Assembly: GCF_030264295.1 (NCBI RefSeq)
Contig: NZ_CP127173.1
Coordinates: 937,501-1,001,500, forward strand
Length of the DNA stretch: 64,000 bases
Source of the DNA: Amycolatopsis nalaikhensis
GTDB taxonomy: Bacteria > Actinomycetota > Actinomycetes > Mycobacteriales > Pseudonocardiaceae
Direction of reading: 5' to 3'
The notes under the pieces are model-generated. The model ran no database searches. It saw only the letters and a program-made list of their open reading frames with translations, and was not told the origin of the DNA. This document shows, piece by piece, positions 1-64,000 of this stretch. Position 1 is the first letter of the stretch. Each line of letters starts with the position of its first letter. The position numbers were made by a program, and so were the translations under genes.

Positions 1-1666
1 TCAGCAAACCAGCGCGCAGGATGTCGTCGGTGCGCGGCCCCCACGAGGCGGCATAGATCCGGGAAAAGATCGACACCAGGTTGTCGACCGCGCGGGCCTT
101 GTCCGCACCCTCCAACGGATTGAGCACCGGCGGGCGCGCCCGTGAGTCGGCGTCGAACAGCACCACCTTCTCGCCGAGCTCCTCGGGTAGGCGCATCAGG
201 ATGTCCGACACGAGATCGCCCTTGGGGTCGACCACGACCACCCCGCGGCCAGCCTCGGCGTCAGCGAGGATCATCCGCGCCATCAGCTCGGACTTGCCGG
301 AGCCGGTGGCACCGAGGATGTGCAGGTGGTGACGGGCGTCGGCGACGTGCAGGCCGACCGGGCGAGCATGGCCGGAGTCGGACAGGCCGATGGGCTTGAT
401 CAGCTCGCCGACCGTCGGGATGCCCGGCGGGGGCGGCACGGCCCTCGCCCCGGCTCGCTGCAGACCGGGTGTGGACTCGTCGACCGGGAGGTGCGCGATC
501 GCGGCCAGCTCGGGAATCGACAGCAGATCGCCTTTGCCAAGCCGACGCTCCGCGAGGACGGTGATCGGCCGGCGAAGCCGGACCCGCCGGTAGTAGTTGT
601 GCTCGGAGTAGGCCGCGAACGCGGAGGCGATCGCGTGCCCGCGGCCTCGCAGCACCTCGCGCACCGCCTTGGCCTCCGTGGCGCTCGTGTCGGCGGGCAC
701 GGTGGTGGCCACGACGTAGCGGATGCGGGTCTCGAACTGGTTCTCCCGCAGCTTCTCGACGATCGCGCGGTCCTGCGCCGAGTAGGCCAGGCTGGTCTGC
801 CGGTCTAGCGATCCCGGCGTCCGCGCCGCACTGGACGGCTTCGGCGTCTTGCCCGGTGTGATCGCGTCGAGCAGTCGACCGACGAAACGAGTAGAACTGC
901 CCGCGTGCACGCGGCGAGCCGCTCGGCGGGCCTTGGTGACCCGGTAGCCGGCGACCGGTCGGGCAAGGACCTGCACGCAGGCTCGTTCGTGCGGGCCGAG
1001 CCCGACCGGCGCGCCCAGCAGCGCCCGGATCGGGTCGGCCGGATGGTCGGTGCGGATGGGCAACGCCTCGCTGCGCGCCAGGCGTAGCTCGCCGCCGACG
1101 GCCTCGATCCGCCGTCGGTCCGGCGCGGTGGTGGGCAGCGGCGGCTTGGCCGGGGTGGTGCGGGTGTGCGCGCCGGGCCAGGCCGCCTCGATCGCGCGCT
1201 CGACCATGCCGGGCGGCACCGGGCCGGGCACCCACAGCCGGATCTGGACGCCGTCGTCGGTGAACACGAACTCGAACGTGATGTGGGGCTGCCCGCCGAA
1301 CCGGCGCAGCCAGCCGGGCCGTAGCAGGCCGACGAGGTTGCTCCAGACGGTGATCGCTCCGGCGGGGTCGACCGTCGGCGGCGCCAGCACGGTGACCAGT
1401 CGGGCGTCGGTGGCCAGCGTGTTGTGGTAGCGGCGGCGCCACTGTCGCCGCGCGACCACTACGGCGGTGACGACAACCGCGAGCACCGGTCCGGCGGTCG
1501 GACCCCAGGTCAGCGCGAGATCTCGCAGGTGGGCCAGCACGTTCTGGAACGCGCCGAGCGGGTCACGCAGGTAGTCGCCGACCGGTGAGGCGAGGAGATC
1601 CGCGGCCTGCTCGACGTGCTGGGATGTGGTGGTGGACAGGGAAACGGCGGTGATCGGCCAGGACAT
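1..1666 (-). CDS. VirD4/TraD-like type IV coupling ATPase (partial, runs off left edge)
   Basis: About 555 N-terminal residues are visible and the frame is open to the edge. A membrane helix lies near residues 35-55. A Walker A motif, GATGSGKS, sits near residue 451, followed by a Walker B-like strand ending VVVDPKGD, as in TraD/VirD4 and TraM-recognition-domain ATPases that deliver the DNA-relaxase complex to a conjugation channel at the membrane. The ATG at 1666 has a GGGGAGGT ribosome site just upstream. It is the most distal visible gene of a leftward operon that also encodes VirB4-, PrgI- and VirB6-like proteins, which supports a role as coupling protein. The catalytic C-terminus lies outside the window. 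Confidence 0.88.
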   Translation of the reverse strand, partial: MSWPITAVSLSTTTSQHVEQAADLLASPVGDYLRDPLGAFQNVLAHLRDLALTWGPTAGPVLAVVVTAVVVARRQWRRRYHNTLATDARLVTVLAPPTVDPAGAITVWSNLVGLLRPGWLRRFGGQPHITFEFVFTDDGVQIRLWVPGPVPPGMVERAIEAAWPGAHTRTTPAKPPLPTTAPDRRRIEAVGGELRLARSEALPIRTDHPADPIRALLGAPVGLGPHERACVQVLARPVAGYRVTKARRAARRVHAGSSTRFVGRLLDAITPGKTPKPSSAARTPGSLDRQTSLAYSAQDRAIVEKLRENQFETRIRYVVATTVPADTSATEAKAVREVLRGRGHAIASAFAAYSEHNYYRRVRLRRPITVLAERRLGKGDLLSIPELAAIAHLPVDESTPGLQRAGARAVPPPPGIPTVGELIKPIGLSDSGHARPVGLHVADARHHLHILGATGSGKSELMARMILADAEAGRGVVVVDPKGDLVSDILMRLPEELGEKVVLFDADSRARPPVLNPLEGADKARAVDNLVSIFSRIYAASWGPRTDDILRAGLL

Positions 1667-1724
1667 CGGGGACCTCCCCACGGAGTGGTCGACGGCACGG
1701 TGTGTGGGCAGTGGCGGTGTGCGA

Positions 1725-2570
1725 TCAGGCCGCCTGCGGCTGGTCGCCATGCGCGGGGCCGGCATCGGCGTTGCTGGGCTGCGGACCGGCGGGTCGGGTG
1801 TTGTCGACGACCAGCCGCAGATGCCGGCGGCTCCGGCGGATGGCGCGTTCGGTGTCGACCTCGGCCTGCCACTCGGAGAACCGGCGCCCGGCCAGTCGCT
1901 TGAGGTAGGCGGGAATGCGGTTGGCCGGGACACCGACCAGGCGCGGGCCGAGGACCGCGAGCAGATCGCTGGCTTCCTGCGATGCCCATCCCGCTTCGGA
2001 GATCGCGGCTTCGTCGGGAAACACATCGGCCACGCGATCCACGTGCGGATTCAGCGCAGCATCCTGTGTCCCGCCGTAGGAGTACACCCACAGGAAATTC
2101 GGCGGTGGATCTGGTTCGACGAACACGCGAAAGCGCGCGACCTCTTTGGTGTAGCAGTAGAAATTGACGTCCGGGCGGGCGCGGCAAACCCGGAGCCACG
2201 CCTGCAGATAGGCGTCGGAAAAGAAGTCGCCGGAGTCGTGGATGCGGATCCACGCGCCGCGGAACTTGGCCGCACGCAACTCGGCGATCATGGCGGCTTC
2301 CCACCCGGCCAAGTCGTCGAGAACGAACATCAGGTTCGCCTGATGTTTGGCTCGCACCACGGGCCACGTGTAGGTGCCGTGGCGGGCGTAGCACGCCAGT
2401 CGGCACACCCCTGCCGACGGGCAGGTGTTGTAGCTGCGGCCGTCGGGCAGGCGACCAGCCCAGGCTGGCAGCGACCAGTTCCAGGCACCGATCTGCTTCA
2501 ACTCGCTGTTCTGGGTCAGCAGTCGAGCAGGACGCCGAACCGGTCCGGAAACAGGCTGGATTGCAGACAT
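1725..2570 (-). CDS. GP88 family protein
   Basis: 281 residues resembling the phage/plasmid 'gene product 88' family. The cysteine-rich segment CPSAGVCRLACYAR (about residues 51-64) and the later HDSGDFF and FYCYTKE motifs are the family landmarks. Biochemical function is not established; conserved Cys, His and Asp suggest a metal- or nucleic-acid-related enzyme. Homologues are common in actinophages and actinomycete conjugative elements. It lies between virB4 and the coupling-protein gene, about 58 bp from the latter, so it is probably co-transcribed with the transfer genes. The last 30 residues are low-complexity and look dispensable. Confidence 0.8.
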   Translation of the reverse strand: MSAIQPVSGPVRRPARLLTQNSELKQIGAWNWSLPAWAGRLPDGRSYNTCPSAGVCRLACYARHGTYTWPVVRAKHQANLMFVLDDLAGWEAAMIAELRAAKFRGAWIRIHDSGDFFSDAYLQAWLRVCRARPDVNFYCYTKEVARFRVFVEPDPPPNFLWVYSYGGTQDAALNPHVDRVADVFPDEAAISEAGWASQEASDLLAVLGPRLVGVPANRIPAYLKRLAGRRFSEWQAEVDTERAIRRSRRHLRLVVDNTRPAGPQPSNADAGPAHGDQPQAA

Positions 2571-2680
2571 GAGTATCCCCTTGGCTGAGAGCGGGCGATG
2601 GCGGATTTAGTGCGCCGAAATGCGGAGCGCGATAGCGTCAGGCGGCGGTGTCGAGTTCGATATGCGAAGCGTCATCATCG

Positions 2681-4549
2681 TCAAACTCGTTTGTGATCCC
2701 GGAATTGTCGTCCGCGCCGAGCTTCGACGAAGGACGTCTCGATTCCCGACGAGGTGTCGGAATATTCGGCGAGTTCTGCGGGATTTGAGGTGACCAGGTA
2801 GTGCTCGGTGGGTGAGGCGATGGACTGGAAAGCCACCCGCTGGGTGCCGGTCGACAGCAATCCCTGGCCCCGATCCGCGGACAGCAGGAACTGCCGTTCA
2901 CCCATCGACAGATCGAACGTGCGGGTGATCTCGTCGATCGCCTGCGAGGCTTGCCGCAACAGAATCTGCGTCGCCGCGTTCGCGACCACGGCCTTCCCCA
3001 GATCGGAGCCGAGCACATCGGCCGTGTCCTGAGTCGCCACGGTCAAGCCCGCCCACTGCTTCCGGCTCGCCTTGGCCATCCGGAACAGGAACTCCGCACC
3101 GGCGGGTTCCTTCATCAACAACCAGGCTTCGTCCACCACGACCAGGCGCGGTTTGCGGATGGCGGGGTTGGAGACCTGCCGCCAGACCGCGTCGAGAGTC
3201 AATAGGGTGCCGATCGGTTTGAGCTCGTCGGCGAGGTCGCGCAGCGAGAACACGACCAAGTGCCCCTCGGGGCGAGTTGAGGTTGGTCCGGAGAACGGGC
3301 CGGAGAACGCACCGTGGATGTAGGGGTGCAACCGGGCGGCCAGCTCGACTCCCGCTGGGTCACCGGTTTCGCCGAGGACCTCGGCGAGGTCGGCCAGCAG
3401 CGGCGCCGGGCGGGTCCAGGTCCGCGGATCTGAAGTAATGCCGACGCGCTGGTAGGTCGCGGTGATGGCCCGGTCCAGTGCCGCCCGCTCGGTCGCTTCG
3501 AGCTCGCTGCCCAACAGCACCGAGATCACCGTGTGCAGGAACAGCGACCGGCGGATCAGCGCGTCACGAGGGGCCGTGCGGCGCCCGTCCGGACGGGTGT
3601 GGATGGGCAGGTCCATCGGGTTGAGGCGGACCTGTTCGGCGCCGAGGTGCACGTAGGTGCCGCCGACCGCGGCGGCCAGCCGGGCGTACTCGTCCTCGGG
3701 GTCGATGACGTGGATCTCGATCCCGCGATACAGGCTGCGCAGCAGCTCCAGCTTGACCAAGTACGACTTGCCCGCGCCGGACCGGCCGAGGATCACCGAG
3801 TTGTGGTTGTCCAGCGCGAACCGGTCGTGGTGCACCAGCCCTTGGGAGCCGACGTTGAACCCGTACAGCACGCCGCGCGGTGCGGAGACCGATGCCGGGT
3901 CCGGCGGCGGTAGGTCCGGGCTGGTGAATGGGAAGGACGCGGACAGTGCGCTGGTGTCGAAGGTGCGGCGCATGCCGACCAGGTCCAAGCCCATCGGCAG
4001 GCTGGTGATCCAGCCCTGCAGGCTGCGGTAGGTGGTGGGCTTGGCGTCGAGCAACAGACTGGCGGCCAGTGACCGGATGGCGGCCACCTCGTCGGTGAGG
4101 GCTTCCTCGGTCGGGGCGTGCACCGTCAGGTACAGCCCGAGCCGGTAGAGCTTGCCTTCGCCACGGGCAACTCGCGCCGACAGGTCGTAGGCGTCCTCGG
4201 TGGCCGCCTCCACTTGCGGGTCGATCAGCCGGCCCTTCTCGCTGGTGTGCCGCCGCCCGGACTCCAGCTTCGACAGCTGCTTCTTCAACCGGTTCGCCGC
4301 AGTCACCGGGTCGATGGGCTCGATGTGCAGCGACACGTCGACCCGCCCCGGATACGTCAGCAGCGGCTGCAGCCAGCCGGGGTGCACCTCGCGGGGATAG
4401 CCGGTAATCGCGAAGGAGGCGACCCACTCACCGCCGACCTCCAATGCCCGCGGACGGATCGAGATGGCGTCCGGGGTGAATGCTCCGGCCCGCCCGAGCG
4501 GCGGCGGCGCGGCGGGTGCCTTGCGTTCGCGGCGCTTGGACTTCTTCAT
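2681..4549 (-). CDS. VirB4-like conjugation ATPase
   Basis: 622 residues. Walker A GRSGAGKS is at about 255-262, Walker B LVVVDEAWLL at about 469-478, and a later ATQD motif is present, the order seen in VirB4/TraC/TrbE ATPases that energise type IV secretion at the inner membrane. The N-terminal half (about 1-240) matches the VirB4 N-domain pattern with no membrane helix. The start overlaps the stop of the PrgI gene by 4 nt (ATGA), so the two are translationally coupled. Length fits actinobacterial VirB4 proteins, which are shorter than proteobacterial ones. This gene is the strongest evidence that the left part of the window is a conjugative element. Confidence 0.93.
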   Translation of the reverse strand: MKKSKRRERKAPAAPPPLGRAGAFTPDAISIRPRALEVGGEWVASFAITGYPREVHPGWLQPLLTYPGRVDVSLHIEPIDPVTAANRLKKQLSKLESGRRHTSEKGRLIDPQVEAATEDAYDLSARVARGEGKLYRLGLYLTVHAPTEEALTDEVAAIRSLAASLLLDAKPTTYRSLQGWITSLPMGLDLVGMRRTFDTSALSASFPFTSPDLPPPDPASVSAPRGVLYGFNVGSQGLVHHDRFALDNHNSVILGRSGAGKSYLVKLELLRSLYRGIEIHVIDPEDEYARLAAAVGGTYVHLGAEQVRLNPMDLPIHTRPDGRRTAPRDALIRRSLFLHTVISVLLGSELEATERAALDRAITATYQRVGITSDPRTWTRPAPLLADLAEVLGETGDPAGVELAARLHPYIHGAFSGPFSGPTSTRPEGHLVVFSLRDLADELKPIGTLLTLDAVWRQVSNPAIRKPRLVVVDEAWLLMKEPAGAEFLFRMAKASRKQWAGLTVATQDTADVLGSDLGKAVVANAATQILLRQASQAIDEITRTFDLSMGERQFLLSADRGQGLLSTGTQRVAFQSIASPTEHYLVTSNPAELAEYSDTSSGIETSFVEARRGRQFRDHKRV

Positions 4550-5802
4550 CGGCGATACCTCCCTCCGACGCGGGCGAAGCGGTCGTAGTCGTCTGGGTCG
4601 TCGGTGTCGTCGAACCTGTCATCGAGGCGGTCGTCCCAGGCGTCCTCGGCCTCGTCCGAAACCTGCTCAGCGACGACGGATCGGCCGAACGCGCCGGTGT
4701 CCCACTCCTCGTCAGGCGCAGTGGTGATGACCTCGTCCGAGGCGGCCAACCCCGCGGACGGCGGGATCAGGCTGTCGGGGTTGCAGGCAGCGGCCAGCAC
4801 CGCGGTGGCCTGCCCGGCGTCCAGCGGAGTGACCGTGATCCCCGAGGGAGACAGCAGTTCCACAGCCTCCCCGAGCCGCCGCACCAGGCGCGCCTCGGCG
4901 GCCCGTCGGGTGGCCTCGTCGACCACCCCGGCCTGCTTAGCGGCCTTGCGCCGGGCGGTGAGCGCGGCCAAGGGCGACGCGCCGCCGAGCCCGTCGGTCG
5001 GTGCGGTGGCGTGCAGCGGTTCGCGCAGGATCAGCAGCACCTGCCGGCGCAGCAGATCGGTGGCGCGGCGGAGCTGGTCGAGGTAGTCCGCGTGCTCCCG
5101 CGCGGCCTGTTCCAGCGCGGGGTGCGGCAGCCCGCCGGCCTGCTCGCGCAACTCGGCGATCTGCCCGGACAGGTCCAGCCGCTCGGCGCGGACGAGCACC
5201 TGCACCGGCGCGGTCAACGAATGCAGGTAGCGTCCGAACGACGCCACGAGGCTTTCTTGTTCGGCCGGGGTGCGCAGCCCGAAGTTGATGGTCGAGCACA
5301 CCGCGACCGCGGCGACGCCGTCCTTGCCGAGGTCGATGACGCCGGTGTCGGTGACGCCCTCGGCTGGCAGCCGCAGCGCTGCCGGCGACACTCCAGAGGC
5401 AGCGGCTGCCGTCCCTTTCTTCTTCGCGGACGTCTTGGCACCGGTGCTGTCGACGGTGCCGTCGGGGGTGACCTGGTTGGTCAGCCACTCCGGCGCGGGA
5501 CGGATGCCTTCCGGCGCGGCCACCCGGTGTTGCGGGCTCATTCGCTGCCGCAGCGCCGCGAGCACCAGCCGATCGAGCGTGATCCCGTCGCGCTGGCCCA
5601 GCGCCAGGAACGCGGCGGTGACTCCGATCGGGATCGCCACGATGAGGAACACCGCCAGCGGCACCAGCTCGCGCGTGATGGTGTAGGTGCCGTAGAGCAC
5701 GATCCCGGTCACACCGAGGATGAGCAGTTGCCGCGCGGTCAACGGACCGATGACGCGGTCCTCGCGGTCGACGTCGGCGGGAATCCGGACTGGCTGGCTC
5801 AT
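4546..5802 (-). CDS. PrgI family (VirB3-like) membrane protein with long C-terminal domain
   Basis: 418 residues. The first 95 carry the PrgI signature: a polar start (RIPADVDREDRVIGPLTARQ), two close membrane helices (about 27-45 and 48-66), then an amphipathic stretch. PrgI proteins take the place of VirB3 in Gram-positive type IV secretion and sit next to VirB4, as here. The remaining 320 residues are soluble, with a predicted helical region around 230-330 and an acidic, Asp-rich tail. The extended domain suggests an extra cytoplasmic scaffold role (inference). It overlaps virB4 and the VirB6-like gene by 4 nt each. Confidence 0.83.
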   Translation of the reverse strand: MSQPVRIPADVDREDRVIGPLTARQLLILGVTGIVLYGTYTITRELVPLAVFLIVAIPIGVTAAFLALGQRDGITLDRLVLAALRQRMSPQHRVAAPEGIRPAPEWLTNQVTPDGTVDSTGAKTSAKKKGTAAAASGVSPAALRLPAEGVTDTGVIDLGKDGVAAVAVCSTINFGLRTPAEQESLVASFGRYLHSLTAPVQVLVRAERLDLSGQIAELREQAGGLPHPALEQAAREHADYLDQLRRATDLLRRQVLLILREPLHATAPTDGLGGASPLAALTARRKAAKQAGVVDEATRRAAEARLVRRLGEAVELLSPSGITVTPLDAGQATAVLAAACNPDSLIPPSAGLAASDEVITTAPDEEWDTGAFGRSVVAEQVSDEAEDAWDDRLDDRFDDTDDPDDYDRFARVGGRYRR

Positions 5803-7877
5803 GACGACTTGTCACCTCCTCGGGCAGGCGGGGGCTTGGGCGCGCGGAAGGCGACCGGCGGGACCGACGGCGTGCGGGGACGGGCGTCGCCGAGCCGCGG
5901 TTCGGGATGCGCCTGCCGGAACACCGGCGCGCTCGGGACCGGTGCGGACGGCTTCACCGGTTGGGACAGGTGTGCCGGTTCTGAGACCGGTGCTTTGAAC
6001 TGCAGGTGCGGCGGAACCGAGGCCACTCGGATCGGTCGAGCCGACTGCTGGCTGGCACCGCGGCGCGGTGCACCGGGGGCGCGGAACTGGGGCGCCGCGA
6101 CCGGGCCGGACGCGCCCCGCGACGACGTCGGTGGTGTGGTCGTGGGGCTAGGGGCAGAGCTGAATTCGGGCATCGTTGGTCCAGGAGTGAATGGGGTGAC
6201 GGCGGGGTCGTGGGTGGTCTGCTGCGGCGTGGGCTGCAAGAACTGCGGCGCCTGCGATGGCACGCGGGAGCGGCGGGCCGCGCGGGCGCGCTCGGCGTCG
6301 TGGGCCTGCTTCAGGCGCTTGCTGACCATCTCCGGCGTGGGCGCCAGCCGCGGCTGAGCCGGCCACGGCGGATCCGCCGCACCGGTACTGCCGCCGCGAC
6401 CAGAGCCCTTCCCGCCGCCGCGGGCCGCACTCGCTGCGCCGGCCTTACCGAACGCGCCGGCCTTGCCGGCGACCATGCCGAAGGTCTTCGCCGCGATGTA
6501 GGCGCGAGCCAGGCCACCCAGGAACGAGCGGCGAGAACTGACCTTGATCGAGCCCAAGAGCCAGAACGGGATCTTGAACAAGATGTAGAACAGCGCGATC
6601 GCCGCGACGAGCGTGCCGAGCGCGGACAGGGTGGAGCCGAACAGGTGCACGCCACCCGACAGGAAGGTGCGCACCGCGGTGATCAGCACCAGCGCCTGCG
6701 CGACCTGGATGGCGAGCACGGCCGCGATGGCCTTCCACCACCAGCGGGCCAGCGGGTCGGTGTGCGGCAAGGCGTGGCACATCAGGAACAGCGGCCCGCT
6801 GATGATCAGGATCAGGGTGATGACGATCCGGACCACGTAGACGATCAGCAGGCCCAGACCGACCACGACGAGCACGAGGCCGACCAGGATGATGAACAGC
6901 CCGCCGGACTGGATGCCCTGCACGGCGTCCTTGAGCGTGTTGCCCAGCGAGGGCGGGTTCACCCCGCCGCCGAGCACCCCCAGCGTCAGTGCGTTGGCCA
7001 GTTGGATGAACTTGTCGGCGAAGAACAGCGACAGGGCCGAGGCCAGGAACGCGACCGGGATCCGCGGTCCGATCTCCTTGATCGAGTACCGGGCCTGGAT
7101 GCTCTCGTGGCTCATCACCACGATGCCGCCGATGAGGACGAACAGGCCGTAGGCGGCGACCACGAGCTCCCAGGAGTTGTTCCACAACTCACCGATCCCC
7201 GGCAGGGAATCGATGGTGGGCGTGGACAGCGCGGTGTGGCCGAGCAGGTCGAGGATCGGCGAGAGCGCGGCGTTGACCAGATCCCGGAACACCGAGTTGA
7301 TGGCCTTGGCGATGCAGCCGCCGATGTTGGTAATGCCGCAGTCCGGGTCGCCGTTGTTGCCACCGGTGCCGGGCCGCTGTGGCCCGGTGCCGGGCGGGGG
7401 CGTGGTCGGCTGCGGGATGCAGTCCGGGGGACGCGGCTGACCCGGCGGGATGTTCGAGCACGTGCTCGGCGCGCTCGTGGCGGTCGACGGCCCCGGCGGC
7501 GTCGGCTGTCCCGGCGTCGTCGACGGGAAGCAGTACGGCAGCGGGTTGCGCTTGCACGCCTCGGGGACCGAGCTCGTCGGCGCTGGCGGGTTCGGGGCCG
7601 GCGCGCACGGGATCGGACGTGGCTCGGGTCCGGCGCATGGGTCGGGTTTTGGTGTGGTCGGTTGCGCGGCGGCGCTGACCGCGAACGCACCGAGCAGGAG
7701 CACGATCAGGCTCAGCGCCAGCATCCAGCCCGCGCGCCGACGCCGCCGCGCGGCCCGGTCGGCGCTGGCGCCGGTGACCGGGGAGAGCATCACCCGGTCC
7801 GCGGTCGCAGCGGTCTCGACCGGGCCGCCGGACGGGCGGTACGGACGCACCGTGGGCGGGGCGCTGGCGGCGGCCAT
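5799..7877 (-). CDS. VirB6/TrbL-like polytopic conjugation protein
   Basis: 692 residues. One membrane helix lies near residues 50-70 behind a charged RRRRR stretch. A long Pro-rich, Cys-containing extracellular linker (about 72-185) follows, then five to seven hydrophobic helices between about 230 and 460. The C-terminal 230 residues are a Pro/Ser/Ala-rich, probably disordered cytoplasmic tail. This is the usual build of actinobacterial TrbL/VirB6-like channel proteins. The stop overlaps the PrgI start by 4 nt, and the start is 3 bp after the pilin-like gene. Paired cysteines in the linker may form disulfides outside the membrane (inference). Confidence 0.82.
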   Translation of the reverse strand: MAAASAPPTVRPYRPSGGPVETAATADRVMLSPVTGASADRAARRRRRAGWMLALSLIVLLLGAFAVSAAAQPTTPKPDPCAGPEPRPIPCAPAPNPPAPTSSVPEACKRNPLPYCFPSTTPGQPTPPGPSTATSAPSTCSNIPPGQPRPPDCIPQPTTPPPGTGPQRPGTGGNNGDPDCGITNIGGCIAKAINSVFRDLVNAALSPILDLLGHTALSTPTIDSLPGIGELWNNSWELVVAAYGLFVLIGGIVVMSHESIQARYSIKEIGPRIPVAFLASALSLFFADKFIQLANALTLGVLGGGVNPPSLGNTLKDAVQGIQSGGLFIILVGLVLVVVGLGLLIVYVVRIVITLILIISGPLFLMCHALPHTDPLARWWWKAIAAVLAIQVAQALVLITAVRTFLSGGVHLFGSTLSALGTLVAAIALFYILFKIPFWLLGSIKVSSRRSFLGGLARAYIAAKTFGMVAGKAGAFGKAGAASAARGGGKGSGRGGSTGAADPPWPAQPRLAPTPEMVSKRLKQAHDAERARAARRSRVPSQAPQFLQPTPQQTTHDPAVTPFTPGPTMPEFSSAPSPTTTPPTSSRGASGPVAAPQFRAPGAPRRGASQQSARPIRVASVPPHLQFKAPVSEPAHLSQPVKPSAPVPSAPVFRQAHPEPRLGDARPRTPSVPPVAFRAPKPPPARGGDKSS

Positions 7878-7880
7878 CGC

Positions 7881-8393
7881 TCAGGCCCCCACGATCCCTT
7901 TGAGGATCTCCACGACCAGCGGCGCCAACGCGGCGAGGCCGTAGCCCCACCCCGCGGACTTGAACGCGGTCTTGGCTTTCTCGACCTCGCCGGGGTCGCC
8001 GCCGCCCATCACGTAGCGGACGCCACCGATGCTCAGGAACACCGTCGCGAGGCCCGCGAGGATCCCCATGATCCAGTTGCGGACGTTGTTCAGCACGGTG
8101 GTCACCGAGTCCGCGAGCGCGAGCACGACGGTGTCGGCATGGGCGGACGAGGCGGTCAGCACGAGCGCCAGCGCGGCGAGCTCGACGACCAACAGCACGC
8201 GCGTGGACCGGCGCGCACGCCTCATCCGAGCGCGATCGTTCGGCCGAGTGATCGGATGAGTTATCGGCCGACGGTGGGTGGATTCCGACGAGGCGTTCGG
8301 CGTCGCGGCGTCGACCGCGGACGTTGGATAGCTGTCGGGTCGGGTGCATCGAGGCCGCACCGTGGCGGCCGGGAGACGATCGATCAGGCGCAT
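7881..8393 (-). CDS. TrbC/VirB2-like pilin-type small membrane protein
   Basis: Up to 170 residues. The core is a secretion signal (RRARRSTRVLLVVELAALAL, ending ASSAHA) followed by two hydrophobic helices, around NWIMGILAGLATVFLSIGGV and GWGYGLAALAPLVVEI, typical of VirB2/TrbC-type pilin subunits. The ATG at 8393 has a strong GGAGGT site and overlaps the upstream stop by 10 nt, so it was chosen. An internal ATG at 8225 starts directly at the signal peptide, giving 114 residues, but has no clear ribosome site. If the longer form is made, its first 56 residues are a basic, low-complexity extension. Confidence 0.78.
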   Translation of the reverse strand: MRLIDRLPAATVRPRCTRPDSYPTSAVDAATPNASSESTHRRPITHPITRPNDRARMRRARRSTRVLLVVELAALALVLTASSAHADTVVLALADSVTTVLNNVRNWIMGILAGLATVFLSIGGVRYVMGGGDPGEVEKAKTAFKSAGWGYGLAALAPLVVEILKGIVGA

Positions 8394-9373
8394 TGGGGCA
8401 CCTCCAGAGATCGGGCGGAACGCGGGTGTCCCCCGCAGCCCTGAACTCCGGATTTCGGGTCCGTTTTGGACACGGACCCGCGAACTTTTTGCGCCGTATC
8501 GACCACAGCGGTGGACACGGACAGTGATTCCCGCGACGTGTTGCCGACTGGGGCGAGTGGCCGCGCCAACGCCAGCGAGGTGGCCACCTGGTCGGTCAGT
8601 GGGTCGGTTCCGTCGCCCGCGGATGCGCTGTCGCAAAGGTCGTCACGCAGGTATGCGGCCAGGCGTAGTTCGGCGCGCTTACGCGCCTTGTAGACCGCCC
8701 ACTCGCCGGTCTGGTGCTGGGCCGCCCAGTCAGCGACGGGCACCTCTTCCAACCGGGTCGCCCCGATCAGCTCGGCCTCGGTCTGGGTCAGGACTCCGTC
8801 CGCAACCGCGCGTGCGAGGACCAGATCCGGATGGCCCCACGGCGGGTGCGGCGGAGTGGAGCGGAAGCCCGGCGCGACCGGAGTCGGACCCGACAGCGCC
8901 TCGGCCAGCGCGTCGTAACCGGACCGGTAAGCCGCCCACCGCAGCCGCAGCATGATGCGCGGCCGGCGCAGGTCGACGGTCGACAACGCGGCCAGGAAGC
9001 CGCGCAACACCTCGGCGTGGACGTCGGCCGGATCACCGGCGAAGCGGTCCGACAGCGTGGCCGCGACGGAGGTCAACGCGGGCAGCGCGACCCCGACCGC
9101 GGCGACCGTCCACGTCGCTCCCTCGGTACGCGAGCGCAGCACCAGGTGCGCCCACACCGCGTCGCGCGTGGCCTGCGGACAGCGGCGGGCCAGCAGCCGG
9201 TCCCGAACCTCATCCAACGGCACATACCGGTTCGGCAGTCCCGGAAAGAGCCGGCCGTTCAGCGACACCGGATGCGGCCCGGTAACCAGCCAGGTAAAGG
9301 CGTCCCGCGCGATATCCAACGAGTTCGAAACAGCCTCGTCGCCGGCAGGACGAAAAACGGATTGTGCGGCCAT
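8384..9373 (-). CDS. Sigma-70 region-4-like DNA-binding protein
   Basis: 329 residues, not a recognised named family. The segment from about 200 to 250 (GVLTQTEAELIGATRLEEVP, then VADWAAQHQTGEWAVYKARKRAELRLAAYL) has the spacing of a sigma factor region 4 helix-turn-helix with a basic recognition helix. The rest is Ala/Leu-rich helical. The ATG at 9373 was preferred over an in-frame 9424 start because GGGAG lies 8 nt upstream. It is the first gene of the leftward transfer operon, right beside the iteron region, so a regulatory role in transfer-gene transcription is likely (inference). Its last codons contain copy A of a 36-bp box that recurs in front of the rightward operon. Confidence 0.65.
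   Translation of the reverse strand: MAAQSVFRPAGDEAVSNSLDIARDAFTWLVTGPHPVSLNGRLFPGLPNRYVPLDEVRDRLLARRCPQATRDAVWAHLVLRSRTEGATWTVAAVGVALPALTSVAATLSDRFAGDPADVHAEVLRGFLAALSTVDLRRPRIMLRLRWAAYRSGYDALAEALSGPTPVAPGFRSTPPHPPWGHPDLVLARAVADGVLTQTEAELIGATRLEEVPVADWAAQHQTGEWAVYKARKRAELRLAAYLRDDLCDSASAGDGTDPLTDQVATSLALARPLAPVGNTSRESLSVSTAVVDTAQKVRGSVSKTDPKSGVQGCGGHPRSARSLEVPQCA
8439..8474 (-). promoter_or_regulatory. 36-bp box, copy A (ahead of the pilin-like gene)
   Basis: On the minus strand this reads CGTGTCCAAAA, 13 nt, then CGGAGTTCAGGG. The same two blocks with the same 13-nt spacing occur on the plus strand at 9853-9888. The box ends 45 nt before the ATG at 8393. It is likely a promoter or regulator site repeated in front of two divergent operons (inference). 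It lies inside the 3' end of the sigma-like gene. Confidence 0.55.
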
Positions 9374-9430
9374 GACGTGACTCCCATGGCGTCGATGCGA
9401 ACAACAACGACGCCAGGAAGCCACGGGCGC

Positions 9431-9623
9431 TACTACGGAAATACTACGTCGTTACTAGATCACTACTAGAAAATTGCGGAGCGGGCTACTACGTCACTAC
9501 TACGTCACCCTGTCGACCACCCCACTTCAAGATCGACAAAGGGTCTCGGTGAGCCGTGGAGGATGATCGCCTCTAGTAGCCTCTGAACTGCGGTTCTAGT
9601 AGTGACCTAGTAGTGACGTAGTA
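9431..9623. repeat. 11-bp iteron array in two facing blocks
   Basis: The plus strand carries 11-mers at 9431 (TACTACGGAAA), 9442 (TACTACGTCGT), 9453 (TACTAGATCAC), 9464 (TACTAGAAAAT) and, after a 12-nt gap, two identical TACTACGTCAC copies at 9487 and 9498. The reverse orientation follows: CGCCTCTAGTA at 9568, a 12-nt gap, CGGTTCTAGTA at 9591, GTGACCTAGTA at 9602 and GTGACGTAGTA at 9613. An 11-bp period puts each site on the same face of the helix. This is typical of iterons bound by a replication initiator, relaxase accessory or repressor protein. It sits in the divergent control region of the conjugative element. Confidence 0.85.
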
Positions 9624-9664
9624 GCCACGAGCCCCGGTGTAACCACCCCTGCGGTGAGCCGCTC

Positions 9665-9697
9665 CAAGATCACCTTAGACTCACCTAAAAGATCTTG
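9665..9697. promoter_or_regulatory. Inverted repeat in the transfer control region
   Basis: CAAGATC (9665-9671) and GATCTTG (9691-9697) are perfect 7-bp arms around a 19-nt loop that includes two CACCTTA/CACCTAA half-sites. It lies between the iterons and the rightward operon. It could be a protein site or part of an origin of transfer; the sequence alone does not decide. Confidence 0.4.
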
Positions 9698-9852
9698 AAA
9701 AATTTGCCGATGCGTGGTCCAGAACAGCGCGTCGAGCCTCGCGCGCCCGCGTTACACCGGCTTTCACAACTGGCCGAGACAGTGTATTAGAGGCAGCGCA
9801 CAACGCAGTGCTCGGTAACCGATCAGAAACGTGTGAACAAATCTGCCGAGAG

Positions 9853-9888
9853 CGTGTCCAAAAGCGGGTCGAAAAACGGAGTTCAGGG
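9853..9888 (+). promoter_or_regulatory. 36-bp box, copy B (ahead of the methyltransferase-like operon)
   Basis: CGTGTCCAAAA (9853-9863), 13 nt, CGGAGTTCAGGG (9877-9888). The blocks and spacing match copy A at 8439-8474 on the other strand. It ends 42 nt before the ATG at 9931, close to the 45 nt seen for copy A, which argues for a shared promoter or regulator site. Confidence 0.55.
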
Positions 9889-9930
9889 GTGTCAAACGCT
9901 CAGCACCCAACCCGCTGGAGGAGGCGCACG

Positions 9931-10932
9931 ATGTCCCCGACGCACGACTCCGACTCGCCTGATGGCCACCCGCCGGAGCACAACCAGTCCGACCCCACCA
10001 TCCCTATTCCGCTGCCGCCGACCCCGCGGACCGGGCGCCTGCGGACCCTGCGGCTCGCGTTGCGCCACCCGCGCCCGAGCCGCCCGAGCACCGTCTGGCC
10101 GTGCGCCCAAGACGAACCCCGAGAGGGCACCGGCCAGATCGCCAGCTGGCTGCTGACCGCGGTCGTCAAGATCGTCACCACCTACACCCAGCCCGGCCAC
10201 CGCGTCCTCCTGCTCGCCCCCGCACCGTTCGCTCCCGCAGCGACCGCACGCATGTCAACGGGGGTGCACAATCGGACGGCGCCCGGCCCGTACGCCGGCC
10301 TGCTCGAAGCCGCTTGGACCGTGGTCCGACTCGGCCGCGGCATCCAGACCCAGACCGCCGGCCCGCCCCTCGACACCATCGACGGGGGCACCCAACGGCC
10401 CGCCGTCGACCCGAGGTCGGAGTCCGAGTCCGGACCGCGACCGCACCCGGTCGGTCCGGACTCCGACGACCACTCTGGGCCGTCTGTCGCCAGTCGTCCC
10501 GACCCGAACCGCACGCCGACCGCGCCGGGTCCGGACCGCTTCGACTTGGTCCTCACGGCGGCGGAACCGCGCACACTCGACTGGCTCCAGCCGACCGCCT
10601 GGGCCGCGCTCCTCACCCCGACCGGCACCCTCGCGGTCATCACGCACAGTGACCGCTCCCGAGGTCGGCTCGGTGACCCCGCCGGTCCGTTGGTGACCGC
10701 CGCGCACCATGCCGGACTGCGCTACCACGACCGCATCGCGCTGCTGCGCGTCCCGATCCGCAACAGCGAACTCGCCCTCGGCGCGACCGCCTCGTACGGC
10801 CCGTTTCGGCCACCGCAGGGGCCGGCGGCAACCGCCGTCCGGCACACCCAGGTGCACGACGACCTCTTCGTATTCACCGGCCGGCCCGCCACCACCACTG
10901 CCGCCCAGAGGGAGGAGAGCTCCGATGTCTGA
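9931..10932 (+). CDS. Degenerate methyltransferase-like protein
   Basis: 333 residues. The ATG at 9931 follows GGAGGAGG by 6 to 9 nt. A segment KIVTTYTQPGHRVLLLAPAP aligns by eye with the VTYTHPGELVLDPACGAG motif of the next gene, so the two look like paralogues of a class I SAM-dependent DNA methylase fold. The glycine-rich SAM loop is lost (LLLAPAP), and no DPPY/NPPY motif is seen. The middle (about 130-205) is Pro/Asp/Ser-rich. Either a structural partner or an inactive paralogue is likely. It overlaps the next gene by 8 nt. Confidence 0.68.
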   Translation: MSPTHDSDSPDGHPPEHNQSDPTIPIPLPPTPRTGRLRTLRLALRHPRPSRPSTVWPCAQDEPREGTGQIASWLLTAVVKIVTTYTQPGHRVLLLAPAPFAPAATARMSTGVHNRTAPGPYAGLLEAAWTVVRLGRGIQTQTAGPPLDTIDGGTQRPAVDPRSESESGPRPHPVGPDSDDHSGPSVASRPDPNRTPTAPGPDRFDLVLTAAEPRTLDWLQPTAWAALLTPTGTLAVITHSDRSRGRLGDPAGPLVTAAHHAGLRYHDRIALLRVPIRNSELALGATASYGPFRPPQGPAATAVRHTQVHDDLFVFTGRPATTTAAQREESSDV

Positions 10933-11884
10933 CCGTCCCAGCGGGCCATGGCCGCTCCCCCTACCGCCGGGGGAGGAGCCACCGGTGCCGCCGCCCTCGG
11001 TCTGGCCGACCGGCCAGCGCGAGCTGTCCGTGCAACTGCGCGAGGCCGGTTGCGTGTCCGGCACCGAGACCGATCCGCACCTGATCCCGCCTGCGGTCGC
11101 CGCCCACGCGATCGTCACCTACACCCACCCCGGCGAGCTCGTCTTGGACCCCGCCTGCGGGGCCGGCACCGTGTTGGTCGAGGCGCTCCGCGCGGGCCGG
11201 CACGCTCTCGGTCTCACCCCGCACCAGCGGTGGTGGGCGCTCGCTCGTGCCAACGTCACCGCCGCCAAGGCGGCAGGCGCATGGCGTGATGGGTCGGTCC
11301 TCGACGCCCATCCGAAGGTGCTTGTCGGCATCCGCGCCGCCGGCCTTGTCGGCCGGGTCGGACTTGTCCTGACCGCGCTGCGCACCCCGGCTGACGCTTC
11401 GACGAGCAGTCCGGACCGCGACCCGGACACCGAACTCGACACGGCGCTCGCGGACCTCGCCGCGACGATGTCCTACTGCGAACCGCTGCTGCGCTCCGGC
11501 GGGCATCTCGTCGTTGTCGCCCGGCCCCGGCGCCACCCGGACGGCGCGCTGGTGGACCTGCCCACCCGGCTCATCACCGCCGCCGCGTCCGCCGGTCTCG
11601 CGCCCGTCGAACGGTGCATCGCCCTGACAGCCGCGCTGCGTGGCAGCCGCCTTGTCACCCGCGCGTCGTTCTCTGAACGCAGGGCCGTCGCTCGCGCACA
11701 GGGCGCTCCGGTCGCGCTCACCGCGCACCATGAGGTGCTCGTCTTCCAACTCGAACACGACGCCGAACTCTCCGCCGCAGCCGGCACGGCATGGCCCGGC
11801 CACACGGTCCTCGTGCCGCGGCAGCGCACCCGCCGCAGCAACAACGGCATCGCCTACGACCCGGACGGGAGGCGAGCCGCATGA
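10925..11884 (+). CDS. Class I SAM-dependent DNA methylase-like protein
   Basis: 319 residues. Motif I is clear: LVLDPACGAGTVLVEALRAG near residues 73-92, the SAM-binding turn of DNA methylases. The expected catalytic DPPY/NPPY motif is replaced by VGLVLTALRTP around residue 145, so adenine or cytosine methylation activity is doubtful. The start overlaps the stop of the degenerate paralogue, and the stop overlaps the next gene by ATGA, giving a tight three-gene operon. Methylase-like pairs of this type are common in actinomycete conjugative elements; possible roles are element maintenance or anti-restriction (inference). Confidence 0.75.
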   Translation: MSDRPSGPWPLPLPPGEEPPVPPPSVWPTGQRELSVQLREAGCVSGTETDPHLIPPAVAAHAIVTYTHPGELVLDPACGAGTVLVEALRAGRHALGLTPHQRWWALARANVTAAKAAGAWRDGSVLDAHPKVLVGIRAAGLVGRVGLVLTALRTPADASTSSPDRDPDTELDTALADLAATMSYCEPLLRSGGHLVVVARPRRHPDGALVDLPTRLITAAASAGLAPVERCIALTAALRGSRLVTRASFSERRAVARAQGAPVALTAHHEVLVFQLEHDAELSAAAGTAWPGHTVLVPRQRTRRSNNGIAYDPDGRRAA

Positions 11885-12678
11885 CGACCCGCCTGTACTG
11901 CCGCGAGTGCGGCTGGCACCCCGTGTTCCGGCGCAAGCGCACCGCGCTGCGCGCTGCCGCCCGCCACGAGTGCGCCACCACACCGGTGGCCCACACCACG
12001 CCGCGGCGATGGTCCTGGTCCCGCCTGTGGACATACCTGTGCGGCGTCTCGCCAGCCGCCCAAGAGAACGTCACGACCGATGCGCCGGAGACCGACAGCG
12101 CCACCGAGTTCGTCGACGCCCACGGCAACCGCATTCAGTGGGCGGTGCTCGCCGCGCACCACGCCGAGACCACCCGCCGGGCCCGCCAGGCGATCGTCGA
12201 GATCGTCCGCGCCGGCTACCAGATCGGGCCCACGCCCTACGGCTATCGAGCCCTGCGCGTCCGCGTCACCAACCCGACCGGGCACAGCAAGCTGCGGGCC
12301 GTTCTGGTTCCGGACTGGCAGACCGCCGCAGTCGTCAAGCAGATCTTCGCCTGGCGCGTCGACCACGGCCTTGGCTTCGCCACCATCGCGTCGCGGCTCA
12401 ATAGCAACCTGCGCCAGTACCCGCCGCCGGTCCAAGCCGGACGGTGGACCGCCAAGGCCGTTCGGCGCATCGTCACCAACGTCAAGTACACCGGCCGTCA
12501 GGTCTGGGCTCGCACCACTGCCGGTCGCCCCGTTCCGGTCGAGCAGTGGGTCACCTCCGCACCGCACGTGCACGAACCGCTAGTCGACGAACGCACCTTC
12601 TACCGCGCCCAACCCAGAGCCCACGACGACCCGCGCGGTGCGGCGGAACTGGACGACTCACCACCGAGCGCGGCATGA
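11881..12678 (+). CDS. Recombinase-domain protein lacking the serine catalytic domain
   Basis: 265 residues. The middle (about 100-250) matches the Recombinase DNA-binding domain of large serine recombinases: GYQIGPTPYGYRALRV, VVKQIFAWRVDHGLGFATIA and RRIVTNVKYTGRQVWAR correspond in order to segments of the full recombinase at 15171. The N-terminal resolvase domain with its catalytic Ser is absent. In its place is a short cysteine/histidine segment (CRECGWHPVF, then RHEC), possibly zinc-binding. It is the last gene of the methylase-like operon (ATGA overlap). It may bind attachment-site DNA without cutting, as a directionality or regulatory factor; this is inference. Confidence 0.72.
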   Translation: MTTRLYCRECGWHPVFRRKRTALRAAARHECATTPVAHTTPRRWSWSRLWTYLCGVSPAAQENVTTDAPETDSATEFVDAHGNRIQWAVLAAHHAETTRRARQAIVEIVRAGYQIGPTPYGYRALRVRVTNPTGHSKLRAVLVPDWQTAAVVKQIFAWRVDHGLGFATIASRLNSNLRQYPPPVQAGRWTAKAVRRIVTNVKYTGRQVWARTTAGRPVPVEQWVTSAPHVHEPLVDERTFYRAQPRAHDDPRGAAELDDSPPSAA

Positions 12679-12860
12679 CTGCCCGCTGGCAGGCGCACTC
12701 CATCGCCGCGGCGACGGAGGTCACCAGCACCTGTTGGCACGCGGTCTCGATCGCGACCGTGCTCTGTCCCGCCGGGGCATGGTTCGTCGAGTTCTCCGTC
12801 GTTGAGGACCTCCGGCGGGAGGCCAGTGTCGCTGGACGGGATTCGTGTCGAATGTCCCGG

Positions 12861-13571
12861 CTACGCCGGGCGGAGCAGGGTCAGAACGCGCTCAGCGGTC
12901 TGCGCCGGTGTCAACTCGGCGGTGTTCAGCCACGCGCCCTCGTCGGCGAGTTCGGTGCGCATCTGTGCATCGAGATGGCCGAACACATGCGCCACGCTCT
13001 TGCCACCACGCGTCCGATCGCGCTCGACGCTGACCGAGATTGGTGGAGCCAAGACGACAAGTGTCAACGGTCGCGGCGCCAGGCTGGCACGAAGCGTGTC
13101 AATGCTGTGTCGATCCGGCACCGCGCCGTCCATGATCACAGTGAAGTCGTTGTCGTGGAAGTTCGCGGCCAGAGCCGCCGCGTTGCGCAGACCAAGCTGG
13201 ATCTGGTTCGGGTCACCCAAATCCAGGCCACTCACCACGAAGTGGTTCAGAACCACATCAATGTCCAGGTGCACGCCTCGCGCGAACCTGCGTGCCACGA
13301 TCCGCGCCACCGTCGACTTACCCGCACCGACCGGGCCGGACAGCAGCACGATCGTGTTGAGTCGCCCGCTCAGTGGCCCGGCCGCGCTGCCGGCTGCTAC
13401 CTCGGCGTCGGCCCGTACGCCACGTTCTCGCTGCGCGACGCCGGTCGGCACGACCAACCCGCAGCCGCAAGGGCACGCTGTCTCCGCAAGATCCGTCGTG
13501 GGTGTGGGCTCAGCAGGCTGACGGTTCACGACCGGCAGTATGCCGAAACCGATTCTGGCGACGCCGTTCAT
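12861..13571 (-). CDS. P-loop kinase/ATPase with N-terminal CPCGCG motif
   Basis: 236 residues. Walker A GPVGAGKST is near residues 78-87. A likely lid/Walker B region follows, with IVMDGAVPDRHS and later RDRTRGGKS. The layout resembles zeta-toxin, chloramphenicol-phosphotransferase-like or AAA small-molecule kinases, but the substrate is unknown. Residues 33-38 (CPCGCG) look like a compact zinc-binding knuckle. The start is 27 bp after the stop of an upstream HTH gene on the same strand, so the two form an operon. An HTH plus zeta-like kinase could be a toxin-antitoxin or stress pair, though no classical epsilon antitoxin is seen. Confidence 0.65.
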   Translation of the reverse strand: MNGVARIGFGILPVVNRQPAEPTPTTDLAETACPCGCGLVVPTGVAQRERGVRADAEVAAGSAAGPLSGRLNTIVLLSGPVGAGKSTVARIVARRFARGVHLDIDVVLNHFVVSGLDLGDPNQIQLGLRNAAALAANFHDNDFTVIMDGAVPDRHSIDTLRASLAPRPLTLVVLAPPISVSVERDRTRGGKSVAHVFGHLDAQMRTELADEGAWLNTAELTPAQTAERVLTLLRPA

Positions 13572-13598
13572 GGAGAGCCGTCAGCATCGCGGGCATCG

Positions 13599-13925
13599 TC
13601 AGTGATCGCCCGGCGGATCGACTTCGTCCTGCTCGTCGGCAAGCGAGACATCCTGCGGGGTGTCGATCCCGAACAGTTCGTTCGGCGTGCACCGCAGCGT
13701 CGTGCACAGCGCCTGCAAGGTCGCCACCTTCACCTGGACCGGCTGCTTCTTCATCAGGTCGGACACCGCCTGGAGGGACAACTCGAACCCGGCGCGTCGG
13801 ATGAGGAGCTCGCGCAGTTCCGTCGCGGCCCAGACGTCGCGGGAGGCCATGACCTTCCGCAGCCGCCACTCGATCTGCACCTGCTGCCATCCCCGTACTC
13901 GTCGCTCCGAGGCGCTCCGCGCCAT
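13599..13925 (-). CDS. Cro/C1-type HTH regulator (HTH_26-like)
   Basis: About 108 residues from ATG 13925. The HTH segment spans LRELLIRRAGFELSLQAVSD through ATLQALCTTLRCTPNELFGI, the family pattern of small XRE/HTH_26 repressors, with an acidic tail. An in-frame GTG at 14039 would add 38 residues that do not look like protein. Ribosome sites are weak for both. The palindrome at 14048-14064 lies just upstream and is a likely autoregulatory operator. It is co-oriented with the P-loop kinase gene. Confidence 0.7.
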   Translation of the reverse strand: MARSASERRVRGWQQVQIEWRLRKVMASRDVWAATELRELLIRRAGFELSLQAVSDLMKKQPVQVKVATLQALCTTLRCTPNELFGIDTPQDVSLADEQDEVDPPGDH

Positions 13926-14047
13926 CACCAACCGACGCTCAGTGTCCCCGACTGGCCGCAGAAGCGGCCCGCCGCATGTCCCGGCGTGTTCAGCAGACGA
14001 CCATCTAGACAAGCAACACTTGATACTTCTGCCTGACACTTGGCCTA

Positions 14048-14064
14048 CTAAAGTGTTACTTTAG
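14048..14064. promoter_or_regulatory. Palindromic operator upstream of the HTH gene
   Basis: CTAAAGT, GTT, ACTTTAG: perfect 7-bp arms around a 3-nt centre in an AT-rich pocket. It lies between the leftward HTH gene and rightward DNA with an ATG at 14069. Likely bound by the HTH protein (inference). Confidence 0.6.
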
Positions 14065-14517
14065 TTGGATGGCAGACCTAAGTACGGCTCAACAGAGAGG
14101 AGGTGCCTCGGCACCCATCACCTTCAACGCCATGCCGACGCGAAACCGTTCGCGGTCCGCGCCGGTAGCGATCTTCTGGACTCGCGTCGACGAGGTGATC
14201 CAGCACGAGTTCGGCAGGGCTCACGGTTCTGCCGAACGGCAAGAGTCCAGCACGGCCACGAGCGCCGGCCCCGCACAGGTGCACTCGGGGAGCAGAGGCC
14301 CGTTGGTCGTGACAGCTTCGGCGTTCCCAGCTCATTCAACGCACGTCATGGTGCGTGCCCGCATCGCCGCAAACCCACCTTCGCGCGGACCGGCGAGCGC
14401 AGGTGTCCACGGCTGGGAAGTGCCCGCTGTGTCGACGGTTTCCCTGTCGCCGACCAGCACGCCCGCGACCGTCCCCTGGCGAACAGGGACCTCGCGGAGC
14501 CGGGCGGGAGGTGCGCC
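14065..14517. other. Stretch without a convincing intact gene
   Basis: Open frames exist on both strands, but none has convincing protein composition. Between about 14400 and 14517, two plus frames together read AGKCPLC then DGFPVADQHARDRPLANRDLAEPGG. This resembles the small zinc-ribbon proteins often found before the next gene type, broken by a frameshift near 14430. The remainder may be a long leader. Confidence 0.3.
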
Positions 14518-14763
14518 ATGCGCCACCCACACCACACCCCAGAACCAGGCGAGCCCGACGACCCGATCCCACTTCGGCCACCCACCGAGCCGTCGAGCGC
14601 TGCCCGTCGACGGCGGGCAGCGGACGACAGGTGGGAGGTCGAACGGATCGAGACCGCACCCATGACGCCCGAGCAATACGAGACCGCCGTGTCGACGCTC
14701 GCCACCTTGATCACGCAGTGGCTGCGCGACACCCGAGATCAGACCGACGACCAGGCGGCCTGA
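14518..14763 (+). CDS. Small protein typical of recombinase neighbourhoods
   Basis: 81 residues from an ATG with GGGAGGT 5 nt upstream. The N-terminal half is Pro/Arg-rich. The C-terminal segment MTPEQYETAVSTLATLITQW resembles the short conserved tail of small proteins encoded just before site-specific recombinases in Pseudonocardiaceae elements (from memory of the pattern, not a search). No catalytic motif. It lies 58 bp before the recombinase-like small gene. Confidence 0.55.
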   Translation: MRHPHHTPEPGEPDDPIPLRPPTEPSSAARRRRAADDRWEVERIETAPMTPEQYETAVSTLATLITQWLRDTRDQTDDQAA

Positions 14764-14821
14764 GCCCTTCACCAAACCGGCGGCCGTCCACCCGAACTTG
14801 AGATACCGCAAGGAGCTGACC

Positions 14822-15079
14822 ATGTGGCGATCCGCAACCACGCGACGCACCAAGAAGGCTGCGATGAGCACGGCCGGCGGCGCCGTCCGCGTCTGTACCT
14901 ACATCCGGTGCGCCACCGATGAACCTCACCCTCACTCGATCGATGCCCAAGCCGCCACCATCCGCGCCTTCATCGCGACCCGGCAGGGCTGGCACCTGAT
15001 CGAACCCCTCGATGACACCGCGACCGTCGGCACCACTCAGACCGACTCGGCTCCGGCCATCGCGAACGCACCCGCGTGA
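14822..15079 (+). CDS. Truncated serine-recombinase N-terminal copy with mutated catalytic site
   Basis: 85 residues, starting after AAGGAGCTGACC. It is a diverged tandem copy of the first 75 residues of the full recombinase at 15171: RSATxxRTKKAAM and the VR-x2-Y-(V/I)-R block align without gaps. At the position of the catalytic RRS motif (R30, S31 of the full protein) it reads RCA, so the nucleophilic Ser is Ala. Everything after residue 75 is missing. The leader DNA is also duplicated. It could be decayed, or a dominant-negative dimerisation partner; it is open with a good ribosome site, which argues against simple decay. Confidence 0.7.
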   Translation: MWRSATTRRTKKAAMSTAGGAVRVCTYIRCATDEPHPHSIDAQAATIRAFIATRQGWHLIEPLDDTATVGTTQTDSAPAIANAPA

Positions 15080-15170
15080 CGGGAGCGCACCCACCCATCC
15101 CAGGCGCGTGAGCGATCGCTACGCGCCGCTTCAGAACGTCAGAAACGGAAATGCTGCAAGGAGTTGAGCC

Positions 15171-17084
15171 ATGGCGCGATCCGCAACCGCGCAGCGCACC
15201 AAGAAAGCCGCGATGACCACGCTGGGCGAGGACGTGCGGGTCGGCATCTACGTCCGTCGCTCAACCGATGACGAACACCAGCCCTACTCGATAGAGGCCC
15301 AAGACACCCGCCTGGCCGCCTACATCAACTCCCAACCCGGCTGGCGCCTGGTCAAACGGTTCCCCGACGACGCCTCGGGCGCCAGCATCGACAAGCGGCC
15401 CGGCCTGGCCAAGGCGATGGCCGCGGCCCGAGCCGGGCTGATCGACGTTCTGCTCGTCTACCGAGTCGACCGGTTCTCCCGCAACCTGCGCGACATGGTC
15501 ACCCTGCTCGACGAGCTGGACCAGGCCGGCGTCGTGTTCCGCTCGGCCACCGAGCCGTTCGACACCTCCACCCCGATGGGGCGGATGCTGGTGCAGATGC
15601 TCGGCATGTTCGCCCAGTTCGAGCGCGACACCATCATCGACCGGGTCATCGCCGGGATGGAGCGCAAGGCCGCCAAGGGCAAGTGGAAGGGCGGACGCCG
15701 CCCCTTCGGCTACACCGTCAACAAGGAAACCCACCAACTCGTCCCGCACAAGGAAGAGTCCGCGATCGTCCGGCTGATCTTCGACCTCTACATTCACGAC
15801 CGCCTCGGCGGCAAGGTCATCGCCCGCGTCCTCAACGACCGTGGACACCGCACCACCACCGGCGGCCGATGGTCGGCCTACCAAGTACTGCGCGTCCTAG
15901 CCAACCGCGTCTACATCGGCGAACTGAGCTTCCGCGACATCGTCACCACCGACTGCCACAAGGCAATCGTCGACCTGGACGACTTCGAGAAGGCCCAGCA
16001 GATCCTGGCCGCCCGCGGTGACGACTACAGCCACCGCGCCGCCAACGGCTCCGACTACCAACTCACCGGCAAGATGCGCTGCCCGAAGTGCAACAAGGCC
16101 ATGATCGGTACCCGCGCCCACGGCAAGACCAAGATCTACCGCTACTACACCTGCTTCAACAGGTCTCGCTACGACACCGACAAGTGCGACGCCACCCGCA
16201 TCAACGCTGACGCCATCGAACCCGCGGTGCTCGACGCGCTCAGCTGCTTCTACCGCGACCACTACCGCCTCATCGCCGACGCGGTCATCCGCGCCCAGGC
16301 TCAGCACCTCGCCGGAGAAGACAACCAGCGCGCCGAACTCGCCGCCGTCGAAGCCGAACTCACCAAGACCAACCAAGCCATCGACCGCTACCTCAACGCC
16401 TTCGAGAACGGAACCCTGGAGGAAGAAGACCTCGCCACTCGACTCGCCACGCTCAAGACCAAGACCAAGCAGCTCCGCACCCGCCGCGACGAGCTTTTCG
16501 ACCAGCTCACCGACGTCCCGCAGCCACTCCCGAAGGAAGCGCTCGCCGAGGTCGCCGACCACATCGCCGAGATCATCGCCAGCGGCACCGACAAGCAGCG
16601 GAAGGCCCTCATCGAGAACCTCATCGCCGAGATCAAGATCACCGCGGCCGACCGCATCATCCCGATCTTCCGCATCCCCCAACCACGAGCGGAGGACGCC
16701 ACCCTCAACACCGCAGAGGCCCCAACCGGGACGAAACCCCAGGTCAGGGCCTCCAAGGAAGGAGTTCGTGCAATGACTAATTTGGTGGAGCTAAGGGGAC
16801 TCGAACCCCTGACCCCCTCACTGCCAGATGCGCAAGGCCTTCTGACCTGCGGTTTTGGTGAATCCGCAGGTCGGCTGGGGCAGTCTGGGGCAGTTGAACG
16901 GACTTCAGCGCGGTTGAGTGCGGTTCTGGACGGGGCTTTGCCCCAGCTGTGCCCCAGTGAAATTAGTGAGAGGACTGGCCGCATTCGTCTCGAACGGCTG
17001 TGCGGCTGCACGCGGCCCGGGGGGCTGAAGCCAGCCGAGTCGCACCAAGTCGAGCGGCACTGCGCAGCCGGAGCCTCGCAATGA
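15171..17084 (+). CDS. Large serine recombinase (element integrase)
   Basis: 637 residues. An N-terminal resolvase domain (about 22-165) has catalytic Ser31 in YVRRSTDDE plus YRVDRFSRN and FAQFERDT. A Recombinase domain (about 190-290) follows, then a zinc ribbon with four Cys (CPKC, later TCFN and DKCD) and a coiled coil near 395-440. This is the large serine integrase class that joins attP and attB. The ribosome site AAGGAG precedes ATG 15171. The reading frame passes through a tRNA-Ala 3' fragment (16783-16827), so the last 100 or so residues (LVELRGLEPLTPSLP onward) are probably not native. It is the only intact integrase in the window. Confidence 0.92.
   Translation: MARSATAQRTKKAAMTTLGEDVRVGIYVRRSTDDEHQPYSIEAQDTRLAAYINSQPGWRLVKRFPDDASGASIDKRPGLAKAMAAARAGLIDVLLVYRVDRFSRNLRDMVTLLDELDQAGVVFRSATEPFDTSTPMGRMLVQMLGMFAQFERDTIIDRVIAGMERKAAKGKWKGGRRPFGYTVNKETHQLVPHKEESAIVRLIFDLYIHDRLGGKVIARVLNDRGHRTTTGGRWSAYQVLRVLANRVYIGELSFRDIVTTDCHKAIVDLDDFEKAQQILAARGDDYSHRAANGSDYQLTGKMRCPKCNKAMIGTRAHGKTKIYRYYTCFNRSRYDTDKCDATRINADAIEPAVLDALSCFYRDHYRLIADAVIRAQAQHLAGEDNQRAELAAVEAELTKTNQAIDRYLNAFENGTLEEEDLATRLATLKTKTKQLRTRRDELFDQLTDVPQPLPKEALAEVADHIAEIIASGTDKQRKALIENLIAEIKITAADRIIPIFRIPQPRAEDATLNTAEAPTGTKPQVRASKEGVRAMTNLVELRGLEPLTPSLPDAQGLLTCGFGESAGRLGQSGAVERTSARLSAVLDGALPQLCPSEISERTGRIRLERLCGCTRPGGLKPAESHQVERHCAAGASQ
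16783..16827 (-). other. 3' fragment of tRNA-Ala(GGC): likely att core
   Basis: On the minus strand the 45 nt start at an anticodon-loop sequence CTGGCAG and run through the 3' anticodon stem, a variable loop, the T arm AGGGG/TTCGAGT/CCCCT and TAGCTCCACCA. The 5' half is absent on either side, so it is not a functional tRNA. Pieces that begin in the anticodon loop and end at CCA are typical attachment cores. It overlaps the recombinase frame. Confidence 0.75.
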
Positions 17085-17429
17085 GCAGGGGCGTCAGTCG
17101 CTTGGCAGGCCCAGCGAGTTTTTTAGGCGGAGTAGATGGGGTGGATCGCCGAGCAGGGCGGCGTCTTCGGCAGGCCAATGGCGCGACCAGCAACTGCCGT
17201 CAACGCGCAGGGCCCTAGGGCGTAACACGGCGTGGTTTGCTGGCGACTGTTCGTGCGAGTAGGGGCGTGCTGCGGGAGGGGGCTGCGTTCGACTTTGTGG
17301 AGAAGACGTCCAGCATGCACTCGGCAGAGCTGGACTTTTGTCCCCTAGCCCCGTCGTGCGTCGGTGAGATACCTCTTGAGTAACAAGACTTTGCGATCGG
17401 GCAAGGCCGGTCGGCGTGGAGGGCGCTTG
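17085..17429. other. Gap without a recognised gene
   Basis: 345 bp between the recombinase stop and the sensor kinase. No frame here has convincing coding character, and no clear terminator or promoter was seen. It may hold the junction between the conjugative element and the next module. Confidence 0.4.
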
Positions 17430-18590
17430 ATGAGGGAATCGTCCGAGGCGGGGCACAACACAGTCTTGCGCGCGCGGACCACTTACAAGTTGATCAGGCC
17501 GTTCGAAGCGATGGCCCTGCTGTTGCAGGCGACCAACTTGGCGACGTCGGCTATCAACGACCGGTACCGTCCTGCCGGCGTCCCCATCCTCCTCGCCCTG
17601 GCGGCCGGGCACCTGGTCCTGGCCGCGGTCGTCGTCCGCCACCGAGGTCCGCTGACCCGCGGGCACGCGTGGACGGGGGTTTGGATCGCCGAAATGTTTG
17701 TCATGCAGCTGGTCGTCGCGACCCTGCTGCTCCCCGGCGACTTCGCCGGATACGGCTATGGCGTCCAGGTGGGGAACTTCTCCTTGATCCCGCTAGCTGT
17801 CCTCGCGTTCTACCCGTGGGGAGGCTTCCGTAACCGACGGCGGCGATGGGTGATCGAAGCGGGCCTCATCGCGGCGATCATCATCCACCCTCTGCTGATC
17901 GTCGGGATCATGAACGCCTGGCAGCTGACTGGAGCCCAGGTCAAGAGCGTCGGGCAGTACGCGGTCTGGGCCGTGGTCTGGTACCTGGTAGGCAAAGGCC
18001 TTGCCAAGCTGTGCCGCATCGCCGTCGCCGTTCAGTCGGAAGCTCTGGTGCACAGCTACGAGGCAGCTCTGGGTGACCTGCACACGCACGTGGAGATCGC
18101 TGTTCGCAGCATCGCTGCCGGGGAGAACGCCGACGACGCCGCACAGAAGCTGCGTGACGTCGTCTACACCCGCAGGCGACAGCTGCTGCTCGAAGATCCG
18201 CAGGTCGGTGCCGTCGACATCTTCAAAAACGCAATCCGCCTGTTCGGCGAACGCCTCACCTTGCTCAGCTCGCCGCGCCTCGGCGGTCTCACCTTGCCGA
18301 ACGACCGGGCGATGGTGCTCGAACGCGGCTTGGTCGACTTGTTGAAGAACGCCGTCGACCACGGCGGTGGCGCAGTCCGCCTCGGCTTCGACCTCAAGGA
18401 CGAACTCATGGTTTTGACGGTCAGTGACACCGGACCCGGTCTGACGGCGGACGACTTCGCCGCGCCGGGTAGCACGATGCACCGCATCTCCGGCGAGGTC
18501 CGGCCGCTGGGCGGTTCGCTCGTTCTCGCGAACTCCGGTGACGCCGGGACGACGGTGCAGCTGACCCTGCCCTTGCGAGGAGACCGGTGA
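17430..18590 (+). CDS. Membrane sensor histidine kinase (atypical)
   Basis: 386 residues from ATG 17430 (GGAGGG 7 nt upstream); a GTG at 17364 is in frame. Six or so membrane helices fill residues 25-195. A cytoplasmic helix pair follows with DLHTHVEIAV as the candidate His-box, then an ATPase domain with VDLLKNAVDHGGG (N box) and VSDTGPGL (G1 box). The DHp region is unusual, not a standard HisKA. The stop overlaps the response regulator by 4 nt, so they form a two-component system. The ligand is unknown; nearby exported wall proteins suggest envelope sensing (inference). Confidence 0.75.
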   Translation: MRESSEAGHNTVLRARTTYKLIRPFEAMALLLQATNLATSAINDRYRPAGVPILLALAAGHLVLAAVVVRHRGPLTRGHAWTGVWIAEMFVMQLVVATLLLPGDFAGYGYGVQVGNFSLIPLAVLAFYPWGGFRNRRRRWVIEAGLIAAIIIHPLLIVGIMNAWQLTGAQVKSVGQYAVWAVVWYLVGKGLAKLCRIAVAVQSEALVHSYEAALGDLHTHVEIAVRSIAAGENADDAAQKLRDVVYTRRRQLLLEDPQVGAVDIFKNAIRLFGERLTLLSSPRLGGLTLPNDRAMVLERGLVDLLKNAVDHGGGAVRLGFDLKDELMVLTVSDTGPGLTADDFAAPGSTMHRISGEVRPLGGSLVLANSGDAGTTVQLTLPLRGDR

Positions 18591-19348
18591 GCGACGTGCG
18601 GATCCTGATCGTCGAAGACCTCGGGGTCGCGGCTGACATGGCGGCCCAGACGCTCAAACAGGCCGGCCCGTACACAGTCGAAACCGCACACGCCCCGGGC
18701 CAGGCGATCGAGATTCTTGCCGCCGGCCGATTCGACGTGGTCGTCGCCGACATGCTGTTCCGCCCGGACTCCGACGAGTTCGAAACGCGTCGTCGGCGTG
18801 GCCTGGTCACCCTCGACGACGATCGGCTGCACCTGAGTGGCTTGGCCGTCCTTGACGCCGTATCCCAGCGTGGTGTCCGAACCCGACCGGTCCTGTGGAG
18901 CAGCGGAGAGGCCAACCGGCGACTGCACATGATCTTCGCGCACGAAGTCCTCGGCTGCCGGGTGCTGTGCTCGAAAGAAGCGATCGCGGACCTGCCGCAC
19001 GCGGTCGCCTCGGCGATCTCGGGACAGGACTACATCCACCCCGTGCTGGAGATGTACCTGACACCAGGTTTCGCAAAACCCCTGCGCGAAACGCTTCTCG
19101 CCTCGTCGTCGCGGCTGCTCGTCTGGCGGGCGATGGCCCTCGGCCAGCACCAGCACAAGATGATCGCGAAGACGGCCGGCGTACAGCCGAACACCATCAA
19201 GAAACGCATGGACGAGATGCGCAAGGTACTGCTCGAGTTCGACCCCGGCTGCGTCGCAGACGGTTCACCCAGCGCAGAACTCATCCGGTACGCCAGCCAG
19301 AACTGGGAATTCTTCCTCGACGAAACCGTGCGGGCAAGGTTCCCGTGA
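18587..19348 (+). CDS. Response regulator with C-terminal HTH
   Basis: 253 residues from a GTG overlapping the kinase stop. The receiver domain starts RILIVED and has the phospho-acceptor Asp in DVVVADML (about residue 50). The loop after it is long and Arg/Asp-rich. The C-terminal region from about 185 has QHQHKMIAKTAGVQPNTIKK, a LuxR-like HTH helix pair. The output domain is not a textbook NarL domain. It is followed by a coupled small membrane protein gene (GTGA overlap). Confidence 0.75.
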   Translation: MSDVRILIVEDLGVAADMAAQTLKQAGPYTVETAHAPGQAIEILAAGRFDVVVADMLFRPDSDEFETRRRRGLVTLDDDRLHLSGLAVLDAVSQRGVRTRPVLWSSGEANRRLHMIFAHEVLGCRVLCSKEAIADLPHAVASAISGQDYIHPVLEMYLTPGFAKPLRETLLASSSRLLVWRAMALGQHQHKMIAKTAGVQPNTIKKRMDEMRKVLLEFDPGCVADGSPSAELIRYASQNWEFFLDETVRARFP

Positions 19349-19785
19349 ACCCCGCGGACGGCCATTCGCCCCGAAGACCAGCGCCTGCCGACTTCTGGCT
19401 TTCCTATGGACTCTTGGTGGCTCTGGTCGTCGCCTGGGTGGCGTTGGCGTTCACTCTGCCGCGGGCCGTCCCCCGGACGCTCACAGTCGACATCACCTGT
19501 CGATCGGGCAACAGCGTGGTCGGGGTCTGGATCGAGGCTACGGCCGGCGGTTCCGGTTGGGCCTCAGCCGGCGTCCAGGGAACGGCGAAAGCCGCGCGGT
19601 ACACGTTCTCGCACGGTTTCGGCGGTGACTACCAGGTGAGAGCCGGATGCGGGGGAACCGCGGACAACTGGGCCGTGCGCACCGCATCCGACACCCGGGG
19701 CGACCTTTACCGAAGGCTCGACTGCGACGACACCAGGTACCTGCCGCCGGACCCCGCCGTCTGCACCGACGTCCCGGCGGGCTGA
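19345..19785 (+). CDS. Small single-pass membrane protein
   Basis: 146 residues from a GTG overlapping the regulator stop. One membrane helix lies at about 19-40 (WLSYGLLVALVVAWVALAFT). The extracellular part contains about six Cys, a Trp-rich beta-type pattern and a DTRGDL motif. No family was recognised. Translational coupling to the two-component system suggests it is an accessory sensor or a target. Confidence 0.62.
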   Translation: MNPADGHSPRRPAPADFWLSYGLLVALVVAWVALAFTLPRAVPRTLTVDITCRSGNSVVGVWIEATAGGSGWASAGVQGTAKAARYTFSHGFGGDYQVRAGCGGTADNWAVRTASDTRGDLYRRLDCDDTRYLPPDPAVCTDVPAG

Positions 19786-19903
19786 CCAGCCCCGGGTACC
19801 TATGTCCCCTGGTGCCGCTACCCCGCGACTGGAAATATCGAATCTGCGCTCCCGGCACGTCGGATCCGCGAATCCACGTATTTCGTCGAAAGGTTCCCAC
19901 GTC

Positions 19904-20329
19904 ATGAAATCGAAGATTTCCGGCATTGTGCTCGCGACTTTGGCTGGTGCGGCTCTTTTCGTCGCGCCATCGGTCGAGGCTTCCGCTTCGACGCAGTCCG
20001 TCGGCTGCTACGGGGACTACTGTTCCGGCCAGGACCCGATGGCCATGAACTGCGCGGCGGACGCCTACACTGTCGCCTCCGCCGGTGTTTACGGCACCTA
20101 CGGGCAGCAATACGTCGAAATCCGCTGGTCGCCCACATGCAAGACCAACTGGGCCCGAGCCAATTTTCCCACCGGGAACATCAAAGCCGTTCAGGAAACC
20201 GGATATACCGCCGGGTACGGCGACTCGAATGGCTCGGTCTCCTGGTCTCGGATGATCTATTCGCCGGTCCTGCGCGTCAAAGCGGTCATCTGGGGCGCCT
20301 GGGGCGTGACGGAAACAGCCTACGTCTGA
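19904..20329 (+). CDS. Secreted DUF2690-type protein 1
   Basis: 141 residues with a Sec signal peptide (KSKISGIVLATLAGAALFVA, cleavage near ASA). The mature part shows the DUF2690 pattern: CYGDYCSGQDP, MNCA, a VEIRWSPTCKTNWARA block with paired Cys, then a Tyr/Trp-rich end. DUF2690 proteins are exported in actinomycetes, with no firm function. A paralogue lies at 23401. The start at 19904 was chosen because it begins at the signal peptide; ribosome site AAAGG is modest. Confidence 0.78.
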   Translation: MKSKISGIVLATLAGAALFVAPSVEASASTQSVGCYGDYCSGQDPMAMNCAADAYTVASAGVYGTYGQQYVEIRWSPTCKTNWARANFPTGNIKAVQETGYTAGYGDSNGSVSWSRMIYSPVLRVKAVIWGAWGVTETAYV

Positions 20330-20363
20330 GCCGGATCGGCACCACGAATCATGAGGGGGAAAC

Positions 20364-22679
20364 ATGGACCAAAAGGTTCTCAACGCTCAACAGTGGGTCA
20401 ACGCCACCTACCACGCGGTGCCCGGATACCAGCCGTGCACGGAAAACGGGGTCACCGGGTGGGCGACGATGTTCTCGCTCACCCACGCCCTGCAGCACGA
20501 ACTGGGCATAACCACGTTGTCGACCAACTTCGGCCCCACCACCTTGTCGTTGTTGCAGCAGCGTGGCGACGTCCGGCCGGGCTACGGAAACTCCAACATC
20601 ATCCGGATTCTCCAGCACGGTCTGTTCTGCAAAGGCTACTGGGGTGGCGACACACTCGGCGTCTACGACAGCAGCACCCTCAATGCAGTCAGCGACCTCA
20701 AGGGTGACGCCGGCCTGGATCCCTCCAACAGTTTCACCCAGCCGAAGGTCTTCAAAGCCATCCTAACGATGGACGCCTACGTCCTGCTACCTGGAGGCAG
20801 CCAAGAAGTCCGGGACATCCAGCAGTGGCTAAACCGCCGCTACTGGACCAAGGCGTCCTCTTTCATCATCCCCAGCGAGGGGTTCTACTCCCGCGACGTT
20901 CAGACAGCCCTGATGAGGGCACTCCAGTACGAGTTCGGCGTGCCCGAAGACCAGGCGACCGGGAACTTCGGCCCAACGACCCAGAACGGGCTGCGGGCAC
21001 ACCAGCTCTCCTCCGGCTCGACGGGCGTTTTCGTCCAACTCTTCAGCGCGGCCTGCGTGTTCAACGGGGCGGTTCCCAGCGGCGACGGGCCGGTGCGCAC
21101 TGCGTTCAAGGCCACGTTCGACACCCTGCTCGGCGACTACGTCCGCGCGTTCCAGAGCTTCTCCGCGCTGGCCGTCACCGGCCGCGGCGACTACCAGACG
21201 TGGGCACAGCTGCTGATCTCCTGCGGCGACCCCGATCGGCCGGTCGCGGCGTGCGACACCCGTTTCCACATCACGCCGTCCCGGGCACAGGCCATGCGGG
21301 CGGCGGGGTACGCGACCGTCGGCCGCTACCTCGACGAAGATCCGGACAGCACCCTGGATAAGGAGATCCAGCCGGGCGAGCTCGACGTCATCTTCGACGG
21401 CGGTCTGCGCGTCGTCCCGATCTCGCAATACGGCGCCCGTGACCTCGGCGACTTCACCTACAGCCAGGGCTTTCAGCACGCGCAACGCGCGCACGACCGC
21501 GCCGCCGGCTATGGGTTCAACCCCGGCGTCGTCATCTACTTCGCGGTCGACTACGACGCCATGGACGAGGAGATCACCAGCAACATCGTGCCCTACTTTC
21601 ACGGTGTGCAGGCGGGACTGGCGAGCAAGGGGAAGCGGTATATCGCCGGGGTCTACGGATCACGCAACGTATGTTCTCGCGTGACCGACGAAGCGTACGC
21701 CGCATACTCGTTCGTTTCGGGTATGTCGTGGGGATTCTCCGGCAACCTCGGCTTCCCGATGCCGGCGAACTGGTCGTTCACCCAGATCAAGGAGTTCCAG
21801 TTCTCGGCGGGCGGCGACGTCTTCGACCTGGACCGCGACGCGCAGCGCCCCGGCGCCGACGGCGGCGCCGGCCGGAGCGACGTCGGCGGGGCGATGTCCC
21901 CTGTCGAGTGGTACCTGCGCTACATCGATCAGTTGTACGCCACCGCGCAGGCGTACGGCAGCAGCGACCCGAGCTTGCGGGTCATGGAGTTTCTCCGGTT
22001 CCCGACGTACGTCGACACCTACAACCAGGGCTGGAAGGTGCTGATCGGTGACGTTGACCGCGCGTGGATCGACTACGCCCAGCAGCACGGGCCGCAGCGG
22101 ATGACGACCTTCCGAGATCCGTTCTACGGGATCGCGGTCGACGTCGACCACTTCGGCGCGGCGGCCAACTCGATCTACCTCAAGGATGCCGGCGGCGCCG
22201 ATTCCGTGACGCGAGGGGACTTCGGCGGCTGGGGCGGCGACCTCTGCACGTTTTACCGCGAGTGGCAGTCCAGCGATCCCCGCTACTCGTCCGGGGAGGC
22301 GTTCTGCCGGGACCGGCTCGCAAAGATCACCGTCCCGTCGACGTTCGCCTTGGACGACTTGATCGATGACGTCGACGGATACCTGATTGGCATGGCCGTC
22401 CGCGGCGGCACACCAATCAACCAGGCCATGCGCGCCCACTACGGCGGCGGGCACCTGACAAGATTCGGCAGCTTCTTCAGCAGGCGCCACAACGGCCGGA
22501 TCGCCGACGTCGAATCAGCGGCTCGATCGCTACTGCTGGCCGACAGCGATCTCGTCGTCGCCGGTTTCCGCGCCGGTCTGATCGGGTTGAGCTGCCCGCA
22601 ACCGTCGGACATTCCCCGCGACGACCTGGACTCCTTCATCAGCGGCTACGCGAAACTCATCAGCGGACTGGCGGGGTGA
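20364..22679 (+). CDS. DUF1906 glycoside-hydrolase-like protein with peptidoglycan-binding-like repeats
   Basis: 771 residues; ribosome site GAGGGGG before ATG. The first 290 residues contain repeated helical units ending FGPTT (residues near 54 and 203), like peptidoglycan-binding domains. About 305-500 match the DUF1906/Rv2525c-like TIM-barrel: CDTRFHITPSRAQAMRAAGY, GRYLDED, VVIYFAVDYD, AGVYGSRNVC and WSFTQIKEF. The C-terminal 260 residues are unrecognised. No signal peptide is seen at the N-terminus, which is odd for a wall enzyme. Rv2525c-like domains are linked to cell-wall carbohydrate. Flanked by two DUF2690 genes. Confidence 0.8.
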   Translation: MDQKVLNAQQWVNATYHAVPGYQPCTENGVTGWATMFSLTHALQHELGITTLSTNFGPTTLSLLQQRGDVRPGYGNSNIIRILQHGLFCKGYWGGDTLGVYDSSTLNAVSDLKGDAGLDPSNSFTQPKVFKAILTMDAYVLLPGGSQEVRDIQQWLNRRYWTKASSFIIPSEGFYSRDVQTALMRALQYEFGVPEDQATGNFGPTTQNGLRAHQLSSGSTGVFVQLFSAACVFNGAVPSGDGPVRTAFKATFDTLLGDYVRAFQSFSALAVTGRGDYQTWAQLLISCGDPDRPVAACDTRFHITPSRAQAMRAAGYATVGRYLDEDPDSTLDKEIQPGELDVIFDGGLRVVPISQYGARDLGDFTYSQGFQHAQRAHDRAAGYGFNPGVVIYFAVDYDAMDEEITSNIVPYFHGVQAGLASKGKRYIAGVYGSRNVCSRVTDEAYAAYSFVSGMSWGFSGNLGFPMPANWSFTQIKEFQFSAGGDVFDLDRDAQRPGADGGAGRSDVGGAMSPVEWYLRYIDQLYATAQAYGSSDPSLRVMEFLRFPTYVDTYNQGWKVLIGDVDRAWIDYAQQHGPQRMTTFRDPFYGIAVDVDHFGAAANSIYLKDAGGADSVTRGDFGGWGGDLCTFYREWQSSDPRYSSGEAFCRDRLAKITVPSTFALDDLIDDVDGYLIGMAVRGGTPINQAMRAHYGGGHLTRFGSFFSRRHNGRIADVESAARSLLLADSDLVVAGFRAGLIGLSCPQPSDIPRDDLDSFISGYAKLISGLAG

Positions 22680-23362
22680 ACACGATGAACAGATCCGTGA
22701 ACAGAAGACGGTTCCTGGCCGGGCTCGCCGTCGCCGGCGGCAGCGCCCTCATCCGGCCGGCGGGGTTCGCCGCCGCGCAGCCCACGCAGGCCGGAAGCTG
22801 GAACGCGCCGGTTTCCCGCAACGGCTGGCCGGTTGTCCCGCCGGGTGCGGTGCGCCGACGCCGGATCGAGGGCTCGATGGCCGACGTCGAGCTGCTCGAC
22901 GGGGACGCCACGGATCTCCTCGTCCACGTCGCGCGGCGATTCCACTACGAGGTCCGTCCTCTGACCCCGGGTGACGTCACCGGTTATCGCGCCGATCGGG
23001 GTGGCGTCACGCCGCTGGAGTCGGACTACCTGTCGGGTACTGCGATAGCGCTGCACCCTCAGCACTACCCGCTGGGAGTTTCGGGCGGGTTTCTCCCGGC
23101 CGAGGTCGCGGTCATCCGGGACATCCTCGCCGAGTGCGGCGGTGCGGTCCGCTGGGGCGGCGACGATCCCCGGACCCCAAAGGAGAGCCACTTCGCGCTG
23201 GACAGCCCGCCGCGCGACCCGGTCGTGGGCCGGGCTGCCGGGATGGTCCGTGCGTGGCGGACGGCGCCCGGACAAGGCGCCGGGACGTCGCCGGACCCGT
23301 TCGACGCGGCCCGGCGGGGCCGTGCGTGTGCGCTCGAGAGTCGGCAACGGCACAGCAGATGA
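22676..23362 (+). CDS. Tat-exported M15-peptidase-like protein
   Basis: 228 residues from a GTG overlapping the upstream stop. Twin-arginine signal NRRRFLAGLAVAGG at the N-terminus. The mature segment DYLSGTAIALHP, a GGFLPAEVAVIRDILAECGGAVRWGGDD block and ESHFALD resembles M15-type D,D-peptidases (SxxGxAxDL and HxxD/H motifs), but the usual metal-binding Asp of GxAxD reads Ala-Leu. Activity is therefore uncertain. Its place next to a DUF1906 protein supports a peptidoglycan role (inference). Confidence 0.6.
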   Translation: MNTMNRSVNRRRFLAGLAVAGGSALIRPAGFAAAQPTQAGSWNAPVSRNGWPVVPPGAVRRRRIEGSMADVELLDGDATDLLVHVARRFHYEVRPLTPGDVTGYRADRGGVTPLESDYLSGTAIALHPQHYPLGVSGGFLPAEVAVIRDILAECGGAVRWGGDDPRTPKESHFALDSPPRDPVVGRAAGMVRAWRTAPGQGAGTSPDPFDAARRGRACALESRQRHSR

Positions 23363-23400
23363 ACTTCCGGATCACCGCACACCAAGCTGGAGGAGGACAC

Positions 23401-23862
23401 ATGAAGGGCTCGAAACTCCTGGTCACGAGGATGCTGATCGGCGCACTGATGCTCGCCGGGCTGTCCGTGGTCGGCCCGCAGACTGCCCAGGCGGCATCCT
23501 GTTACGGACCGTCGTGCGCTGGGCAGAGCGCGTCGGCGACCGGGTGCAGCCAGGGCGCTCGGTACCTGGGTACCTGGCGGGCGTGGGGCACGAACGGCGA
23601 TGTCGCGGCCTACGTCGAGGTGTACCACTCCGACGCCTGCGGTTCTGCCTGGCTGCTGGTCGCCGTGCCGTTCAACGCCTACCTCGGCACCGTGAGCACG
23701 ATCTGGAACCCCGGGAAGGCCTCGCAGCCGGCGCGGCCCGGCGCCGGTGCCTGGGCGCCGTCCCCGATGGTTGACGACCGCCCGGGCGTGCAGACCTGCT
23801 TCGGTACTCAGGTGTACCGGTACGGCGCCTGGTTCCAGTGGCAGCAGCACGCCTGTTACTAA
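23401..23862 (+). CDS. Secreted DUF2690-type protein 2
   Basis: 153 residues. GGAGGAGGA lies ahead of ATG 23401. A Sec signal peptide ends near AQA; the mature part has CYGPSCAGQSASATGC, an AAYVEVYHSDACGSAWL block and a C-terminal Cys. It shares the DUF2690 Cys pattern with the protein at 19904 but has a longer Pro-rich middle. The paralogues bracket the DUF1906 and M15-like genes. Confidence 0.76.
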   Translation: MKGSKLLVTRMLIGALMLAGLSVVGPQTAQAASCYGPSCAGQSASATGCSQGARYLGTWRAWGTNGDVAAYVEVYHSDACGSAWLLVAVPFNAYLGTVSTIWNPGKASQPARPGAGAWAPSPMVDDRPGVQTCFGTQVYRYGAWFQWQQHACY

Positions 23863-23943
23863 GGCGTCCCACGCTTCAGCGTCGTCAACCGCCAGGACAC
23901 TTCCGGGCGATCGGTCAGGCGGTACCGCTCTTCGGGGTGGTGT

Positions 23944-24509
23944 ATGGGCGAGAACTTCGACCCGATACCCGCAGATGAGCGGCGCTTCGGTCACATCTAC
24001 TTCCATGTCCGGCCGGCGATGCCCTGGGTGACTCGTGTGACCGAGGTGCTCGCGCCGGCCCACCTCGCGCAATGGGTACGCGAACACCTGCCCGGCCGCG
24101 CAGCGTACTCGAGAACGTTGGAGGAGATGCACGACCGGCAGGTGCCGCATGCCGACGGGCTCATGGTCACGTCCGTCTTGATGTCCGAAAAGGTCCGAAG
24201 ACGCCGAGGTCTCCGCCCAAGCATCTCCTGCTGGAGGATGACGGTGGTCTCCGCGTCACCAGTTGTCAGGGCACTCGTGACTCGTCGGAGACCGCGCAGG
24301 CGTGCTTCTCTCCGCGCTACCACCTCGAACTCGCCAACCAGCTCGTCAGCATGGCAGCGGCACTGCTGAAAACCCATGCTGGCTACGTCGGAGCCTGGGA
24401 CGTAGGCGTGCACGTCACCGGGCTTGAGGGCTGCCCGTCGACCGTGGCCATGCAGGCTGACTTCCGGGTCTCCGGCACCGCGTTCCAGGCCCCATCTGCA
24501 CCAGCGTGA
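23944..24509 (+). pseudogene. Frameshifted fragment of an AlbA/HTH-type ATP-binding regulator
   Basis: Frame one, from 23944, reads FGHIYFHVRPAMPWVTRVTE through MHDRQVPHADGLMVTSVLMS. After about 24195 the continuation is in another frame, reading KHLLLEDDGGLRVTS through FSPRYHLELANQLVSMAA and WDVGVHVTGLEG. Together they match the C-terminal half of the actinomycete AlbA-like DNA-binding/AAA_4 proteins as remembered. The N-terminal DNA-binding half is missing and the reading frame is broken, so it is decayed. It abuts the tRNA-Asn fragment. Confidence 0.6.
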
Positions 24510-24649
24510 TCGAAGCTAGCGCCGAGGAGATGCTCGAGCGAACATCCGCCGTCGCCGAACGGCTCTACAGCCGCTTCACTCGTGGACTCGGCCTCGATAA
24601 CTCTTCTTCCCTTACGCCGAGTTCGGAGACATCGGGCGCAAGCCGGCCC

Positions 24650-24689
24650 GTTAACCGGAGGGTTCTTGGTTCGAGTCCAAGCGGGGGAG
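24650..24689 (+). other. 3' fragment of tRNA-Asn(GTT): likely att scar
   Basis: From the anticodon GTTAA onward the sequence has the 3' anticodon stem CCGG, variable loop, T arm CTTGG/TTCGAGT/CCAAG and the acceptor strand CGGGGGAG. The anticodon loop is one base too long on its 5' side, and no D arm or 5' acceptor is present. A tRNA 3' end starting at the anticodon and followed by the tRNA terminator is the expected attR of an element integrated in tRNA-Asn. Confidence 0.78.
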
Positions 24690-24690
24690 C

Positions 24691-24717
24691 AAAGCCCAGG
24701 TCAACGACCTGGGCTTT
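24691..24717 (+). terminator. Rho-independent terminator after the tRNA-Asn fragment
   Basis: Perfect 12-bp stem AAAGCCCAGGTC/GACCTGGGCTTT with a 3-nt loop (AAC) and a T run. Probably the original chromosomal terminator of the tRNA-Asn gene. Confidence 0.9.
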
Positions 24718-25258
24718 TTGCTACCCCTGAGTAGGGGCGATTTAGTGTCTATCTTGACGATCGCCCAAACATGCCCGCCCGCCGCGGCGTCGCTGCCCGG
24801 CCAGCCGGTCTCCGACAGATGGCGGGCTTCGGCTGCGCGCGGCGGCAAGTCGGGCTGCCCACTGCTTGCCCCGGCACCGTCCGCTGACCCCAGCGGCGCG
24901 GTGACGGCGCGTCGGCTGCACTGTCCGGCTGCCGGCCCGCATTCAGATTCTGCGCGGCCTCTCGGCGCCGGCGAAGGCGAAGGTGTGGGCTCGAGCCTCT
25001 TCGGGGGCATGTGCAGCATCCTCACGAGGCCACAACCCTCTTGAGCTGCGGCTTCCACCACCGTCTGGATCGCTCGGCGCCGTCGCCAGGGTAGTGATCC
25101 CCGATGATCTTGCACGATTCGAGCGCCCAGGGGTGGCGCAGGTTGGGGCCTTCGGTAGGACAACCAAAGGATGGGAACGGGCCTGACCAGGGGCTTTACC
25201 TCGGCACGTTGGCGGTCGAAGCAAGCTTCGAGCTTCCGGACCTCGGTGGAGGCCGATC
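24718..25258. other. Gap without a recognised gene
   Basis: About 540 bp of high-GC DNA between the tRNA-Asn terminator and a decayed transfer gene. A short inverted repeat (GGGCGAT ... ATCGCCC, about 24735-24766) stands near its start. Frames here are low-complexity, and none is convincing. Confidence 0.4.
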
Positions 25259-25729
25259 ATGAGCGCCAACTCGCAGGCGGCTGCTCGGTTCGTCACGGTC
25301 ACGATGGGCCTGGTCGTCGGGCTCACCTTCCTGTTCGGGTTCGGGAACGTGTTTAACCTGGCGTTGAAGCTGCAGGTACCGGTGTTCGTGGCGCCCCCGT
25401 CGCGCCGGCCGTTGACCTGACTGTGCTTGGGCTGCTGGTCGGTACGCGGCATCTGGCCTGTCCCGAGCAAGCGGCGACGTGTTGCGGCCAGCACGCCGCC
25501 TGCTGATAGCGGCGAGCGTGGTAACCCTGTTGTTGAACGTTGCCGACTCGGTATTCGCTGGTCAGTGGGGTAAGGCTGCGTTCGACTCGGTCGGCCCACT
25601 CCTGCTGATCGGGTGGGCCGAGGTGGGGGTGCGCCACGAGGCGTTGTTTGACCGAGTGGAGGTGGAAGGACTCCATCCGCTGCCTGTCGTAGCAGGTGGC
25701 GTGAAGCTGGGGGCAGTCTGAGCCTGGAG
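25259..25729 (+). pseudogene. DUF2637 (Spd-like) transfer membrane protein, 5' part
   Basis: ATG 25259 has GGAGG upstream. Three frames must be joined: MSANSQAAARFVTVTMGLVV and following in frame one, APAVDLTVLGLLVGTRHLA in a second, and LLIAASVVTLLLNVADSVFA with WGKAAFDSVGPLLLIGWAEV in a third. This order is that of DUF2637 membrane proteins of actinomycete plasmids and integrative elements. Two frameshifts and a stop inactivate it. A group II intron begins at its end, and a matching 3' part lies beyond the intron. Confidence 0.72.
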
Positions 25730-27782
25730 GTGCGGGTGAGGGCGGCAAGCAGCCCCGACAAAGCCGGGACGGGCCGGTACTGCCAGACGGTCCGGGTCCG
25801 GCGAGCGAGACGGAAAGGTATACGTGCAGGAACCAGCGAGTAACGCCTCTCAAGCGGCCCACCAGCTCAAATCTGGCGGATATGGGCTGGCTTGCGGTGC
25901 GCACCCCGGGTGCTGCCTGGGGAACTCCCGACCCGGTCTACCTATGATCGGAGGGAGGCTGCGGGGAAGGTCTACGGCGTACCCGCGGCGATGCCGCAGG
26001 GGCAGGAGCTGGGTGCCTATTCCGTCGATCGGTCAGGCAGTGAACGTGGGAACCACCGCGTGTCGCTCCCGGACCCGGCCGGCCAGGTCGGGACCGGGAT
26101 AGGCGCATCGTCCGCCGAAGGCGCGTGGTGGGGCGGAGGCTCCGTAGTAGTCCGAGGACGGGAAAGCCGTCTGCATGGCGAAGGGGGCCAGCAAGCCAGC
26201 AGTACGGATGCTGGAATGCCAGGAGGTCGTTGGTGAACACCGACGCGCTGGAGGCCGCGTTCTTCGACGCGGAACGCCGGGTACTGGAGATCCAGGCCAA
26301 GCTGCACCGTTGGGCGGTCGATGATCCTCATCGCCGGTTCGACGATCTGTACAACCTCGTGGCCGATCCCGCGTTCCTTCTGGTGGCGTGGTTTCGGGTG
26401 CGGAGCAACAAGGGCGCCAGGACCGCTGGTGTGGACGGGATGACCGCCCACGCTGTGCGATTGTGGCAGCAGGATTGCGTTCTGCTGGAACAGGTACGCG
26501 CCGAGTTGAAGGCGCGTGAGTTCCGTCCGATGCCCGTGCGGGCGGTGGATATCCCGAAGACGAAAGGGAAAGTTCGTCGGCTGGGGATTCCGACCGTGCG
26601 GGACAGGGTCGTGCAAGCGGTCCTGAAGCTGGTGCTGGAGCCGATCTTCGAGGCGGACTTTCGCTCGTGTTCCTACGGGTTCCGCCCGAATCGTCGTGCT
26701 CAGGACGCGGTGACCGAGACGTGGCATCTGGCGTCCAACTCGTATGAGTGGATTGTCGAGGGTGACATCGAGGCATGTTTCGATCGGATCGACCACACGG
26801 CCCTGATGGACCGGGTGCGTCACCGGATCGCGGACAAACGCGTCCTGTCCCTGATCAAGGCGTTCCTGAAAGCCGGGATCCTCGGCAAGGATGGCCAGAT
26901 CTGGAGCGGCGACACCGGCACTCCGCAGGGCGGCATCCTCTCGCCGCTGCTGGCCAATGTGGCGCTGTCGGTGCTGGACGAGCATTTCGACCAGTACACG
27001 ATCAGCACCGTGGAGCGAGCGAAACGGCGTCGGCACGGACTCGCCAATTACCGGCTTGTCCGGTACGCGGACGACTTCGTGATCATGGTGTCCGGCAACC
27101 GGGCACAGGCCGAAGCGCTCCTTCCTGAGGTGGCGGAGGTGCTCGCGCCGATGGGTCTACGGCTGTCGGCCGAGAAGACGATGATCACCCACATCGACGA
27201 GGGGCTGGACTTCCTCGGATGGCGCATCCGGCGTCACCGCAAGAGGGGGACAGTCGCGCGCTACGTCTACACCTATCCGTCGAAGAAAGCGCTCCGCGCG
27301 ATCATGACGAAGGTGAAGGTGGCGTGCTTGCAGAACGTGAACGAATCGCTGGCAGACCTGCTGCACCGGCTGAATCCGATGCTGCGGGGCTGGACGGCCT
27401 ACTTCCGGCCCGGAGTGTCCAATGTGACCTTCGAGTACCTGCGTTCCTATGTTTGGCGCCGGGTAATGCGATGGATCCGCAAGAAACACCGCCGGATTAA
27501 CTGGGAGAAGCTGCGACGCCGCTACTGCACCGTGTCCAACGACCGGTGGTGGCCCGCAGACGGCGACGTGATCCTGTTCAACCCAGCGTCGGTGAGCACT
27601 ACCCGTTACCGATACCGGGGAACGAAGATCCCGTCGCCGTGGCCCGCCGGGGCGTGAGATCGCATCGTCACGCGCGGTTTGTGGAGCGCCGGATGCGTTG
27701 AGAGGCGCATGTCCGGTGCGGGAGGCGGCTCGGGGAAACGGACTGGCCGTGAGGCCAGCACCGCGCCCCGAGTCGACCTCAC
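25730..27782 (+). mobile_element. Group II intron 1
   Basis: The proposed 5' end is GTGCGGGTGAG (consensus GUGYG) at 25730, giving about 500 nt of domains I-III before the maturase gene, a usual length. Domain V is clear at about 27684-27719: GAGCGCCGGATGCG, a short loop, and GCGCATGTCCGGTGC. Domain VI follows, with stem GCTCGGGG/CCCCGAG, and the intron ends near CGACCTCAC (AY end). The 5' boundary could instead be GTGCG at 25897. It sits inside the DUF2637 gene. Confidence 0.78.
26233..27657 (+). CDS. ltrA: Group II intron reverse transcriptase/maturase 1
   Basis: 474 residues from GTG 26233 with AGGAGGT 5 nt upstream. Reverse transcriptase blocks appear in order: NKGARTAGVDGMT (RT0/1), RRLGIPTVRDRVVQ (RT2), EGDIEACFDRIDH (RT3), GTPQGGILSPLLANV (RT4), RYADDFVIM catalytic block (RT5) and LDFLGWRI (RT7). 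A maturase X domain with LNPMLRGWTAYFR follows. There is no HNH endonuclease domain. It is encoded in intron domain IV and looks intact. Confidence 0.93.
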   Translation: MNTDALEAAFFDAERRVLEIQAKLHRWAVDDPHRRFDDLYNLVADPAFLLVAWFRVRSNKGARTAGVDGMTAHAVRLWQQDCVLLEQVRAELKAREFRPMPVRAVDIPKTKGKVRRLGIPTVRDRVVQAVLKLVLEPIFEADFRSCSYGFRPNRRAQDAVTETWHLASNSYEWIVEGDIEACFDRIDHTALMDRVRHRIADKRVLSLIKAFLKAGILGKDGQIWSGDTGTPQGGILSPLLANVALSVLDEHFDQYTISTVERAKRRRHGLANYRLVRYADDFVIMVSGNRAQAEALLPEVAEVLAPMGLRLSAEKTMITHIDEGLDFLGWRIRRHRKRGTVARYVYTYPSKKALRAIMTKVKVACLQNVNESLADLLHRLNPMLRGWTAYFRPGVSNVTFEYLRSYVWRRVMRWIRKKHRRINWEKLRRRYCTVSNDRWWPADGDVILFNPASVSTTRYRYRGTKIPSPWPAGA

Positions 27783-28217
27783 CCGGGCCTCGTTCGCGGC
27801 CTGAGCGTGGCGAGTGCCGAGGTAGGTTCGGGACAGCCGCCCCGGCTCTTGTCCGCGGACCCGATCGTTGGCGGCCCGGAGCAGGTCGCAGCCGACCCGG
27901 CAGGCGTGCAGAGCGATAGGCAGGCCGGAGCAGTGATCCGAAGGTCTGATGGGCTCGACGAGGAGCTCGTGGAGCGAGCGCGGCAGGCGGACGCTGCACA
28001 CTGGCGCCACCACCGTCGTCCCATCTCCGCTGAGACGTTGCGGAAGCAGCTTTGGGTCGGGGCGACGACGTCAAGGAATCTCGTGGCGGTGGTGCGACCT
28101 GAGAATGCACCGGCAAGGCGATTGGCCATCCGCGATCTCAACGACACGGAGGACCCGGTGGTTCGTGACGCTCTGCGGGACGACGGTGGCGACTCCCGGC
28201 GGGTGGTCGAGGTCTGA
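27783..28217 (+). pseudogene. DUF2637 gene, 3' part beyond the intron
   Basis: A frame ending at 28217 contains GLDEELVERARQADAAHWRHHRRPISAETLRKQLWVG followed by ATTSRNLVAVVR in pieces. This is the HTH-like tail of Spd/DUF2637-type proteins (LDEELxxRA, RPISAETLR). It continues the gene at 25259 after removal of the intron. The upstream exon is frameshifted, so the product is not made in full. Confidence 0.6.
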
Positions 28218-28327
28218 CGCGCTGAGGTGCGTGGACGGATGATCGGTCACCGGCAGAGGCTTCGCCCCGTGCGCGACGTTAACGCCAGGGAGCGGATTGA
28301 CCCAGCATATGGTCACCCGCGCCCCGG

Positions 28328-29357
28328 TGACCTAGGTGTGCTGCTGCTTCTGGTCGTTGACACCCTGGGATGGGGGTTGGGTCTTCTGTAGCAGCCTCTC
28401 ATACGGGGTCTGGCCGTCCAGGCCGCCGTGCGGGCGGTGGTAGTTGTAGTAGTCCTCCCATTCCTTGAGCTTGTCGTTGAAGGCGCCGATGTCGCCGAGG
28501 ACGACACCGTCGAGCAGCCGATAGAACTCCTCGGCGTCGATGCGGTGCGAACGCTCGACCTTCCCGTTGAGCCGCGGCGTGGCGGGCCTGATGTAGACGT
28601 GCCCGATGCCTTGGTCGAGCAGATGCCAGTGGAACGCGGACTGGAATTCCGCACCGTTGTCAGTCTGGATCTTCTCGACCTGGAACGGCAGCCGGGACAG
28701 CACGTAGTCCAAGAACTGGATCGCGGTCTTCTGATCGGAGCGGGGATAGATCCGCAGGATCCGCAGGCGAGTGCAGTCGTCGATGGCGGTGTACTGGTAG
28801 TACCGCTTCTTCCGGCCGGCGTCGGTGGTGATCGGTTCGACGAACTTGACGTCGATCTGCAACTGGTGGCCGGGGCGCTGCTTCTCATACCGCTTCCACC
28901 GCTGCTGGTGGCGTTTGTAGCGCTGAGACGCCGGCAGCCGGCTCATGCCCAGGCGTTTGAGGATGCGGTAGATCGTGGAGTGGCCGATCTCCTGGTCGTG
29001 ATAGCGGCGCAGGTACATCTCGATCTTCAGCGGGCCGAAGTGGTAGTGCTGGCGCAGGTGGATGATCTTCTCGACCACCTCGGGAGGAGTGATCGTCGGG
29101 CAGTGCAGCGGGGCGCTCGAGCGGTCCTTCAGCCCGTCGATGCCCTCGTCCTCGTAGCGGCGTTTCCACCGGTAGAACACGGTCCGGCTGATGCCGTAGT
29201 AGCGGCAGGTCGCCGCGACGTTGCCGCTGACTTCTTCGGCGTGACGAAGGACGGCCAGGCGCCGGTTTGCACGCCTGACCAGGTCCTTCTCACTCCATAC
29301 TCGCTCAGCCATGGGCCTCCCTTGATCAGGAGCCCAGACTGTCAACAACCTCTGTCA
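28328..29357 (-). mobile_element. IS481-type insertion sequence
   Basis: About 1.03 kb with one transposase gene. The right tip on the minus strand reads TGACAGAGGTTGTTGACAG; the left tip on the plus strand reads TGACCTAGGTG, with a further shared TTGACA-(2)-CTGGG. The ends are imperfect repeats, and no clear target duplication is seen, so the boundaries are approximate. Confidence 0.65.
28332..29312 (-). CDS. IS481 family transposase
   Basis: 326 residues. ATG 29312 follows AGGGAGG. An N-terminal HTH (NVAATCRYYGISRTVFYRWK) and an rve integrase core are present with acidic residues in IDVKF, DNGAEFQSAF and LNGKVERSHR, the DDE pattern. PYERL near the end is typical of IS481/IS3-like single-gene transposases. 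The frame is intact, so the element may be active. Its stop lies only 4 bases inside the left tip. Confidence 0.88.
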   Translation of the reverse strand: MAERVWSEKDLVRRANRRLAVLRHAEEVSGNVAATCRYYGISRTVFYRWKRRYEDEGIDGLKDRSSAPLHCPTITPPEVVEKIIHLRQHYHFGPLKIEMYLRRYHDQEIGHSTIYRILKRLGMSRLPASQRYKRHQQRWKRYEKQRPGHQLQIDVKFVEPITTDAGRKKRYYQYTAIDDCTRLRILRIYPRSDQKTAIQFLDYVLSRLPFQVEKIQTDNGAEFQSAFHWHLLDQGIGHVYIRPATPRLNGKVERSHRIDAEEFYRLLDGVVLGDIGAFNDKLKEWEDYYNYHRPHGGLDGQTPYERLLQKTQPPSQGVNDQKQQHT

Positions 29358-29360
29358 GTT

Positions 29361-30269
29361 TTAGAGCCAAAGTCCCCAACGGGCGAACGGGCTCGCTCCG
29401 GCTGGGTCTGCGATGAACGAGCCGCGATGGAAGTCCTCGACTGCACGATCCGGGTAGCCCGCCTCTTCCATGGCAGTGGCAACGCAGGCGCGAAGGCGAT
29501 CGACGCACAAGTCGACCAGATCCAGTATTTTGCTCGCGGCTTCGACCATGCTGCCGAGGTACGCCTTATCGAGGAGCAGGCATGACTCGCACAGGACGGC
29601 CTTGGCGTCCGGTCCACGACCATGGAGGAACTCGGAGACGGCGCCGTAGAGCACACCGGGACGAAGTGACCGCCCGGCGGCTGACGCACTCCGAAGGTCA
29701 TGGGGCTTGGCGGACTCCACGTGGAAGAACGTGCGGCCGGACCAGAGTCTGGTGTAGTACTCGACGTTCGACTCCCCGGAGCGCCGCCGGTCGCCGGAGT
29801 TGTGGGCGAGGTTGAGTGCCCAGCGCTCGAGTTGGGACCTCGCGATTTGCGCGGCGCCGATCAGCTGGCCCGATGCCAGCAATCTGATGGCGGAGACCAG
29901 GCTGTCGATTCCCCAGTGCAGATGGTCCAGCCACGGCGCTGCCTCCGCGCGGGCCATCCAGACGTCCCGGGAACGCAGCCTTCGCAGTCCGGACTCCAGG
30001 ACGAAAAGCTGGTTGAGGATGATCCTCGAGCGGGCGGTGACTTCCGGGGCGATCAGCCCCACCCGGTCCATCCTCTGGTTGTGCCGGGAGATCAAGGCGG
30101 CGGCGAGCGAGTCACGACCGCGCCGGGCGGCCTGTTCGTAGTCCGGCAACTCGTCGCCCACTGAGCGGCCGTAATGTTCGGCGCGATTTCCTTGCTTGAG
30201 GGCCCGAGGTGAGCCCTGTCTGGTCGTGGCGGCCTGCCTGAGCCGTCGGTTTCGAGTGGACTTGCCCAT
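29361..30269 (-). CDS. Hypothetical helical protein beside the IS481 element
   Basis: 302 residues. ATG 30269 has GGAGG 5 nt upstream. The first 50 residues are basic and probably disordered. The rest is alpha-helical with many Leu/Ala, and has a NVEYYTRLWSGRTFFHVES and SEFLHGRGPDAKAVLCES region reminiscent of DUF5677-like or abortive-infection-type helical proteins, but no family is certain. The stop codon lies 4 bp outside the IS tip, so the natural C-terminus may have been clipped by the insertion. Confidence 0.5.
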   Translation of the reverse strand: MGKSTRNRRLRQAATTRQGSPRALKQGNRAEHYGRSVGDELPDYEQAARRGRDSLAAALISRHNQRMDRVGLIAPEVTARSRIILNQLFVLESGLRRLRSRDVWMARAEAAPWLDHLHWGIDSLVSAIRLLASGQLIGAAQIARSQLERWALNLAHNSGDRRRSGESNVEYYTRLWSGRTFFHVESAKPHDLRSASAAGRSLRPGVLYGAVSEFLHGRGPDAKAVLCESCLLLDKAYLGSMVEAASKILDLVDLCVDRLRACVATAMEEAGYPDRAVEDFHRGSFIADPAGASPFARWGLWL

Positions 30270-31306
30270 GGAGCCTCCGGCGGTTCGCTCGCCGGGATGT
30301 GATCGCGAATGAGGTTGGCTGTGTTACAGCGCGATACTTGGCACCGACGCCCGGAGGTCACCGCGGCGGCTGCGAACAGTCCACAGGCGATCCTGCGGTC
30401 CGGTCGTGCTCGCACCTGAAGTGCGACGACCATCTGTTCGGGGGGCTACTGGGGCGTCGAGATTCCCGCCTGCGCCAGCCTGCCACGGTCAGAGACCACA
30501 GCCGATTCCTCGAACCGCAGGCTGAGTTGGGTGCCCCGTTTAGTTTCGCGGCGAGGTGCTGTCCGGACCATTGACTCGCGGCGGCGAGTACGGCGGAAGC
30601 CGATTACACGGACTCGGCCTTGACCCGAGGTGCGACGCCTGTCGAGTTGTCACGATATCGAGCCATTTTCACGGTCCCGTTGTACTGCTTGGCGATTTCG
30701 TCGGGTCACCAGGCCCGATAAGCGGCGGCGGTGAGCAGGGGTCGAGGGAGTCGCTCGCTGGGTCCGTTCGGTGATCAGAAGCCTGAATGCTCGCGATGAA
30801 CGGATCGAATCCGACGAGAACGAGGCCCAGCACCGACTGGACAGGCCCAGCGTCCAACCCCGATGGGGTTGCGCGGCAACCGTCGAGGCGACCAGTGGCC
30901 GCGGTCAGAGTAGGGAGGGGCACTGTCGGAGCGGCGTTCGAGTCGGTCCTCGTCTGCCCCTGGCTGGAGGTTCAGTGGTGTCGCTCAAACCTCAGCCGAT
31001 CAGATGATCAAAAAGGGATCGAGCAACGCTGCCGGCGTCTATCGAGGTGATGACTTGCCGGTCAGGCAGGTCGAGCCCACGTGACGAGGCTGGACAGAAA
31101 CTGGACAAACTTCCCGTACGCACGTCCGGCGCTGAACGCGCAGCTTAGAAGAATCGTACAATCGTTCGAGAGTGGCCAAGTTCTGGCCAGCGTCGCGTCG
31201 TCCAGCGGTTTACGCAGGTAGACGAGCTGATCGCCGATCAGCGATGGGCACGTGTCGACTGTGCCAAACGGTGTGGGGGCAAGCCTCAAAACAACTAAGT
31301 GTAGCT

Positions 31307-31331
31307 AAATAATCACTTTTCGTGATTATTT
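31307..31331. repeat. Perfect AT-rich inverted repeat
   Basis: AAATAATCAC, TTTTC, GTGATTATTT: 10-bp perfect arms with a 5-nt loop in an otherwise GC-rich region. It could act as a terminator for leftward or rightward transcription or as a binding site. It lies 118 bp before the antitoxin start. Confidence 0.6.
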
Positions 31332-31408
31332 ATAACGAAACAGACTCGCGAGCACGTTGGCCCGGTCGGGTGATGTAACTATGCAGCCCGCCCGCCGATG
31401 TATGTACC

Positions 31409-31420
31409 GTGTACGTACAC
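31409..31420. promoter_or_regulatory. Palindromic operator of the toxin-antitoxin operon
   Basis: GTGTACGTACAC is a perfect 12-bp palindrome 29 bp before the antitoxin ATG, preceded by a further ATGTAC half-site at 31402. Ribbon-helix-helix antitoxins bind such sites, so autoregulation is likely (inference). Confidence 0.6.
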
Positions 31421-31449
31421 CGCAGTCGAGTGTTGAAGGGAGGGGCTTG

Positions 31450-31758
31450 ATGTCAACCGAGGAATCCGCCCAGCGAGCACCACGTGAGGGCAGGCTGAAC
31501 CTGCGTGCCAGTAGCCGGCAGGAGACACTGTTGCGTCAGGCTGCCGCAGCGACCGACCGTTCGGTCACGGACTTCGTTCTCGACTCCGCCGTGACGCAGG
31601 CAGAGCGGGTTCTGGCGGATCGTCGCTGGTTCGTTCTGGACGACGAGCGCTGGCAAGAGTTTGAGCGTCTGCTGGATGTGCCGGTGCACGAGACGCCGAA
31701 GCTGTCCAAGCTGTTCCGTCAGCCATCTCCCTTCTCGGGTTCCGATGGCCAGTCGTGA
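31450..31758 (+). CDS. DUF1778/TacA-type antitoxin
   Basis: 102 residues; GGGAGGGG before ATG 31450. A ribbon-helix-helix start (GRLNLRASSRQETLLRQAAA, then TDRSVTDFVLDSAV) and the C-terminal neutralising tail RWFVLDDERWQEFERLLD with PKLSKLF are the DUF1778 signatures. It binds its own promoter and blocks the partner acetyltransferase. The stop overlaps the toxin start by 14 nt, the usual arrangement. Confidence 0.9.
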   Translation: MSTEESAQRAPREGRLNLRASSRQETLLRQAAAATDRSVTDFVLDSAVTQAERVLADRRWFVLDDERWQEFERLLDVPVHETPKLSKLFRQPSPFSGSDGQS

Positions 31759-32404
31759 TGAAGGGGAGGACGACCACGTCGAGGTCGTCCTCCCGCCACG
31801 GAAGTTGGAGCGCCGGGATAATGCCAACGCTCAGAACTTCCAGAGCGGCGCCGACGAGCTCGACGATTGGTTGGCGAAGTTCGCGTGGGCTAACCAAAAG
31901 GCCAACAATGCAGTGACCTATGTCTCGGTGACGAACAAGGGTCGTGTGGTTGGATATTACGCGATTGTCGTTGCTGGAGTTAGTAAGCAGAATGTTCCGG
32001 GGCAAGTTTCCGGGAAAAACCCTCCGACAGACGTCTCGTGCATTCTGCTGGCGCGTCTCGCTGTTGACTGGGAGTATCAAGGCAGAGGTATCGGTCAGGC
32101 TCTTTTTGCCGATGCGATGAAGAAAACTTTTCAGTTATCTCGGGTTGTTGGTGTGCGCGCAATGCTCATTCATGCGCGAGATGAACAAGCTAGGGATTTC
32201 TACCTCAAGCACGCCGACCTTGTGCAGTCCCCCACTGATCCTTTGCACTTGATGATTTCCATGCATGTGATCGAAGCGGCGCTGGATGAAGCTGGCATAG
32301 TTGTGCCGGATGGTTCTCCGCCTGAGGCTGCGCAGGACGACGAGGACAATATAGACGATGACGACGAGGGTGACGCAGCTGTCGGGCCACTCAAGTCGGC
32401 CTAG
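31745..32404 (+). CDS. TacT-type GNAT acetyltransferase toxin with acidic tail
   Basis: 219 residues from ATG 31745. GNAT motif A appears as LARLAVDWEYQGRGIGQALF, preceded by NFQSGADELDDWL and followed by FYLKHADLVQSP, as in TacT/AtaT toxins that acetylate aminoacyl-tRNA. Typical members are about 165-175 residues. This one has about 40 extra, ending in a run of Asp/Glu (DDEDNIDDDDEGD). The tail could modify antitoxin binding (inference). The codon use is less GC-biased than its neighbours, suggesting recent arrival. Its 3' end overlaps the convergent gene by 14 nt. Confidence 0.87.
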   Translation: MASRDEGEDDHVEVVLPPRKLERRDNANAQNFQSGADELDDWLAKFAWANQKANNAVTYVSVTNKGRVVGYYAIVVAGVSKQNVPGQVSGKNPPTDVSCILLARLAVDWEYQGRGIGQALFADAMKKTFQLSRVVGVRAMLIHARDEQARDFYLKHADLVQSPTDPLHLMISMHVIEAALDEAGIVVPDGSPPEAAQDDEDNIDDDDEGDAAVGPLKSA

Positions 32405-33875
32405 CCTCATTCAAGACGGCTCGCGCCTGAAGTCCCCAGGATTTGGCGGTAAGTGCAGCAAGGTTCGACGGGTTGGTCGACTTAGCGGCAAGGTCAGCCG
32501 GCTGCCAGAGTAGATATTCAACTTCATCTGTGAACGTAGAGATCGCCCCTTCAAGTTGTTGTCGAGCAGAATCAAAGTCGCGGATGCGCAGCAACGCCGA
32601 AATTCTATTTATTAATATTAGCTCTGCTGGCAGATTCTCCTCGGGATGAACGCGGTCGATGACGGATAAAGCTTCTGTAGGGTCTGTTGTAATGAGGCAA
32701 AATCCGAGCATGGAGCGGACATTGTTGAGTCCCGGGTATAGTCGAAGGACTGCCCGTAGAGTCGCTACGGCCTCGGCTGCAAATCCACGCTGTAGCAAGA
32801 AGATCACTTGATGCTCGAGCTGGTCGTGTGTGATGTCACGTACGGACGTCTCGTGATCCAGGGCGAAGGAGGCTCTGGATACGATCGCTTCAACGACTAG
32901 GCCGGTGTGGGAAGGGCGCTGCAATAGAGTTGAAGCGGTTAGGCCAGCCTCGGCTGCTGTGGCTTCGGGATTGCTGGAGAACCTGAGTTCCCAGTAAAGC
33001 GAAGTGCGATGCCATGTGCTGTAGTGAGTCTGAGAAAATCTGTCTACGGTCCAAAGAATAGCCTCGTGCCCGCCGCGAATGTTTAGATCTTCCTCGGTTA
33101 GAGGGTCGTGAGGGTCTGCGTGAAGTTGCCAAGCGACAATGTCGCGGATGCATGCGGTTTGAAGCCATTCGTCGATCTTTGCAGAGAACTGGCCGCGCCA
33201 CAGGGATGGGATCACGCTCAGGAGTTCGTCGTTGGGGGAAATGTGCTCTGACGTGGGAGAATCTATGCATGAAACGGCCAGGTCGAGCCAGTCTTGAACC
33301 GCGGGGACTGGGCTCGATGGCAAGGCTGATTCATTGAAGCGAAAGTGTGCGATCACGAATGATGTGATCATGAGCCGCAGTTTGCGTGCGAGACCCACTC
33401 GCACCAGTGCGTCGGGTGGTAGGCCCAGCTCTCCGATGTGCGCAAGCGCCTTGGTGATGCGCACCATCCGACGAGGGGGGCTCTTAAACGTCCAAGGTGG
33501 CTCGGTGATCTCGTCGACAACCGTGCGCATCAATGCGGCCATCGGCCACTCAGCGCTAGGAAAGGTGTCGGATCCATCAACTTTTAGTAGCGTCTTGGAG
33601 ACGTCGTAAATCTGCGCCTCGAAGCGCGCCTTCCTGTCGGCCTCGAATCGTGCTGCCACAACCTCACACCTGCACGGCGAACCGTTCGGCGGGCTGAGCG
33701 TGTGACCGCTAGCGCTGCAGGCATCGGCGAAGTAGCGTGCACCATCTGCTGCCAGTTCCTCGTCCAAGCTGCCTCCTTGGGTGGCGTCGTCCGCTGCTCT
33801 GCACGGCCTGCTGTATGTGAAGATATCCTCGCTAGCTGCCTTGATGTTACCCTCGTTTCGCATCGGTTCCGACAC
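32391..33875 (-). CDS. Hypothetical TPR-like helical protein
   Basis: About 494 residues from GTG 33875; the in-frame ATG 33863 is equally possible, and neither has a ribosome site. The C-terminal third has tandem helical pairs (GFAAEAVATLRAVLRLYPGL, NNVRSMLGFCLI, ELILINRISALLRI) like tetratricopeptide repeats. Residues 57-72 carry a CxC pair in SPCRCEV, and the N-terminal half is unrecognised. Base composition is lower in GC than the flanks. It converges on the toxin gene. No family assigned. Confidence 0.6.
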   Translation of the reverse strand: MSEPMRNEGNIKAASEDIFTYSRPCRAADDATQGGSLDEELAADGARYFADACSASGHTLSPPNGSPCRCEVVAARFEADRKARFEAQIYDVSKTLLKVDGSDTFPSAEWPMAALMRTVVDEITEPPWTFKSPPRRMVRITKALAHIGELGLPPDALVRVGLARKLRLMITSFVIAHFRFNESALPSSPVPAVQDWLDLAVSCIDSPTSEHISPNDELLSVIPSLWRGQFSAKIDEWLQTACIRDIVAWQLHADPHDPLTEEDLNIRGGHEAILWTVDRFSQTHYSTWHRTSLYWELRFSSNPEATAAEAGLTASTLLQRPSHTGLVVEAIVSRASFALDHETSVRDITHDQLEHQVIFLLQRGFAAEAVATLRAVLRLYPGLNNVRSMLGFCLITTDPTEALSVIDRVHPEENLPAELILINRISALLRIRDFDSARQQLEGAISTFTDEVEYLLWQPADLAAKSTNPSNLAALTAKSWGLQARAVLNEARPT

Positions 33876-34180
33876 TGCGCTAAACGAGTGAAAAGTGTTT
33901 CGTTGCGATAACGGTCAACCACGTGACAAAAAGAGGACATTAGTCCGTAGATGATCACACCTTCTTGGTTGTGACTACTGTGCGGACCTGGTGTTTTGCT
34001 TTTCTGCAACGACTGTGTGGCCCTGTCGGGACGTCTGGTTGGATGGTTGAGACGGACGCCGAGGACCGTGTCACCTCTTCGTCTCATGTTCCCTTCCAAA
34101 TGGTTCGCCGGGTGTCTCTGGAGGGGCTGCCGCTGGTCGCAGCAGTGTTCGCAGCCGAACACATATGCGCGTCCAGATGA
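33876..34180. other. Divergent control region
   Basis: 305 bp between the leftward TPR-like gene and the rightward GNAT-PIN gene. No convincing frame. It is more AT-rich than the surroundings and probably holds both promoters. Confidence 0.4.
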
Positions 34181-36328
34181 GTGAGATCGACAAAAGTCGT
34201 GGTCACGGCCTCAGCGGTCGGAGACACTCGCATCGTGAACACCGACGACGAGATCACCATCGAGACGGTGCCTCACGCAGATCCGAAGACGATCGAAGCG
34301 ACGGTCGACCTCGGCGATCTCTCCCGTGACACCCTGGGGCTGTTGCCGCGCGCGGTGTACGCGGATGCGGCAGCCAAAGGTTGCCTCCTTGCAGCTCGGC
34401 ACCGATCCAGCGGCCGCGTCGTCGGGTATGTGCTGTTCCGGTTGCCGCGGGACGAAGTGGTGTTGACCCACGTGTGCGTTGACGAGGCATTCCGTCGGGC
34501 TGGCATCGCCAAGCTCATGGTCGATGAGGTGAGCCGACGGCACGACCAACGCCAAGGGCTCCGGGCGAAGTGCCGCGACGACTACGACATCGCGGCGACC
34601 TGGCGTGCGCTGGGTTTCACGAAACAGGCGCGGACAGTCGGGCGTGGCAAGGACGCTGCAGCGATGACCGTGTGGTGGCGCGATCACGGTCACCCTAAGT
34701 TGTTCACGCTGCCGCTCGTCGAGCCTGCCATCGTCACCGCGGCGATCGATACCAACATCTTGATGGACCTCCGCATCCGCAATGGGCATGGCAGCGCGAA
34801 GCGCTCACTGGTTCTCAATGCGCCGGACTTGCAGGATCGCGTAGAGCTTGTGGTGCCATTCGGGCTGGAACGTGACCTCGAACGTCAGCCCGAGCAGCAC
34901 CGCGCTCGGCTGCTCAGCGAGGCTCAGCAGCACTATCGCCGGCCAGGCAGTCCACCTGGTAAGGCGGAGCAACTCCATGACCGCATGCTGGCCGCGATCA
35001 CCGAAGTCCTGCCGAAATACCCGGCTACTCCACAGGACGCAGGGGATCTCTGGCAGCTGGCCGAAACCGCCGCCGCAGATATCCAGGTGTTCGTGACTTG
35101 GGACGAGAGGCTCCGCAACGTCATCGCACCGATCCTGCTGCAACTGGAGGACGTGCCTGAAGTTGCGCAGCTGCGCGTGCTCGACCCGAACCGGCTGTAC
35201 ATCCTGCTGGACGAGTTGGCGCACGCGGCCGCTTACCGGCCCGACAGCCTCGAGGGCACGGAGTTCCGCTCAGGCCGAGCTGGTGCAGGCGAGGAAACGG
35301 TCCTAATGGCGTTTCTCAACGGTGAGCGAGGTGAGCGCCGCACCGACTTGCGCGACCGGCTCGGGGAGTTCGCGCGTACAAAAAAACATCACCTGATCGT
35401 GCGGGCGCCCGACGGGACGCCCGTGGCGTGCTATGCGACCGAGTTGGACGGTGGTGTTCTTCGAGTTCCGCTGCTTCGCCTGGCAGATCACGCGACGGCC
35501 GGTACGGTTGGCCGCCAGCTGCTGTGGCTGCTGCGCAAGCAGGCTCGTACGTCCGGGGCGCAGGTAGTGGGGATCGGAGACCCCTACCTGTCCATGTCGT
35601 TCGAACGGATTATCGGGTACGAGTCCTACCAGCGAGTCGACCAGAACTGGTACTCCTTCGTCGTCGATGTGCTCGGCACCGGAGTGCAGGTTTCCGCCGC
35701 CGCCAGCCGAGCTTACGGGCTCGTCGGGCTGCCTCCGGCCCCGTTGATCATGCCGAAAGCGGATGCTGCTACAGCGGCACACTACGAGCGAGCGTGGTGG
35801 CCGGCGAAACTTACCGACAGTGAGCTGCCGCATGTGACCGTGGCGATCAAACCGACATGGAGTGCCGAGTTGTTCGGGCGGCCTGAGCTGCTGCTGTCGC
35901 GTCGCGCGGACATCGCGCTCGGTCGCGAGCAGGTCTACTACCGAAGTGGACGCGGCAGCGCGCTACGAGAACCAAGCCGCGTGGTCTGGTACATGAGCCG
36001 AAGTACGACGACCGGCCCTGGCCGGTTCATCGGCACATCTCTGCTCGACGGCATCGACAAGGGCCGCCCGGAAACGCTGTTCGCGACCTACAGCCACTAC
36101 GGCGTCTTCCGGCTCTCAGACATCCGCGCCGCCGCGACGGACGGATACGCTCAAGCCCTACGCCTTTCCGACACCGAGCTGTTCGCTTCGGACGTTCCTC
36201 GCCAAGTCTACGACCGGCTGCGGAAGCCTCTCGGTGGTCCACAGGTGCCGCTGTCGCCGACCCGCATTTCCAATCAGCTGTTCGCCGAGCTGTACGCGGC
36301 GGGACAGCGGCTGGAGGACGAGAAGTGA
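34181..36328 (+). CDS. Multidomain GNAT-PIN protein with ASCH-like C-terminus
   Basis: 715 residues from GTG 34181; GTG 34235 is an alternative. Residues 23-165 form a GNAT domain (motif A around HVCVDEAFRRAGIAKLMVDE). About 185-345 form a PIN-like nuclease: AAIDTNILMDL with Asp190, FGLERDLER, and VFVTWDERL with acidic residues near 308. About 375-500 look like a second GNAT-type fold. About 550-700 begin VAIKPTWSAELF and have the strand pattern of an ASCH/PUA domain. An acetyltransferase fused to an RNase domain plus an RNA-binding fold points to RNA- or translation-targeting activity (inference). A separate ASCH gene follows 93 bp downstream. Confidence 0.72.
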   Translation: MRSTKVVVTASAVGDTRIVNTDDEITIETVPHADPKTIEATVDLGDLSRDTLGLLPRAVYADAAAKGCLLAARHRSSGRVVGYVLFRLPRDEVVLTHVCVDEAFRRAGIAKLMVDEVSRRHDQRQGLRAKCRDDYDIAATWRALGFTKQARTVGRGKDAAAMTVWWRDHGHPKLFTLPLVEPAIVTAAIDTNILMDLRIRNGHGSAKRSLVLNAPDLQDRVELVVPFGLERDLERQPEQHRARLLSEAQQHYRRPGSPPGKAEQLHDRMLAAITEVLPKYPATPQDAGDLWQLAETAAADIQVFVTWDERLRNVIAPILLQLEDVPEVAQLRVLDPNRLYILLDELAHAAAYRPDSLEGTEFRSGRAGAGEETVLMAFLNGERGERRTDLRDRLGEFARTKKHHLIVRAPDGTPVACYATELDGGVLRVPLLRLADHATAGTVGRQLLWLLRKQARTSGAQVVGIGDPYLSMSFERIIGYESYQRVDQNWYSFVVDVLGTGVQVSAAASRAYGLVGLPPAPLIMPKADAATAAHYERAWWPAKLTDSELPHVTVAIKPTWSAELFGRPELLLSRRADIALGREQVYYRSGRGSALREPSRVVWYMSRSTTTGPGRFIGTSLLDGIDKGRPETLFATYSHYGVFRLSDIRAAATDGYAQALRLSDTELFASDVPRQVYDRLRKPLGGPQVPLSPTRISNQLFAELYAAGQRLEDEK

Positions 36329-36421
36329 TCCGATGCAGGGCCGCTCGCCTAGCACAGGGTCATGGTTCAACACGGACGGCGTTGACGTCTTTTTGTCGGT
36401 GGACTCGGATAGTCTCCGCCT

Positions 36422-36892
36422 GTGAGCGAACGCAGGACGACTCCGAATACGGCTTCGGGAGCCCCTGAAGCGCGGCCGCTGGTGCTGTCCCTGCGCCCTC
36501 GGTTCGCCGAAGCGATTCTCGACGGTTCGAAGACTGTCGAGCTACGCCGCACGCGTCTTCAAGCGCCGGCCGGAACGCGGTTGGTGCTCTACGCCGCATC
36601 TCCGGTCATGGCGGTCGTCGGAGTGGCAACGTTAGAAGCGGTGGAGTCGGCGTCGCCAAATCAGATCTGGCGGCGGCATCGGCTTGCAGTCGGTCTTGAA
36701 CGGCGTGAGTTCGATGCGTACTTCGCGGACGCGCAGCGCGCAACCGCACTGATCATCAGTTCGCCCCAGCGGCTTGCCGAACCACCGGACCTGGCCACGA
36801 TGCGAGCTGAGACCGGCTTCCGGCCGCCGCAGAGCTACAGGTACTTGACCCCTGTTGATCCCCAAGTGCTGCACCTGGTCGCCGCAAGCTGA
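36422..36892 (+). CDS. ASCH-domain protein
   Basis: 156 residues. The ASCH fold start is clear: PLVLSLRPRFAEAILDGSKT followed by VELRR, then TRLVLYAASPVMAVVGVATL. ASCH domains resemble PUA domains, bind RNA or cleave modified nucleosides, and often accompany GNAT or toxin proteins. The gene follows the GNAT-PIN protein in the same direction, 93 bp downstream, and the C-terminus of that protein looks related. Start GTG 36422 has no strong ribosome site. Confidence 0.78.
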   Translation: MSERRTTPNTASGAPEARPLVLSLRPRFAEAILDGSKTVELRRTRLQAPAGTRLVLYAASPVMAVVGVATLEAVESASPNQIWRRHRLAVGLERREFDAYFADAQRATALIISSPQRLAEPPDLATMRAETGFRPPQSYRYLTPVDPQVLHLVAAS

Positions 36893-37073
36893 CGTCAAGA
36901 CGGCTGCGGTAGGCACAGGAGTTCGTCAACTCGGCTCGTCAGCGCTTGTCCGCTCGTCATCGGATAAGCAAGACGGCCCGGTCTGCGAGCCGACGCGAGC
37001 TTCTAGGCTTCGGTGAGCCGGCGGGGCGGGTGACCGCATTCAGGCTCCCACCCCGCCGGGTGTCTCGGCCCGA

Positions 37074-37616
37074 TCAGCCTTCGTCCCCGCCGTCTTCGTC
37101 CTCGCCGTCGAACATCTCCGTCAGGAGCATGCCGCCCACGACGCCGCCGGCCACCCGCGGCCGACCAGCTCGGCAGGCCGATGGCGGCCCCGAGCAGCAG
37201 GCCGAGCAGGTAGGTCTGCGCGGTGAGCGCCAGCGACCACCCCGTGGTGACGGCGAACTTGGCGGCGACGATCGTGGTGCGGGGTGTGGGCAGGGCCAGG
37301 AGGTCCTTGACGGTGTCCTGACTGAACTCGCGACCGAAGGTCCAGATCACGATGACGCCGAAGAGGACGGCCCCGCCGACGGCGATGATCTGGGCGAGCA
37401 GCGTGAAGTAGGCGGGCCAGTCGGCGGTGCCGCCGGTGAGCTCGGCCTTGGTGCCGATCAGGCCGAGGAGCGGGCACGGCGTACGTCCTGGAGGATGAAC
37501 ATGGTCAGGCCGCCGAACCCGGCGGCGATGGTGAACGCCGCCGCGGTGATCCACGGCAGCCGGGAGCGGCGGGCCTTCAGCAGCTCGGCCCACATGGCGG
37601 CGGTGGCGGTGCTCAT
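37074..37616 (-). pseudogene. Decayed ABC-2 type permease
   Basis: The ATG at 37616 overlaps the ATPase stop (ATGA). The first 52 codons read MSTATAAMWAELLKARRSRL and a membrane helix, then a stop. The continuation in another frame has KAELTGGTADWPAYFTLLAQ, two helices and TVKDLLALPTPRTTIVAAKF, typical of ABC-2 permeases. A third frame ends with VAGGVVGGMLLTEMFDGEDE, perhaps from another gene after a deletion. At least two breaks make it non-functional. Confidence 0.75.
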
Positions 37617-38392
37617 GTGTGGCTGACCAGGCGGAGGAAGCAGGTTTCGAGGTCGTCTTGCTCGACGGCGAGCCGGGTGGGCGGGCAGCCCGCGGTCACG
37701 AGCTGGGTGGCGATCTCGTCGGGGTGGTGGATCGCGCGGTCTTCGGTGAGGGTGAGCTCGCCGTCCTCGGCGGAGACGGTGTGGCCGGCGGCGCGCAACG
37801 CCGCGGTGGCGTGACCGGGGGCGTGGACCGTGACGCGCAGCCGGGGGCGTGCCTGGGCGACCAGCTCGGTGGTGGCGTCTTCCCAGACCAGGCGTCCGTG
37901 GTCGAGGACGCCGAAGCGGGTGGCGAGGCGGGCGACTTCGGTGAGGATGTGGCTGGAGAGCAGGATCGTCACGCCGTTGTGGTGGGCGAGGTCGTGCAGC
38001 AGGCTCCGGATTTCGGCGACGCCGGCGGGGTCGAGGCCGTTGGCGGGTTCGTCGAGCAGCAGCAGATCAGGTTGGTGCAGCAGGGCTTTGGCCAGGGCGA
38101 GGCGTTGTTTGTTGCCCAGGGACAGCGTTTGCGCGCGGTGGTGGGCGTGGGGTTGCAGGCCGAGTCGGGCGATGACGTCGGAGACGGCCTTCTCGACCGG
38201 TTCCTCGAAGAGCGAGACCTGGCCGCGGGTGGGGCGGATGAGGCCGAGCAGCATGCGGATGGTGGTGGTTTTGCCGGAGCCGTTGAGGCCGAGCAGGGCG
38301 TAGATCTCGCCGCGGGTGGTGTGCAGGGTCAGGTCGTCGACGGCCAGGATGTCGCGGTACTGCTTGGTCAGGCCGACAGCGTCGATCGTCAT
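37613..38392 (-). CDS. ABC transporter ATPase with internal deletion
   Basis: 259 residues. Walker A GLNGSGKTTT, signature LSLGNKQRL, Walker B LLLLDEPANGLD and the SSH switch are present, as in DrrA/CcmA-type exporters. Between Walker A and the signature there are only about 45 residues, where about 90 are usual. The Q-loop region is missing, so coupling is likely lost. The permease partner is a pseudogene, so the pair is probably a decaying exporter. Confidence 0.8.
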   Translation of the reverse strand: MTIDAVGLTKQYRDILAVDDLTLHTTRGEIYALLGLNGSGKTTTIRMLLGLIRPTRGQVSLFEEPVEKAVSDVIARLGLQPHAHHRAQTLSLGNKQRLALAKALLHQPDLLLLDEPANGLDPAGVAEIRSLLHDLAHHNGVTILLSSHILTEVARLATRFGVLDHGRLVWEDATTELVAQARPRLRVTVHAPGHATAALRAAGHTVSAEDGELTLTEDRAIHHPDEIATQLVTAGCPPTRLAVEQDDLETCFLRLVSHT

Positions 38393-38660
38393 GGGAAGCC
38401 TCGTTTCGCGCGCAGGATCGTCGCGCCGACCAGGCTTCCCGGCACACCAGGGGTGACTTTACTCCGGCCGTGTCCCGAAATGTCTTTGCTCGTCGTCGAT
38501 TTCCTCTTGTTCGGCTTCGGCTGCGACGTTGGGGTTGCCGCGGGGGCCGCACGCCCATGACTTCATGGGCTGGCTCGCTTGCTGTGTGTCGCGGGCACAG
38601 TTGGGGAAACGTGAGCTCGACCGGGGCGACTTGACAGCGACTGAGCTGCCCCGCAGTATC
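38393..38660. other. Intergenic, no gene seen
   Basis: Divergent space ahead of the ABC operon. A tight palindrome GCCCATGA/TCATGGGC (about 38556-38573) may be a regulator site. No convincing frame. Confidence 0.35.
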
Positions 38661-38676
38661 CGAACAAGTGTTCGAG
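38661..38676. promoter_or_regulatory. LexA (SOS) box
   Basis: CCGAAC, AAGT, GTTCGA: one mismatch from the actinobacterial LexA consensus TCGAAC-N4-GTTCGA. It lies upstream of an ImuA-like gene, with a group II intron in between. Excluding the intron, the distance to that gene is about 210 bp. Confidence 0.6.
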
Positions 38677-38819
38677 TGTGCCACGTGCGCGGAGGTGGCT
38701 TGATGTAGGAGAGCTTCTGGATGCGGTGTTCCATCGGAGATGAAGGTTGGCCCTTCGGAGTCGCCCTGCGGGGGGAGGCTTCAAACCGCCCACTGCTGCG
38801 TTAGCTGAAGACTGTCGTG

Positions 38820-40601
38820 GTGAGCGATGTGGGGAAAGGCGCCCGTGAGGTGTCAGGTGGGGATCGGAGAGACGTTGCGTCACAGCCTGTGAAGTGTCGA
38901 AAATTGTTCGGATGACATCAAAACCGGGGCAATCGAACGGTTCCGGGATGAGTCTGGCGGGTGCCCGTTTATTGGCCAGGCGGTGTCCGGCATGAAGGCG
39001 GCGTGAATCCGGTCTGCTGCTTCGATGGGGAACGTGGGAAGGCGTGCCCGATACTGCTGCCGGCAGGTGGCGATAGGGAGAATTTCAACCGGCTGAAACC
39101 GGAAGGAACTGAGTACCGTTGCGAGGCGCGCTGGCGGACTGGCCCGTAGTAGCTGTGAGTCTCCTGCTTGACGCGGTGGGAGAGGAGCCAAGGGGCCGGG
39201 TCATCTGTGGCTTGTTCGCGTCGATCAACCGGGGTTCCCGGGAGGAGTCGCGGTGGGCGAGCTGAAATCGTTGGGCAAGGCGTTCGATATTTCGAAGTGG
39301 GAAGTGAAGGAAGCCTGGGAACGGGTCAGGGCCAATAAGGGTGCGCCGGGGGTGGACGGTTGCTCGATCGAGGACTTCGAGAAAGATCTACGGGGAAACC
39401 TGTACAAGATCTGGAACCGGATGTCCTCGGGCAGCTACTTCCCGCCGCCGGTGCTGGCGGTGGAGATTCCGAAGGCGCACGGCGCCGGTACGCGGGTGCT
39501 GGGTGTGCCGACTGTGGCTGATCGGGTGGCGCAGACGGTGGTAGCGCGGAGGCTGGAAAGGGCGGCTGAACCGGCCTTCCATCCGGACTCCTATGGTTAC
39601 CGCCCGCGTCGTTCCGCGTTGGACGCGGTCGCGGCGTGCCGGGAGCGCTGCTGGAAGAGCGACTGGGTGATCGATCTGGACATCGAGAAGTTCTTCGACA
39701 GTGTCCCGTGGGACCTGGTCGTCAAGGCGGTGGAGGCGCACACCGACCAGCGGTGGGTGGTGCTGTATGTCACGCGGTGGCTGCAGGCACCGATCCAGAC
39801 CTCGGACGGGGAAATCCGGTCTCGGGACCGGGGCACTCCGCAGGGGTCGGCGGTCTCTCCGGTGCTGGCGAATCTGTTCCTGCACTATGCGTTCGATGCG
39901 TGGATGGCGCGGACGTTCCCGGCCATCTCGTTCGAGCGTTACGTCGACGACGCGGTCGTGCACTGCACGAGCCGGGTTCAGGCCGAGCACGTGGCGCGGG
40001 CGATCGGTGTCCGGATGGAACAGGTCGGGTTGCGGTTGCATCCGGGCAAGACGCGGATCGTGTATTGCCAGGACGGTAAGCGGCGTGGTGTTCATGACCA
40101 CACCGGTTTCGCCTTCCTGGGGTTCACGTTCCGTCAGCGCTGCGCCAAGGATCGTCAGGGTAAGCGGTTCAGTGCTTTCCTGCCTGCGGTCAGCAAGGCG
40201 GCCCTGAAGAGGTTGAGTTCGCAGGTGCGGTCCTGGCGGCTGCATACGCGCACGACCCTGACTTTCGCTCAGCTCGCGCGGTGGGTCAATCCTGTCGTGC
40301 GGGGATGGATGCAGTATTACGGGGCTTACTACCGCTCCGCGCTGCATCGGCTCCTTACCCGCGTCAACACCTACTTGGTGCGGTGGATCCGCAAGAAATA
40401 CAGACGCTTGCGGGGCATGAAATCCGCGGTCCGGTGCTGGCGGGGGATCGTTGAACGACATCCCCGGATGTTTGCGCACTGGGCATGGGTCGCGGCTGTT
40501 CCGCCTGCTCAATGATCAAGGTGACAAGAGCCCGGTGACGAGAGATTGTCACGCCGGGATCCGTGGGAGCCTGGGGGTGAGATTCCCCCGGGCCACCCGA
40601 C
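38820..40601 (+). mobile_element. Group II intron 2
   Basis: Domain V is clear at 40528-40561: GAGCCCGGTGACG, a loop, and GTCACGCCGGGATC. Domain VI follows and the intron ends near CACCCGAC at about 40601. The 5' boundary is not resolved; GTGAGCGATG at 38820 and GTGCCCG at 38961 are candidates. It encodes a maturase in domain IV. It separates a LexA box from an ImuA-like gene. Confidence 0.72.
39253..40515 (+). CDS. ltrA: Group II intron reverse transcriptase/maturase 2
   Basis: 420 residues. GGGAGGAG precedes the start. RT blocks: NKGAPGVDGCS, TRVLGVPTVADRVAQTVVA, DLDIEKFFDSVP, GTPQGSAVSPVLAN, RYVDDAVVH (catalytic) and FAFLGFTF. A group II maturase domain with WVNPVVRGWMQYYG follows. No HNH domain. 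It is only distantly similar to maturase 1, so the two introns arrived independently. Confidence 0.93.
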   Translation: MGELKSLGKAFDISKWEVKEAWERVRANKGAPGVDGCSIEDFEKDLRGNLYKIWNRMSSGSYFPPPVLAVEIPKAHGAGTRVLGVPTVADRVAQTVVARRLERAAEPAFHPDSYGYRPRRSALDAVAACRERCWKSDWVIDLDIEKFFDSVPWDLVVKAVEAHTDQRWVVLYVTRWLQAPIQTSDGEIRSRDRGTPQGSAVSPVLANLFLHYAFDAWMARTFPAISFERYVDDAVVHCTSRVQAEHVARAIGVRMEQVGLRLHPGKTRIVYCQDGKRRGVHDHTGFAFLGFTFRQRCAKDRQGKRFSAFLPAVSKAALKRLSSQVRSWRLHTRTTLTFAQLARWVNPVVRGWMQYYGAYYRSALHRLLTRVNTYLVRWIRKKYRRLRGMKSAVRCWRGIVERHPRMFAHWAWVAAVPPAQ

Positions 40602-40669
40602 TAAGTTCGGGTTCGCTCGCGGCTTCCCACGTGGGCGTCTCCGGTGCGTGGTCTTGGTGCTGGAGGTGC

Positions 40670-41383
40670 ATGGTGGCGGTGCCGGAGGTAGTCGCAGGGC
40701 TGGCGGCGATCCCTGGCGTCCGCACGGCCGCGCAGCTCGGCGAGCCGAGCCTGGACGCTTCGGCGTCAACCGGCTCTCTGCCCTTGGCGCCGACGTTGAC
40801 CGAGCTGGTGCCGGGCGGGTTGCGGCGCGGCAGTGCGGTGTCGGTGTCGGGCTCGACCGCGCTGGTTCTCGCGTTGCTCGCCGAACCGACCCGCGAGGGA
40901 TCTTGGGCGGCCATCACCGGCATGCCGGACATCGGCGTGGTGGCAGCCGTGGAGCTGGGCGTCGAGCTCGAGCGGCTCGCTCTCATCCCCGATCCCGGGG
41001 CCGAGGTCGCTGCGGTGCTGTCGGCCCTGATCGACGGGTTCGATCTGGTCGTGCTCGGCCCGACGATCGCGCGCGGCATGCAGCCACAGCTCGGGCGCCG
41101 GCTGGCCGGACGGGTCCGTAACCGGGGCGCGGTCTTGCTCGCTGCGGGGCCGTGGCCCGGCGCCGACCTCGAGCTGCGCGTGTCGAACCGCAGGTGGCAC
41201 GGCCTCACTGACGACGGCTTCGGCCATCTGGAGTTCCGTGACGTCGTCGCGACCAGCCGCGGCCGCGGTGCCGCTGCGCGCCCGCGCACAGTCGCGCTGG
41301 GCCTCCCGGGCAGCGGTGGTGCAGTCACCAGCAGCGCTGTGAAGGTATCCGCGGGCCGGGGGCTCAGCGAGGTCGCCGGATGA
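40670..41383 (+). CDS. ImuA-like RecA-fold protein
   Basis: 237 residues; GGAGGTGC before ATG 40670. ELVPGGLRRGSAVSVSGSTA, TGMPDIGVVAAVELGVELER and LIDGFDLVVLGP follow the pattern of the RecA-like ImuA' proteins that precede ImuB in actinobacterial mutasome operons. The P-loop is degenerate, as in ImuA'. ImuB, a Y-family polymerase, is not next to it; a GNAT gene overlaps the stop by 4 nt instead. A LexA box lies upstream beyond the intron. The gene may be a remnant of a damage-inducible operon. Confidence 0.62.
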   Translation: MVAVPEVVAGLAAIPGVRTAAQLGEPSLDASASTGSLPLAPTLTELVPGGLRRGSAVSVSGSTALVLALLAEPTREGSWAAITGMPDIGVVAAVELGVELERLALIPDPGAEVAAVLSALIDGFDLVVLGPTIARGMQPQLGRRLAGRVRNRGAVLLAAGPWPGADLELRVSNRRWHGLTDDGFGHLEFRDVVATSRGRGAAARPRTVALGLPGSGGAVTSSAVKVSAGRGLSEVAG

Positions 41384-42003
41384 TCGACCACACCGGCGCG
41401 GCCGTCCGATCAGGTGCGCGTGGCGAGTTCGGCGGGCTGATTCCGATCCGGCCGGCGACCGGCAATGTCGCTGTCTGCTTGCGCGGCCATCGGCTCGACC
41501 TGGACCTCTACGACAAGTTGAAGCCCTACAGTCATCGCTACCGACGGCATGGCACGCTCTGCGAGGTCTGCCGTGCGCAGGAAGGCTGCGATCCCGGGGC
41601 CCGGCGCCTCGCCGAGTGGGCACACCTCGACGTCACGGTCCAGTACGAGCCCGACACAGCCCCTGGCGACGGGCTCGTACTGGTCGCTCACGCACCGGTT
41701 GCGGGGACGAGGGCAGGCCGGATCGAACTCCGTCTCGACGGCACCGAGGTTGGTACGGTGACCGCTAGCCCGTGCGTGAGCTGCCGTACGGCCACCCTCG
41801 ACTACGTCCACGTCGCCGCCGAGTACCGGCGCCTCGGCTTCGGTCGCACGCTCGTAGCGGCTGCGGTGGCCCGTGCCCCCTCGTACCGATGGACGGCGCC
41901 GCTACCGGACGGCCCGGTCGCGCAGTCGTTCCGTGCCCGGATCGCCATGCGCCGACCTGGTCAGCCATGTGCCCACGCCGGGAAGGCCGGTCTCACGCGG
42001 TGA
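41380..42003 (+). CDS. GNAT acetyltransferase with zinc-binding N-terminus
   Basis: 207 residues, start overlapping the ImuA-like stop (ATGA). The N-terminal half has a Cys/His cluster (CLRGH, then TLCEVC). GNAT motif A is DYVHVAAEYRRLGFGRTLVA with the RxxGxG turn. The acceptor is unknown. Its 3' end overlaps the convergent NUDIX gene by 11 nt. Coupling to an ImuA-like gene is unusual. Confidence 0.7.
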   Translation: MIDHTGAAVRSGARGEFGGLIPIRPATGNVAVCLRGHRLDLDLYDKLKPYSHRYRRHGTLCEVCRAQEGCDPGARRLAEWAHLDVTVQYEPDTAPGDGLVLVAHAPVAGTRAGRIELRLDGTEVGTVTASPCVSCRTATLDYVHVAAEYRRLGFGRTLVAAAVARAPSYRWTAPLPDGPVAQSFRARIAMRRPGQPCAHAGKAGLTR

Positions 42004-42487
42004 GCGTCAGGGGAGTGATGGGAAAGCGGTCGTCGAGGAGTGCTTGCAGGAGGTCTGGCAGCTCCGCGGGCAGGAGCTTGTCGCGGCAGGCCGAGACTTC
42101 GGCGGCGGGCCACCAGCGGCGCTCGATGAGTCCAGCTCGCTCGTTGGCGGTGTGCCGGAGCGCAGTGCGTGGTGCGGTGTGGTCGGTGCGGGCCAGGTAG
42201 ACGTGGTCGAGGCGGTGGTGGTTGCGGCCGCGGTAGGTGAAGCGGCTTTCGCGGGTCCAGAGCTTGCGACCGATCTCGTCCAGCACGAGCCCGGTCTCCT
42301 CGGCGATTTCGCGCCGTGCGGTGTCCTCGAGCTTCTCGCCGGGATCCTGGCCGCCGCCAGGGAGTTCCCACCAGTGGTGGCTGGGGTCGTCGGGGTCCCG
42401 GGCGTGGATGAGCAGGACTTCGTCAGCGTTGTTAAGGAGCAGGACGCGGGCGCCGACCCGCAGGGTCGGTTCGCTGGCGACGGTCAT
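41993..42487 (-). CDS. NUDIX hydrolase
   Basis: 164 residues. NUDIX box: GGGQDPGEKLEDTARREIAE continuing to ETGL, which fits GX5EX7REUXEEXGU. A nucleoside diphosphate-type substrate is likely but not defined. It is the last gene of the operon headed by the radical SAM gene, 54 bp after the EEP gene. Nucleotide clean-up or activation beside a dTMP-kinase-like protein would fit (inference). Confidence 0.88.
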   Translation of the reverse strand: MTVASEPTLRVGARVLLLNNADEVLLIHARDPDDPSHHWWELPGGGQDPGEKLEDTARREIAEETGLVLDEIGRKLWTRESRFTYRGRNHHRLDHVYLARTDHTAPRTALRHTANERAGLIERRWWPAAEVSACRDKLLPAELPDLLQALLDDRFPITPLTLTA

Positions 42488-42541
42488 CCGGTGGGTCCTC
42501 GTACTCGGCGGCTCATTGATGGCCGGGCACGATTACCTCGG

Positions 42542-43357
42542 TCAGAACAGCGTTGCCTCGCGGTCCGCGGCCGGGTCGGACGTTATCAGCGGTGCGTTCG
42601 CGGTGAGCGTCAGCGCGACGGCGAGTCCTGAATGGTCCGTCAGCGCAGGGTTTCCGGAACGGGTGTCGTGGACGTACGCGCAGCTGGTGAGGTGGGCGAG
42701 GAGCGAGGGGGACGCGTGAGCGTGGTCGTAGCGGTAGCCGAGCTCGGCGCGGCGAGCCCAGCTGTGCTCGACAGCTGTCGGATGCAGCGCGCGGAAGGCA
42801 TCGGTGAGGCCGTGTTGGTGGGTTAGCGCAGTGTAAAAAGCGGTCTCGAACGGCGCGAACTGCCCCGGGTGAGGCGGTACGTGCCCCGGTTCCAGAACGT
42901 TGAGATCACCCAGCAGGAGAACGGCGGCGTGGTCGCCGGTGGCTTCATAGGCCCGGTGGAAGGCCTCGAACCACTCGCGTTTGCGGGTCGTCTTCGCTTC
43001 TGTGGCGTCGCGGGAGGGGACGTAGGCGCCAAGGACACGCAGCGGGCCGTCGTCGGTGTCCAGCACAATGCCGGCCAGCCGGGCGGGCAGGTAGGTCATC
43101 GCCGGGCCGATGGGGTCCACGGTGCACTCGAATCGGGAGAGCAGCATGACGCCGCGTTCCTTGTCGGGGTGCTCGGGGAAGGTGACCGCCCAGCCGGCGT
43201 CGCCGTAGGACTCGGCGATCAGCTGCGTGCCGGGCCCGGAGCCGGTCTCTGTGAGCACGAAGACGTCCTCGTCGCGGCGGGCGAGCCAGTCGCGTTGGCG
43301 GCGGGCTCGTTCGATGGCGGGGTTGCCGACGTTGAGGGTGAGGACGGTCAGGGGCAT
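42542..43357 (-). CDS. Endonuclease/exonuclease/phosphatase (EEP) family protein
   Basis: 271 residues from ATG 43357. EEP motifs: LTVLTLNVGNP at the start, FVLTETG (catalytic Glu), LLLGDLNVLEPGH (DxN) and the terminal LTDHSGLAVAL (SDH type). No signal peptide, so it is cytoplasmic, like exonuclease III or small phosphodiesterases. Substrate not determined. Start overlaps the kinase stop by 10 nt, so translation is coupled. Confidence 0.83.
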   Translation of the reverse strand: MPLTVLTLNVGNPAIERARRQRDWLARRDEDVFVLTETGSGPGTQLIAESYGDAGWAVTFPEHPDKERGVMLLSRFECTVDPIGPAMTYLPARLAGIVLDTDDGPLRVLGAYVPSRDATEAKTTRKREWFEAFHRAYEATGDHAAVLLLGDLNVLEPGHVPPHPGQFAPFETAFYTALTHQHGLTDAFRALHPTAVEHSWARRAELGYRYDHAHASPSLLAHLTSCAYVHDTRSGNPALTDHSGLAVALTLTANAPLITSDPAADREATLF

Positions 43358-43980
43358 GCCGGGCTCTCCGTGAGGGTGCGGTGGATCAGGTTGATGATGG
43401 TGCCAGCCGTGGCGCGGGGATCGTCGGCGCACTCGATCATCTCGACTGGCCAGCCCTGGTCGCGCAGGAAAGTCATGGCCGCCAGGTAGCCGAGGGTTTC
43501 GCGGAAGCTGCTTCCGGGGGTGCGCTCGAAGCGGCTGTGTCCGCCGCGGGCGCGGAGCCGCTGTTCGACGTCCGCGGGTGGAGCTTTGAGCGCGCACACG
43601 AGGTCGGGGCGGTACACATCGTGGTTGAGCGCCCAGACGACATCGAGCGGGATGTCGTCGAGCCCCTGCAGGACCAGCGACGATGCCGCGTACCGGTCGC
43701 AGAGCACGATCTTGCCTTCGGCCAGGGCCGGGAGGATCTCGCTGGCCAGCTGGTGGTGACGGTCAGCCGCGCAGAGGCAGGCCAGAGCCATGTCGCAGTA
43801 GGTGTCGGTGCCATGCCGAGCCAGTTCGCCCAGCGGGGAGCGCGACGGCTGGACGGTGGCGTGCACGGGAACGCCGTCCGCTCCGAGGAGCTCGGCGACC
43901 AGCGCAGTGATCGTCGTCTTGCCGACGCCGCCGGGGCCTTCGAATGCCACCAGCTTGCCCGGCAGCCGCGGCGCGCTCAC
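43348..43980 (-). CDS. Thymidylate-kinase-like P-loop kinase
   Basis: 210 residues from a GTG overlapping the radical SAM stop by 4 nt. P-loop FEGPGGVGKTT (about 13-23), a DR(Y) motif VLCDRYAASSLVLQG and a C-terminal LID-like RARGGHSRFERTPG are dTMP kinase features. A chromosomal tmk would be expected elsewhere, so this copy is likely specialised. It may phosphorylate a nucleoside monophosphate made or used by the radical SAM and NUDIX proteins (inference). Confidence 0.83.
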   Translation of the reverse strand: MSAPRLPGKLVAFEGPGGVGKTTITALVAELLGADGVPVHATVQPSRSPLGELARHGTDTYCDMALACLCAADRHHQLASEILPALAEGKIVLCDRYAASSLVLQGLDDIPLDVVWALNHDVYRPDLVCALKAPPADVEQRLRARGGHSRFERTPGSSFRETLGYLAAMTFLRDQGWPVEMIECADDPRATAGTIINLIHRTLTESPACP

Positions 43981-45083
43981 GCGACGTCCAGGGGCAGCAG
44001 CCGGTGGGTCTCGGCGGTGACCGGGCACTGCTCGGCGTCGACGTCGCCGATGCGTCCGCCCGCGGCGACGACCGCGGCGGGGCAGCCTTTGCCACATCGT
44101 GGTTCGAGGCTGCACGACGTACAGGTCGGATTTGCGCCGACCTGGAACCGCTCGTGGAACCGGTACGCGTCCAGGCGGGCGGCGATGTCGCGATCGGTGA
44201 AGATGTTGCCGACGATGAAGTCGGTGTCGGGGTGGCGAGAGATCGGAGTGCGGGCGGAGAAGACGAGGTAGGGGCAGACGGTGACTTCGCCGGGGGTGAA
44301 GACGTAGATGATCGTTCCGGCTTCGCAGCCGGCGAGGGGTTTGCCGTCGGTGTTGGGGAAGCGGATGTGGGCGATGTCGAGGTCGGGGCCGTCGAACGGG
44401 GTAGTCAGCTCGAAGATCTCCTGCATGTGCATGGTGGTCTTCGCGAGCTTCCGCTGGGACTTCACGCCGCGGCCCATACTGCCCAGCGGGTTGAGCAGCA
44501 CGTAGCGCGCGCCGTTCTCTCGCGCGAACTCGCACAGCTGCACGTACTCCTCGTTGGCGGCCAGGGAGTTCGGCGTGCACAGCAGCCCTTGCAGGAGGCT
44601 GGCCGTGGCGAGCTTGCGGACGTTGGCCACGGTCACGTCGAAGGACGCGCGGTCGCCGCGGAACAGGCCGTGGGAGTCGGCGGCGAACCCGTCGAGCGAG
44701 ACGTTGACGTGCACCCCGGCCGTGGCGAGCTGCCGGATCAGCTTGTCATCGAGCTCGGTGGCGTTCGTGCAGACGCCGACGTCGATTCCGGCGTTGCGGA
44801 AGGCGTGCACGATGCCGAGGAAGTCCGGGTGAACGGTCGGCTCACCGCCGGTCAGCGTCACCCGGCGTACCCGGGCATCGGCCAGCCGAGGGACGACCTT
44901 CTTCACGACCTCGGTCAGCGGCATGTCCTTGCCGCGCTTGGTCGCGGAGACGAAGCAGTGCGCGCAGCGCAGGTTGCACCGCTCGGTGATCTGGACGAGT
45001 GCCTTGCGGTATGGGGTGTCGACGGTGGTGCGGAAGTAGCAGCTCGACGCCTGCTCGTCGACGGCGATCGGACGGACGGTCAT
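43977..45083 (-). CDS. Radical SAM/SPASM-domain protein
   Basis: 368 residues; GGAGGT lies 7 nt before ATG 45083. The [4Fe-4S]-SAM motif is CNLRCAHC at C36-x3-C40-x2-C43. VTLTGGEPTVHPDF is the GGE motif, and NVSLDGFAADSH follows. Near the C-terminus CTSCSLEPRCGKGC and CPVT form a SPASM-type cluster region. SPASM enzymes modify peptides or sugars. No precursor peptide is seen nearby, and the partners are nucleotide-type enzymes. It heads the four-gene operon opposite a LysR-like gene. Confidence 0.9.
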   Translation of the reverse strand: MTVRPIAVDEQASSCYFRTTVDTPYRKALVQITERCNLRCAHCFVSATKRGKDMPLTEVVKKVVPRLADARVRRVTLTGGEPTVHPDFLGIVHAFRNAGIDVGVCTNATELDDKLIRQLATAGVHVNVSLDGFAADSHGLFRGDRASFDVTVANVRKLATASLLQGLLCTPNSLAANEEYVQLCEFARENGARYVLLNPLGSMGRGVKSQRKLAKTTMHMQEIFELTTPFDGPDLDIAHIRFPNTDGKPLAGCEAGTIIYVFTPGEVTVCPYLVFSARTPISRHPDTDFIVGNIFTDRDIAARLDAYRFHERFQVGANPTCTSCSLEPRCGKGCPAAVVAAGGRIGDVDAEQCPVTAETHRLLPLDVA

Positions 45084-45258
45084 CGTTCGGACCTCCAAGT
45101 CGGGCGAGCGGTGGCGGTGGCACGAGTAGACCACTCGGTGCTCGCTGGAGCAATAAATTGACTAATAATGCTCGAAAGAAAACTTCAGTGCATTCTGGCT
45201 ACACTTGCTCGAACTAGAACTGGAACTATCCGACTGGAAAACAAGCGAGGAGACCCTG
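45084..45258. promoter_or_regulatory. Divergent promoter region of the radical SAM operon and LysR-like gene
   Basis: 175 bp, AT-rich from about 45150 to 45185 (CAATAAATTGACTAATAATG), unlike the flanks. LysR regulators usually act from such a divergent region; no single operator is clear. Confidence 0.5.
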
Positions 45259-46299
45259 GTGAGGGACTCGGAAGTCGCCGAGCTGCTCGGCTTCCCTGCA
45301 GAGCTGCTGGACACGAGCCTCGACCAACTGCGGACGCTGGCCGTCGTGCACGCCACCGGCAGTGCGCAGCGCGCGGCCCGGGTTCTGCAACGGTCGCAGT
45401 CCAGCGTGCAGAAGCAGCTCGACACGCTGAACGATGCGGCGATCCGGCTGATGGGCGAGGCGCTTGTCGCGAAGCAGGGGCGCGGGAAGGACTTCCTGTT
45501 CACCAGCTCCGGCGACGAGGTCGTCGCGCTGGCCACGAGCACGCTGCGCGCCTGGACCGAACGCGTCCATGGCGCCCGCCGGCGGGTCGGGTCCACCATC
45601 ACGGTGGGCACCACCGAGTTCACCGTCGAATTCCTCGGCGAGGTCTGGCCGCAGCTGCGCGACACCTTCGAACGCCGAGGCATCCAGCTCAAGATCGAGC
45701 ATGTCCGGACCCGCGACCTGAAGTCCAAGCTGGATGCCGAGCAGGTCGATCTCGTGTGCGGTTCGTTCGCTGCCGAACGCGGCCGCGGTCCGGACGTGCC
45801 GCACGATTTCCTCGAGTGGCACCGCGAACGCGTCGCCCTGCTGACCAACCTCAGCACCCGCGAGGTCCCCGACCGGCCGGTGACGCGCGACGCCCTCGCC
45901 GGCCTGCCGCTGCTCGCGCCGACCGCGGGTCTCCTGGCCGACTTCCTCACCCGCTGGTACGGCCCGGAGTACCGCGGCAAGCTTCATGTGGTCGCCGACA
46001 TCGACGCCCTCAACTACGGCCTCAACCTGCTCAGCAGCAAGCTGATGTTCGGCTGCCTGCTTACGACCGAGCGGGTCGCCGACGCAGCGATCGAAGGCCG
46101 GCTGCCCGGCGCGAACCTCCGCAAGATTCAGCTCGGCACAGGCTACGAACCTGAGCTCGAAATCGTCACGGGAATCTTCGCTCGCGCAGGCGAACGACAG
46201 CGATACGCCGCTGATCACCCACTCAACTTGCTCTGGGACGCCTTCGCGGCTGCCGCTCCGGCAGGCCGTGACGCTCAACATGAGGTCGCCGGATCATAG
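45259..46299 (+). CDS. LysR-like transcriptional regulator
   Basis: 346 residues from GTG 45259 with GAGGAG upstream; TTG 45205 is in frame. The N-terminal wHTH has LDQLRTLAVVHATGSAQRAA and VLQRSQSSVQKQLDTLN, a LysR pattern, followed by a two-lobed substrate-binding domain (GSTITVGTTEFTVEFLGEVW onward). It is likely the control gene of the divergent radical SAM operon; the inducer is unknown. The 3' end overlaps the convergent HTH gene by 25 nt. Confidence 0.8.
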   Translation: MRDSEVAELLGFPAELLDTSLDQLRTLAVVHATGSAQRAARVLQRSQSSVQKQLDTLNDAAIRLMGEALVAKQGRGKDFLFTSSGDEVVALATSTLRAWTERVHGARRRVGSTITVGTTEFTVEFLGEVWPQLRDTFERRGIQLKIEHVRTRDLKSKLDAEQVDLVCGSFAAERGRGPDVPHDFLEWHRERVALLTNLSTREVPDRPVTRDALAGLPLLAPTAGLLADFLTRWYGPEYRGKLHVVADIDALNYGLNLLSSKLMFGCLLTTERVADAAIEGRLPGANLRKIQLGTGYEPELEIVTGIFARAGERQRYAADHPLNLLWDAFAAAAPAGRDAQHEVAGS

Positions 46300-47072
46300 G
46301 CGACAGCTACCCGCTGAAGCGCATCGAACGTCGACTTGTAGCGCCTCACTGTCGTCAGGTCGGACAGGTAGACCGTCGAGTGCTCGTGTCTCAAAACGAC
46401 GGTGAAGGCCTTCTCCGCGGTCTCGTAGATGACGAAGGACTCGATCGTCGGAGAGACGGCCGCGTCGGCCGGGACGATCCGGGTGTCCACCTGCCACCGG
46501 TTCGGTGAGCTGGTGATCTCCTGAAGTTGCGCCTGCACGACCTCCGCCGGGACGCCTTCCAGGGTCAACGCGGCCGAGCCCAGCAGGAGGGTGTGCCGAT
46601 GCCGGGAATCTCGATCGACCTGTCGGACGCGGCGCGCGAAGATCTCCTGGTCGACGTCGTCGGGCTGGGGGCGCGCTCCCGGAAGCGCGTGAGCGTAGCC
46701 GAACGTCTGGAGAAGGTCCGGGACGACCTTCGGTGCCCATTCGTAGGTGTGAAGGGTGTATCGGTCGTACGCACGCTGGAGGCTGATCTCGCCGGAGTCG
46801 TTCCCTTCGACATAGCTCGCGCGCTCGGATTCCGCGTGCAGTCGGCCCAGGAGATGGCATTCGGCGGCTGGCACTTCAAGTAGGCCGAGCGCCCAGCCCA
46901 GCGGCACCGCTGGAATGCGCCGTTCTCCGGTCTCCCAACTCGAAAGGAGGCTTGGGCTCGTGCCCATCAGGCGGGCAAGCCTCCGGAGGCTCATGTCCCG
47001 AGCCATTCGATGTTCCCGGATCGCGCGGCCGACCACGTAGAAGCCGGGGTAGCGCAACGATGCGTCGGTCAT
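46275..47072 (-). CDS. XRE-family HTH regulator with DUF5753 domain
   Basis: 265 residues. HTH at about 17-75 (MSLRRLARLMGTSPSLLSSW then ETGERRIP), followed by a DUF5753-type domain with YEWAPKVVPDLLQTFGYAHA, RRVRQ and a WQVDTRIVP/IESFVIYET end. Such regulators are abundant in actinomycetes, often with a small DUF397 partner, here replaced by another small protein whose stop overlaps this start (ATGA). Confidence 0.87.
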   Translation of the reverse strand: MTDASLRYPGFYVVGRAIREHRMARDMSLRRLARLMGTSPSLLSSWETGERRIPAVPLGWALGLLEVPAAECHLLGRLHAESERASYVEGNDSGEISLQRAYDRYTLHTYEWAPKVVPDLLQTFGYAHALPGARPQPDDVDQEIFARRVRQVDRDSRHRHTLLLGSAALTLEGVPAEVVQAQLQEITSSPNRWQVDTRIVPADAAVSPTIESFVIYETAEKAFTVVLRHEHSTVYLSDLTTVRRYKSTFDALQRVAVAYDPATSC

Positions 47073-47461
47073 GCCAAGTGCCGTTCTGCGATAAGAAGGT
47101 CGTGCGGAGTCAGCACGATGCCGGCGTCGACGTCCGCGGCGTGAGACTGCAGGATGTCCAGCAGCTCCTCGAGCCCATCTGCGAAGTGCCGCTGATCGTC
47201 CGTTGTCGCCGTTCCGTCCTGAAGCTGGTGCACGAGCAGGCTGATTCGGACCTGCGTCGCCAGCAGCGTGTCGACGAGTCGGGTGGTTTCGCGGGACATC
47301 GGTGCTCCGGTCGATCGTGGTGGTGATTCCGAAAAGGACGGACGGCGTAGCCCGAGGAGCACGCGGCAAAGAAGTACGTATCCGGCGTCTTCTGCGAGAA
47401 GCAAGTCGTCCTCGGAGGGCCATTGGACTTCGTTCGGTGCCATGGTGTTCACCCGGGCCAT
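47069..47461 (-). CDS. Small helical protein coupled to a DUF5753 regulator
   Basis: Up to 130 residues; starts at ATG 47461, ATG 47443 or ATG 47299 are all in frame, and none has a strong ribosome site. The C-terminal part (TTRLVDTLLATQVRISLLVH and HFADGLEELLDILQSHA) is a helical bundle. No family recognised. ATGA overlap with the HTH gene implies joint expression. Confidence 0.55.
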   Translation of the reverse strand: MARVNTMAPNEVQWPSEDDLLLAEDAGYVLLCRVLLGLRRPSFSESPPRSTGAPMSRETTRLVDTLLATQVRISLLVHQLQDGTATTDDQRHFADGLEELLDILQSHAADVDAGIVLTPHDLLIAERHLA

Positions 47462-47521
47462 ACCTGTGGTGGGGGCGGCGGAGTTGCGGTCGGGGCAGCA
47501 AGTCCGCCGCCGGTCTGGGGG

Positions 47522-48106
47522 TTATCCGCGTTCGATCACATAACCGATGGCGAGTTCCAGGGCGGTGCCGTGGTCGGAAGAGGGCACGGGAACATTGGTG
47601 ACTTCAAGGCTTTCGGCAACCCGGCGCACCCAGCGATCAGCAAGGCGCCGAAACACCTCATCGTCGGTTTCTCCATCGGTCGCGGCTGCGTCGAGCGTCG
47701 TTCGGAAGAGCAGGTTGTAGTTCGAACTGTGGTTCCGCACCAGGCTCTCGAGCTGATCGAGCTCTGCCTGACCGGGTGCATCGCCGCGGTGCTCCAGGGC
47801 GGCGCGGTAGTACGCCAGAGCGTCGGGAACAGCACCGTTGACCAAGATGACGTCAGCGTGGACCCACGCTTCCAGTTCATCGCTGATGCCGCGGGTGATG
47901 AACCACATCGTCGATGCCCAGGAGTGGTTGTGCAGGATCGGTATCCCCAACCGTTGGGCCCGCTCCACAAGCGCCGCGATGGTGGCGACTTGGTATCCGT
48001 TGCGTCGAAGCTCCAAGGCCAGGCGGGAGATGAACGTGCTCTTGCCCGTCAGGTGCGGACCCATGATCCCGATGGTCAGCGGCCGCTCGGATGCCCCGGG
48101 CATCAT
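47522..48106 (-). CDS. P-loop kinase/ATPase (AAA_28-like)
   Basis: 194 residues from ATG 48106; GTG 48115 lies in its ribosome site region. Walker A GPHLTGKST is near residue 17. VHADVILVNGAVPDALAYY resembles the Walker B and lid region of nicotinamide-riboside-kinase-like or AAA_28 kinases. The substrate is unknown. It is divergent from an XRE regulator across the perfect inverted repeat at 48246-48276, so the two are probably co-controlled. Confidence 0.68.
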   Translation of the reverse strand: MMPGASERPLTIGIMGPHLTGKSTFISRLALELRRNGYQVATIAALVERAQRLGIPILHNHSWASTMWFITRGISDELEAWVHADVILVNGAVPDALAYYRAALEHRGDAPGQAELDQLESLVRNHSSNYNLLFRTTLDAAATDGETDDEVFRRLADRWVRRVAESLEVTNVPVPSSDHGTALELAIGYVIERG

Positions 48107-48245
48107 CGAGTCCACCCTTCGGCGTTCCTCAAATCAGGTAGTGCTTCGCCGGATACCGGCATGGCGGTTGTGTTCACCGGTTCCCTCCTGCATCGTGACG
48201 TCGGAACGATCACCATGGGACCCTGGCCAGCGACGATGCCGGAAG

Positions 48246-48276
48246 GGGGTAAATGACGAACGTGCCGATTTACCCC
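48246..48276. promoter_or_regulatory. Perfect 9-bp inverted repeat between divergent genes
   Basis: GGGGTAAAT and ATTTACCCC flank a 13-nt centre, between the P-loop kinase (leftward) and the XRE regulator (rightward, start 48300). A likely operator for the XRE protein. Confidence 0.68.
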
Positions 48277-48299
48277 TGTAAACGGATCGGGAGAACAAC

Positions 48300-49559
48300 G
48301 TGACTGACGAGCAGACGGAGACGCGGCCGGCCGCCGATCATCTTGTGCGGGAGATCCGGCGCCTCCGATCGGCCGCGGGCCTGAGTCAGTCCGAGCTGGC
48401 CCGGCGGATCGGCTACACGCGCAACTACGTGTCACTGGCCGAGCGGGAAGGGCGGAACCTGCCGTCGCGTGAACTGGTCGATGCGCTCGACCGCGGTCTG
48501 CGCACGGGTGGCGATTTGCGGCGGCTTTGGGAGGCGGCGAAGCAGGAGCAGGCGGAGCTGCGGCGCGAGAACCGATCCCCGCGCACCACTCAGCTCAGGG
48601 ACGATGCGGTGCGTGTCGGCATGACGGCGCTAAGGCGGGCGCTGTTGGCTTGCGACGAGCCGGACGACGGTCCCGTTCGTCCGGCGCACGCCCTGCGAGC
48701 AGCTGTCTCCCAGGTGACAGAACAGCGTGTCCAGGCGCGTTATGCGCAACTGGTCGTCGATCTGCCGGATCTGCTGATGGAGCTGGGACGGGCGCGCGAT
48801 TTGGCGATCGATGAACGGGAACGCAGCAACGCAACGGAGCTGTTGGTCCTGGCTTACCGGGCAGCTGACGGCCTGGCTTTCAAGTACGGCTACACCGACC
48901 TCTCGAGCCAGATCATCACCGCCATGCGATTGGCTGCTTCCCAGGTCGATCGACCCTTCCTAGATGCGGCCGTCGCCTATGTGCGTACTGAAATGTTCTT
49001 CGCCGTGCGAGATCTGGAAACGGCGCACCGCTCGCTCGTCCGTGCCATCGATCGGATACCGGCTACCCGATCCACAGTAGACAGCGAAGCTGCCCGCGGA
49101 TCGCTGGCGATGCGGGCCGCCGTCGTTTCCGCACGTGCGGGTAAGGCGGAAGAAGCAGATGATCACCTCGCTGAGGCGTATCGAGCTGCCGAGCACACGC
49201 CCGAAGGTGTCTACCTCGGAACGGCCTTCGGTCCCGCTTCGGTCCGAATTCATGAAGTGGCTGTGGCGCAGGAGCTGGGGGACAGCCCGACCGCGGTCCA
49301 ACGCGGCACCGGTTGGCACCCGCCTCGCGAGCTTCCGGCCGAGCGCCGATCGCACTTCTACATCGACTTGGCTCCGGCGCAGCTCGAGGTGGGTCGGCCC
49401 GACGACGCTTTCGCATCGCTCCAGCTGGCCAAAAGCGTCGCGCCGCTCCACACCCGGGAGCATCCTCGGGTCAAGGCGGCACTGCGGTCGCTCCTGCGCG
49501 CGCAGCGGACGGTCAGCGACGAGCTGGCGACGTTCGCCGCATGGGCTGACGTGTCGTGA
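48300..49559 (+). CDS. XRE-family regulator with TPR-like C-terminus
   Basis: 419 residues from GTG 48300. HTH at about 20-60 (LRSAAGLSQSELARRIGYTR then NYVSLAEREG). The rest is alpha-helical with repeated Ala/Leu pairs, as in actinomycete XRE-TPR regulators of the quorum/sporulation type. An inverted repeat lies 24 bp upstream, supporting autoregulation. It converges on the HAD gene with no gap. Confidence 0.82.
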   Translation: MTDEQTETRPAADHLVREIRRLRSAAGLSQSELARRIGYTRNYVSLAEREGRNLPSRELVDALDRGLRTGGDLRRLWEAAKQEQAELRRENRSPRTTQLRDDAVRVGMTALRRALLACDEPDDGPVRPAHALRAAVSQVTEQRVQARYAQLVVDLPDLLMELGRARDLAIDERERSNATELLVLAYRAADGLAFKYGYTDLSSQIITAMRLAASQVDRPFLDAAVAYVRTEMFFAVRDLETAHRSLVRAIDRIPATRSTVDSEAARGSLAMRAAVVSARAGKAEEADDHLAEAYRAAEHTPEGVYLGTAFGPASVRIHEVAVAQELGDSPTAVQRGTGWHPPRELPAERRSHFYIDLAPAQLEVGRPDDAFASLQLAKSVAPLHTREHPRVKAALRSLLRAQRTVSDELATFAAWADVS

Positions 49560-50207
49560 TCAAGTTCTGGCGATCAGGTTGGGCAGTTCGTTCAGCGAGT
49601 TGATGACCCAGTCGGCGTTCGCCAGCACTGTCGGGTCGTCAGCCCACAAGTGTCCCCAGGGACCGCGACGGATCAATGCCGTCCAGAGCCCGGCGGCGTG
49701 ACCGGCGACGACGTCGTTGTCCCGGTGGTCCCCGACGTAGAGCAGCTCGTTGGGAGCGACGCCGGCCAACTCGATGACGTGCCGGAAGAAGGCGGGATCC
49801 GGCTTGGCGACGCCCCACTCAGCCGAGGTCGCGATGGCATCGACAGGGAGGTCGAGCTTGCGGAGCAGGCTCCCTGCCTTCGCGGTCTGGTTGCCGGCGA
49901 GCGCGATCCAGAGTCCGTTCCTCCGAAGCTGGGTTAGAGCGGGCCGGACGTCAGGGTAGAGGTCGCTCTCGTCGATGCGCTCGCCGTTGCCGGCGTCCTC
50001 GCGACGCTGCCGCTCGGCCGCGACGTCGAAGTCCGGCTTGAAGTACTGGAACGTCTCGGCGTTGTCCCGGCCGGACGCGGTTACCGCCCCGAGCACTGTC
50101 GAGAACGTGTGCCGGCCGACGCCGATCCAGTCCGCCCAGGCGTTCCACTCGCGCGTGTCGTCGAGCACGGTCTCCCCGATGTCGAGGACTACCGCCCTCA
50201 CCGGCAT
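49560..50207 (-). CDS. HAD family hydrolase
   Basis: 215 residues from ATG 50207; GGAAGGAAG upstream. Motif I VVLDIGETVLDD (second Asp replaced by Gly, as in dehalogenase-like members), motif II IALAGNQ, motif III lysine in GVAKPDPAFF, motif IV YVGDHRDNDV. A phosphatase of small substrates, possibly nucleotides given the neighbours. Possible LexA-type control from the site at 50368. Confidence 0.85.
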   Translation of the reverse strand: MPVRAVVLDIGETVLDDTREWNAWADWIGVGRHTFSTVLGAVTASGRDNAETFQYFKPDFDVAAERQRREDAGNGERIDESDLYPDVRPALTQLRRNGLWIALAGNQTAKAGSLLRKLDLPVDAIATSAEWGVAKPDPAFFRHVIELAGVAPNELLYVGDHRDNDVVAGHAAGLWTALIRRGPWGHLWADDPTVLANADWVINSLNELPNLIART

Positions 50208-50367
50208 GGCTCTTCCTTCCGTCGGTGCCGTTCTGCGCCCGAGTCTGTCACTCTGCTGCTGCCGCGGCAGGCCGCCCCCAACAAGGCTGGCTGGAGCTGT
50301 CGGAGTTGGCCAGATTGGAGCGGGTCCCCTTGTGATGGCCTGACCTGAGGTGACCGGAAGCTCTTGA

Positions 50368-50383
50368 TCGAACACATGTTCTA
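50368..50383. promoter_or_regulatory. LexA-type (SOS) box
   Basis: TCGAAC, ACAT, GTTCTA: one mismatch from TCGAAC-N4-GTTCGA. It lies 52 bp before a small rightward frame (50435) and 160 bp from the leftward HAD gene. Confidence 0.55.
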
Positions 50384-50434
50384 GTTGCGTGGTAGGTTCA
50401 GCTCGTTCGAGGTCGCGGAGTCTGGGAGGTCGAA

Positions 50435-50626
50435 GTGGCGTGGTTGCTGCGGGAGCGAGTCACTGGATGCGAGTGGCGCGTCGGCGACAGTGACCTCGCC
50501 TGGGAGGCCGGCGGCTACGACACAGCCAGGTTCGAACTCCATGTCCTCGATGAGGAAGTCATCGGGGCGCCAGACGGCCTCCCTGGCTCTCGTCGACCAT
50601 CGGAAGCCTGCACCGCGATCGTGTAG
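50435..50626 (+). CDS. Small protein downstream of a LexA-type box
   Basis: 63 residues from GTG 50435 with GGGAGGT 5 nt upstream. The first 50 residues (VAWLLRERVTGCEWRVGDSD, then a Tyr/Phe/Leu-rich strand) look like a real protein; the last 13 may be out of frame. No family recognised. It may be a truncated or SOS-induced small protein. Confidence 0.45.
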   Translation: MAWLLRERVTGCEWRVGDSDLAWEAGGYDTARFELHVLDEEVIGAPDGLPGSRRPSEACTAIV

Positions 50627-50687
50627 CCGCCGTGTAGATCTCGCGCTCGGCTGCCGTGATGATCACTGCGGTGGCTGGCTCGGCTAG

Positions 50688-51140
50688 TCACGCTGAGCGG
50701 CGGGCGCCTTCGGAGTCTTGACTCCGGCGATGCCGTGCCTGGGCGACGATATCCGGGTGCTGGCTCACCCAGTCGGCCAGCGGCTGCATGGCTTCGAGCG
50801 CCTCTCGCGTCGCTGGCGCCAGCGAGTAGGTGACCGACGGCGGGAACACGCCTGCCTCCTGGTCGCGGACGATCAAGCGGTCGGCCGTCATCGTCTTCAG
50901 TGTGCGCGTCAGCACGCTGGCGTGCAGGACCCGCGGGCGTCCGGACCAGTTGTTCGCCGCCGCGGCGTCGTTGAGCGAGCCGACCATGTCGAGTAGCTCG
51001 GTGTAGTGCTTTGGGCCGCTCTTCAGCGCCAGCAAGATCGCCGTCATCCAGTCGCCGCCAAAGAGCTGCTTCGCGTCGTGCAGCTTGCGCAAGCGCTCGG
51101 CGTCCTCGGCGGTGATCGCCTGTGTGCTCGGTCGAGTCAT
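50688..51140 (-). CDS. HxlR-family winged-helix regulator
   Basis: 150 residues. LFGGDWMTAILLALKSGPKH starts the HxlR wHTH; LHASVLTRTLKTMTADRLIV and YSLAPATREALEAMQPLADW complete the domain. The usual Cys is absent. HxlR proteins often control nearby detoxification genes; none is evident. It diverges from the XRE gene at 51293. Confidence 0.82.
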   Translation of the reverse strand: MTRPSTQAITAEDAERLRKLHDAKQLFGGDWMTAILLALKSGPKHYTELLDMVGSLNDAAAANNWSGRPRVLHASVLTRTLKTMTADRLIVRDQEAGVFPPSVTYSLAPATREALEAMQPLADWVSQHPDIVAQARHRRSQDSEGARRSA

Positions 51141-51231
51141 CGTTCCCTCCCCGGTTCGATCACCCCAGGCTGTTGATCTTAAGTTTCCGCAGGTCGTGTC
51201 TCAACTATCGGACGGGTGTTCACCTGATCGG

Positions 51232-51251
51232 GTCTTAATTTCAGTTAAGAC
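51232..51251. promoter_or_regulatory. Palindromic operator ahead of the XRE gene
   Basis: GTCTTAA and TTAAGAC are perfect arms around 6 nt (TTTCAG), 41 bp before ATG 51293. It fits a dimer site for the XRE protein or for the HxlR regulator. Confidence 0.6.
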
Positions 51252-51292
51252 GCCTGGTGAGCGGTACCGTCAAGGGGAGCTGAGGAGGGGTG

Positions 51293-51739
51293 ATGGCCGA
51301 ACCCGGGCGTGACTTCGCGGACAAGCTCAACCACCTGTTCGCCGTCACGAAATCGCCGGACGGCGACGAGTACAGCAACGACTTCGCCGCCGACTCGATC
51401 ACGGTCGTCGGCACGAAGATCTCCGGCACGTACATCTGGCAGCTGCGCAAGCGCAAGCGGGACAACCCGACGATCAAGCACGTCGAGGGGCTGGCCAGGT
51501 TCTTCGGGGTGCCGGTCAACTACTTCTTCGACGATGACGTGACCGACCGCGTCGACCAGCAGCTGCGCGACCTGGCCGCGGAGCAGGAACGCCTCAAGGC
51601 GAACGCCGGTGACCAGGAAGCACAGCGGATCGCGATGCGGGCCGGTGAGCTGACGCCGGATCGTCGTCAGCTGGTCATGGACCTGCTCGACGTCGTATAC
51701 CGCGACCAGCAGGCAGCGCGGGAGCGAGGGGAGCGGTGA
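51293..51739 (+). CDS. XRE-family HTH protein
   Basis: 148 residues; GAGGAGGGG before ATG 51293. The HTH uses GTKISGTYIWQLRKRKRDNP and HVEGLARFFGVPVNYFFDDD, typical of ESX/actinophage-type XRE proteins. The C-terminal half is a charged helix. Its stop overlaps a truncated downstream gene (GTGA), which in intact loci is an ImmA/IrrE-like metallopeptidase partner (remembered pattern). Confidence 0.85.
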   Translation: MAEPGRDFADKLNHLFAVTKSPDGDEYSNDFAADSITVVGTKISGTYIWQLRKRKRDNPTIKHVEGLARFFGVPVNYFFDDDVTDRVDQQLRDLAAEQERLKANAGDQEAQRIAMRAGELTPDRRQLVMDLLDVVYRDQQAARERGER

Positions 51740-51912
51740 ACGAGCGGCTGCTGCGCCGCCGGTGCCGGCGGCTGCTGAAGGAGCTGGACATCCGGCCTCC
51801 GCTGGACGTCGTCGAGCTGTGCCGGCGCGTCGGTGAGCGCCGTGGCAAGCCGATCAAGCTGCTGGCCCACTCCATCCCGGTGCCCGGTCCCTTTGGGGTT
51901 GCCCCGTTTTGA
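51736..51912 (+). pseudogene. Partner gene truncated by the IS3 element
   Basis: 58 codons from GTG 51736 (GTGA overlap). It reads NERLLRRRCRRLLKELDIRP, then LDVVELCRRVGERRGKPIKL and IPVPGPFG. This is the N-terminus of the usual partner of such XRE genes, which continues into an ImmA/IrrE-like HExxH domain. Here the IS ends it after GPFG, and the rest is not seen on the far side. Confidence 0.7.
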
Positions 51913-51935
51913 CGGACAGGGTCGTTGAGCTGTGG

Positions 51936-52817
51936 TCAGGCTACGTGACGTGTGGTCGTTTCGTAGCTGGCGGGGCTGAGGTAGCCGAGGCTGGAGTGCA
52001 GGCGGCGGGTGTTGTACCAGCCTTCGATGTACTCGAAGATCGCCTTGTGCGCGGCGGTGCGGGTGGGCCAGGCCTGCCGGTCGAGTAATTCGGCCTTAAT
52101 GGTCGCGAAGAACGACTCGGCGACCGCGTTGTCCCAGCATTGTCCCTTACGTCCCACCGATAACCGCACGCCTTGCTCGTCAGCGAGCGCGTTGAACTGG
52201 GCGGAGGTGTACTGGCAGCCGCGGTCGGAGTGGAAGATTACTCCGGGCTCGGGGCGGCGCCGAGCGACAGCGTTGCGTAGGGCGTCGGCGACCAGATCGG
52301 TGCGCAGGTGATCCGCGGTGGCCCAGCCGACGACGCGGCGGGAGTCCAGGTCGATGACGGTGGCCAGATACAGCCAGCCTTCCCAGGTGTGGATGTAGGT
52401 GATATCCCCGCACCAGCGGGTGTTGATGTTCGTTGCGGTGCAGGAGAAATCCCGCTTGAGCAGGTCGGTGGGCATGGTCGCTGCCGGGTCGGGAGTGGTT
52501 GTGGTCCGCCACCGTTTCGGGGTCCGTCCGGCCAGGCCCGCGGTGTGCAGGAGCCGGGCGATCCGCTTGCGGGAATGCCGCCGGCCGCGGGCGCGGAGTT
52601 CGGCGTGGACCCGGGGTGTTCCGTAGGTGCCGTTCGACTCGTTGTGGATCGCGACGATCTCGGCTGTCAGCTCCGCGTCGTCGCGTTCGTGTTGGGAGGG
52701 GGTGGCGGCGCGGTGGGTGTAGTAGGCGGCTCGGGAGACCTTGAGCAGTTCGCAGGCACGTTTGACGTTGCCGCTACCGCTGGCGTTCTCCGCCTCGATG
52801 AACGGGTACACGTTCAC
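51936..52817 (-). CDS. IS3-family transposase OrfB
   Basis: 293 residues from a GTG overlapping the orfA stop (GTGA). HTH_21-like N-terminus, then rve core with the DDE triad in CGDITYIHTW, IFHSDRGCQYTS and NAVAESFFATIKAE, and the RLHSSLGYLSPASYE tail of IS3 elements. A fused OrfAB product by frameshifting is also possible. Confidence 0.92.
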   Translation of the reverse strand: MNVYPFIEAENASGSGNVKRACELLKVSRAAYYTHRAATPSQHERDDAELTAEIVAIHNESNGTYGTPRVHAELRARGRRHSRKRIARLLHTAGLAGRTPKRWRTTTTPDPAATMPTDLLKRDFSCTATNINTRWCGDITYIHTWEGWLYLATVIDLDSRRVVGWATADHLRTDLVADALRNAVARRRPEPGVIFHSDRGCQYTSAQFNALADEQGVRLSVGRKGQCWDNAVAESFFATIKAELLDRQAWPTRTAAHKAIFEYIEGWYNTRRLHSSLGYLSPASYETTTRHVA

Positions 52818-53128
52818 CGGGTCTCCTTCGCGAAGAAAGCCGTCGCTCGTTTGAGGATCTCCACGTCCTCGGACAGGCGGCGGTTCTCCCGCCGCAGCCG
52901 GGCCAGCTCTTCCCGCTCGTCGCTGGTCAACCCGCCGTCGGTGCGGGTCCCGGCGTCGCGTTCGGCCTGCTTGACCCACTCGCGCACGCCGGTCTCGGTC
53001 AAGTCGAAGTCCTTCGCGACCTGACCGATCGAGCGGTCGCCCCGCTGGCACAGCTCGACGATCTCGGCCTTGAACTCAGGCGTGAACGAACGACGAGGCC
53101 GAGGCTTCTTCCTGCCCATGGTCTCCAT
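52814..53128 (-). CDS. IS3-family transposase OrfA
   Basis: 104 residues: HTH_Tnp_1 domain (RRSFTPEFKAEIVELCQRGD, IGQVAKDFDLTETGVREWVK) and a leucine-zipper coiled coil (ELARLRRENRRLSEDVEILK). Standard DNA-binding half of the transposase. Confidence 0.92.
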   Translation of the reverse strand: METMGRKKPRPRRSFTPEFKAEIVELCQRGDRSIGQVAKDFDLTETGVREWVKQAERDAGTRTDGGLTSDEREELARLRRENRRLSEDVEILKRATAFFAKETR

Positions 53129-53185
53129 GATGGAACATCCTTCCCGAGGGCGTCAGCCCTGATCGTGGATGTCCGTCAAAACGGG

Positions 53186-53429
53186 TCAGGCCCAAACCAC
53201 CACCGGCCAAGTTGCAGGTGCCCGATAAGAGGTCGCCAATGTCCTCACACGTCCGCTTCTGCCGAAGAGCGGACGACAGCTTGAGCCGATGGCTGTTGCC
53301 TGGCGTGGCGCGGGGAGTCAGAACTGGGCAAGCCGTCGAGATCAGGTGGCGGCCACCACGCAGGTGCTGACATCGGGGCTGTCCCGACGAGCTTTGCCAG
53401 GCTCCTGAATCGTGGATAGCGTCGAGACC
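53186..53429. other. Gap right of the IS3 element
   Basis: About 245 bp with no convincing frame and no continuation of the gene cut at 51736, so material was probably lost beside the IS. Confidence 0.4.
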
Positions 53430-53813
53430 ATGCACCGAAGTCGACTGGTCGGGATCCTCATCGACGCACCCGCTTCCCAAGCCGGCGCGGCAGCCGACTT
53501 CTGGTCCGCGGCGCTGGGCGTCCCGGCCCATCCCGCGCCGGGACAAGAACAGTTCACCGTCCTGGCCGGTGCCGTGCCCGACCTGTTCACCGTCGTCCAG
53601 GCCGTCGACGACGGTGCCCCGCGCTACCACGTCGACATCGAGACCGACGATCCGGCCGCGGAGGTTGCCCGCCTCACAGCGTTGGGTGCCGAGCCGGTAT
53701 CCGGTTGGCTGGATGCCCACACATTGCGTGCACCGGGCGGTCACCTGCTCTGCGTGGTGCCCGTGCACAGCAAACCCGAGACGTTCGCCGCCTCGGCGCA
53801 CACCTGGCCCTGA
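53430..53813 (+). CDS. VOC-superfamily (glyoxalase-like) protein
   Basis: 127 residues from ATG 53430; GTG 53412 is in frame. Two beta-alpha-beta-beta-beta modules: LVGILIDAPASQAGAAADFW with LGVPAHPAP, and RYHVDIETDDPAAEVARLTA to LRAPGGHLLCVVPV. The metal-binding residues are not all recognisable. Typical roles are metabolite binding or antibiotic protection. Confidence 0.82.
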   Translation: MHRSRLVGILIDAPASQAGAAADFWSAALGVPAHPAPGQEQFTVLAGAVPDLFTVVQAVDDGAPRYHVDIETDDPAAEVARLTALGAEPVSGWLDAHTLRAPGGHLLCVVPVHSKPETFAASAHTWP

Positions 53814-53877
53814 CGCCGCTGTCGCTGACAACCACGTAGTAGTAATGGGATGGCAGCGCGCTTCGCTTCCGGTCAGA

Positions 53878-54243
53878 ATGCCGGACGTGCGACTTACCTG
53901 GACGATCAAGCACCACGGTTGGGCCCTCTGCTCCGTCAAGGACGAGCACACCAGCGCCGAGGCGTTCGCTTCCTACGCCACCGACGGTCCCGAGCAACTC
54001 ACGATCGCGATCCGCCTCGTCGAAGCAGCCGGCTGGAGGACACCTGAACACGAGGGAAGCCTGCTCTGGCAAAGCGAGCAGCCAACGACCGCGCTCGCCA
54101 GAACCGTACTCAGGGCATTCGACACCGTCGCCAACGACCTGGGCGAGGCCGGCTACCGAACTCTCTGGGGCTGTCCGTTCCCCCGGCACGAACTGGAAGT
54201 TCTCCGGACGGCCTGGCGTGCCGCGTCCCCTACCCTGCGCTGA
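53878..54243 (+). CDS. Small hypothetical protein, actinomycete family
   Basis: 121 residues from ATG 53878. RLTWTIKHHGWALCSVKDEH then TSAEAFASYATDGPEQLTIA and a C-terminal helix resemble a common Streptomyces/Amycolatopsis family of unknown function whose members often sit in pairs. The stop overlaps the next start (TGATG). Confidence 0.58.
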   Translation: MPDVRLTWTIKHHGWALCSVKDEHTSAEAFASYATDGPEQLTIAIRLVEAAGWRTPEHEGSLLWQSEQPTTALARTVLRAFDTVANDLGEAGYRTLWGCPFPRHELEVLRTAWRAASPTLR

Positions 54244-54740
54244 TGCTCACTCCGGACGACGGCACCAAGACCACCGCACTGCTTCGAGCCCGGCTCGGCT
54301 TGACACTGGACTCAATAACCGAGGAGTCGCACTGGTACCAAGGCCGACGGAGCGCACTGTTGAGGTTCTGGCTGCATTTCCAGCGCGTCCCCGCCCTGAG
54401 ACTGCATGGCACGGGCGACCGGCTTCACCTCGAAGAATCGGCGCCCGGCAGCTCCTACGACATGGGCAAGTACGGGGAAAGCGCAATCTGCGCCACTCAA
54501 GCACCAAGCCTTCTCACGAGGTTCGTCGGCTCTCGCCTCAACGATGCGGTCCTGATCCGGGAATCTTCCACAGAGCCATCCGTCAGCGGAGTTCTCCTCG
54601 AATTCGACGTCGACGACCTCACTGTCATATCCTCGGCGGACGAATGGTTGATCACCTCCGGCGAAGCACCCTCCGACGCCGCACCGCACCACCACATCGA
54701 GACAGTGACCATCACCGGCCAACCATGGCCCCGCCGGTGA
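54243..54740 (+). CDS. Hypothetical protein coupled to the previous gene
   Basis: 165 residues. No recognised domain. Beta-rich with a conserved-looking LHLEESAPGSSYDMGKYGES segment and an acidic strand FDVDDLTVISSADEWL. The ATG overlaps the upstream stop, so both are made together; they may form a complex. Confidence 0.55.
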   Translation: MLTPDDGTKTTALLRARLGLTLDSITEESHWYQGRRSALLRFWLHFQRVPALRLHGTGDRLHLEESAPGSSYDMGKYGESAICATQAPSLLTRFVGSRLNDAVLIRESSTEPSVSGVLLEFDVDDLTVISSADEWLITSGEAPSDAAPHHHIETVTITGQPWPRR

Positions 54741-55043
54741 ACCCGCCCTCGGACCCGAATCGTCGACAACCAGTATCGCTCGGCGAAAAGGCTGCTGACG
54801 CCGCCGCCAAAGCCTGCACCGCCGACGCACTCTCATGCCGCATAGCGTGCGCCTCGCGAGCCAACCTCAACTTGACCTCGACTCAGGACAGGCTCGTAGG
54901 CGCAACCGAAACAGCGCGAACTCAGCGCTCACCAGCGATGGCGTCGACCGCAACGCCAGCGAATGGAATCGAGGACCGGCGCTGTCCGCGTTCGGTGCCA
55001 AGGTGGGCAACGTCAGCCCGATGACGACCAACGGAGAGCCCCG
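54741..55043. other. Gap without a recognised gene
   Basis: 303 bp. The frames present are low-complexity and lack ribosome sites. The last 20 bp contain the GGAGAG ribosome site of the next gene. Confidence 0.4.
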
Positions 55044-55505
55044 ATGAGCCGACACGTCCAGGTCACCTTCGACGCCCACGACCCGCGAGCGCTTTCGGCC
55101 TTCTGGCGCGAGGTGCTGGACTACGTCCACCCGGCACCGCCCGGCGTCGAGCTGCCCGAGGGCGCCGACCCGTTCGCCGCGTGGGATGAGTTCCTCGAGC
55201 GGGTTGGGGTGCCCGAAGACCAGCGCAACAGCAGCTCCGCCGTCGAAGACCCCGATGGGCAGGGACCACGCCTGTTCTTCCAGCAGGTGCCGGAAGACAA
55301 GACCGCGAAGAACCGGGTCCACCTCGACGTCCGGGCCGCACCGGGTCTGCAGGGTGCCGAGCGGATGGCGGCACTCGAAGCGGAGTGCCGACGGCTGATC
55401 GCCCTCGGCGCGACCCGGGTGCGCCGCTTCGAGCCCGAACCGCCGCTCAGCGCCGGGTTCATCGTCATGACCGACCCCGAAGGCAACGAGTTCTGCCTGG
55501 ACTGA
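55044..55505 (+). CDS. VOC-superfamily protein
   Basis: 153 residues, GGAGAG before ATG 55044. Modules VQVTFDAHDPRALSAFWREV, KNRVHLDVRAAPGL and FIVMTDPEGNEFCLD are the glyoxalase/bleomycin-resistance-like (VOC_Glo-2-like) pattern common in actinomycetes. The terminal DPEGNEFCL is diagnostic. Convergent with the response-regulator gene. Confidence 0.87.
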   Translation: MSRHVQVTFDAHDPRALSAFWREVLDYVHPAPPGVELPEGADPFAAWDEFLERVGVPEDQRNSSSAVEDPDGQGPRLFFQQVPEDKTAKNRVHLDVRAAPGLQGAERMAALEAECRRLIALGATRVRRFEPEPPLSAGFIVMTDPEGNEFCLD

Positions 55506-55525
55506 TGGCAAAGCTGGTCGACCGG

Positions 55526-56128
55526 CTACAGCCAGTCGTGCTCACGGGCGTATCGGGCCGCCTCGTGGCGGGTGCGGGTCTGGGTCTTCTGCATCGCGTT
55601 GGACAGGTAGTTGCGGACCGTGCCCTCCGCGAGGTGCAGCTGCCCGGCGATGTCGGCCACCGAAAATCCCTCGCGGGTCGCGCGCAGGACGTCCAGCTCG
55701 CGGTCGGTCAGCGGGCAGTCGTCGACGACGGCCAGCGCCGAGACGTCCGGGTCGATCCAGCGCTTGCCCGCGTGCAGGGTCTTGATCACCGAGGTGATGT
55801 GGGCCGGTTCCGCCGCCTTGCTGACGAACCCCTGGACGCCGAGCTTCAGCGCCTTGCGCAGCACGCCGGGGCGGGCGTGGCGGGTCAGCATCAGGATCAC
55901 CTGCTCCGGCCGGGCCCGGCGGATCCGCTCGACCGCGCCGAGCCCGTCCACGCGGGGCATCTCGAGGTCGATGACCAGCACGTCCGGCCGGTGTTCGAGG
56001 GTGGCCGCGATCGCCGTCTCGCCGTCGTCGGCCTCGGCCACCACCGTGATCTCGCCTTCCAGCGGCAGCAGCGCGGCCAGTGCCTTGCGGAGCAGGGCTT
56101 CGTCGTCGGCGAGCACCACCGTCGTCAT
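55526..56128 (-). CDS. NarL/FixJ-family response regulator
   Basis: 200 residues. Receiver starts TTVVLADDEALLRKALAALL; the phospho-acceptor is in VLVIDLEMPR and the lysine in GFVSKAAE. LuxR HTH: PLTDRELDVLRATREGFSVA then IAGQLHLAEGTVRNYLSNAM. Overlaps the kinase stop by 4 nt. DesR-like; likely controls the divergent ABC exporter (inference). Confidence 0.92.
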   Translation of the reverse strand: MTTVVLADDEALLRKALAALLPLEGEITVVAEADDGETAIAATLEHRPDVLVIDLEMPRVDGLGAVERIRRARPEQVILMLTRHARPGVLRKALKLGVQGFVSKAAEPAHITSVIKTLHAGKRWIDPDVSALAVVDDCPLTDRELDVLRATREGFSVADIAGQLHLAEGTVRNYLSNAMQKTQTRTRHEAARYAREHDWL

Positions 56129-57297
56129 CCTCGGGCCTCCTTCGGCGCTTTGGGGGGTCCGGGTGGCGAAGCCCCCGGCCCGGGGAAGGCCGCCGCGGTG
56201 CGGAAGCGGCCGCCGGAACGCGAGACTTCCAGCTCGGCGCCGTGCTCCGCCAAGCGCTGCCGGAGCACCGCGAGCCCGCCCAGCTCGGGCGGGCCGGTGT
56301 CCGGGGCGCCGTCGTTGACGATCGTGATCCCGCGCCGGGTGAGCGTGATCCCCACCTGGCGGGCTTCGGCGTGCCGCAGGATGTTGGTCGTCGTCTCGCG
56401 CAGGACCTGGCCGAGCAGCTCGCCCGCGGCGGCGTCCACTTCGGACTCGCGCGTGACGCGGACGTGGATCCCCGCGGCCTCGAAGAGGTTCTTCGCGTTC
56501 TCCAGCTCGGCGGACAGGTTCAGCCGCCGCTGGGCGTAGGCGAGTTCCTTGGTCCGGACGATGGTGTCGCCGACCAGGTCGTGCACTTCACGCAGTTCCT
56601 CGCGCGCCCGGCCCGGATCGCGGTCCAGCAGCTTCTCGGCCAGCGCCACCTTCAGCTTCACCACGTGCAGGGTGTGTCCCTGGATGTCGTGCAGGTCGGA
56701 CGCGAAACGCACCCGCTCCCGCGTGACGGCGAGGTCCGCTTCGCGCTCGCGAGCCTGCTCGAGCTCCGCGATCAGGTCGAAGAAGCGCTGGCTGACGAAC
56801 ATGAACGCGGTCGAGACCAGCATGGCGACCGCGGGCACGGCGGCGAACTGGAACAGCCGCCAGCCGATCCGGTCGTCGTGCACGAGGACGTTCGCCGCGC
56901 CCAGCACCGCGATCAGCACCGTCAGCCCGGCCAGCGCGGCGAGCCGGTGGCGGGGCAGCGGCGGGATGAGGTACGACCCCACGACGGACAGGCTGAAGAA
57001 CGCGGCGGTGTCGTCGGTCAGTGACCCGGCCAGCGACACCACCGCGGTGACGGCCAGGCTCGGCCGCGCCACGCGGAGGTAGTCGCCCGCGGTCCAGCGT
57101 TCGGCGGTCGCCAGCGCAGCGACCAGCCCGACGACTTGGAGCACGACGTGCCACCAGGACCGGGCGGTCAGCAGCAGCAGGAACACGCCCACGAGCGCCA
57201 GCGGCGGGACCGTCGTGATCAGGTTCAGCCGGCGCAGCCGTTCCTGGACCTTCCCGCCGGTCCAGGACGTCCTGCGCGCGATCGTCGGCACCTCCAC
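56125..57297 (-). CDS. DesK-family sensor histidine kinase
   Basis: 390 residues from GTG 57297. Five or six membrane helices to about residue 170, a HisKA_3 box RFASDLHDIQGHTLHVVKLK with the phospho-accepting His, and an ATPase domain (VLRETTTNILRHA, TIVNDGAP). Such kinases sense membrane state. It pairs with the downstream regulator and faces the exporter operon. Confidence 0.92.
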   Translation of the reverse strand: MEVPTIARRTSWTGGKVQERLRRLNLITTVPPLALVGVFLLLLTARSWWHVVLQVVGLVAALATAERWTAGDYLRVARPSLAVTAVVSLAGSLTDDTAAFFSLSVVGSYLIPPLPRHRLAALAGLTVLIAVLGAANVLVHDDRIGWRLFQFAAVPAVAMLVSTAFMFVSQRFFDLIAELEQAREREADLAVTRERVRFASDLHDIQGHTLHVVKLKVALAEKLLDRDPGRAREELREVHDLVGDTIVRTKELAYAQRRLNLSAELENAKNLFEAAGIHVRVTRESEVDAAAGELLGQVLRETTTNILRHAEARQVGITLTRRGITIVNDGAPDTGPPELGGLAVLRQRLAEHGAELEVSRSGGRFRTAAAFPGPGASPPGPPKAPKEARG

Positions 57298-57405
57298 CAG
57301 CCGAGCGTATCCGGCTGAGCGGGCACCACCAGTGACACCACGTCATGGATCCGGGTGACGCCGCCGCACTGCCGGGCCGCGCCGATCCACGCTGGAATTC
57401 GAGGC

Positions 57406-58290
57406 ATGTCCACGACACCGGTCATCGACGTCGATCACCTCACCCTCACCTACGGCGGCTTCCCCGCCGTGAAAGACCTTTCGTTCCAGGTGGATCGCGG
57501 GGAGCTGTACGCCCTGCTCGGCACGAACGGCGCCGGCAAGACCTCGACCCTGGAGACGGTCGAAGGGCACCGCGCGCCCACCTCGGGCGCCGTGCGGGTG
57601 TTCGGGAAGGACCCCCGCGACCGCGCCGCCGTCCGCCCGCGGCTGGGGATCATGCTGCAGGAGAGCGGGTTTTCCGCCGACCTGACCGTGCGCGAGACCG
57701 TCGGCCTGGTCGGGCGGCTCACCGGGCGGCACGACGACGTCGGGCGCCTGCTCGGCGTGGCCGGCCTCACCCGCAAGGCGGGCACCAAGGTCGGGCAGCT
57801 CTCGGGCGGGGAGAAGCGGCGGCTCGACTTCGCCACCGCCGTCTACGGCACGCCCGAACTGGTCTTCCTCGACGAGCCCACCACCGGCCTCGACATCCAG
57901 TCGCGGGACGCGCTCTGGGACGCCGTCGACCGGCTGCGCGACGACGGCTCCACCGTCGTGCTCACCACGCACTACCTCGAGGAAGCCCAGCAGCGCGCCG
58001 ACCGCATCGGGCTCATGCACCAGGGCACCCTCCACCGCGAAGGCACCGTCGCCGAGCTGACCCGGACGCTGCCCTCGACCATCCACTTCGGACTTCCGGC
58101 GCACGCGCCGTCGCCGCCCCTGCTCGCCACGCGGGGTGTGGACGGCAAGTTCCTCGTCGAGACCTTCGGCCTGCAGAAGGACCTGCACACGTTGCTCGCC
58201 TGGGCGCAGGACCAGGCCGTGGAGCTGGCCGACCTGCAGGCCGGGCCGACGCGGCTCGACGACGTCTTCCGCGCCATCGAAAACTCCTGA
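57406..58290 (+). CDS. ABC transporter ATPase
   Basis: 294 residues. Walker A GTNGAGKTST, Q-loop MLQESGF, signature LSGGEKRRLDFA, Walker B ELVFLDEPTTGLD and H-switch LTTHYLEEA are all intact, unlike the copy at 37613. DrrA-like exporter ATPase. The ATG at 57406 is 11 bp before the permease gene's spacing ends (58302 start). Divergent from the DesK/R pair. Confidence 0.93.
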   Translation: MSTTPVIDVDHLTLTYGGFPAVKDLSFQVDRGELYALLGTNGAGKTSTLETVEGHRAPTSGAVRVFGKDPRDRAAVRPRLGIMLQESGFSADLTVRETVGLVGRLTGRHDDVGRLLGVAGLTRKAGTKVGQLSGGEKRRLDFATAVYGTPELVFLDEPTTGLDIQSRDALWDAVDRLRDDGSTVVLTTHYLEEAQQRADRIGLMHQGTLHREGTVAELTRTLPSTIHFGLPAHAPSPPLLATRGVDGKFLVETFGLQKDLHTLLAWAQDQAVELADLQAGPTRLDDVFRAIENS

Positions 58291-58301
58291 GAGAAGGAAC
58301 C

Positions 58302-59021
58302 ATGTTGACGATCGCTCGCGGCGAGCTGATCCAGCTCTTCCGGAACCGGCTCGTGCTGGTCACCGCCCTGGTGCTGCCGGCAGCGCTCAGCGCGTTCTTC
58401 ATCGCCCGGCACGACGTCTTCGCCGAGGTGGGGAGCCTCGGCTACATCGCCACGCTGACGTTGTTCTTCGTGCTGGGCATCGGCCTCTACACCACGACGG
58501 TGACGACGCTGGCCGCCCGCCGGCAGAACCTGTTCCTCAAGCGGCTGCGCTCGACCGCGGCCGGGGACGCCGGGATCCTCGGCGGGCTGCTGCTGCCGGT
58601 CACCGCGATCGCGGTGGTCCAGATCGCCGTGCTGCTCGCGGTGCTGGCCGTGGTCACCGGGAAGCCGGCGAACCCGCTGCTGCTGGCCGCCGCCGTCGTG
58701 GCCACCGTGGTGATGATGCTCGCGCTGGGCCTGGCCACGGCCGGGCTGACGAACTCGCCGGAACACGCGCAGGTGACCACGCTGCCGATCAGCGTCGGCG
58801 TGATCGCGGTGGCCGGCTGGGTCGGCCTCACGGGCACCGCTGAGCTGACGCTGCTCAAGCGCCTGCTGCCCGGCGGTTCGGCGGCCGAGCTGGTGCTCGA
58901 CGCGTGGAACGGCGGGAAACCGGCCGCCGACTCCCTGCTCCTCTTCGCCCCGACCCTCGCCTGGGTCTTCGTCGCGGTCGTGCTGGCGACGCGGCTCTTC
59001 CGCTGGGAACCGCGCCGCTGA
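58302..59021 (+). CDS. ABC-2 type permease
   Basis: 239 residues; AGAAGGAACC before the ATG. Six hydrophobic helices starting with TIARGELIQLFRNRLVLVTA, an ABC-2 membrane domain. Partner of the ATPase 11 bp upstream. Likely exports a drug, lipid or peptide in response to the DesK/R system (inference). Confidence 0.9.
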   Translation: MLTIARGELIQLFRNRLVLVTALVLPAALSAFFIARHDVFAEVGSLGYIATLTLFFVLGIGLYTTTVTTLAARRQNLFLKRLRSTAAGDAGILGGLLLPVTAIAVVQIAVLLAVLAVVTGKPANPLLLAAAVVATVVMMLALGLATAGLTNSPEHAQVTTLPISVGVIAVAGWVGLTGTAELTLLKRLLPGGSAAELVLDAWNGGKPAADSLLLFAPTLAWVFVAVVLATRLFRWEPRR

Positions 59022-59047
59022 GCGCGGTGCGAACGAAAGGAAATCCG

Positions 59048-60481
59048 ATGCGTAAAACCCTGCTGGTGGCCGCGATCGCCGTGCTCGGCGCGACGACCGC
59101 CGTCCCCGCGGCCTCCGCCGCACCGAACACCCTGGACTGGGGACCGTGCCCCGCCGGGGCGTTCCCGACGCCGGATCTGCAGTGCACGACACTGAAAGTC
59201 CCGCTGGACTACCGGGAGCCGGGCGGGCGGACGATCGACGTCGCCGTGTCGCGCCTGCCGAGCAAGAACCCGCAGAAGCGGCGGGGTGTGCTGCTGACCA
59301 ACCCGGGCGGCCCCGGCGGCGGTGGCCTGGACTACCCGCAGCTGCTGAAGTACGTGAAGCTGCCCCAGGAAGTGCTCGACTCCTACGACATCATCGGGTT
59401 CGACCCGCGCGGGGTCGCGCACAGCACGCCGGTGACGTGCGACCTGACGCCGGAGCAGATCGCGGTCGGCAATCTGCCGTACGCGAACGGCCCGGCCGAC
59501 GTCGTGAAGCAAGCCGCGATCGCGAAGCGGGAAGCCGAGCAGTGCGCCGGGTCCAAGACCGGATCGATGCTGCCGTACGTCACCACGGCGAACACCGCGC
59601 GGGACATGGACCGCATCCGGACGGTGCTCGGCGAGCCGACGGTGTCGTTCCTGGGCGCGTCCTACGGGACTTACCTGGGCGCGGTGTACACGACGTTGTT
59701 CCCCGAGCGCAGCGACCGGGTCGTCCTGGACAGCAGCCTCGGGCCGGGCGGCTACGACATCGACGCGATGCGCGGCTTCGGGCGGGGCATGGAGGACCGG
59801 TTCCCCGACTTCGCGGCGTTCGCGGCGAAGCACCCGGAGTACGGGCTCGGCACCACGCCTGCGCAGGTGACGGCCAAGTTCCACGAGCTGGCCGCGCGGC
59901 TGGACCGCGCGCCCGTCGAAGGCATCACGGGCTCGATCTTCCGCGGCTTGACGTTCGAAGGCCTGTACTCGACGGACCTGACGAAGCTCGCCGAGGACTG
60001 GCAGGGGCTCGAGCAGGGCCGGGCCCCGAAGCCGCCGGCGGAACCGGTGACCGGGGTGGAAAACCTGCTGGCGTCCCGGTTCGCGGTGATCTGCGGCGAC
60101 TCGGCGTGGCCGCGCTCGATCGCGCGCTACCAGCTGGACGTCGCGGTCGACCGGGTCCGCTACCCGCTGCTCGGCGCGGCGACTGCGAACATCTCGGCGT
60201 GCGCGTACTGGGCGCCGCCCGCCGAGCCGCGGGTGCGGATCACCGGCCACGGCCCGGCGAACGTGCTGATGGTGCAGAACCAGCGTGACCCGGGCACGCC
60301 TCTGTCCGGGGCCCGCAAGCTGCGCGCGGCGTTCGGCGAGCGTGCCCGGATGATCACGATCGACCAGGGCGGCCACGGGGCTTACCTGTTCACGCCCAGC
60401 AAGTGCGGGAACGCGCTCGTGACCGAGTACCTCGTGAGCGGGAAGCGGCCGGACGACACCTTCTGCCCCGCGGGAAGCTGA
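59048..60481 (+). CDS. Secreted tripeptidyl-aminopeptidase-type alpha/beta hydrolase
   Basis: 477 residues. Sec signal peptide RKTLLVAAIAVLGATTAVPA ending ASA. Alpha/beta hydrolase with the oxyanion strand TNPGGPGGGG, nucleophile FLGASYGTYLG, Asp in NQRDPGTPLSG and His in DQGGHGAYL; TAP-like C-terminal domain. Related to Streptomyces SlpD/Tap peptidases that remove tripeptides from protein N-termini outside the cell. It follows the ABC permease gene by 26 bp but is closed by a strong terminator. Confidence 0.92.
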   Translation: MRKTLLVAAIAVLGATTAVPAASAAPNTLDWGPCPAGAFPTPDLQCTTLKVPLDYREPGGRTIDVAVSRLPSKNPQKRRGVLLTNPGGPGGGGLDYPQLLKYVKLPQEVLDSYDIIGFDPRGVAHSTPVTCDLTPEQIAVGNLPYANGPADVVKQAAIAKREAEQCAGSKTGSMLPYVTTANTARDMDRIRTVLGEPTVSFLGASYGTYLGAVYTTLFPERSDRVVLDSSLGPGGYDIDAMRGFGRGMEDRFPDFAAFAAKHPEYGLGTTPAQVTAKFHELAARLDRAPVEGITGSIFRGLTFEGLYSTDLTKLAEDWQGLEQGRAPKPPAEPVTGVENLLASRFAVICGDSAWPRSIARYQLDVAVDRVRYPLLGAATANISACAYWAPPAEPRVRITGHGPANVLMVQNQRDPGTPLSGARKLRAAFGERARMITIDQGGHGAYLFTPSKCGNALVTEYLVSGKRPDDTFCPAGS

Positions 60482-60490
60482 CCGTGGGCG

Positions 60491-60520
60491 CGGTGCCACC
60501 CCGTCCCTGGGGTGGCACCG
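60491..60520 (+). terminator. Rho-independent terminator after the peptidase gene
   Basis: Perfect 12-bp stem CGGTGCCACCCC/GGGGTGGCACCG with a 6-nt loop, followed by TGTT. Confidence 0.85.
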
Positions 60521-60595
60521 TGTTGCCGGGGCACGCAAGTCCGACGAACCGCGTAGGCCGATCGAGGTACCGAGCGCGTTGCTCGATCACTTCTC

Positions 60596-60625
60596 TTGAC
60601 AAGGTGCCGGAAAAGCACCTACATG
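60596..60625 (+). promoter_or_regulatory. Sigma-70-type promoter of the EndoH gene
   Basis: TTGACA (60596-60601), 18 nt, TACATG (60620-60625). The spacer contains GGTGC/GCACC arms. The gene start is 38 nt downstream. Confidence 0.55.
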
Positions 60626-60630
60626 GACAA

Positions 60631-60642
60631 TGGTTCAAACCA
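60631..60642 (+). promoter_or_regulatory. DasR-like operator (TGGT-N4-ACCA)
   Basis: TGGTTCAAACCA matches the TGGT/ACCA arms of the Streptomyces DasR (GntR family) box and lies at the expected transcription start of a GH18 enzyme gene. The four central bases differ from the best DasR sites. Confidence 0.5.
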
Positions 60643-60663
60643 CTCGTCAGGAGTTGAGCTACC

Positions 60664-61563
60664 GTGGTCAAGCTTGGCCGGATCACCGCGTTGCTGGCAG
60701 GCGCCGCCCTCTTGGCGGGCATGACGACAGGCCCCAGTGCGGCGAGTACCGCCGCGCCGCGCAAGACCGGGCCGATCACCGTGGCCTACGTCGAGGTGAA
60801 CAACAACAGCATGCTGAACGTGGGCAAGTACGAGCTCGCCCAAGGCGGTGGCAACGTGTTCGACATCGGCGTCATCTTCGCCGCCAACATCAACTACGAC
60901 ACCGCGACGAAGTCGGCATACCTGTACTTCAACCCGAACGTGCGGAACGTCCTCGACCACGTGAGCACCCAAGTCCGCCCGCTGCAGGCCAAAGGCATCA
61001 AGGTCCTGTTGTCGATCCTGGGCAACCACCAGGGCGCCGGGTTCGCCAACTTCCCCTCCCAGCAAGCGGCCGCGGCCTTCGCCAAGCAGCTGTCCGACGC
61101 CGTGACCAAGTACGGGCTCGACGGCGTCGACTTCGACGACGAATACGCCGAGTACGGCACCAACGGCACCGGCCAGCCCAACGCCGGCTCCTTCGTCCAC
61201 CTCGTCACGGCCCTGCGCGCGGCGATGCCCACCAAGCTGATCTCGCTGTACAACATCGGCCCGGCGGCATCGAGGTTGTCCTACGGCGGCGTCGACATCA
61301 CCTCGAAGTTCAATTACGCCTGGAACCCCTACTACGGCACCTGGGGCGTACCGAACATCGCCCTCCCCAAATCCGGACTCTCCCCCGCGGCAGTCCAGAT
61401 CGCGGCGACATCCGCCGGCACCGCCGCCGGCCTTGCCCAGCGAACCGTCAGCGAAGGCTATGGCGTGTACCTGACCTACAACCTCGGCGCCGGCGACTCA
61501 CACACCTACATCTCCAGCTTCACCAAGCCCCTGTACGGCCAGGACGCCGTGTACCGGCCCTAG
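60664..61563 (+). CDS. Endo-beta-N-acetylglucosaminidase (EndoH-type, GH18)
   Basis: 299 residues from GTG 60664; AGGAGTTGAG upstream. Sec signal peptide ending near SAAST. GH18 core with the catalytic DGVDFDDEYAEYG motif (about 155-167) and SLYNIGPAASRLSYGGVDI, WNPYYGTW and EGYGVYLTYNL, which are close to Streptomyces plicatus EndoH from memory. EndoH cleaves the chitobiose core of high-mannose N-glycans, releasing sugars outside the cell. The DasR-like site fits amino-sugar control. Confidence 0.95.
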   Translation: MVKLGRITALLAGAALLAGMTTGPSAASTAAPRKTGPITVAYVEVNNNSMLNVGKYELAQGGGNVFDIGVIFAANINYDTATKSAYLYFNPNVRNVLDHVSTQVRPLQAKGIKVLLSILGNHQGAGFANFPSQQAAAAFAKQLSDAVTKYGLDGVDFDDEYAEYGTNGTGQPNAGSFVHLVTALRAAMPTKLISLYNIGPAASRLSYGGVDITSKFNYAWNPYYGTWGVPNIALPKSGLSPAAVQIAATSAGTAAGLAQRTVSEGYGVYLTYNLGAGDSHTYISSFTKPLYGQDAVYRP

Positions 61564-61582
61564 CCACCTCGGTTGGCGGAGA

Positions 61583-62305
61583 TCATCGCGCGGCGGCGTG
61601 TTCGACAGCGGGAAGCGCCGAGTTGTCGCTGCCCGTGGCCGGCCGGGCCCGCCACAGCGAAATGCCCAAGCCGATCAACGCTACGCCGGTCGGAACGGCC
61701 AACGGCCGGTTGAACGACTCCGGGAGCACCGCGAGCGCGACCGTCGCGACGGTGCCCGCGGCCAGCAGCGCCGACGCCCACCGGGCGAGGACGCGCGCCC
61801 GGAACAACGCGATGCCGAACAGGCAGCCACCCGCGAGGTAACCGGCGGAGCTGACCGCGATGACGGTCTGCATGCCGCCGATGCCATGGGTCGCGGTGCC
61901 ACCGAAGGCGACGGCGAGGACGTCGGCGACGTAGCCGGGCGCCGTGGGTGCCAGCGCGGGCAGAACGGCGGCGGCGACCACCTCGATGCCGAACATCAGC
62001 AGGTAGCCGGCGGCGAACAAGACGTAGCCGAGGAAGCCGAGGATTCCCGTCTGCCGGACTTGACGCAGGTACATGCCGGTGATGCCGGCGAGTGCCAGCG
62101 CGGCCATGAGCGCCTTCGCCGTGCTGCGCACGGCCCAGTCGGTGGTGGTGACCAGCGAGACGTCCATGGCCGGGTGGCCGACCTGGACCGCGATGAACAG
62201 TGCCCCCGCGATCGCGGCAGCCATTCCGGCGGCCCGCGAAAGGTCCCGTTCGCCGGGGGCCATGGAGAACTGCTTCGTCTTGCCGGGTCTTGGCGTGGCA
62301 CTCAT
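61583..62305 (-). CDS. Polytopic membrane protein beside a TetR regulator
   Basis: 240 residues, six or seven hydrophobic helices (AAGMAAAIAGALFIAVQVG, GFLGYVLFAAGYLLMFGIEV, AGYLAGGCLFGIALF and others). No named family was recognised. It is divergent from a TetR gene across twin palindromes, so it is the likely target of that regulator. Confidence 0.75.
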   Translation of the reverse strand: MSATPRPGKTKQFSMAPGERDLSRAAGMAAAIAGALFIAVQVGHPAMDVSLVTTTDWAVRSTAKALMAALALAGITGMYLRQVRQTGILGFLGYVLFAAGYLLMFGIEVVAAAVLPALAPTAPGYVADVLAVAFGGTATHGIGGMQTVIAVSSAGYLAGGCLFGIALFRARVLARWASALLAAGTVATVALAVLPESFNRPLAVPTGVALIGLGISLWRARPATGSDNSALPAVEHAAAR

Positions 62306-62335
62306 GCCTTGCTCCTCCGAGAGGGGTCCGCGCGA

Positions 62336-62387
62336 GGTGTACGACGTACACCTCTGCCGGGCTCAAGCTAGGCGTACGATGTACACC
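62336..62387. promoter_or_regulatory. Two TetR-type operators
   Basis: GGTGTAC, GAC, GTACACC (62336-62352, perfect) and GGCGTAC, GAT, GTACACC (62371-62387, one mismatch). The centres are 35 bp apart. They lie between the membrane-protein gene and the TetR gene. Confidence 0.85.
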
Positions 62388-62427
62388 TGTCAAGGCCGGG
62401 CCACCGGTCAGAAGGTGGAGGACCCCG

Positions 62428-63090
62428 ATGCAGGACACCGCCGCGGCCGGTGGCCGGGAGCGGCTCAACCGCGCCAAAGTGCTGGGCGCCGCCGTCGAAC
62501 TGGCCGATGAAGGCGGCTTCGAGGCCCTGACGATGCGCAGGCTCGCGACCCGGTTGAGCGTCGTGCCCATGGCGCTCTACAAGCACGTGGCGGACAAGCG
62601 CGAGCTCCTCGACGGCATGGTCGACCTGGTCTTCGCCGAGGTCGAGGTCCCCGTCGACGTCGACTGGCGGACCGCCATGCACCGCCGGGCGGCATCGATG
62701 CGGCTGGCTTTGCTCCGTCATCCGTGGGCGGTCGGCCGGATGGAGACGGGCAACCCAGGACCGGCGAACCTGCACCACCACAACGCCGTGATGCGGTGCC
62801 TCCGCCGTGACGCGGGCTTTCCCTTCCGCATGGCCGTGCACGCGTACAACCTGATGGACGCCTACGTCTACGGGTTCGCCCTCCAGGAGAAGACCCTCGC
62901 CGGCGACATCCCGGCGGAAGCCGCGCGGCGGCAAAAAGCCGTCGTGGACCGGAAGCCGTCGGGACTCGAGGATTACCCCTACCTCGCCGAGGTGGTCACC
63001 GAACTGGCGAAGACCGGGTTCGCCTTCGCCGACGAGTTCGAGTTCGGGCTCGACCTCATCCTCGACGGCCTCAGCCGGATGCCTCAGTAA
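62428..63090 (+). CDS. TetR/AcrR-family regulator
   Basis: 220 residues from ATG 62428. HTH: RAKVLGAAVELADEGGFEAL, TMRRLATRLSVVPMALYKHV, ADKRELLDGM; C-terminal ligand domain of the TetR_C_1 type. Twin operators lie upstream, so it most likely represses itself and the divergent membrane protein. Confidence 0.92.
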   Translation: MQDTAAAGGRERLNRAKVLGAAVELADEGGFEALTMRRLATRLSVVPMALYKHVADKRELLDGMVDLVFAEVEVPVDVDWRTAMHRRAASMRLALLRHPWAVGRMETGNPGPANLHHHNAVMRCLRRDAGFPFRMAVHAYNLMDAYVYGFALQEKTLAGDIPAEAARRQKAVVDRKPSGLEDYPYLAEVVTELAKTGFAFADEFEFGLDLILDGLSRMPQ

Positions 63091-63160
63091 CGCTCCCGCA
63101 CAGCGGGCAGCGGGTCGAACCCACCGCTACGGCCGTCGGCCCGGTAGACCCAGATCCCGA

Positions 63161-63203
63161 GTGAGGGGGACAGGGATTCGAGTCCGAGTCCCCTCAGCTC
63201 CAC
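63161..63203 (+). other. Degenerate tRNA-Ala-like 3' end
   Basis: GTGAGGGGG, CAGGG, TTCGAGTCC and AGTCCCCTCAGCTCCACA resemble the tRNA-Ala(GGC) fragment at 16783 but with an insertion in the T arm, and in the opposite orientation. No 5' half. A stem terminator follows. Possibly an old tRNA or attachment relic. Confidence 0.4.
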
Positions 63204-63212
63204 ATCGGACGA

Positions 63213-63253
63213 AACCCCTCCGGTTAGGCCTTGCGGCCGGCTCCGGAGGGGTT
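63213..63253 (+). terminator. Stem-loop terminator
   Basis: AACCCCTCCGG/CCGGAGGGGTT, 11 bp, with a small inner hairpin GGCC/GGCC. No long T run. Probably ends the TetR or tRNA-like transcript. Confidence 0.6.
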
Positions 63254-63413
63254 CCGTGTTCCGGGTCCGATGGCGTTCACCTTGTTCGGCGTCGCCGCGG
63301 TCGTCGCGGTGGGCTCGCAGCCGAACCATCTGGCTCGCCGGTCTGCCCTTCGTCGTGCTCAGTGCGGTGCCCACCGCTGTCGTGGCGGTGGATCTCCTCC
63401 CCCGCTAGGACCG
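63254..63413. other. Remnant of a small membrane protein
   Basis: A plus frame from 63268 reads MAFTLFGVAAVVAVGSQPN, and a second frame reads IWLAGLPFVVLSAVPTAVV then DLLPR before a stop at 63408. Joined they would be a two-helix peptide. Treated as a frameshifted relic. Confidence 0.35.
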
Positions 63414-64000
63414 CTACCTCGGTACCTCGAAGCCGCCGATCTGCTCCTCCAGCAGTTCCGCCAGCCTCAACGGTGTGCGGTCCTCGAACGCCGGGCCGAT
63501 GAGCTGCACCCCGACCGGCAGCCCCTCCACAGACCTGCCCGTCGGTATCGCCGTGGCGGGCAGACCCGGCATTGTCGCCAGACCCGCCCAGACCAGCTGG
63601 TCGAAGTACGGGTACTCCACCCCGTCGATGTCGATGCGCCGCTCCATCGGGTTCGGGTGGTGGTCGTGCGGGAACGCCGGGGTCGGCGTGACCGGGCACA
63701 CCACCGCGTCGTACTCGGCGAACAACCGCCGCCAGGCGTGGCGGTGGCTCTCGCGGCCCTTGTCGGCCTCGAGCCACTCCGCGTGGCTGAACGTCATCGC
63801 CTGCACCCGGACCGCGTCGAGACTCCCGTCCGGCACATTGGCTCGCAGCCGCTCGAGCGACTCGATCGGGAAACGTGCCACCGAGCCCGAAATCAGCAAC
63901 TGCATGTACAGCCTCGCCGCTTCGGTCAGGTCGGGTAGCAGCGGACTTCGCCGCTCGACGCGGGCGCCGCCGTCGAGAAGCGTCTCGGCCACCCGGTTCA
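63414..64000 (-). CDS. Amidase-signature protein (C-terminal part, runs off right edge)
   Basis: About 195 C-terminal residues, open to the right edge. DAVVCPVTPTPAFPHDHHPN, VWAGLATMPGLPATAIPTGR and GLPVGVQLIGPAFEDRTPLR are the C-terminal amidase-signature blocks. The Ser-Ser-Lys catalytic region lies outside. Substrate unknown. Confidence 0.9.
   Translation of the reverse strand, partial: NRVAETLLDGGARVERRSPLLPDLTEAARLYMQLLISGSVARFPIESLERLRANVPDGSLDAVRVQAMTFSHAEWLEADKGRESHRHAWRRLFAEYDAVVCPVTPTPAFPHDHHPNPMERRIDIDGVEYPYFDQLVWAGLATMPGLPATAIPTGRSVEGLPVGVQLIGPAFEDRTPLRLAELLEEQIGGFEVPR

What the first reader, a model, noticed from the sequence alone, without database searches (positions are those of the whole stretch)
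41993..46299. Radical SAM/SPASM, dTMP-kinase-like, EEP and NUDIX operon facing a LysR-type regulator
Three genes overlap in sequence and the fourth follows by 54 bp. Together they pair a radical chemistry enzyme with a nucleotide kinase, a phosphodiesterase fold and a NUDIX hydrolase. That combination could make, activate and dispose of a modified nucleotide, as antiviral chain terminators or a nucleoside natural product would require. I know no described system with exactly this set; it is the best candidate for a new system here.
Basis: partly seen in the sequence, partly recalled or inferred. Interest (0 to 1): 0.8.

Follow-up and report, generated by a model that had tools for sequence, protein, structure and literature searches.

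The report
Mobile nucleotide-analogue cassette, self-protected (predicted)
A compact, mobile set of four bacterial genes, here facing its own likely regulator, looks built to make an abnormal DNA building block and to protect its owner from it; this matters because such a building block could be a natural antiviral or antibiotic of unknown structure.

Summary
Confirmed: radical SAM/SPASM (rSAM), thymidylate-kinase-like (TMK), ExoIII-like EEP and NUDIX genes lie tightly together facing a LysR-like gene. It is a conserved unit: of 61 relatives outside the window, 55 carry rSAM, TMK and EEP, and 51 also NUDIX (23) or a MazG-like gene (28). The fourth gene is thus exchanged between NTP-hydrolase families; two further copies have a CYTH gene nearby. 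Spread is sporadic (12 of 199 other same-family genomes) and reaches Bacteroidota and Bacillota. The TMKs keep catalytic residues, but all 56 compared lack two aromatic pocket residues. The EEP has an ExoIII/APE1 fold and catalytic residues. The Aureispira copy adds a deoxynucleoside kinase. No precursor peptide was found. The closest described logic is the 4'-thiothymidine cluster thmABC (PMC12691670). Best reading: it makes a nucleotide analogue, phosphorylates it, and protects its host by destroying the triphosphate and trimming DNA ends. Whether this serves phage defence or antibiosis is open; type I-C cas genes flank 2 of 12 family cassettes. Substrate and product are unknown.

The parts
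43977..45083 (-). radical SAM/SPASM enzyme (CX3CX2C at Cys 36, 40, 43; family motif C15-Y-F-R; SPASM motif 253-353)
   Evidence: Pfam Radical_SAM 1.6e-23; CX3CX2C in 52, SPASM 7-Cys motif in 53 and CYFR in 53 of 55 members of 310 aa or more, window included; model pLDDT 82.8
43348..43980 (-). thymidylate-kinase-like nucleotide kinase with altered nucleotide pocket
   Evidence: Thymidylate_kin 1.7e-28; TIGR00041 dTMP kinase 103 bits, over its cut-off of 83; aromatic pocket residues absent in 56 of 56 cassette TMKs
42542..43357 (-). EEP protein of ExoIII/APE1 type
   Evidence: Exo_endo_phos 3.6e-9; catalytic residues aligned with E. coli XthA; model pLDDT 93.2, ExoIII-family folds at Z up to 28.4
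41993..42487 (-). NUDIX hydrolase (complete Nudix box)
   Evidence: PF00293 3.5e-22; Nudix box in 24 of 24 including the window
45205..46299 (+). divergent LysR-like regulator (a start at 45259 is also possible)
   Evidence: HTH_1 3.6e-7; found in 21 of 23 NUDIX-type relatives and in none of the 28 MazG-type ones
45084..45204 (.). shared promoter/operator gap; relatives carry palindromic TGTTCG..CGAACA-like sites, the window an imperfect CGAGCA version seen by eye
   Evidence: alignment of 20 gaps; pattern drawn from them: 18 matches in 4467 bp of gap against 10 in 404659 bp elsewhere, in 12 of 22 gaps, none in the window's own gap

Best explanation
A mobile, self-protected nucleotide-analogue cassette. 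Steps: (1) the rSAM/SPASM enzyme modifies a nucleoside or nucleotide, probably of pyrimidine/thymidine type (inferred); (2) the TMK-like kinase, whose pocket is changed, phosphorylates the modified monophosphate towards the triphosphate (kinase family and catalytic residues shown by sequence; substrate inferred); (3) the analogue triphosphate blocks or damages DNA synthesis of a phage or of a competitor (inferred); (4) the NUDIX enzyme, or in other lineages a MazG-like or CYTH enzyme, destroys the analogue triphosphate in the owner (families shown; substrate inferred); (5) the ExoIII/APE1-like enzyme clears incorporated analogue from 3' DNA ends (fold and catalytic residues shown by sequence and model; substrate inferred); (6) in the NUDIX type the divergent LysR-like protein controls the unit through sites in the shared gap (conserved sites shown in relatives; binding inferred). 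I lean slightly to intracellular anti-phage use over a released antibiotic. The confidence given is for a nucleotide-analogue maker with built-in self-protection, either use.
For: Conserved unit: 55 of 61 relatives have rSAM+TMK+EEP and 51 of 61 also NUDIX or MazG-like (coordinates); rSAM and TMK overlap by 4 bp in 46 of the 56 loci with all three, window included. NUDIX, MazG-like and CYTH are separate hydrolase families. The Lachnospiraceae copy, without a TMK, follows a protein with weak HD-domain matches (Pfam E 0.017; PDB 2o6i E 3e-5). Aureispira has a deoxynucleoside kinase (PF01712, 1.6e-28) between TMK and EEP. TMK pocket: 0 of 56 aromatic at position 70 and 56 of 56 Leu at 104, against F/Y and Y in 4 of 4 reference TMKs, while R74, R96, Q105 and R150 are 56 of 56. 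EEP: the 50 listed fold matches, all ExoIII/APE1-family or Crc entries, have Z 26.6-28.4 at 2.1-2.5 A over 231-242 residues; catalytic residues invariant in 23 of 23 rows. Best PDB match of the rSAM profile is BlsE, a nucleoside-antibiotic enzyme (E 2.6e-17). thmABC (rSAM, kinase, NTPase) makes 4'-thiothymidine and thmC alone gives resistance (PMC12691670). Ape1 can remove L-nucleoside analogues from DNA (PMC7259961, one passage). Defence-type neighbours at four of 12 family loci (picked by eye). cas1: 2 of 7 strong loci in the 12 genomes lie within 12 kb of the cassette, 0.023 expected (post hoc).
Against: No activity is shown for any member. The peptide maturase SkfB matches the rSAM profile almost as well as BlsE (7.1e-17), and SuiB and SkfB score slightly higher than BlsE in fold (Z 24.6, 24.4, 23.4), so a peptide or other substrate is not excluded. 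ThmA could not be compared. The window genome has no dNK and no cas1, and ten window neighbours gave only a weak capH match (4.1e-7) and a DNA methylase (1.2e-9). The EEP fold list includes Crc, an RNA-binding ExoIII-fold protein recalled as having no nuclease activity; the EEP could also be a biosynthetic phosphatase. Ape1 has little activity on D-configuration analogues (PMC7259961). Lachnospiraceae and Tepidibacter copies lack a TMK. MazG-like proteins stay below Pfam's cut-off, and two of four tested gave no match. No NUDIX, MazG-like or CYTH gene was seen at L084.
Confidence: 0.58

Rival explanations
1. A released nucleoside antibiotic cluster: rSAM and TMK-like kinase are biosynthetic, the EEP dephosphorylates the product for release, and NUDIX/MazG/CYTH gives self-resistance, as in thmABC.
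For: thmABC makes 4'-thiothymidine with rSAM, nucleoside kinase and a self-resistance NTPase, without a transporter in the minimal cluster (PMC12691670); named hosts are mostly Streptomyces and Pseudonocardiaceae, groups rich in antibiotics (general knowledge); BlsE is the best PDB match of the profile.
Against: EEP is closest to the DNA-acting ExoIII/APE1 family; defence-type genes adjoin several cassettes.
Confidence: 0.3
2. A RiPP or peptide-cofactor cluster whose SPASM enzyme modifies a peptide, the other genes being auxiliary.
For: Seven-Cys SPASM motif in 53 of 55; SuiB and SkfB are top fold matches and SkfB the second protein in the profile search; mycofactocin maturase is the best NCBIfam score, far below its cut-off (106 of 265 bits).
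Against: In the LysR/rSAM gap no frame is open in all 20 loci and the conserved DNA blocks keep their spacing in 19 of 20 to within one base; in the 2-kb flanks of 28 MazG-type loci no small ORF recurs in more than 5 loci. No extra N-terminal domain precedes the rSAM core in the model and Pfam reported no PqqD/RRE domain in the cluster proteins. Peptide chemistry does not explain the kinase, ExoIII-like and NTPase genes.
Confidence: 0.07
3. A nucleotide-pool repair or stress operon: the genes salvage and clean damaged nucleotides and DNA ends (NUDIX/MazG house-cleaning, ExoIII repair, TMK supply), and the rSAM repairs a lesion.
For: Each partner family has house-cleaning or repair members (general knowledge of the families; fold).
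Against: Sporadic, accessory distribution (12 of 199 others in the family; 2 of 395 others in the phylum sample), unusual for repair; 7 of 8 relatives' genomes have a further TMK-family match at E 5e-17 or better outside the cassette (only weak ones in Aureispira); the kinase pocket is remodelled.
Confidence: 0.1

Closest known systems
4'-thiothymidine cluster thmABC of Photorhabdus (PMC12691670; abstract, section 7 and passages seen)
   Same: Very small cluster found in scattered species: radical SAM enzyme, nucleoside kinase, nucleoside triphosphatase; the triphosphatase alone gives self-resistance.
   Different: thmB is an AbmG-like nucleoside kinase (the window has a TMK type; Aureispira has TMK and dNK); no ExoIII-like or LysR gene is named in the minimal cluster; homology of the rSAM to ThmA could not be tested.
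Prokaryotic viperins (pVip) with nucleotide kinases (recalled; PADLOC models pVip and VakA)
   Same: Radical SAM gene next to a nucleotide kinase; viperins align to the rSAM core (Z about 19-21).
   Different: This rSAM has a SPASM motif, and its pVip score is no better than that of ordinary SPASM-type radical SAM enzymes.
Blasticidin S enzyme BlsE, cytosylglucuronate decarboxylase (PDB 7vob/7voc)
   Same: Best PDB sequence match of the rSAM profile (E 2.6e-17); 282 residues at 3.1 A, Z 23.4.
   Different: 20-22% identity; SkfB is nearly as close.
Exonuclease III / APE1 / Neisseria NExo
   Same: Fold and catalytic residues of the EEP.
   Different: Loop insertions of E. coli ExoIII are missing in the alignment; 22% identity to XthA.
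Albucidin cluster (PMC7074753; abstract, passages and gene table seen)
   Same: Radical SAM enzymes acting on a nucleoside.
   Different: albA is biotin-synthase-like and albB OxsB-like; the thymidylate kinase near alb is not needed for albucidin.

Membership tests
prokaryotic viperin (pVip) | PADLOC pVip match better than that of unrelated radical SAM enzymes | tested here: not met
   window 6.4e-20; two mycofactocin maturases of the same genome 1.4e-17 and 9.6e-17; a NirJ1-like rSAM of the Tepidibacter genome 5.1e-27
prokaryotic viperin (pVip) | no SPASM domain (recalled feature of viperins) | tested here: not met
   7-Cys SPASM motif in 53 of 55 rSAMs of 310 aa or more, window included
prokaryotic viperin (pVip) | nucleotide kinase neighbour (a subset of pVips) | tested here: met
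   TMK-like gene with rSAM and EEP in 55 of 61 relatives
thmABC 4'-thiothymidine cluster | rSAM orthologous to ThmA | not testable with these tools
   ThmA sequence not in reach: no Enterobacterales genome handle could be obtained
thmABC 4'-thiothymidine cluster | AbmG/dNK-type nucleoside kinase in the cluster | tested here: not met
   window genome: 0 matches to PF01712; a dNK was seen in the Aureispira relative L078
thmABC 4'-thiothymidine cluster | nucleoside triphosphatase gene in the cluster | tested here: inconclusive
   NUDIX in the window with full Nudix box; its substrate and its kinship to thmC are unknown
SPASM RiPP maturase system | conserved precursor peptide nearby | tested here: not met
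   2-kb flanks and LysR/rSAM gap of 24 NUDIX-type and 2-kb flanks of 28 MazG-type loci; ORFs inside genes or further away were not tested
SPASM RiPP maturase system | RRE/PqqD recognition domain | tested here: inconclusive
   none reported by Pfam for cluster proteins; the model shows no extra N-terminal domain
thymidylate kinase | P-loop Lys, DR motif, Arg74, LID arginine | tested here: met
   R74, R96 and R150 56 of 56; K21 55 of 56 (one gap, broken copy); D95 55 of 56
thymidylate kinase | aromatic residues of the thymidine pocket (role recalled) | tested here: not met
   position 70 is C/I/V in 56 of 56 and position 104 Leu in 56 of 56; F/Y and Y in 4 of 4 references
ExoIII/APE1 family | fold and catalytic residues | tested here: met
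   Z 27.5 to E. coli ExoIII over 242 residues at 2.4 A; N9, E37, Y112, D151, N153, D211, D241, H242 aligned with XthA
ExoIII/APE1 family | 3' DNA end-processing activity | not testable with these tools
   needs an enzyme assay
anti-phage defence system | defence-island context above background | tested here: inconclusive
   cas1: 2 of 7 strong loci within 12 kb of 12 cassettes, 0.023 expected (with weaker cas1 matches 2 of 11, 0.037 expected), chosen post hoc; JetA: 1 of 20 matches near a cassette (about 0.07 expected, my arithmetic); window surroundings weak

The most novel reading that the evidence does not exclude
A bacterial immune system that makes its own DNA-chain poison and carries both halves of the antidote: a triphosphate-destroying enzyme (NUDIX, MazG-like or CYTH, exchanged between lineages) and a dedicated ExoIII-like repair nuclease that removes the poison from the host's own DNA ends, so that phage replication is hit while the host survives.
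Probability: 0.27. Interest if true: 0.9.

Novelty: new variant of a known kind. Interest (0 to 1): 0.7.

Why it matters
Natural nucleotide analogues are few and useful as drug leads. This is a compact, definable radical SAM family (signature CYFR plus SPASM) with a conserved kinase, an ExoIII-like enzyme and an exchangeable NTP-hydrolase, ready for expression in laboratory hosts. If the ExoIII-like gene is an antidote acting on incorporated analogue, it would be a self-immunity layer that I did not see described for such systems in the papers seen here.

Tried and rejected
Rejected: viperin membership (pVip scores are generic). Rejected: the recurring 'peptides' in the LysR/rSAM gap; they fall in several frames, no frame stays open in all 20 loci (at most 13), and the conserved DNA blocks keep their spacing (86 or 85 bases in 19 of 20), so they are DNA sites. 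Rejected: albucidin-type kinship. Led nowhere: phages collection (15 records, all under 60% identity); plasmids beyond two relatives (in the rows shown the others were at 32% or less); dNK search in plasmids. Not interpreted, no control run: weak PADLOC matches of the TMK to PDC-M51B (2.1e-9) and VakA (7.7e-6) and of the NUDIX to PDC-S07 (6.1e-9). Not settled: fold matches of the rSAM do not separate peptide from nucleotide enzymes. No publication with this gene set appeared in ten literature searches, which cover open-licence PMC papers only. Seen of papers: PMC12691670 abstract, section 7, passages; PMC7074753 abstract, passages, gene table; PMC7259961 one passage; PMC6273010 and PMC10250203 passages; the rest only as listings. 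The rSAM tree has long branches for the non-actinobacterial rows, so their placement is unsure; the label 'CYTHq' on one row was a placeholder of mine, and no CYTH gene was seen at that locus (L109). Rows dropped: of 24 PF02223 matches fetched, those that were cassette copies, other P-loop kinases by eye, or gave no row (for example L115, L119, L125) were not used as reference TMKs; three were used, with E. coli tmk.
Full report
WHAT IS THERE. The window holds, on the minus strand, rSAM 43977-45083, a TMK-like kinase 43348-43980, an EEP protein 42542-43357 and a NUDIX hydrolase 41993-42487; the first three overlap by 4 and 10 bp and NUDIX follows after 54 bp. A LysR-like gene faces them from 45205 or 45259 to 46299. 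The genome is 10.67 Mb; the nearest named relative of the rSAM is Amycolatopsis sp. MtRt-6 at 97%.

IS IT A UNIT? In a sample of 200 genomes of the same family 13 have the rSAM at E below 1e-60, the window's own included, and none of the 12 others is of the same genus. In those 12 the order rSAM-TMK-EEP-NUDIX is kept (the NUDIX of L027 and L030 by tblastn), and 11 have the divergent LysR (not L031). A scan of GTDB genomes gave 55 loci and IMG/VR gave 4; plasmid records gave 2. Several of the 55 are the same places as. Of these 61 relatives, 55 have rSAM, TMK and EEP; of these 55, 23 have NUDIX and 28 a MazG-like gene, and four have neither (L069 ends at a contig end; L078 and L091 have a CYTH gene nearby; at L084 none was seen). 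The LysR is in 21, all of NUDIX type. The remaining six of the 61: two are cut by contig ends (L058, L089), two lack a TMK (Lachnospiraceae L080, Tepidibacter L082), two are remnants (L083, L086). Clustering genes of 59 neighbourhoods, the most widespread family outside the cassette is a DUF5753-type regulator in 16 loci at varying places; up to 11 loci, mostly Streptomyces, share upstream regulatory-type genes.

SPREAD. The cassette is rare and sporadic: 3 of 396 genomes of the phylum sample including the window's own, 8 of 297 in the family of Streptomyces griseofuscus including that seed and some truncated copies, and only the seed in 398 genomes of the Lachnospiraceae copy's phylum and in 296 of Aureispira's. 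In the rSAM tree species of Kutzneria, Saccharothrix and Actinokineospora are split among branches, as expected of horizontal transfer, though some of the separating branches are not strongly supported.

THE FOURTH GENE IS EXCHANGED. NUDIX-type proteins keep the Nudix box in 24 of 24. The 15 MazG-like proteins aligned keep invariant E38, E39, E42, E69 and D72, the EExxE...ExxD motif of MazG-type pyrophosphohydrolases (motif recalled; residues); Pfam scores are weak (4.5e-4 and 0.026, two of four tested gave no match) and one solved nucleotide pyrophosphohydrolase matches (5ie9, E 0.0028). A CYTH-domain gene lies directly before the rSAM in Aureispira (8.1e-15) and about 0.9 kb beyond the EEP, on the other strand, in viral contig L091 (4.1e-17). 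The Lachnospiraceae copy follows a protein with weak HD-domain matches. The common theme is hydrolysis of nucleoside triphosphates (inference).

THE KINASE. All 56 cassette TMKs compared keep R74, R96, Q105 and R150, and 55 of 56 keep K21 and D95, so they should be active; but position 70 is Cys, Ile or Val in 56 of 56 and position 104 is Leu in 56 of 56, where E. coli TMK and three TMKs from relatives' genomes have Phe/Tyr and Tyr. From recalled TMK structures these aromatic residues line the thymidine pocket. In 7 of 8 relatives' genomes there is a further TMK-family match outside the cassette at E 5e-17 or better; in Aureispira only weak ones. I infer a modified nucleotide as substrate.

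THE EEP. It aligns with E. coli XthA with the catalytic residues kept, and the model (pLDDT 93.2) matches ExoIII from Sulfolobus (Z 28.4, 2.2 A, 234 residues), Neisseria NExo (28.3) and E. coli ExoIII (27.5); Crc, an ExoIII-fold protein recalled as having no nuclease activity, is also listed (Z 27.2). APE1, of the same family, can take L-configuration nucleoside analogues off DNA but has little activity on D-analogues (PMC7259961, one passage).

THE RADICAL SAM ENZYME. CX3CX2C in 52, the seven-Cys SPASM motif in 53 and an N-terminal CYFR motif in 53 of 55 members of 310 aa or more. Its profile finds BlsE first in the PDB and the peptide maturase SkfB almost level (2.6e-17 and 7.1e-17); the model (pLDDT 82.8) is slightly nearer SuiB and SkfB than BlsE, with viperins behind. 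It is thus not assigned to a chemistry. It is not a pVip: the PADLOC scores are in the range of mycofactocin maturases and below that of a NirJ1-like enzyme.

REGULATION. The gap between LysR and rSAM in 20 loci has conserved blocks with TGTTCG/CGAACA half-sites (CGAGCA in the window and two Amycolatopsis relatives) at nearly fixed spacing. A pattern drawn from them occurs 18 times in 4,467 bp of gap and 10 times in 404,659 bp elsewhere; it hits 12 of 22 gaps and not the window's own, where only an imperfect version is seen by eye. No reading frame stays open through the gap in all loci, which argues against a precursor peptide there.

NEIGHBOURHOOD. Among the 12 family loci, type I-C cas genes (L021, L029) and OLD/GajA-like and JetA genes (L031) are clear neighbours, and a SMODS-type cyclase (L022) a weaker one (PADLOC 3.2e-12; Pfam SMODS below its cut-off). 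The neighbours tested were picked by eye, and those of five of the 12 loci (L025, L026, L028, L030, L032) were not scanned. Seven strong cas1 loci exist in the 12 genomes (about 98.7 Mb); two lie within 12 kb of the cassette, against 0.023 expected, Poisson 2.7e-4; counting weaker cas1 matches too, 2 of 11 against 0.037, 6.5e-4. Both are post hoc tests. JetA is near one cassette out of 20 matches (about 0.07 expected, my arithmetic). In the window itself ten neighbours gave a weak capH match and a DNA methylase; conjugation-type genes, a serine recombinase, two group II intron proteins and two insertion elements are present.

COMPARISON. The thmABC cluster of Photorhabdus (PMC12691670; abstract, section 7, passages) makes 4'-thiothymidine with an rSAM, an AbmG-like nucleoside kinase and a nucleoside triphosphatase; the last alone gives resistance. 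The logic is the same as proposed here; the Aureispira relative even has a dNK. Orthology with ThmA could not be tested. The ExoIII-like gene, the remodelled TMK, the exchangeable NTP-hydrolase and the LysR-like gene are the differences.

VERDICT. A real, mobile, conserved cassette; most likely a nucleotide-analogue maker with self-protection (0.58). Use in phage defence or antibiosis is open. Shown: gene set, conservation, exchange of the fourth gene, catalytic residues, folds by prediction. Inferred: every substrate and product.

Noticed in passing
window 2681-8198, 15171-17084, 26233-27657, 28332-29312, 39253-40515, 51936-53128: Conjugation-type genes (TraG, PrgI and weak TrbL matches), a large serine recombinase, two group II intron reverse transcriptases and two insertion elements: the cassette lies in a mobile-element-rich region.
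   Followed up: partly
window 48300-49559 and 49560-50207: An XRE regulator and a HAD-like protein also lie near the cassette in L033 and L040, and the HAD-like protein in L075; possibly a separate module or an accessory phosphatase.
   Followed up: no
L083, L086, L076, L081: Truncated or deleted copies: in L083 the rSAM start is followed directly by the MazG-like gene; L086 (Amycolatopsis vastitatis) shows fragments of rSAM and TMK only.
   Followed up: no
L084:7544-8404 and 6146-7540; L109:8893-10359: A Solirubrobacteraceae locus has a second EEP copy on the other strand beside an XRE-IrrE (Peptidase_M78) protein; a similar-looking protein stands beside the cassette of L109 (by eye).
   Followed up: partly
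L078:6762-8003: Near the Aureispira cassette a 413-aa protein has a weak nucleoside deoxyribosyltransferase-like C-terminus (E 0.0086); a TraD-like coupling-protein gene (by eye) lies close by.
   Followed up: no
L109:6077-6895: In this actinobacterial genome the EEP is on the opposite strand to rSAM and TMK, so the operon order is not absolute.
   Followed up: no
L091:11650-12456: A 268-aa protein without a Pfam match at E 0.05 lies between EEP and CYTH in this viral contig.
   Followed up: no
L027:6974-9469: An NB-ARC/TPR protein (831 aa) lies near the cassette of this family member.
   Followed up: no
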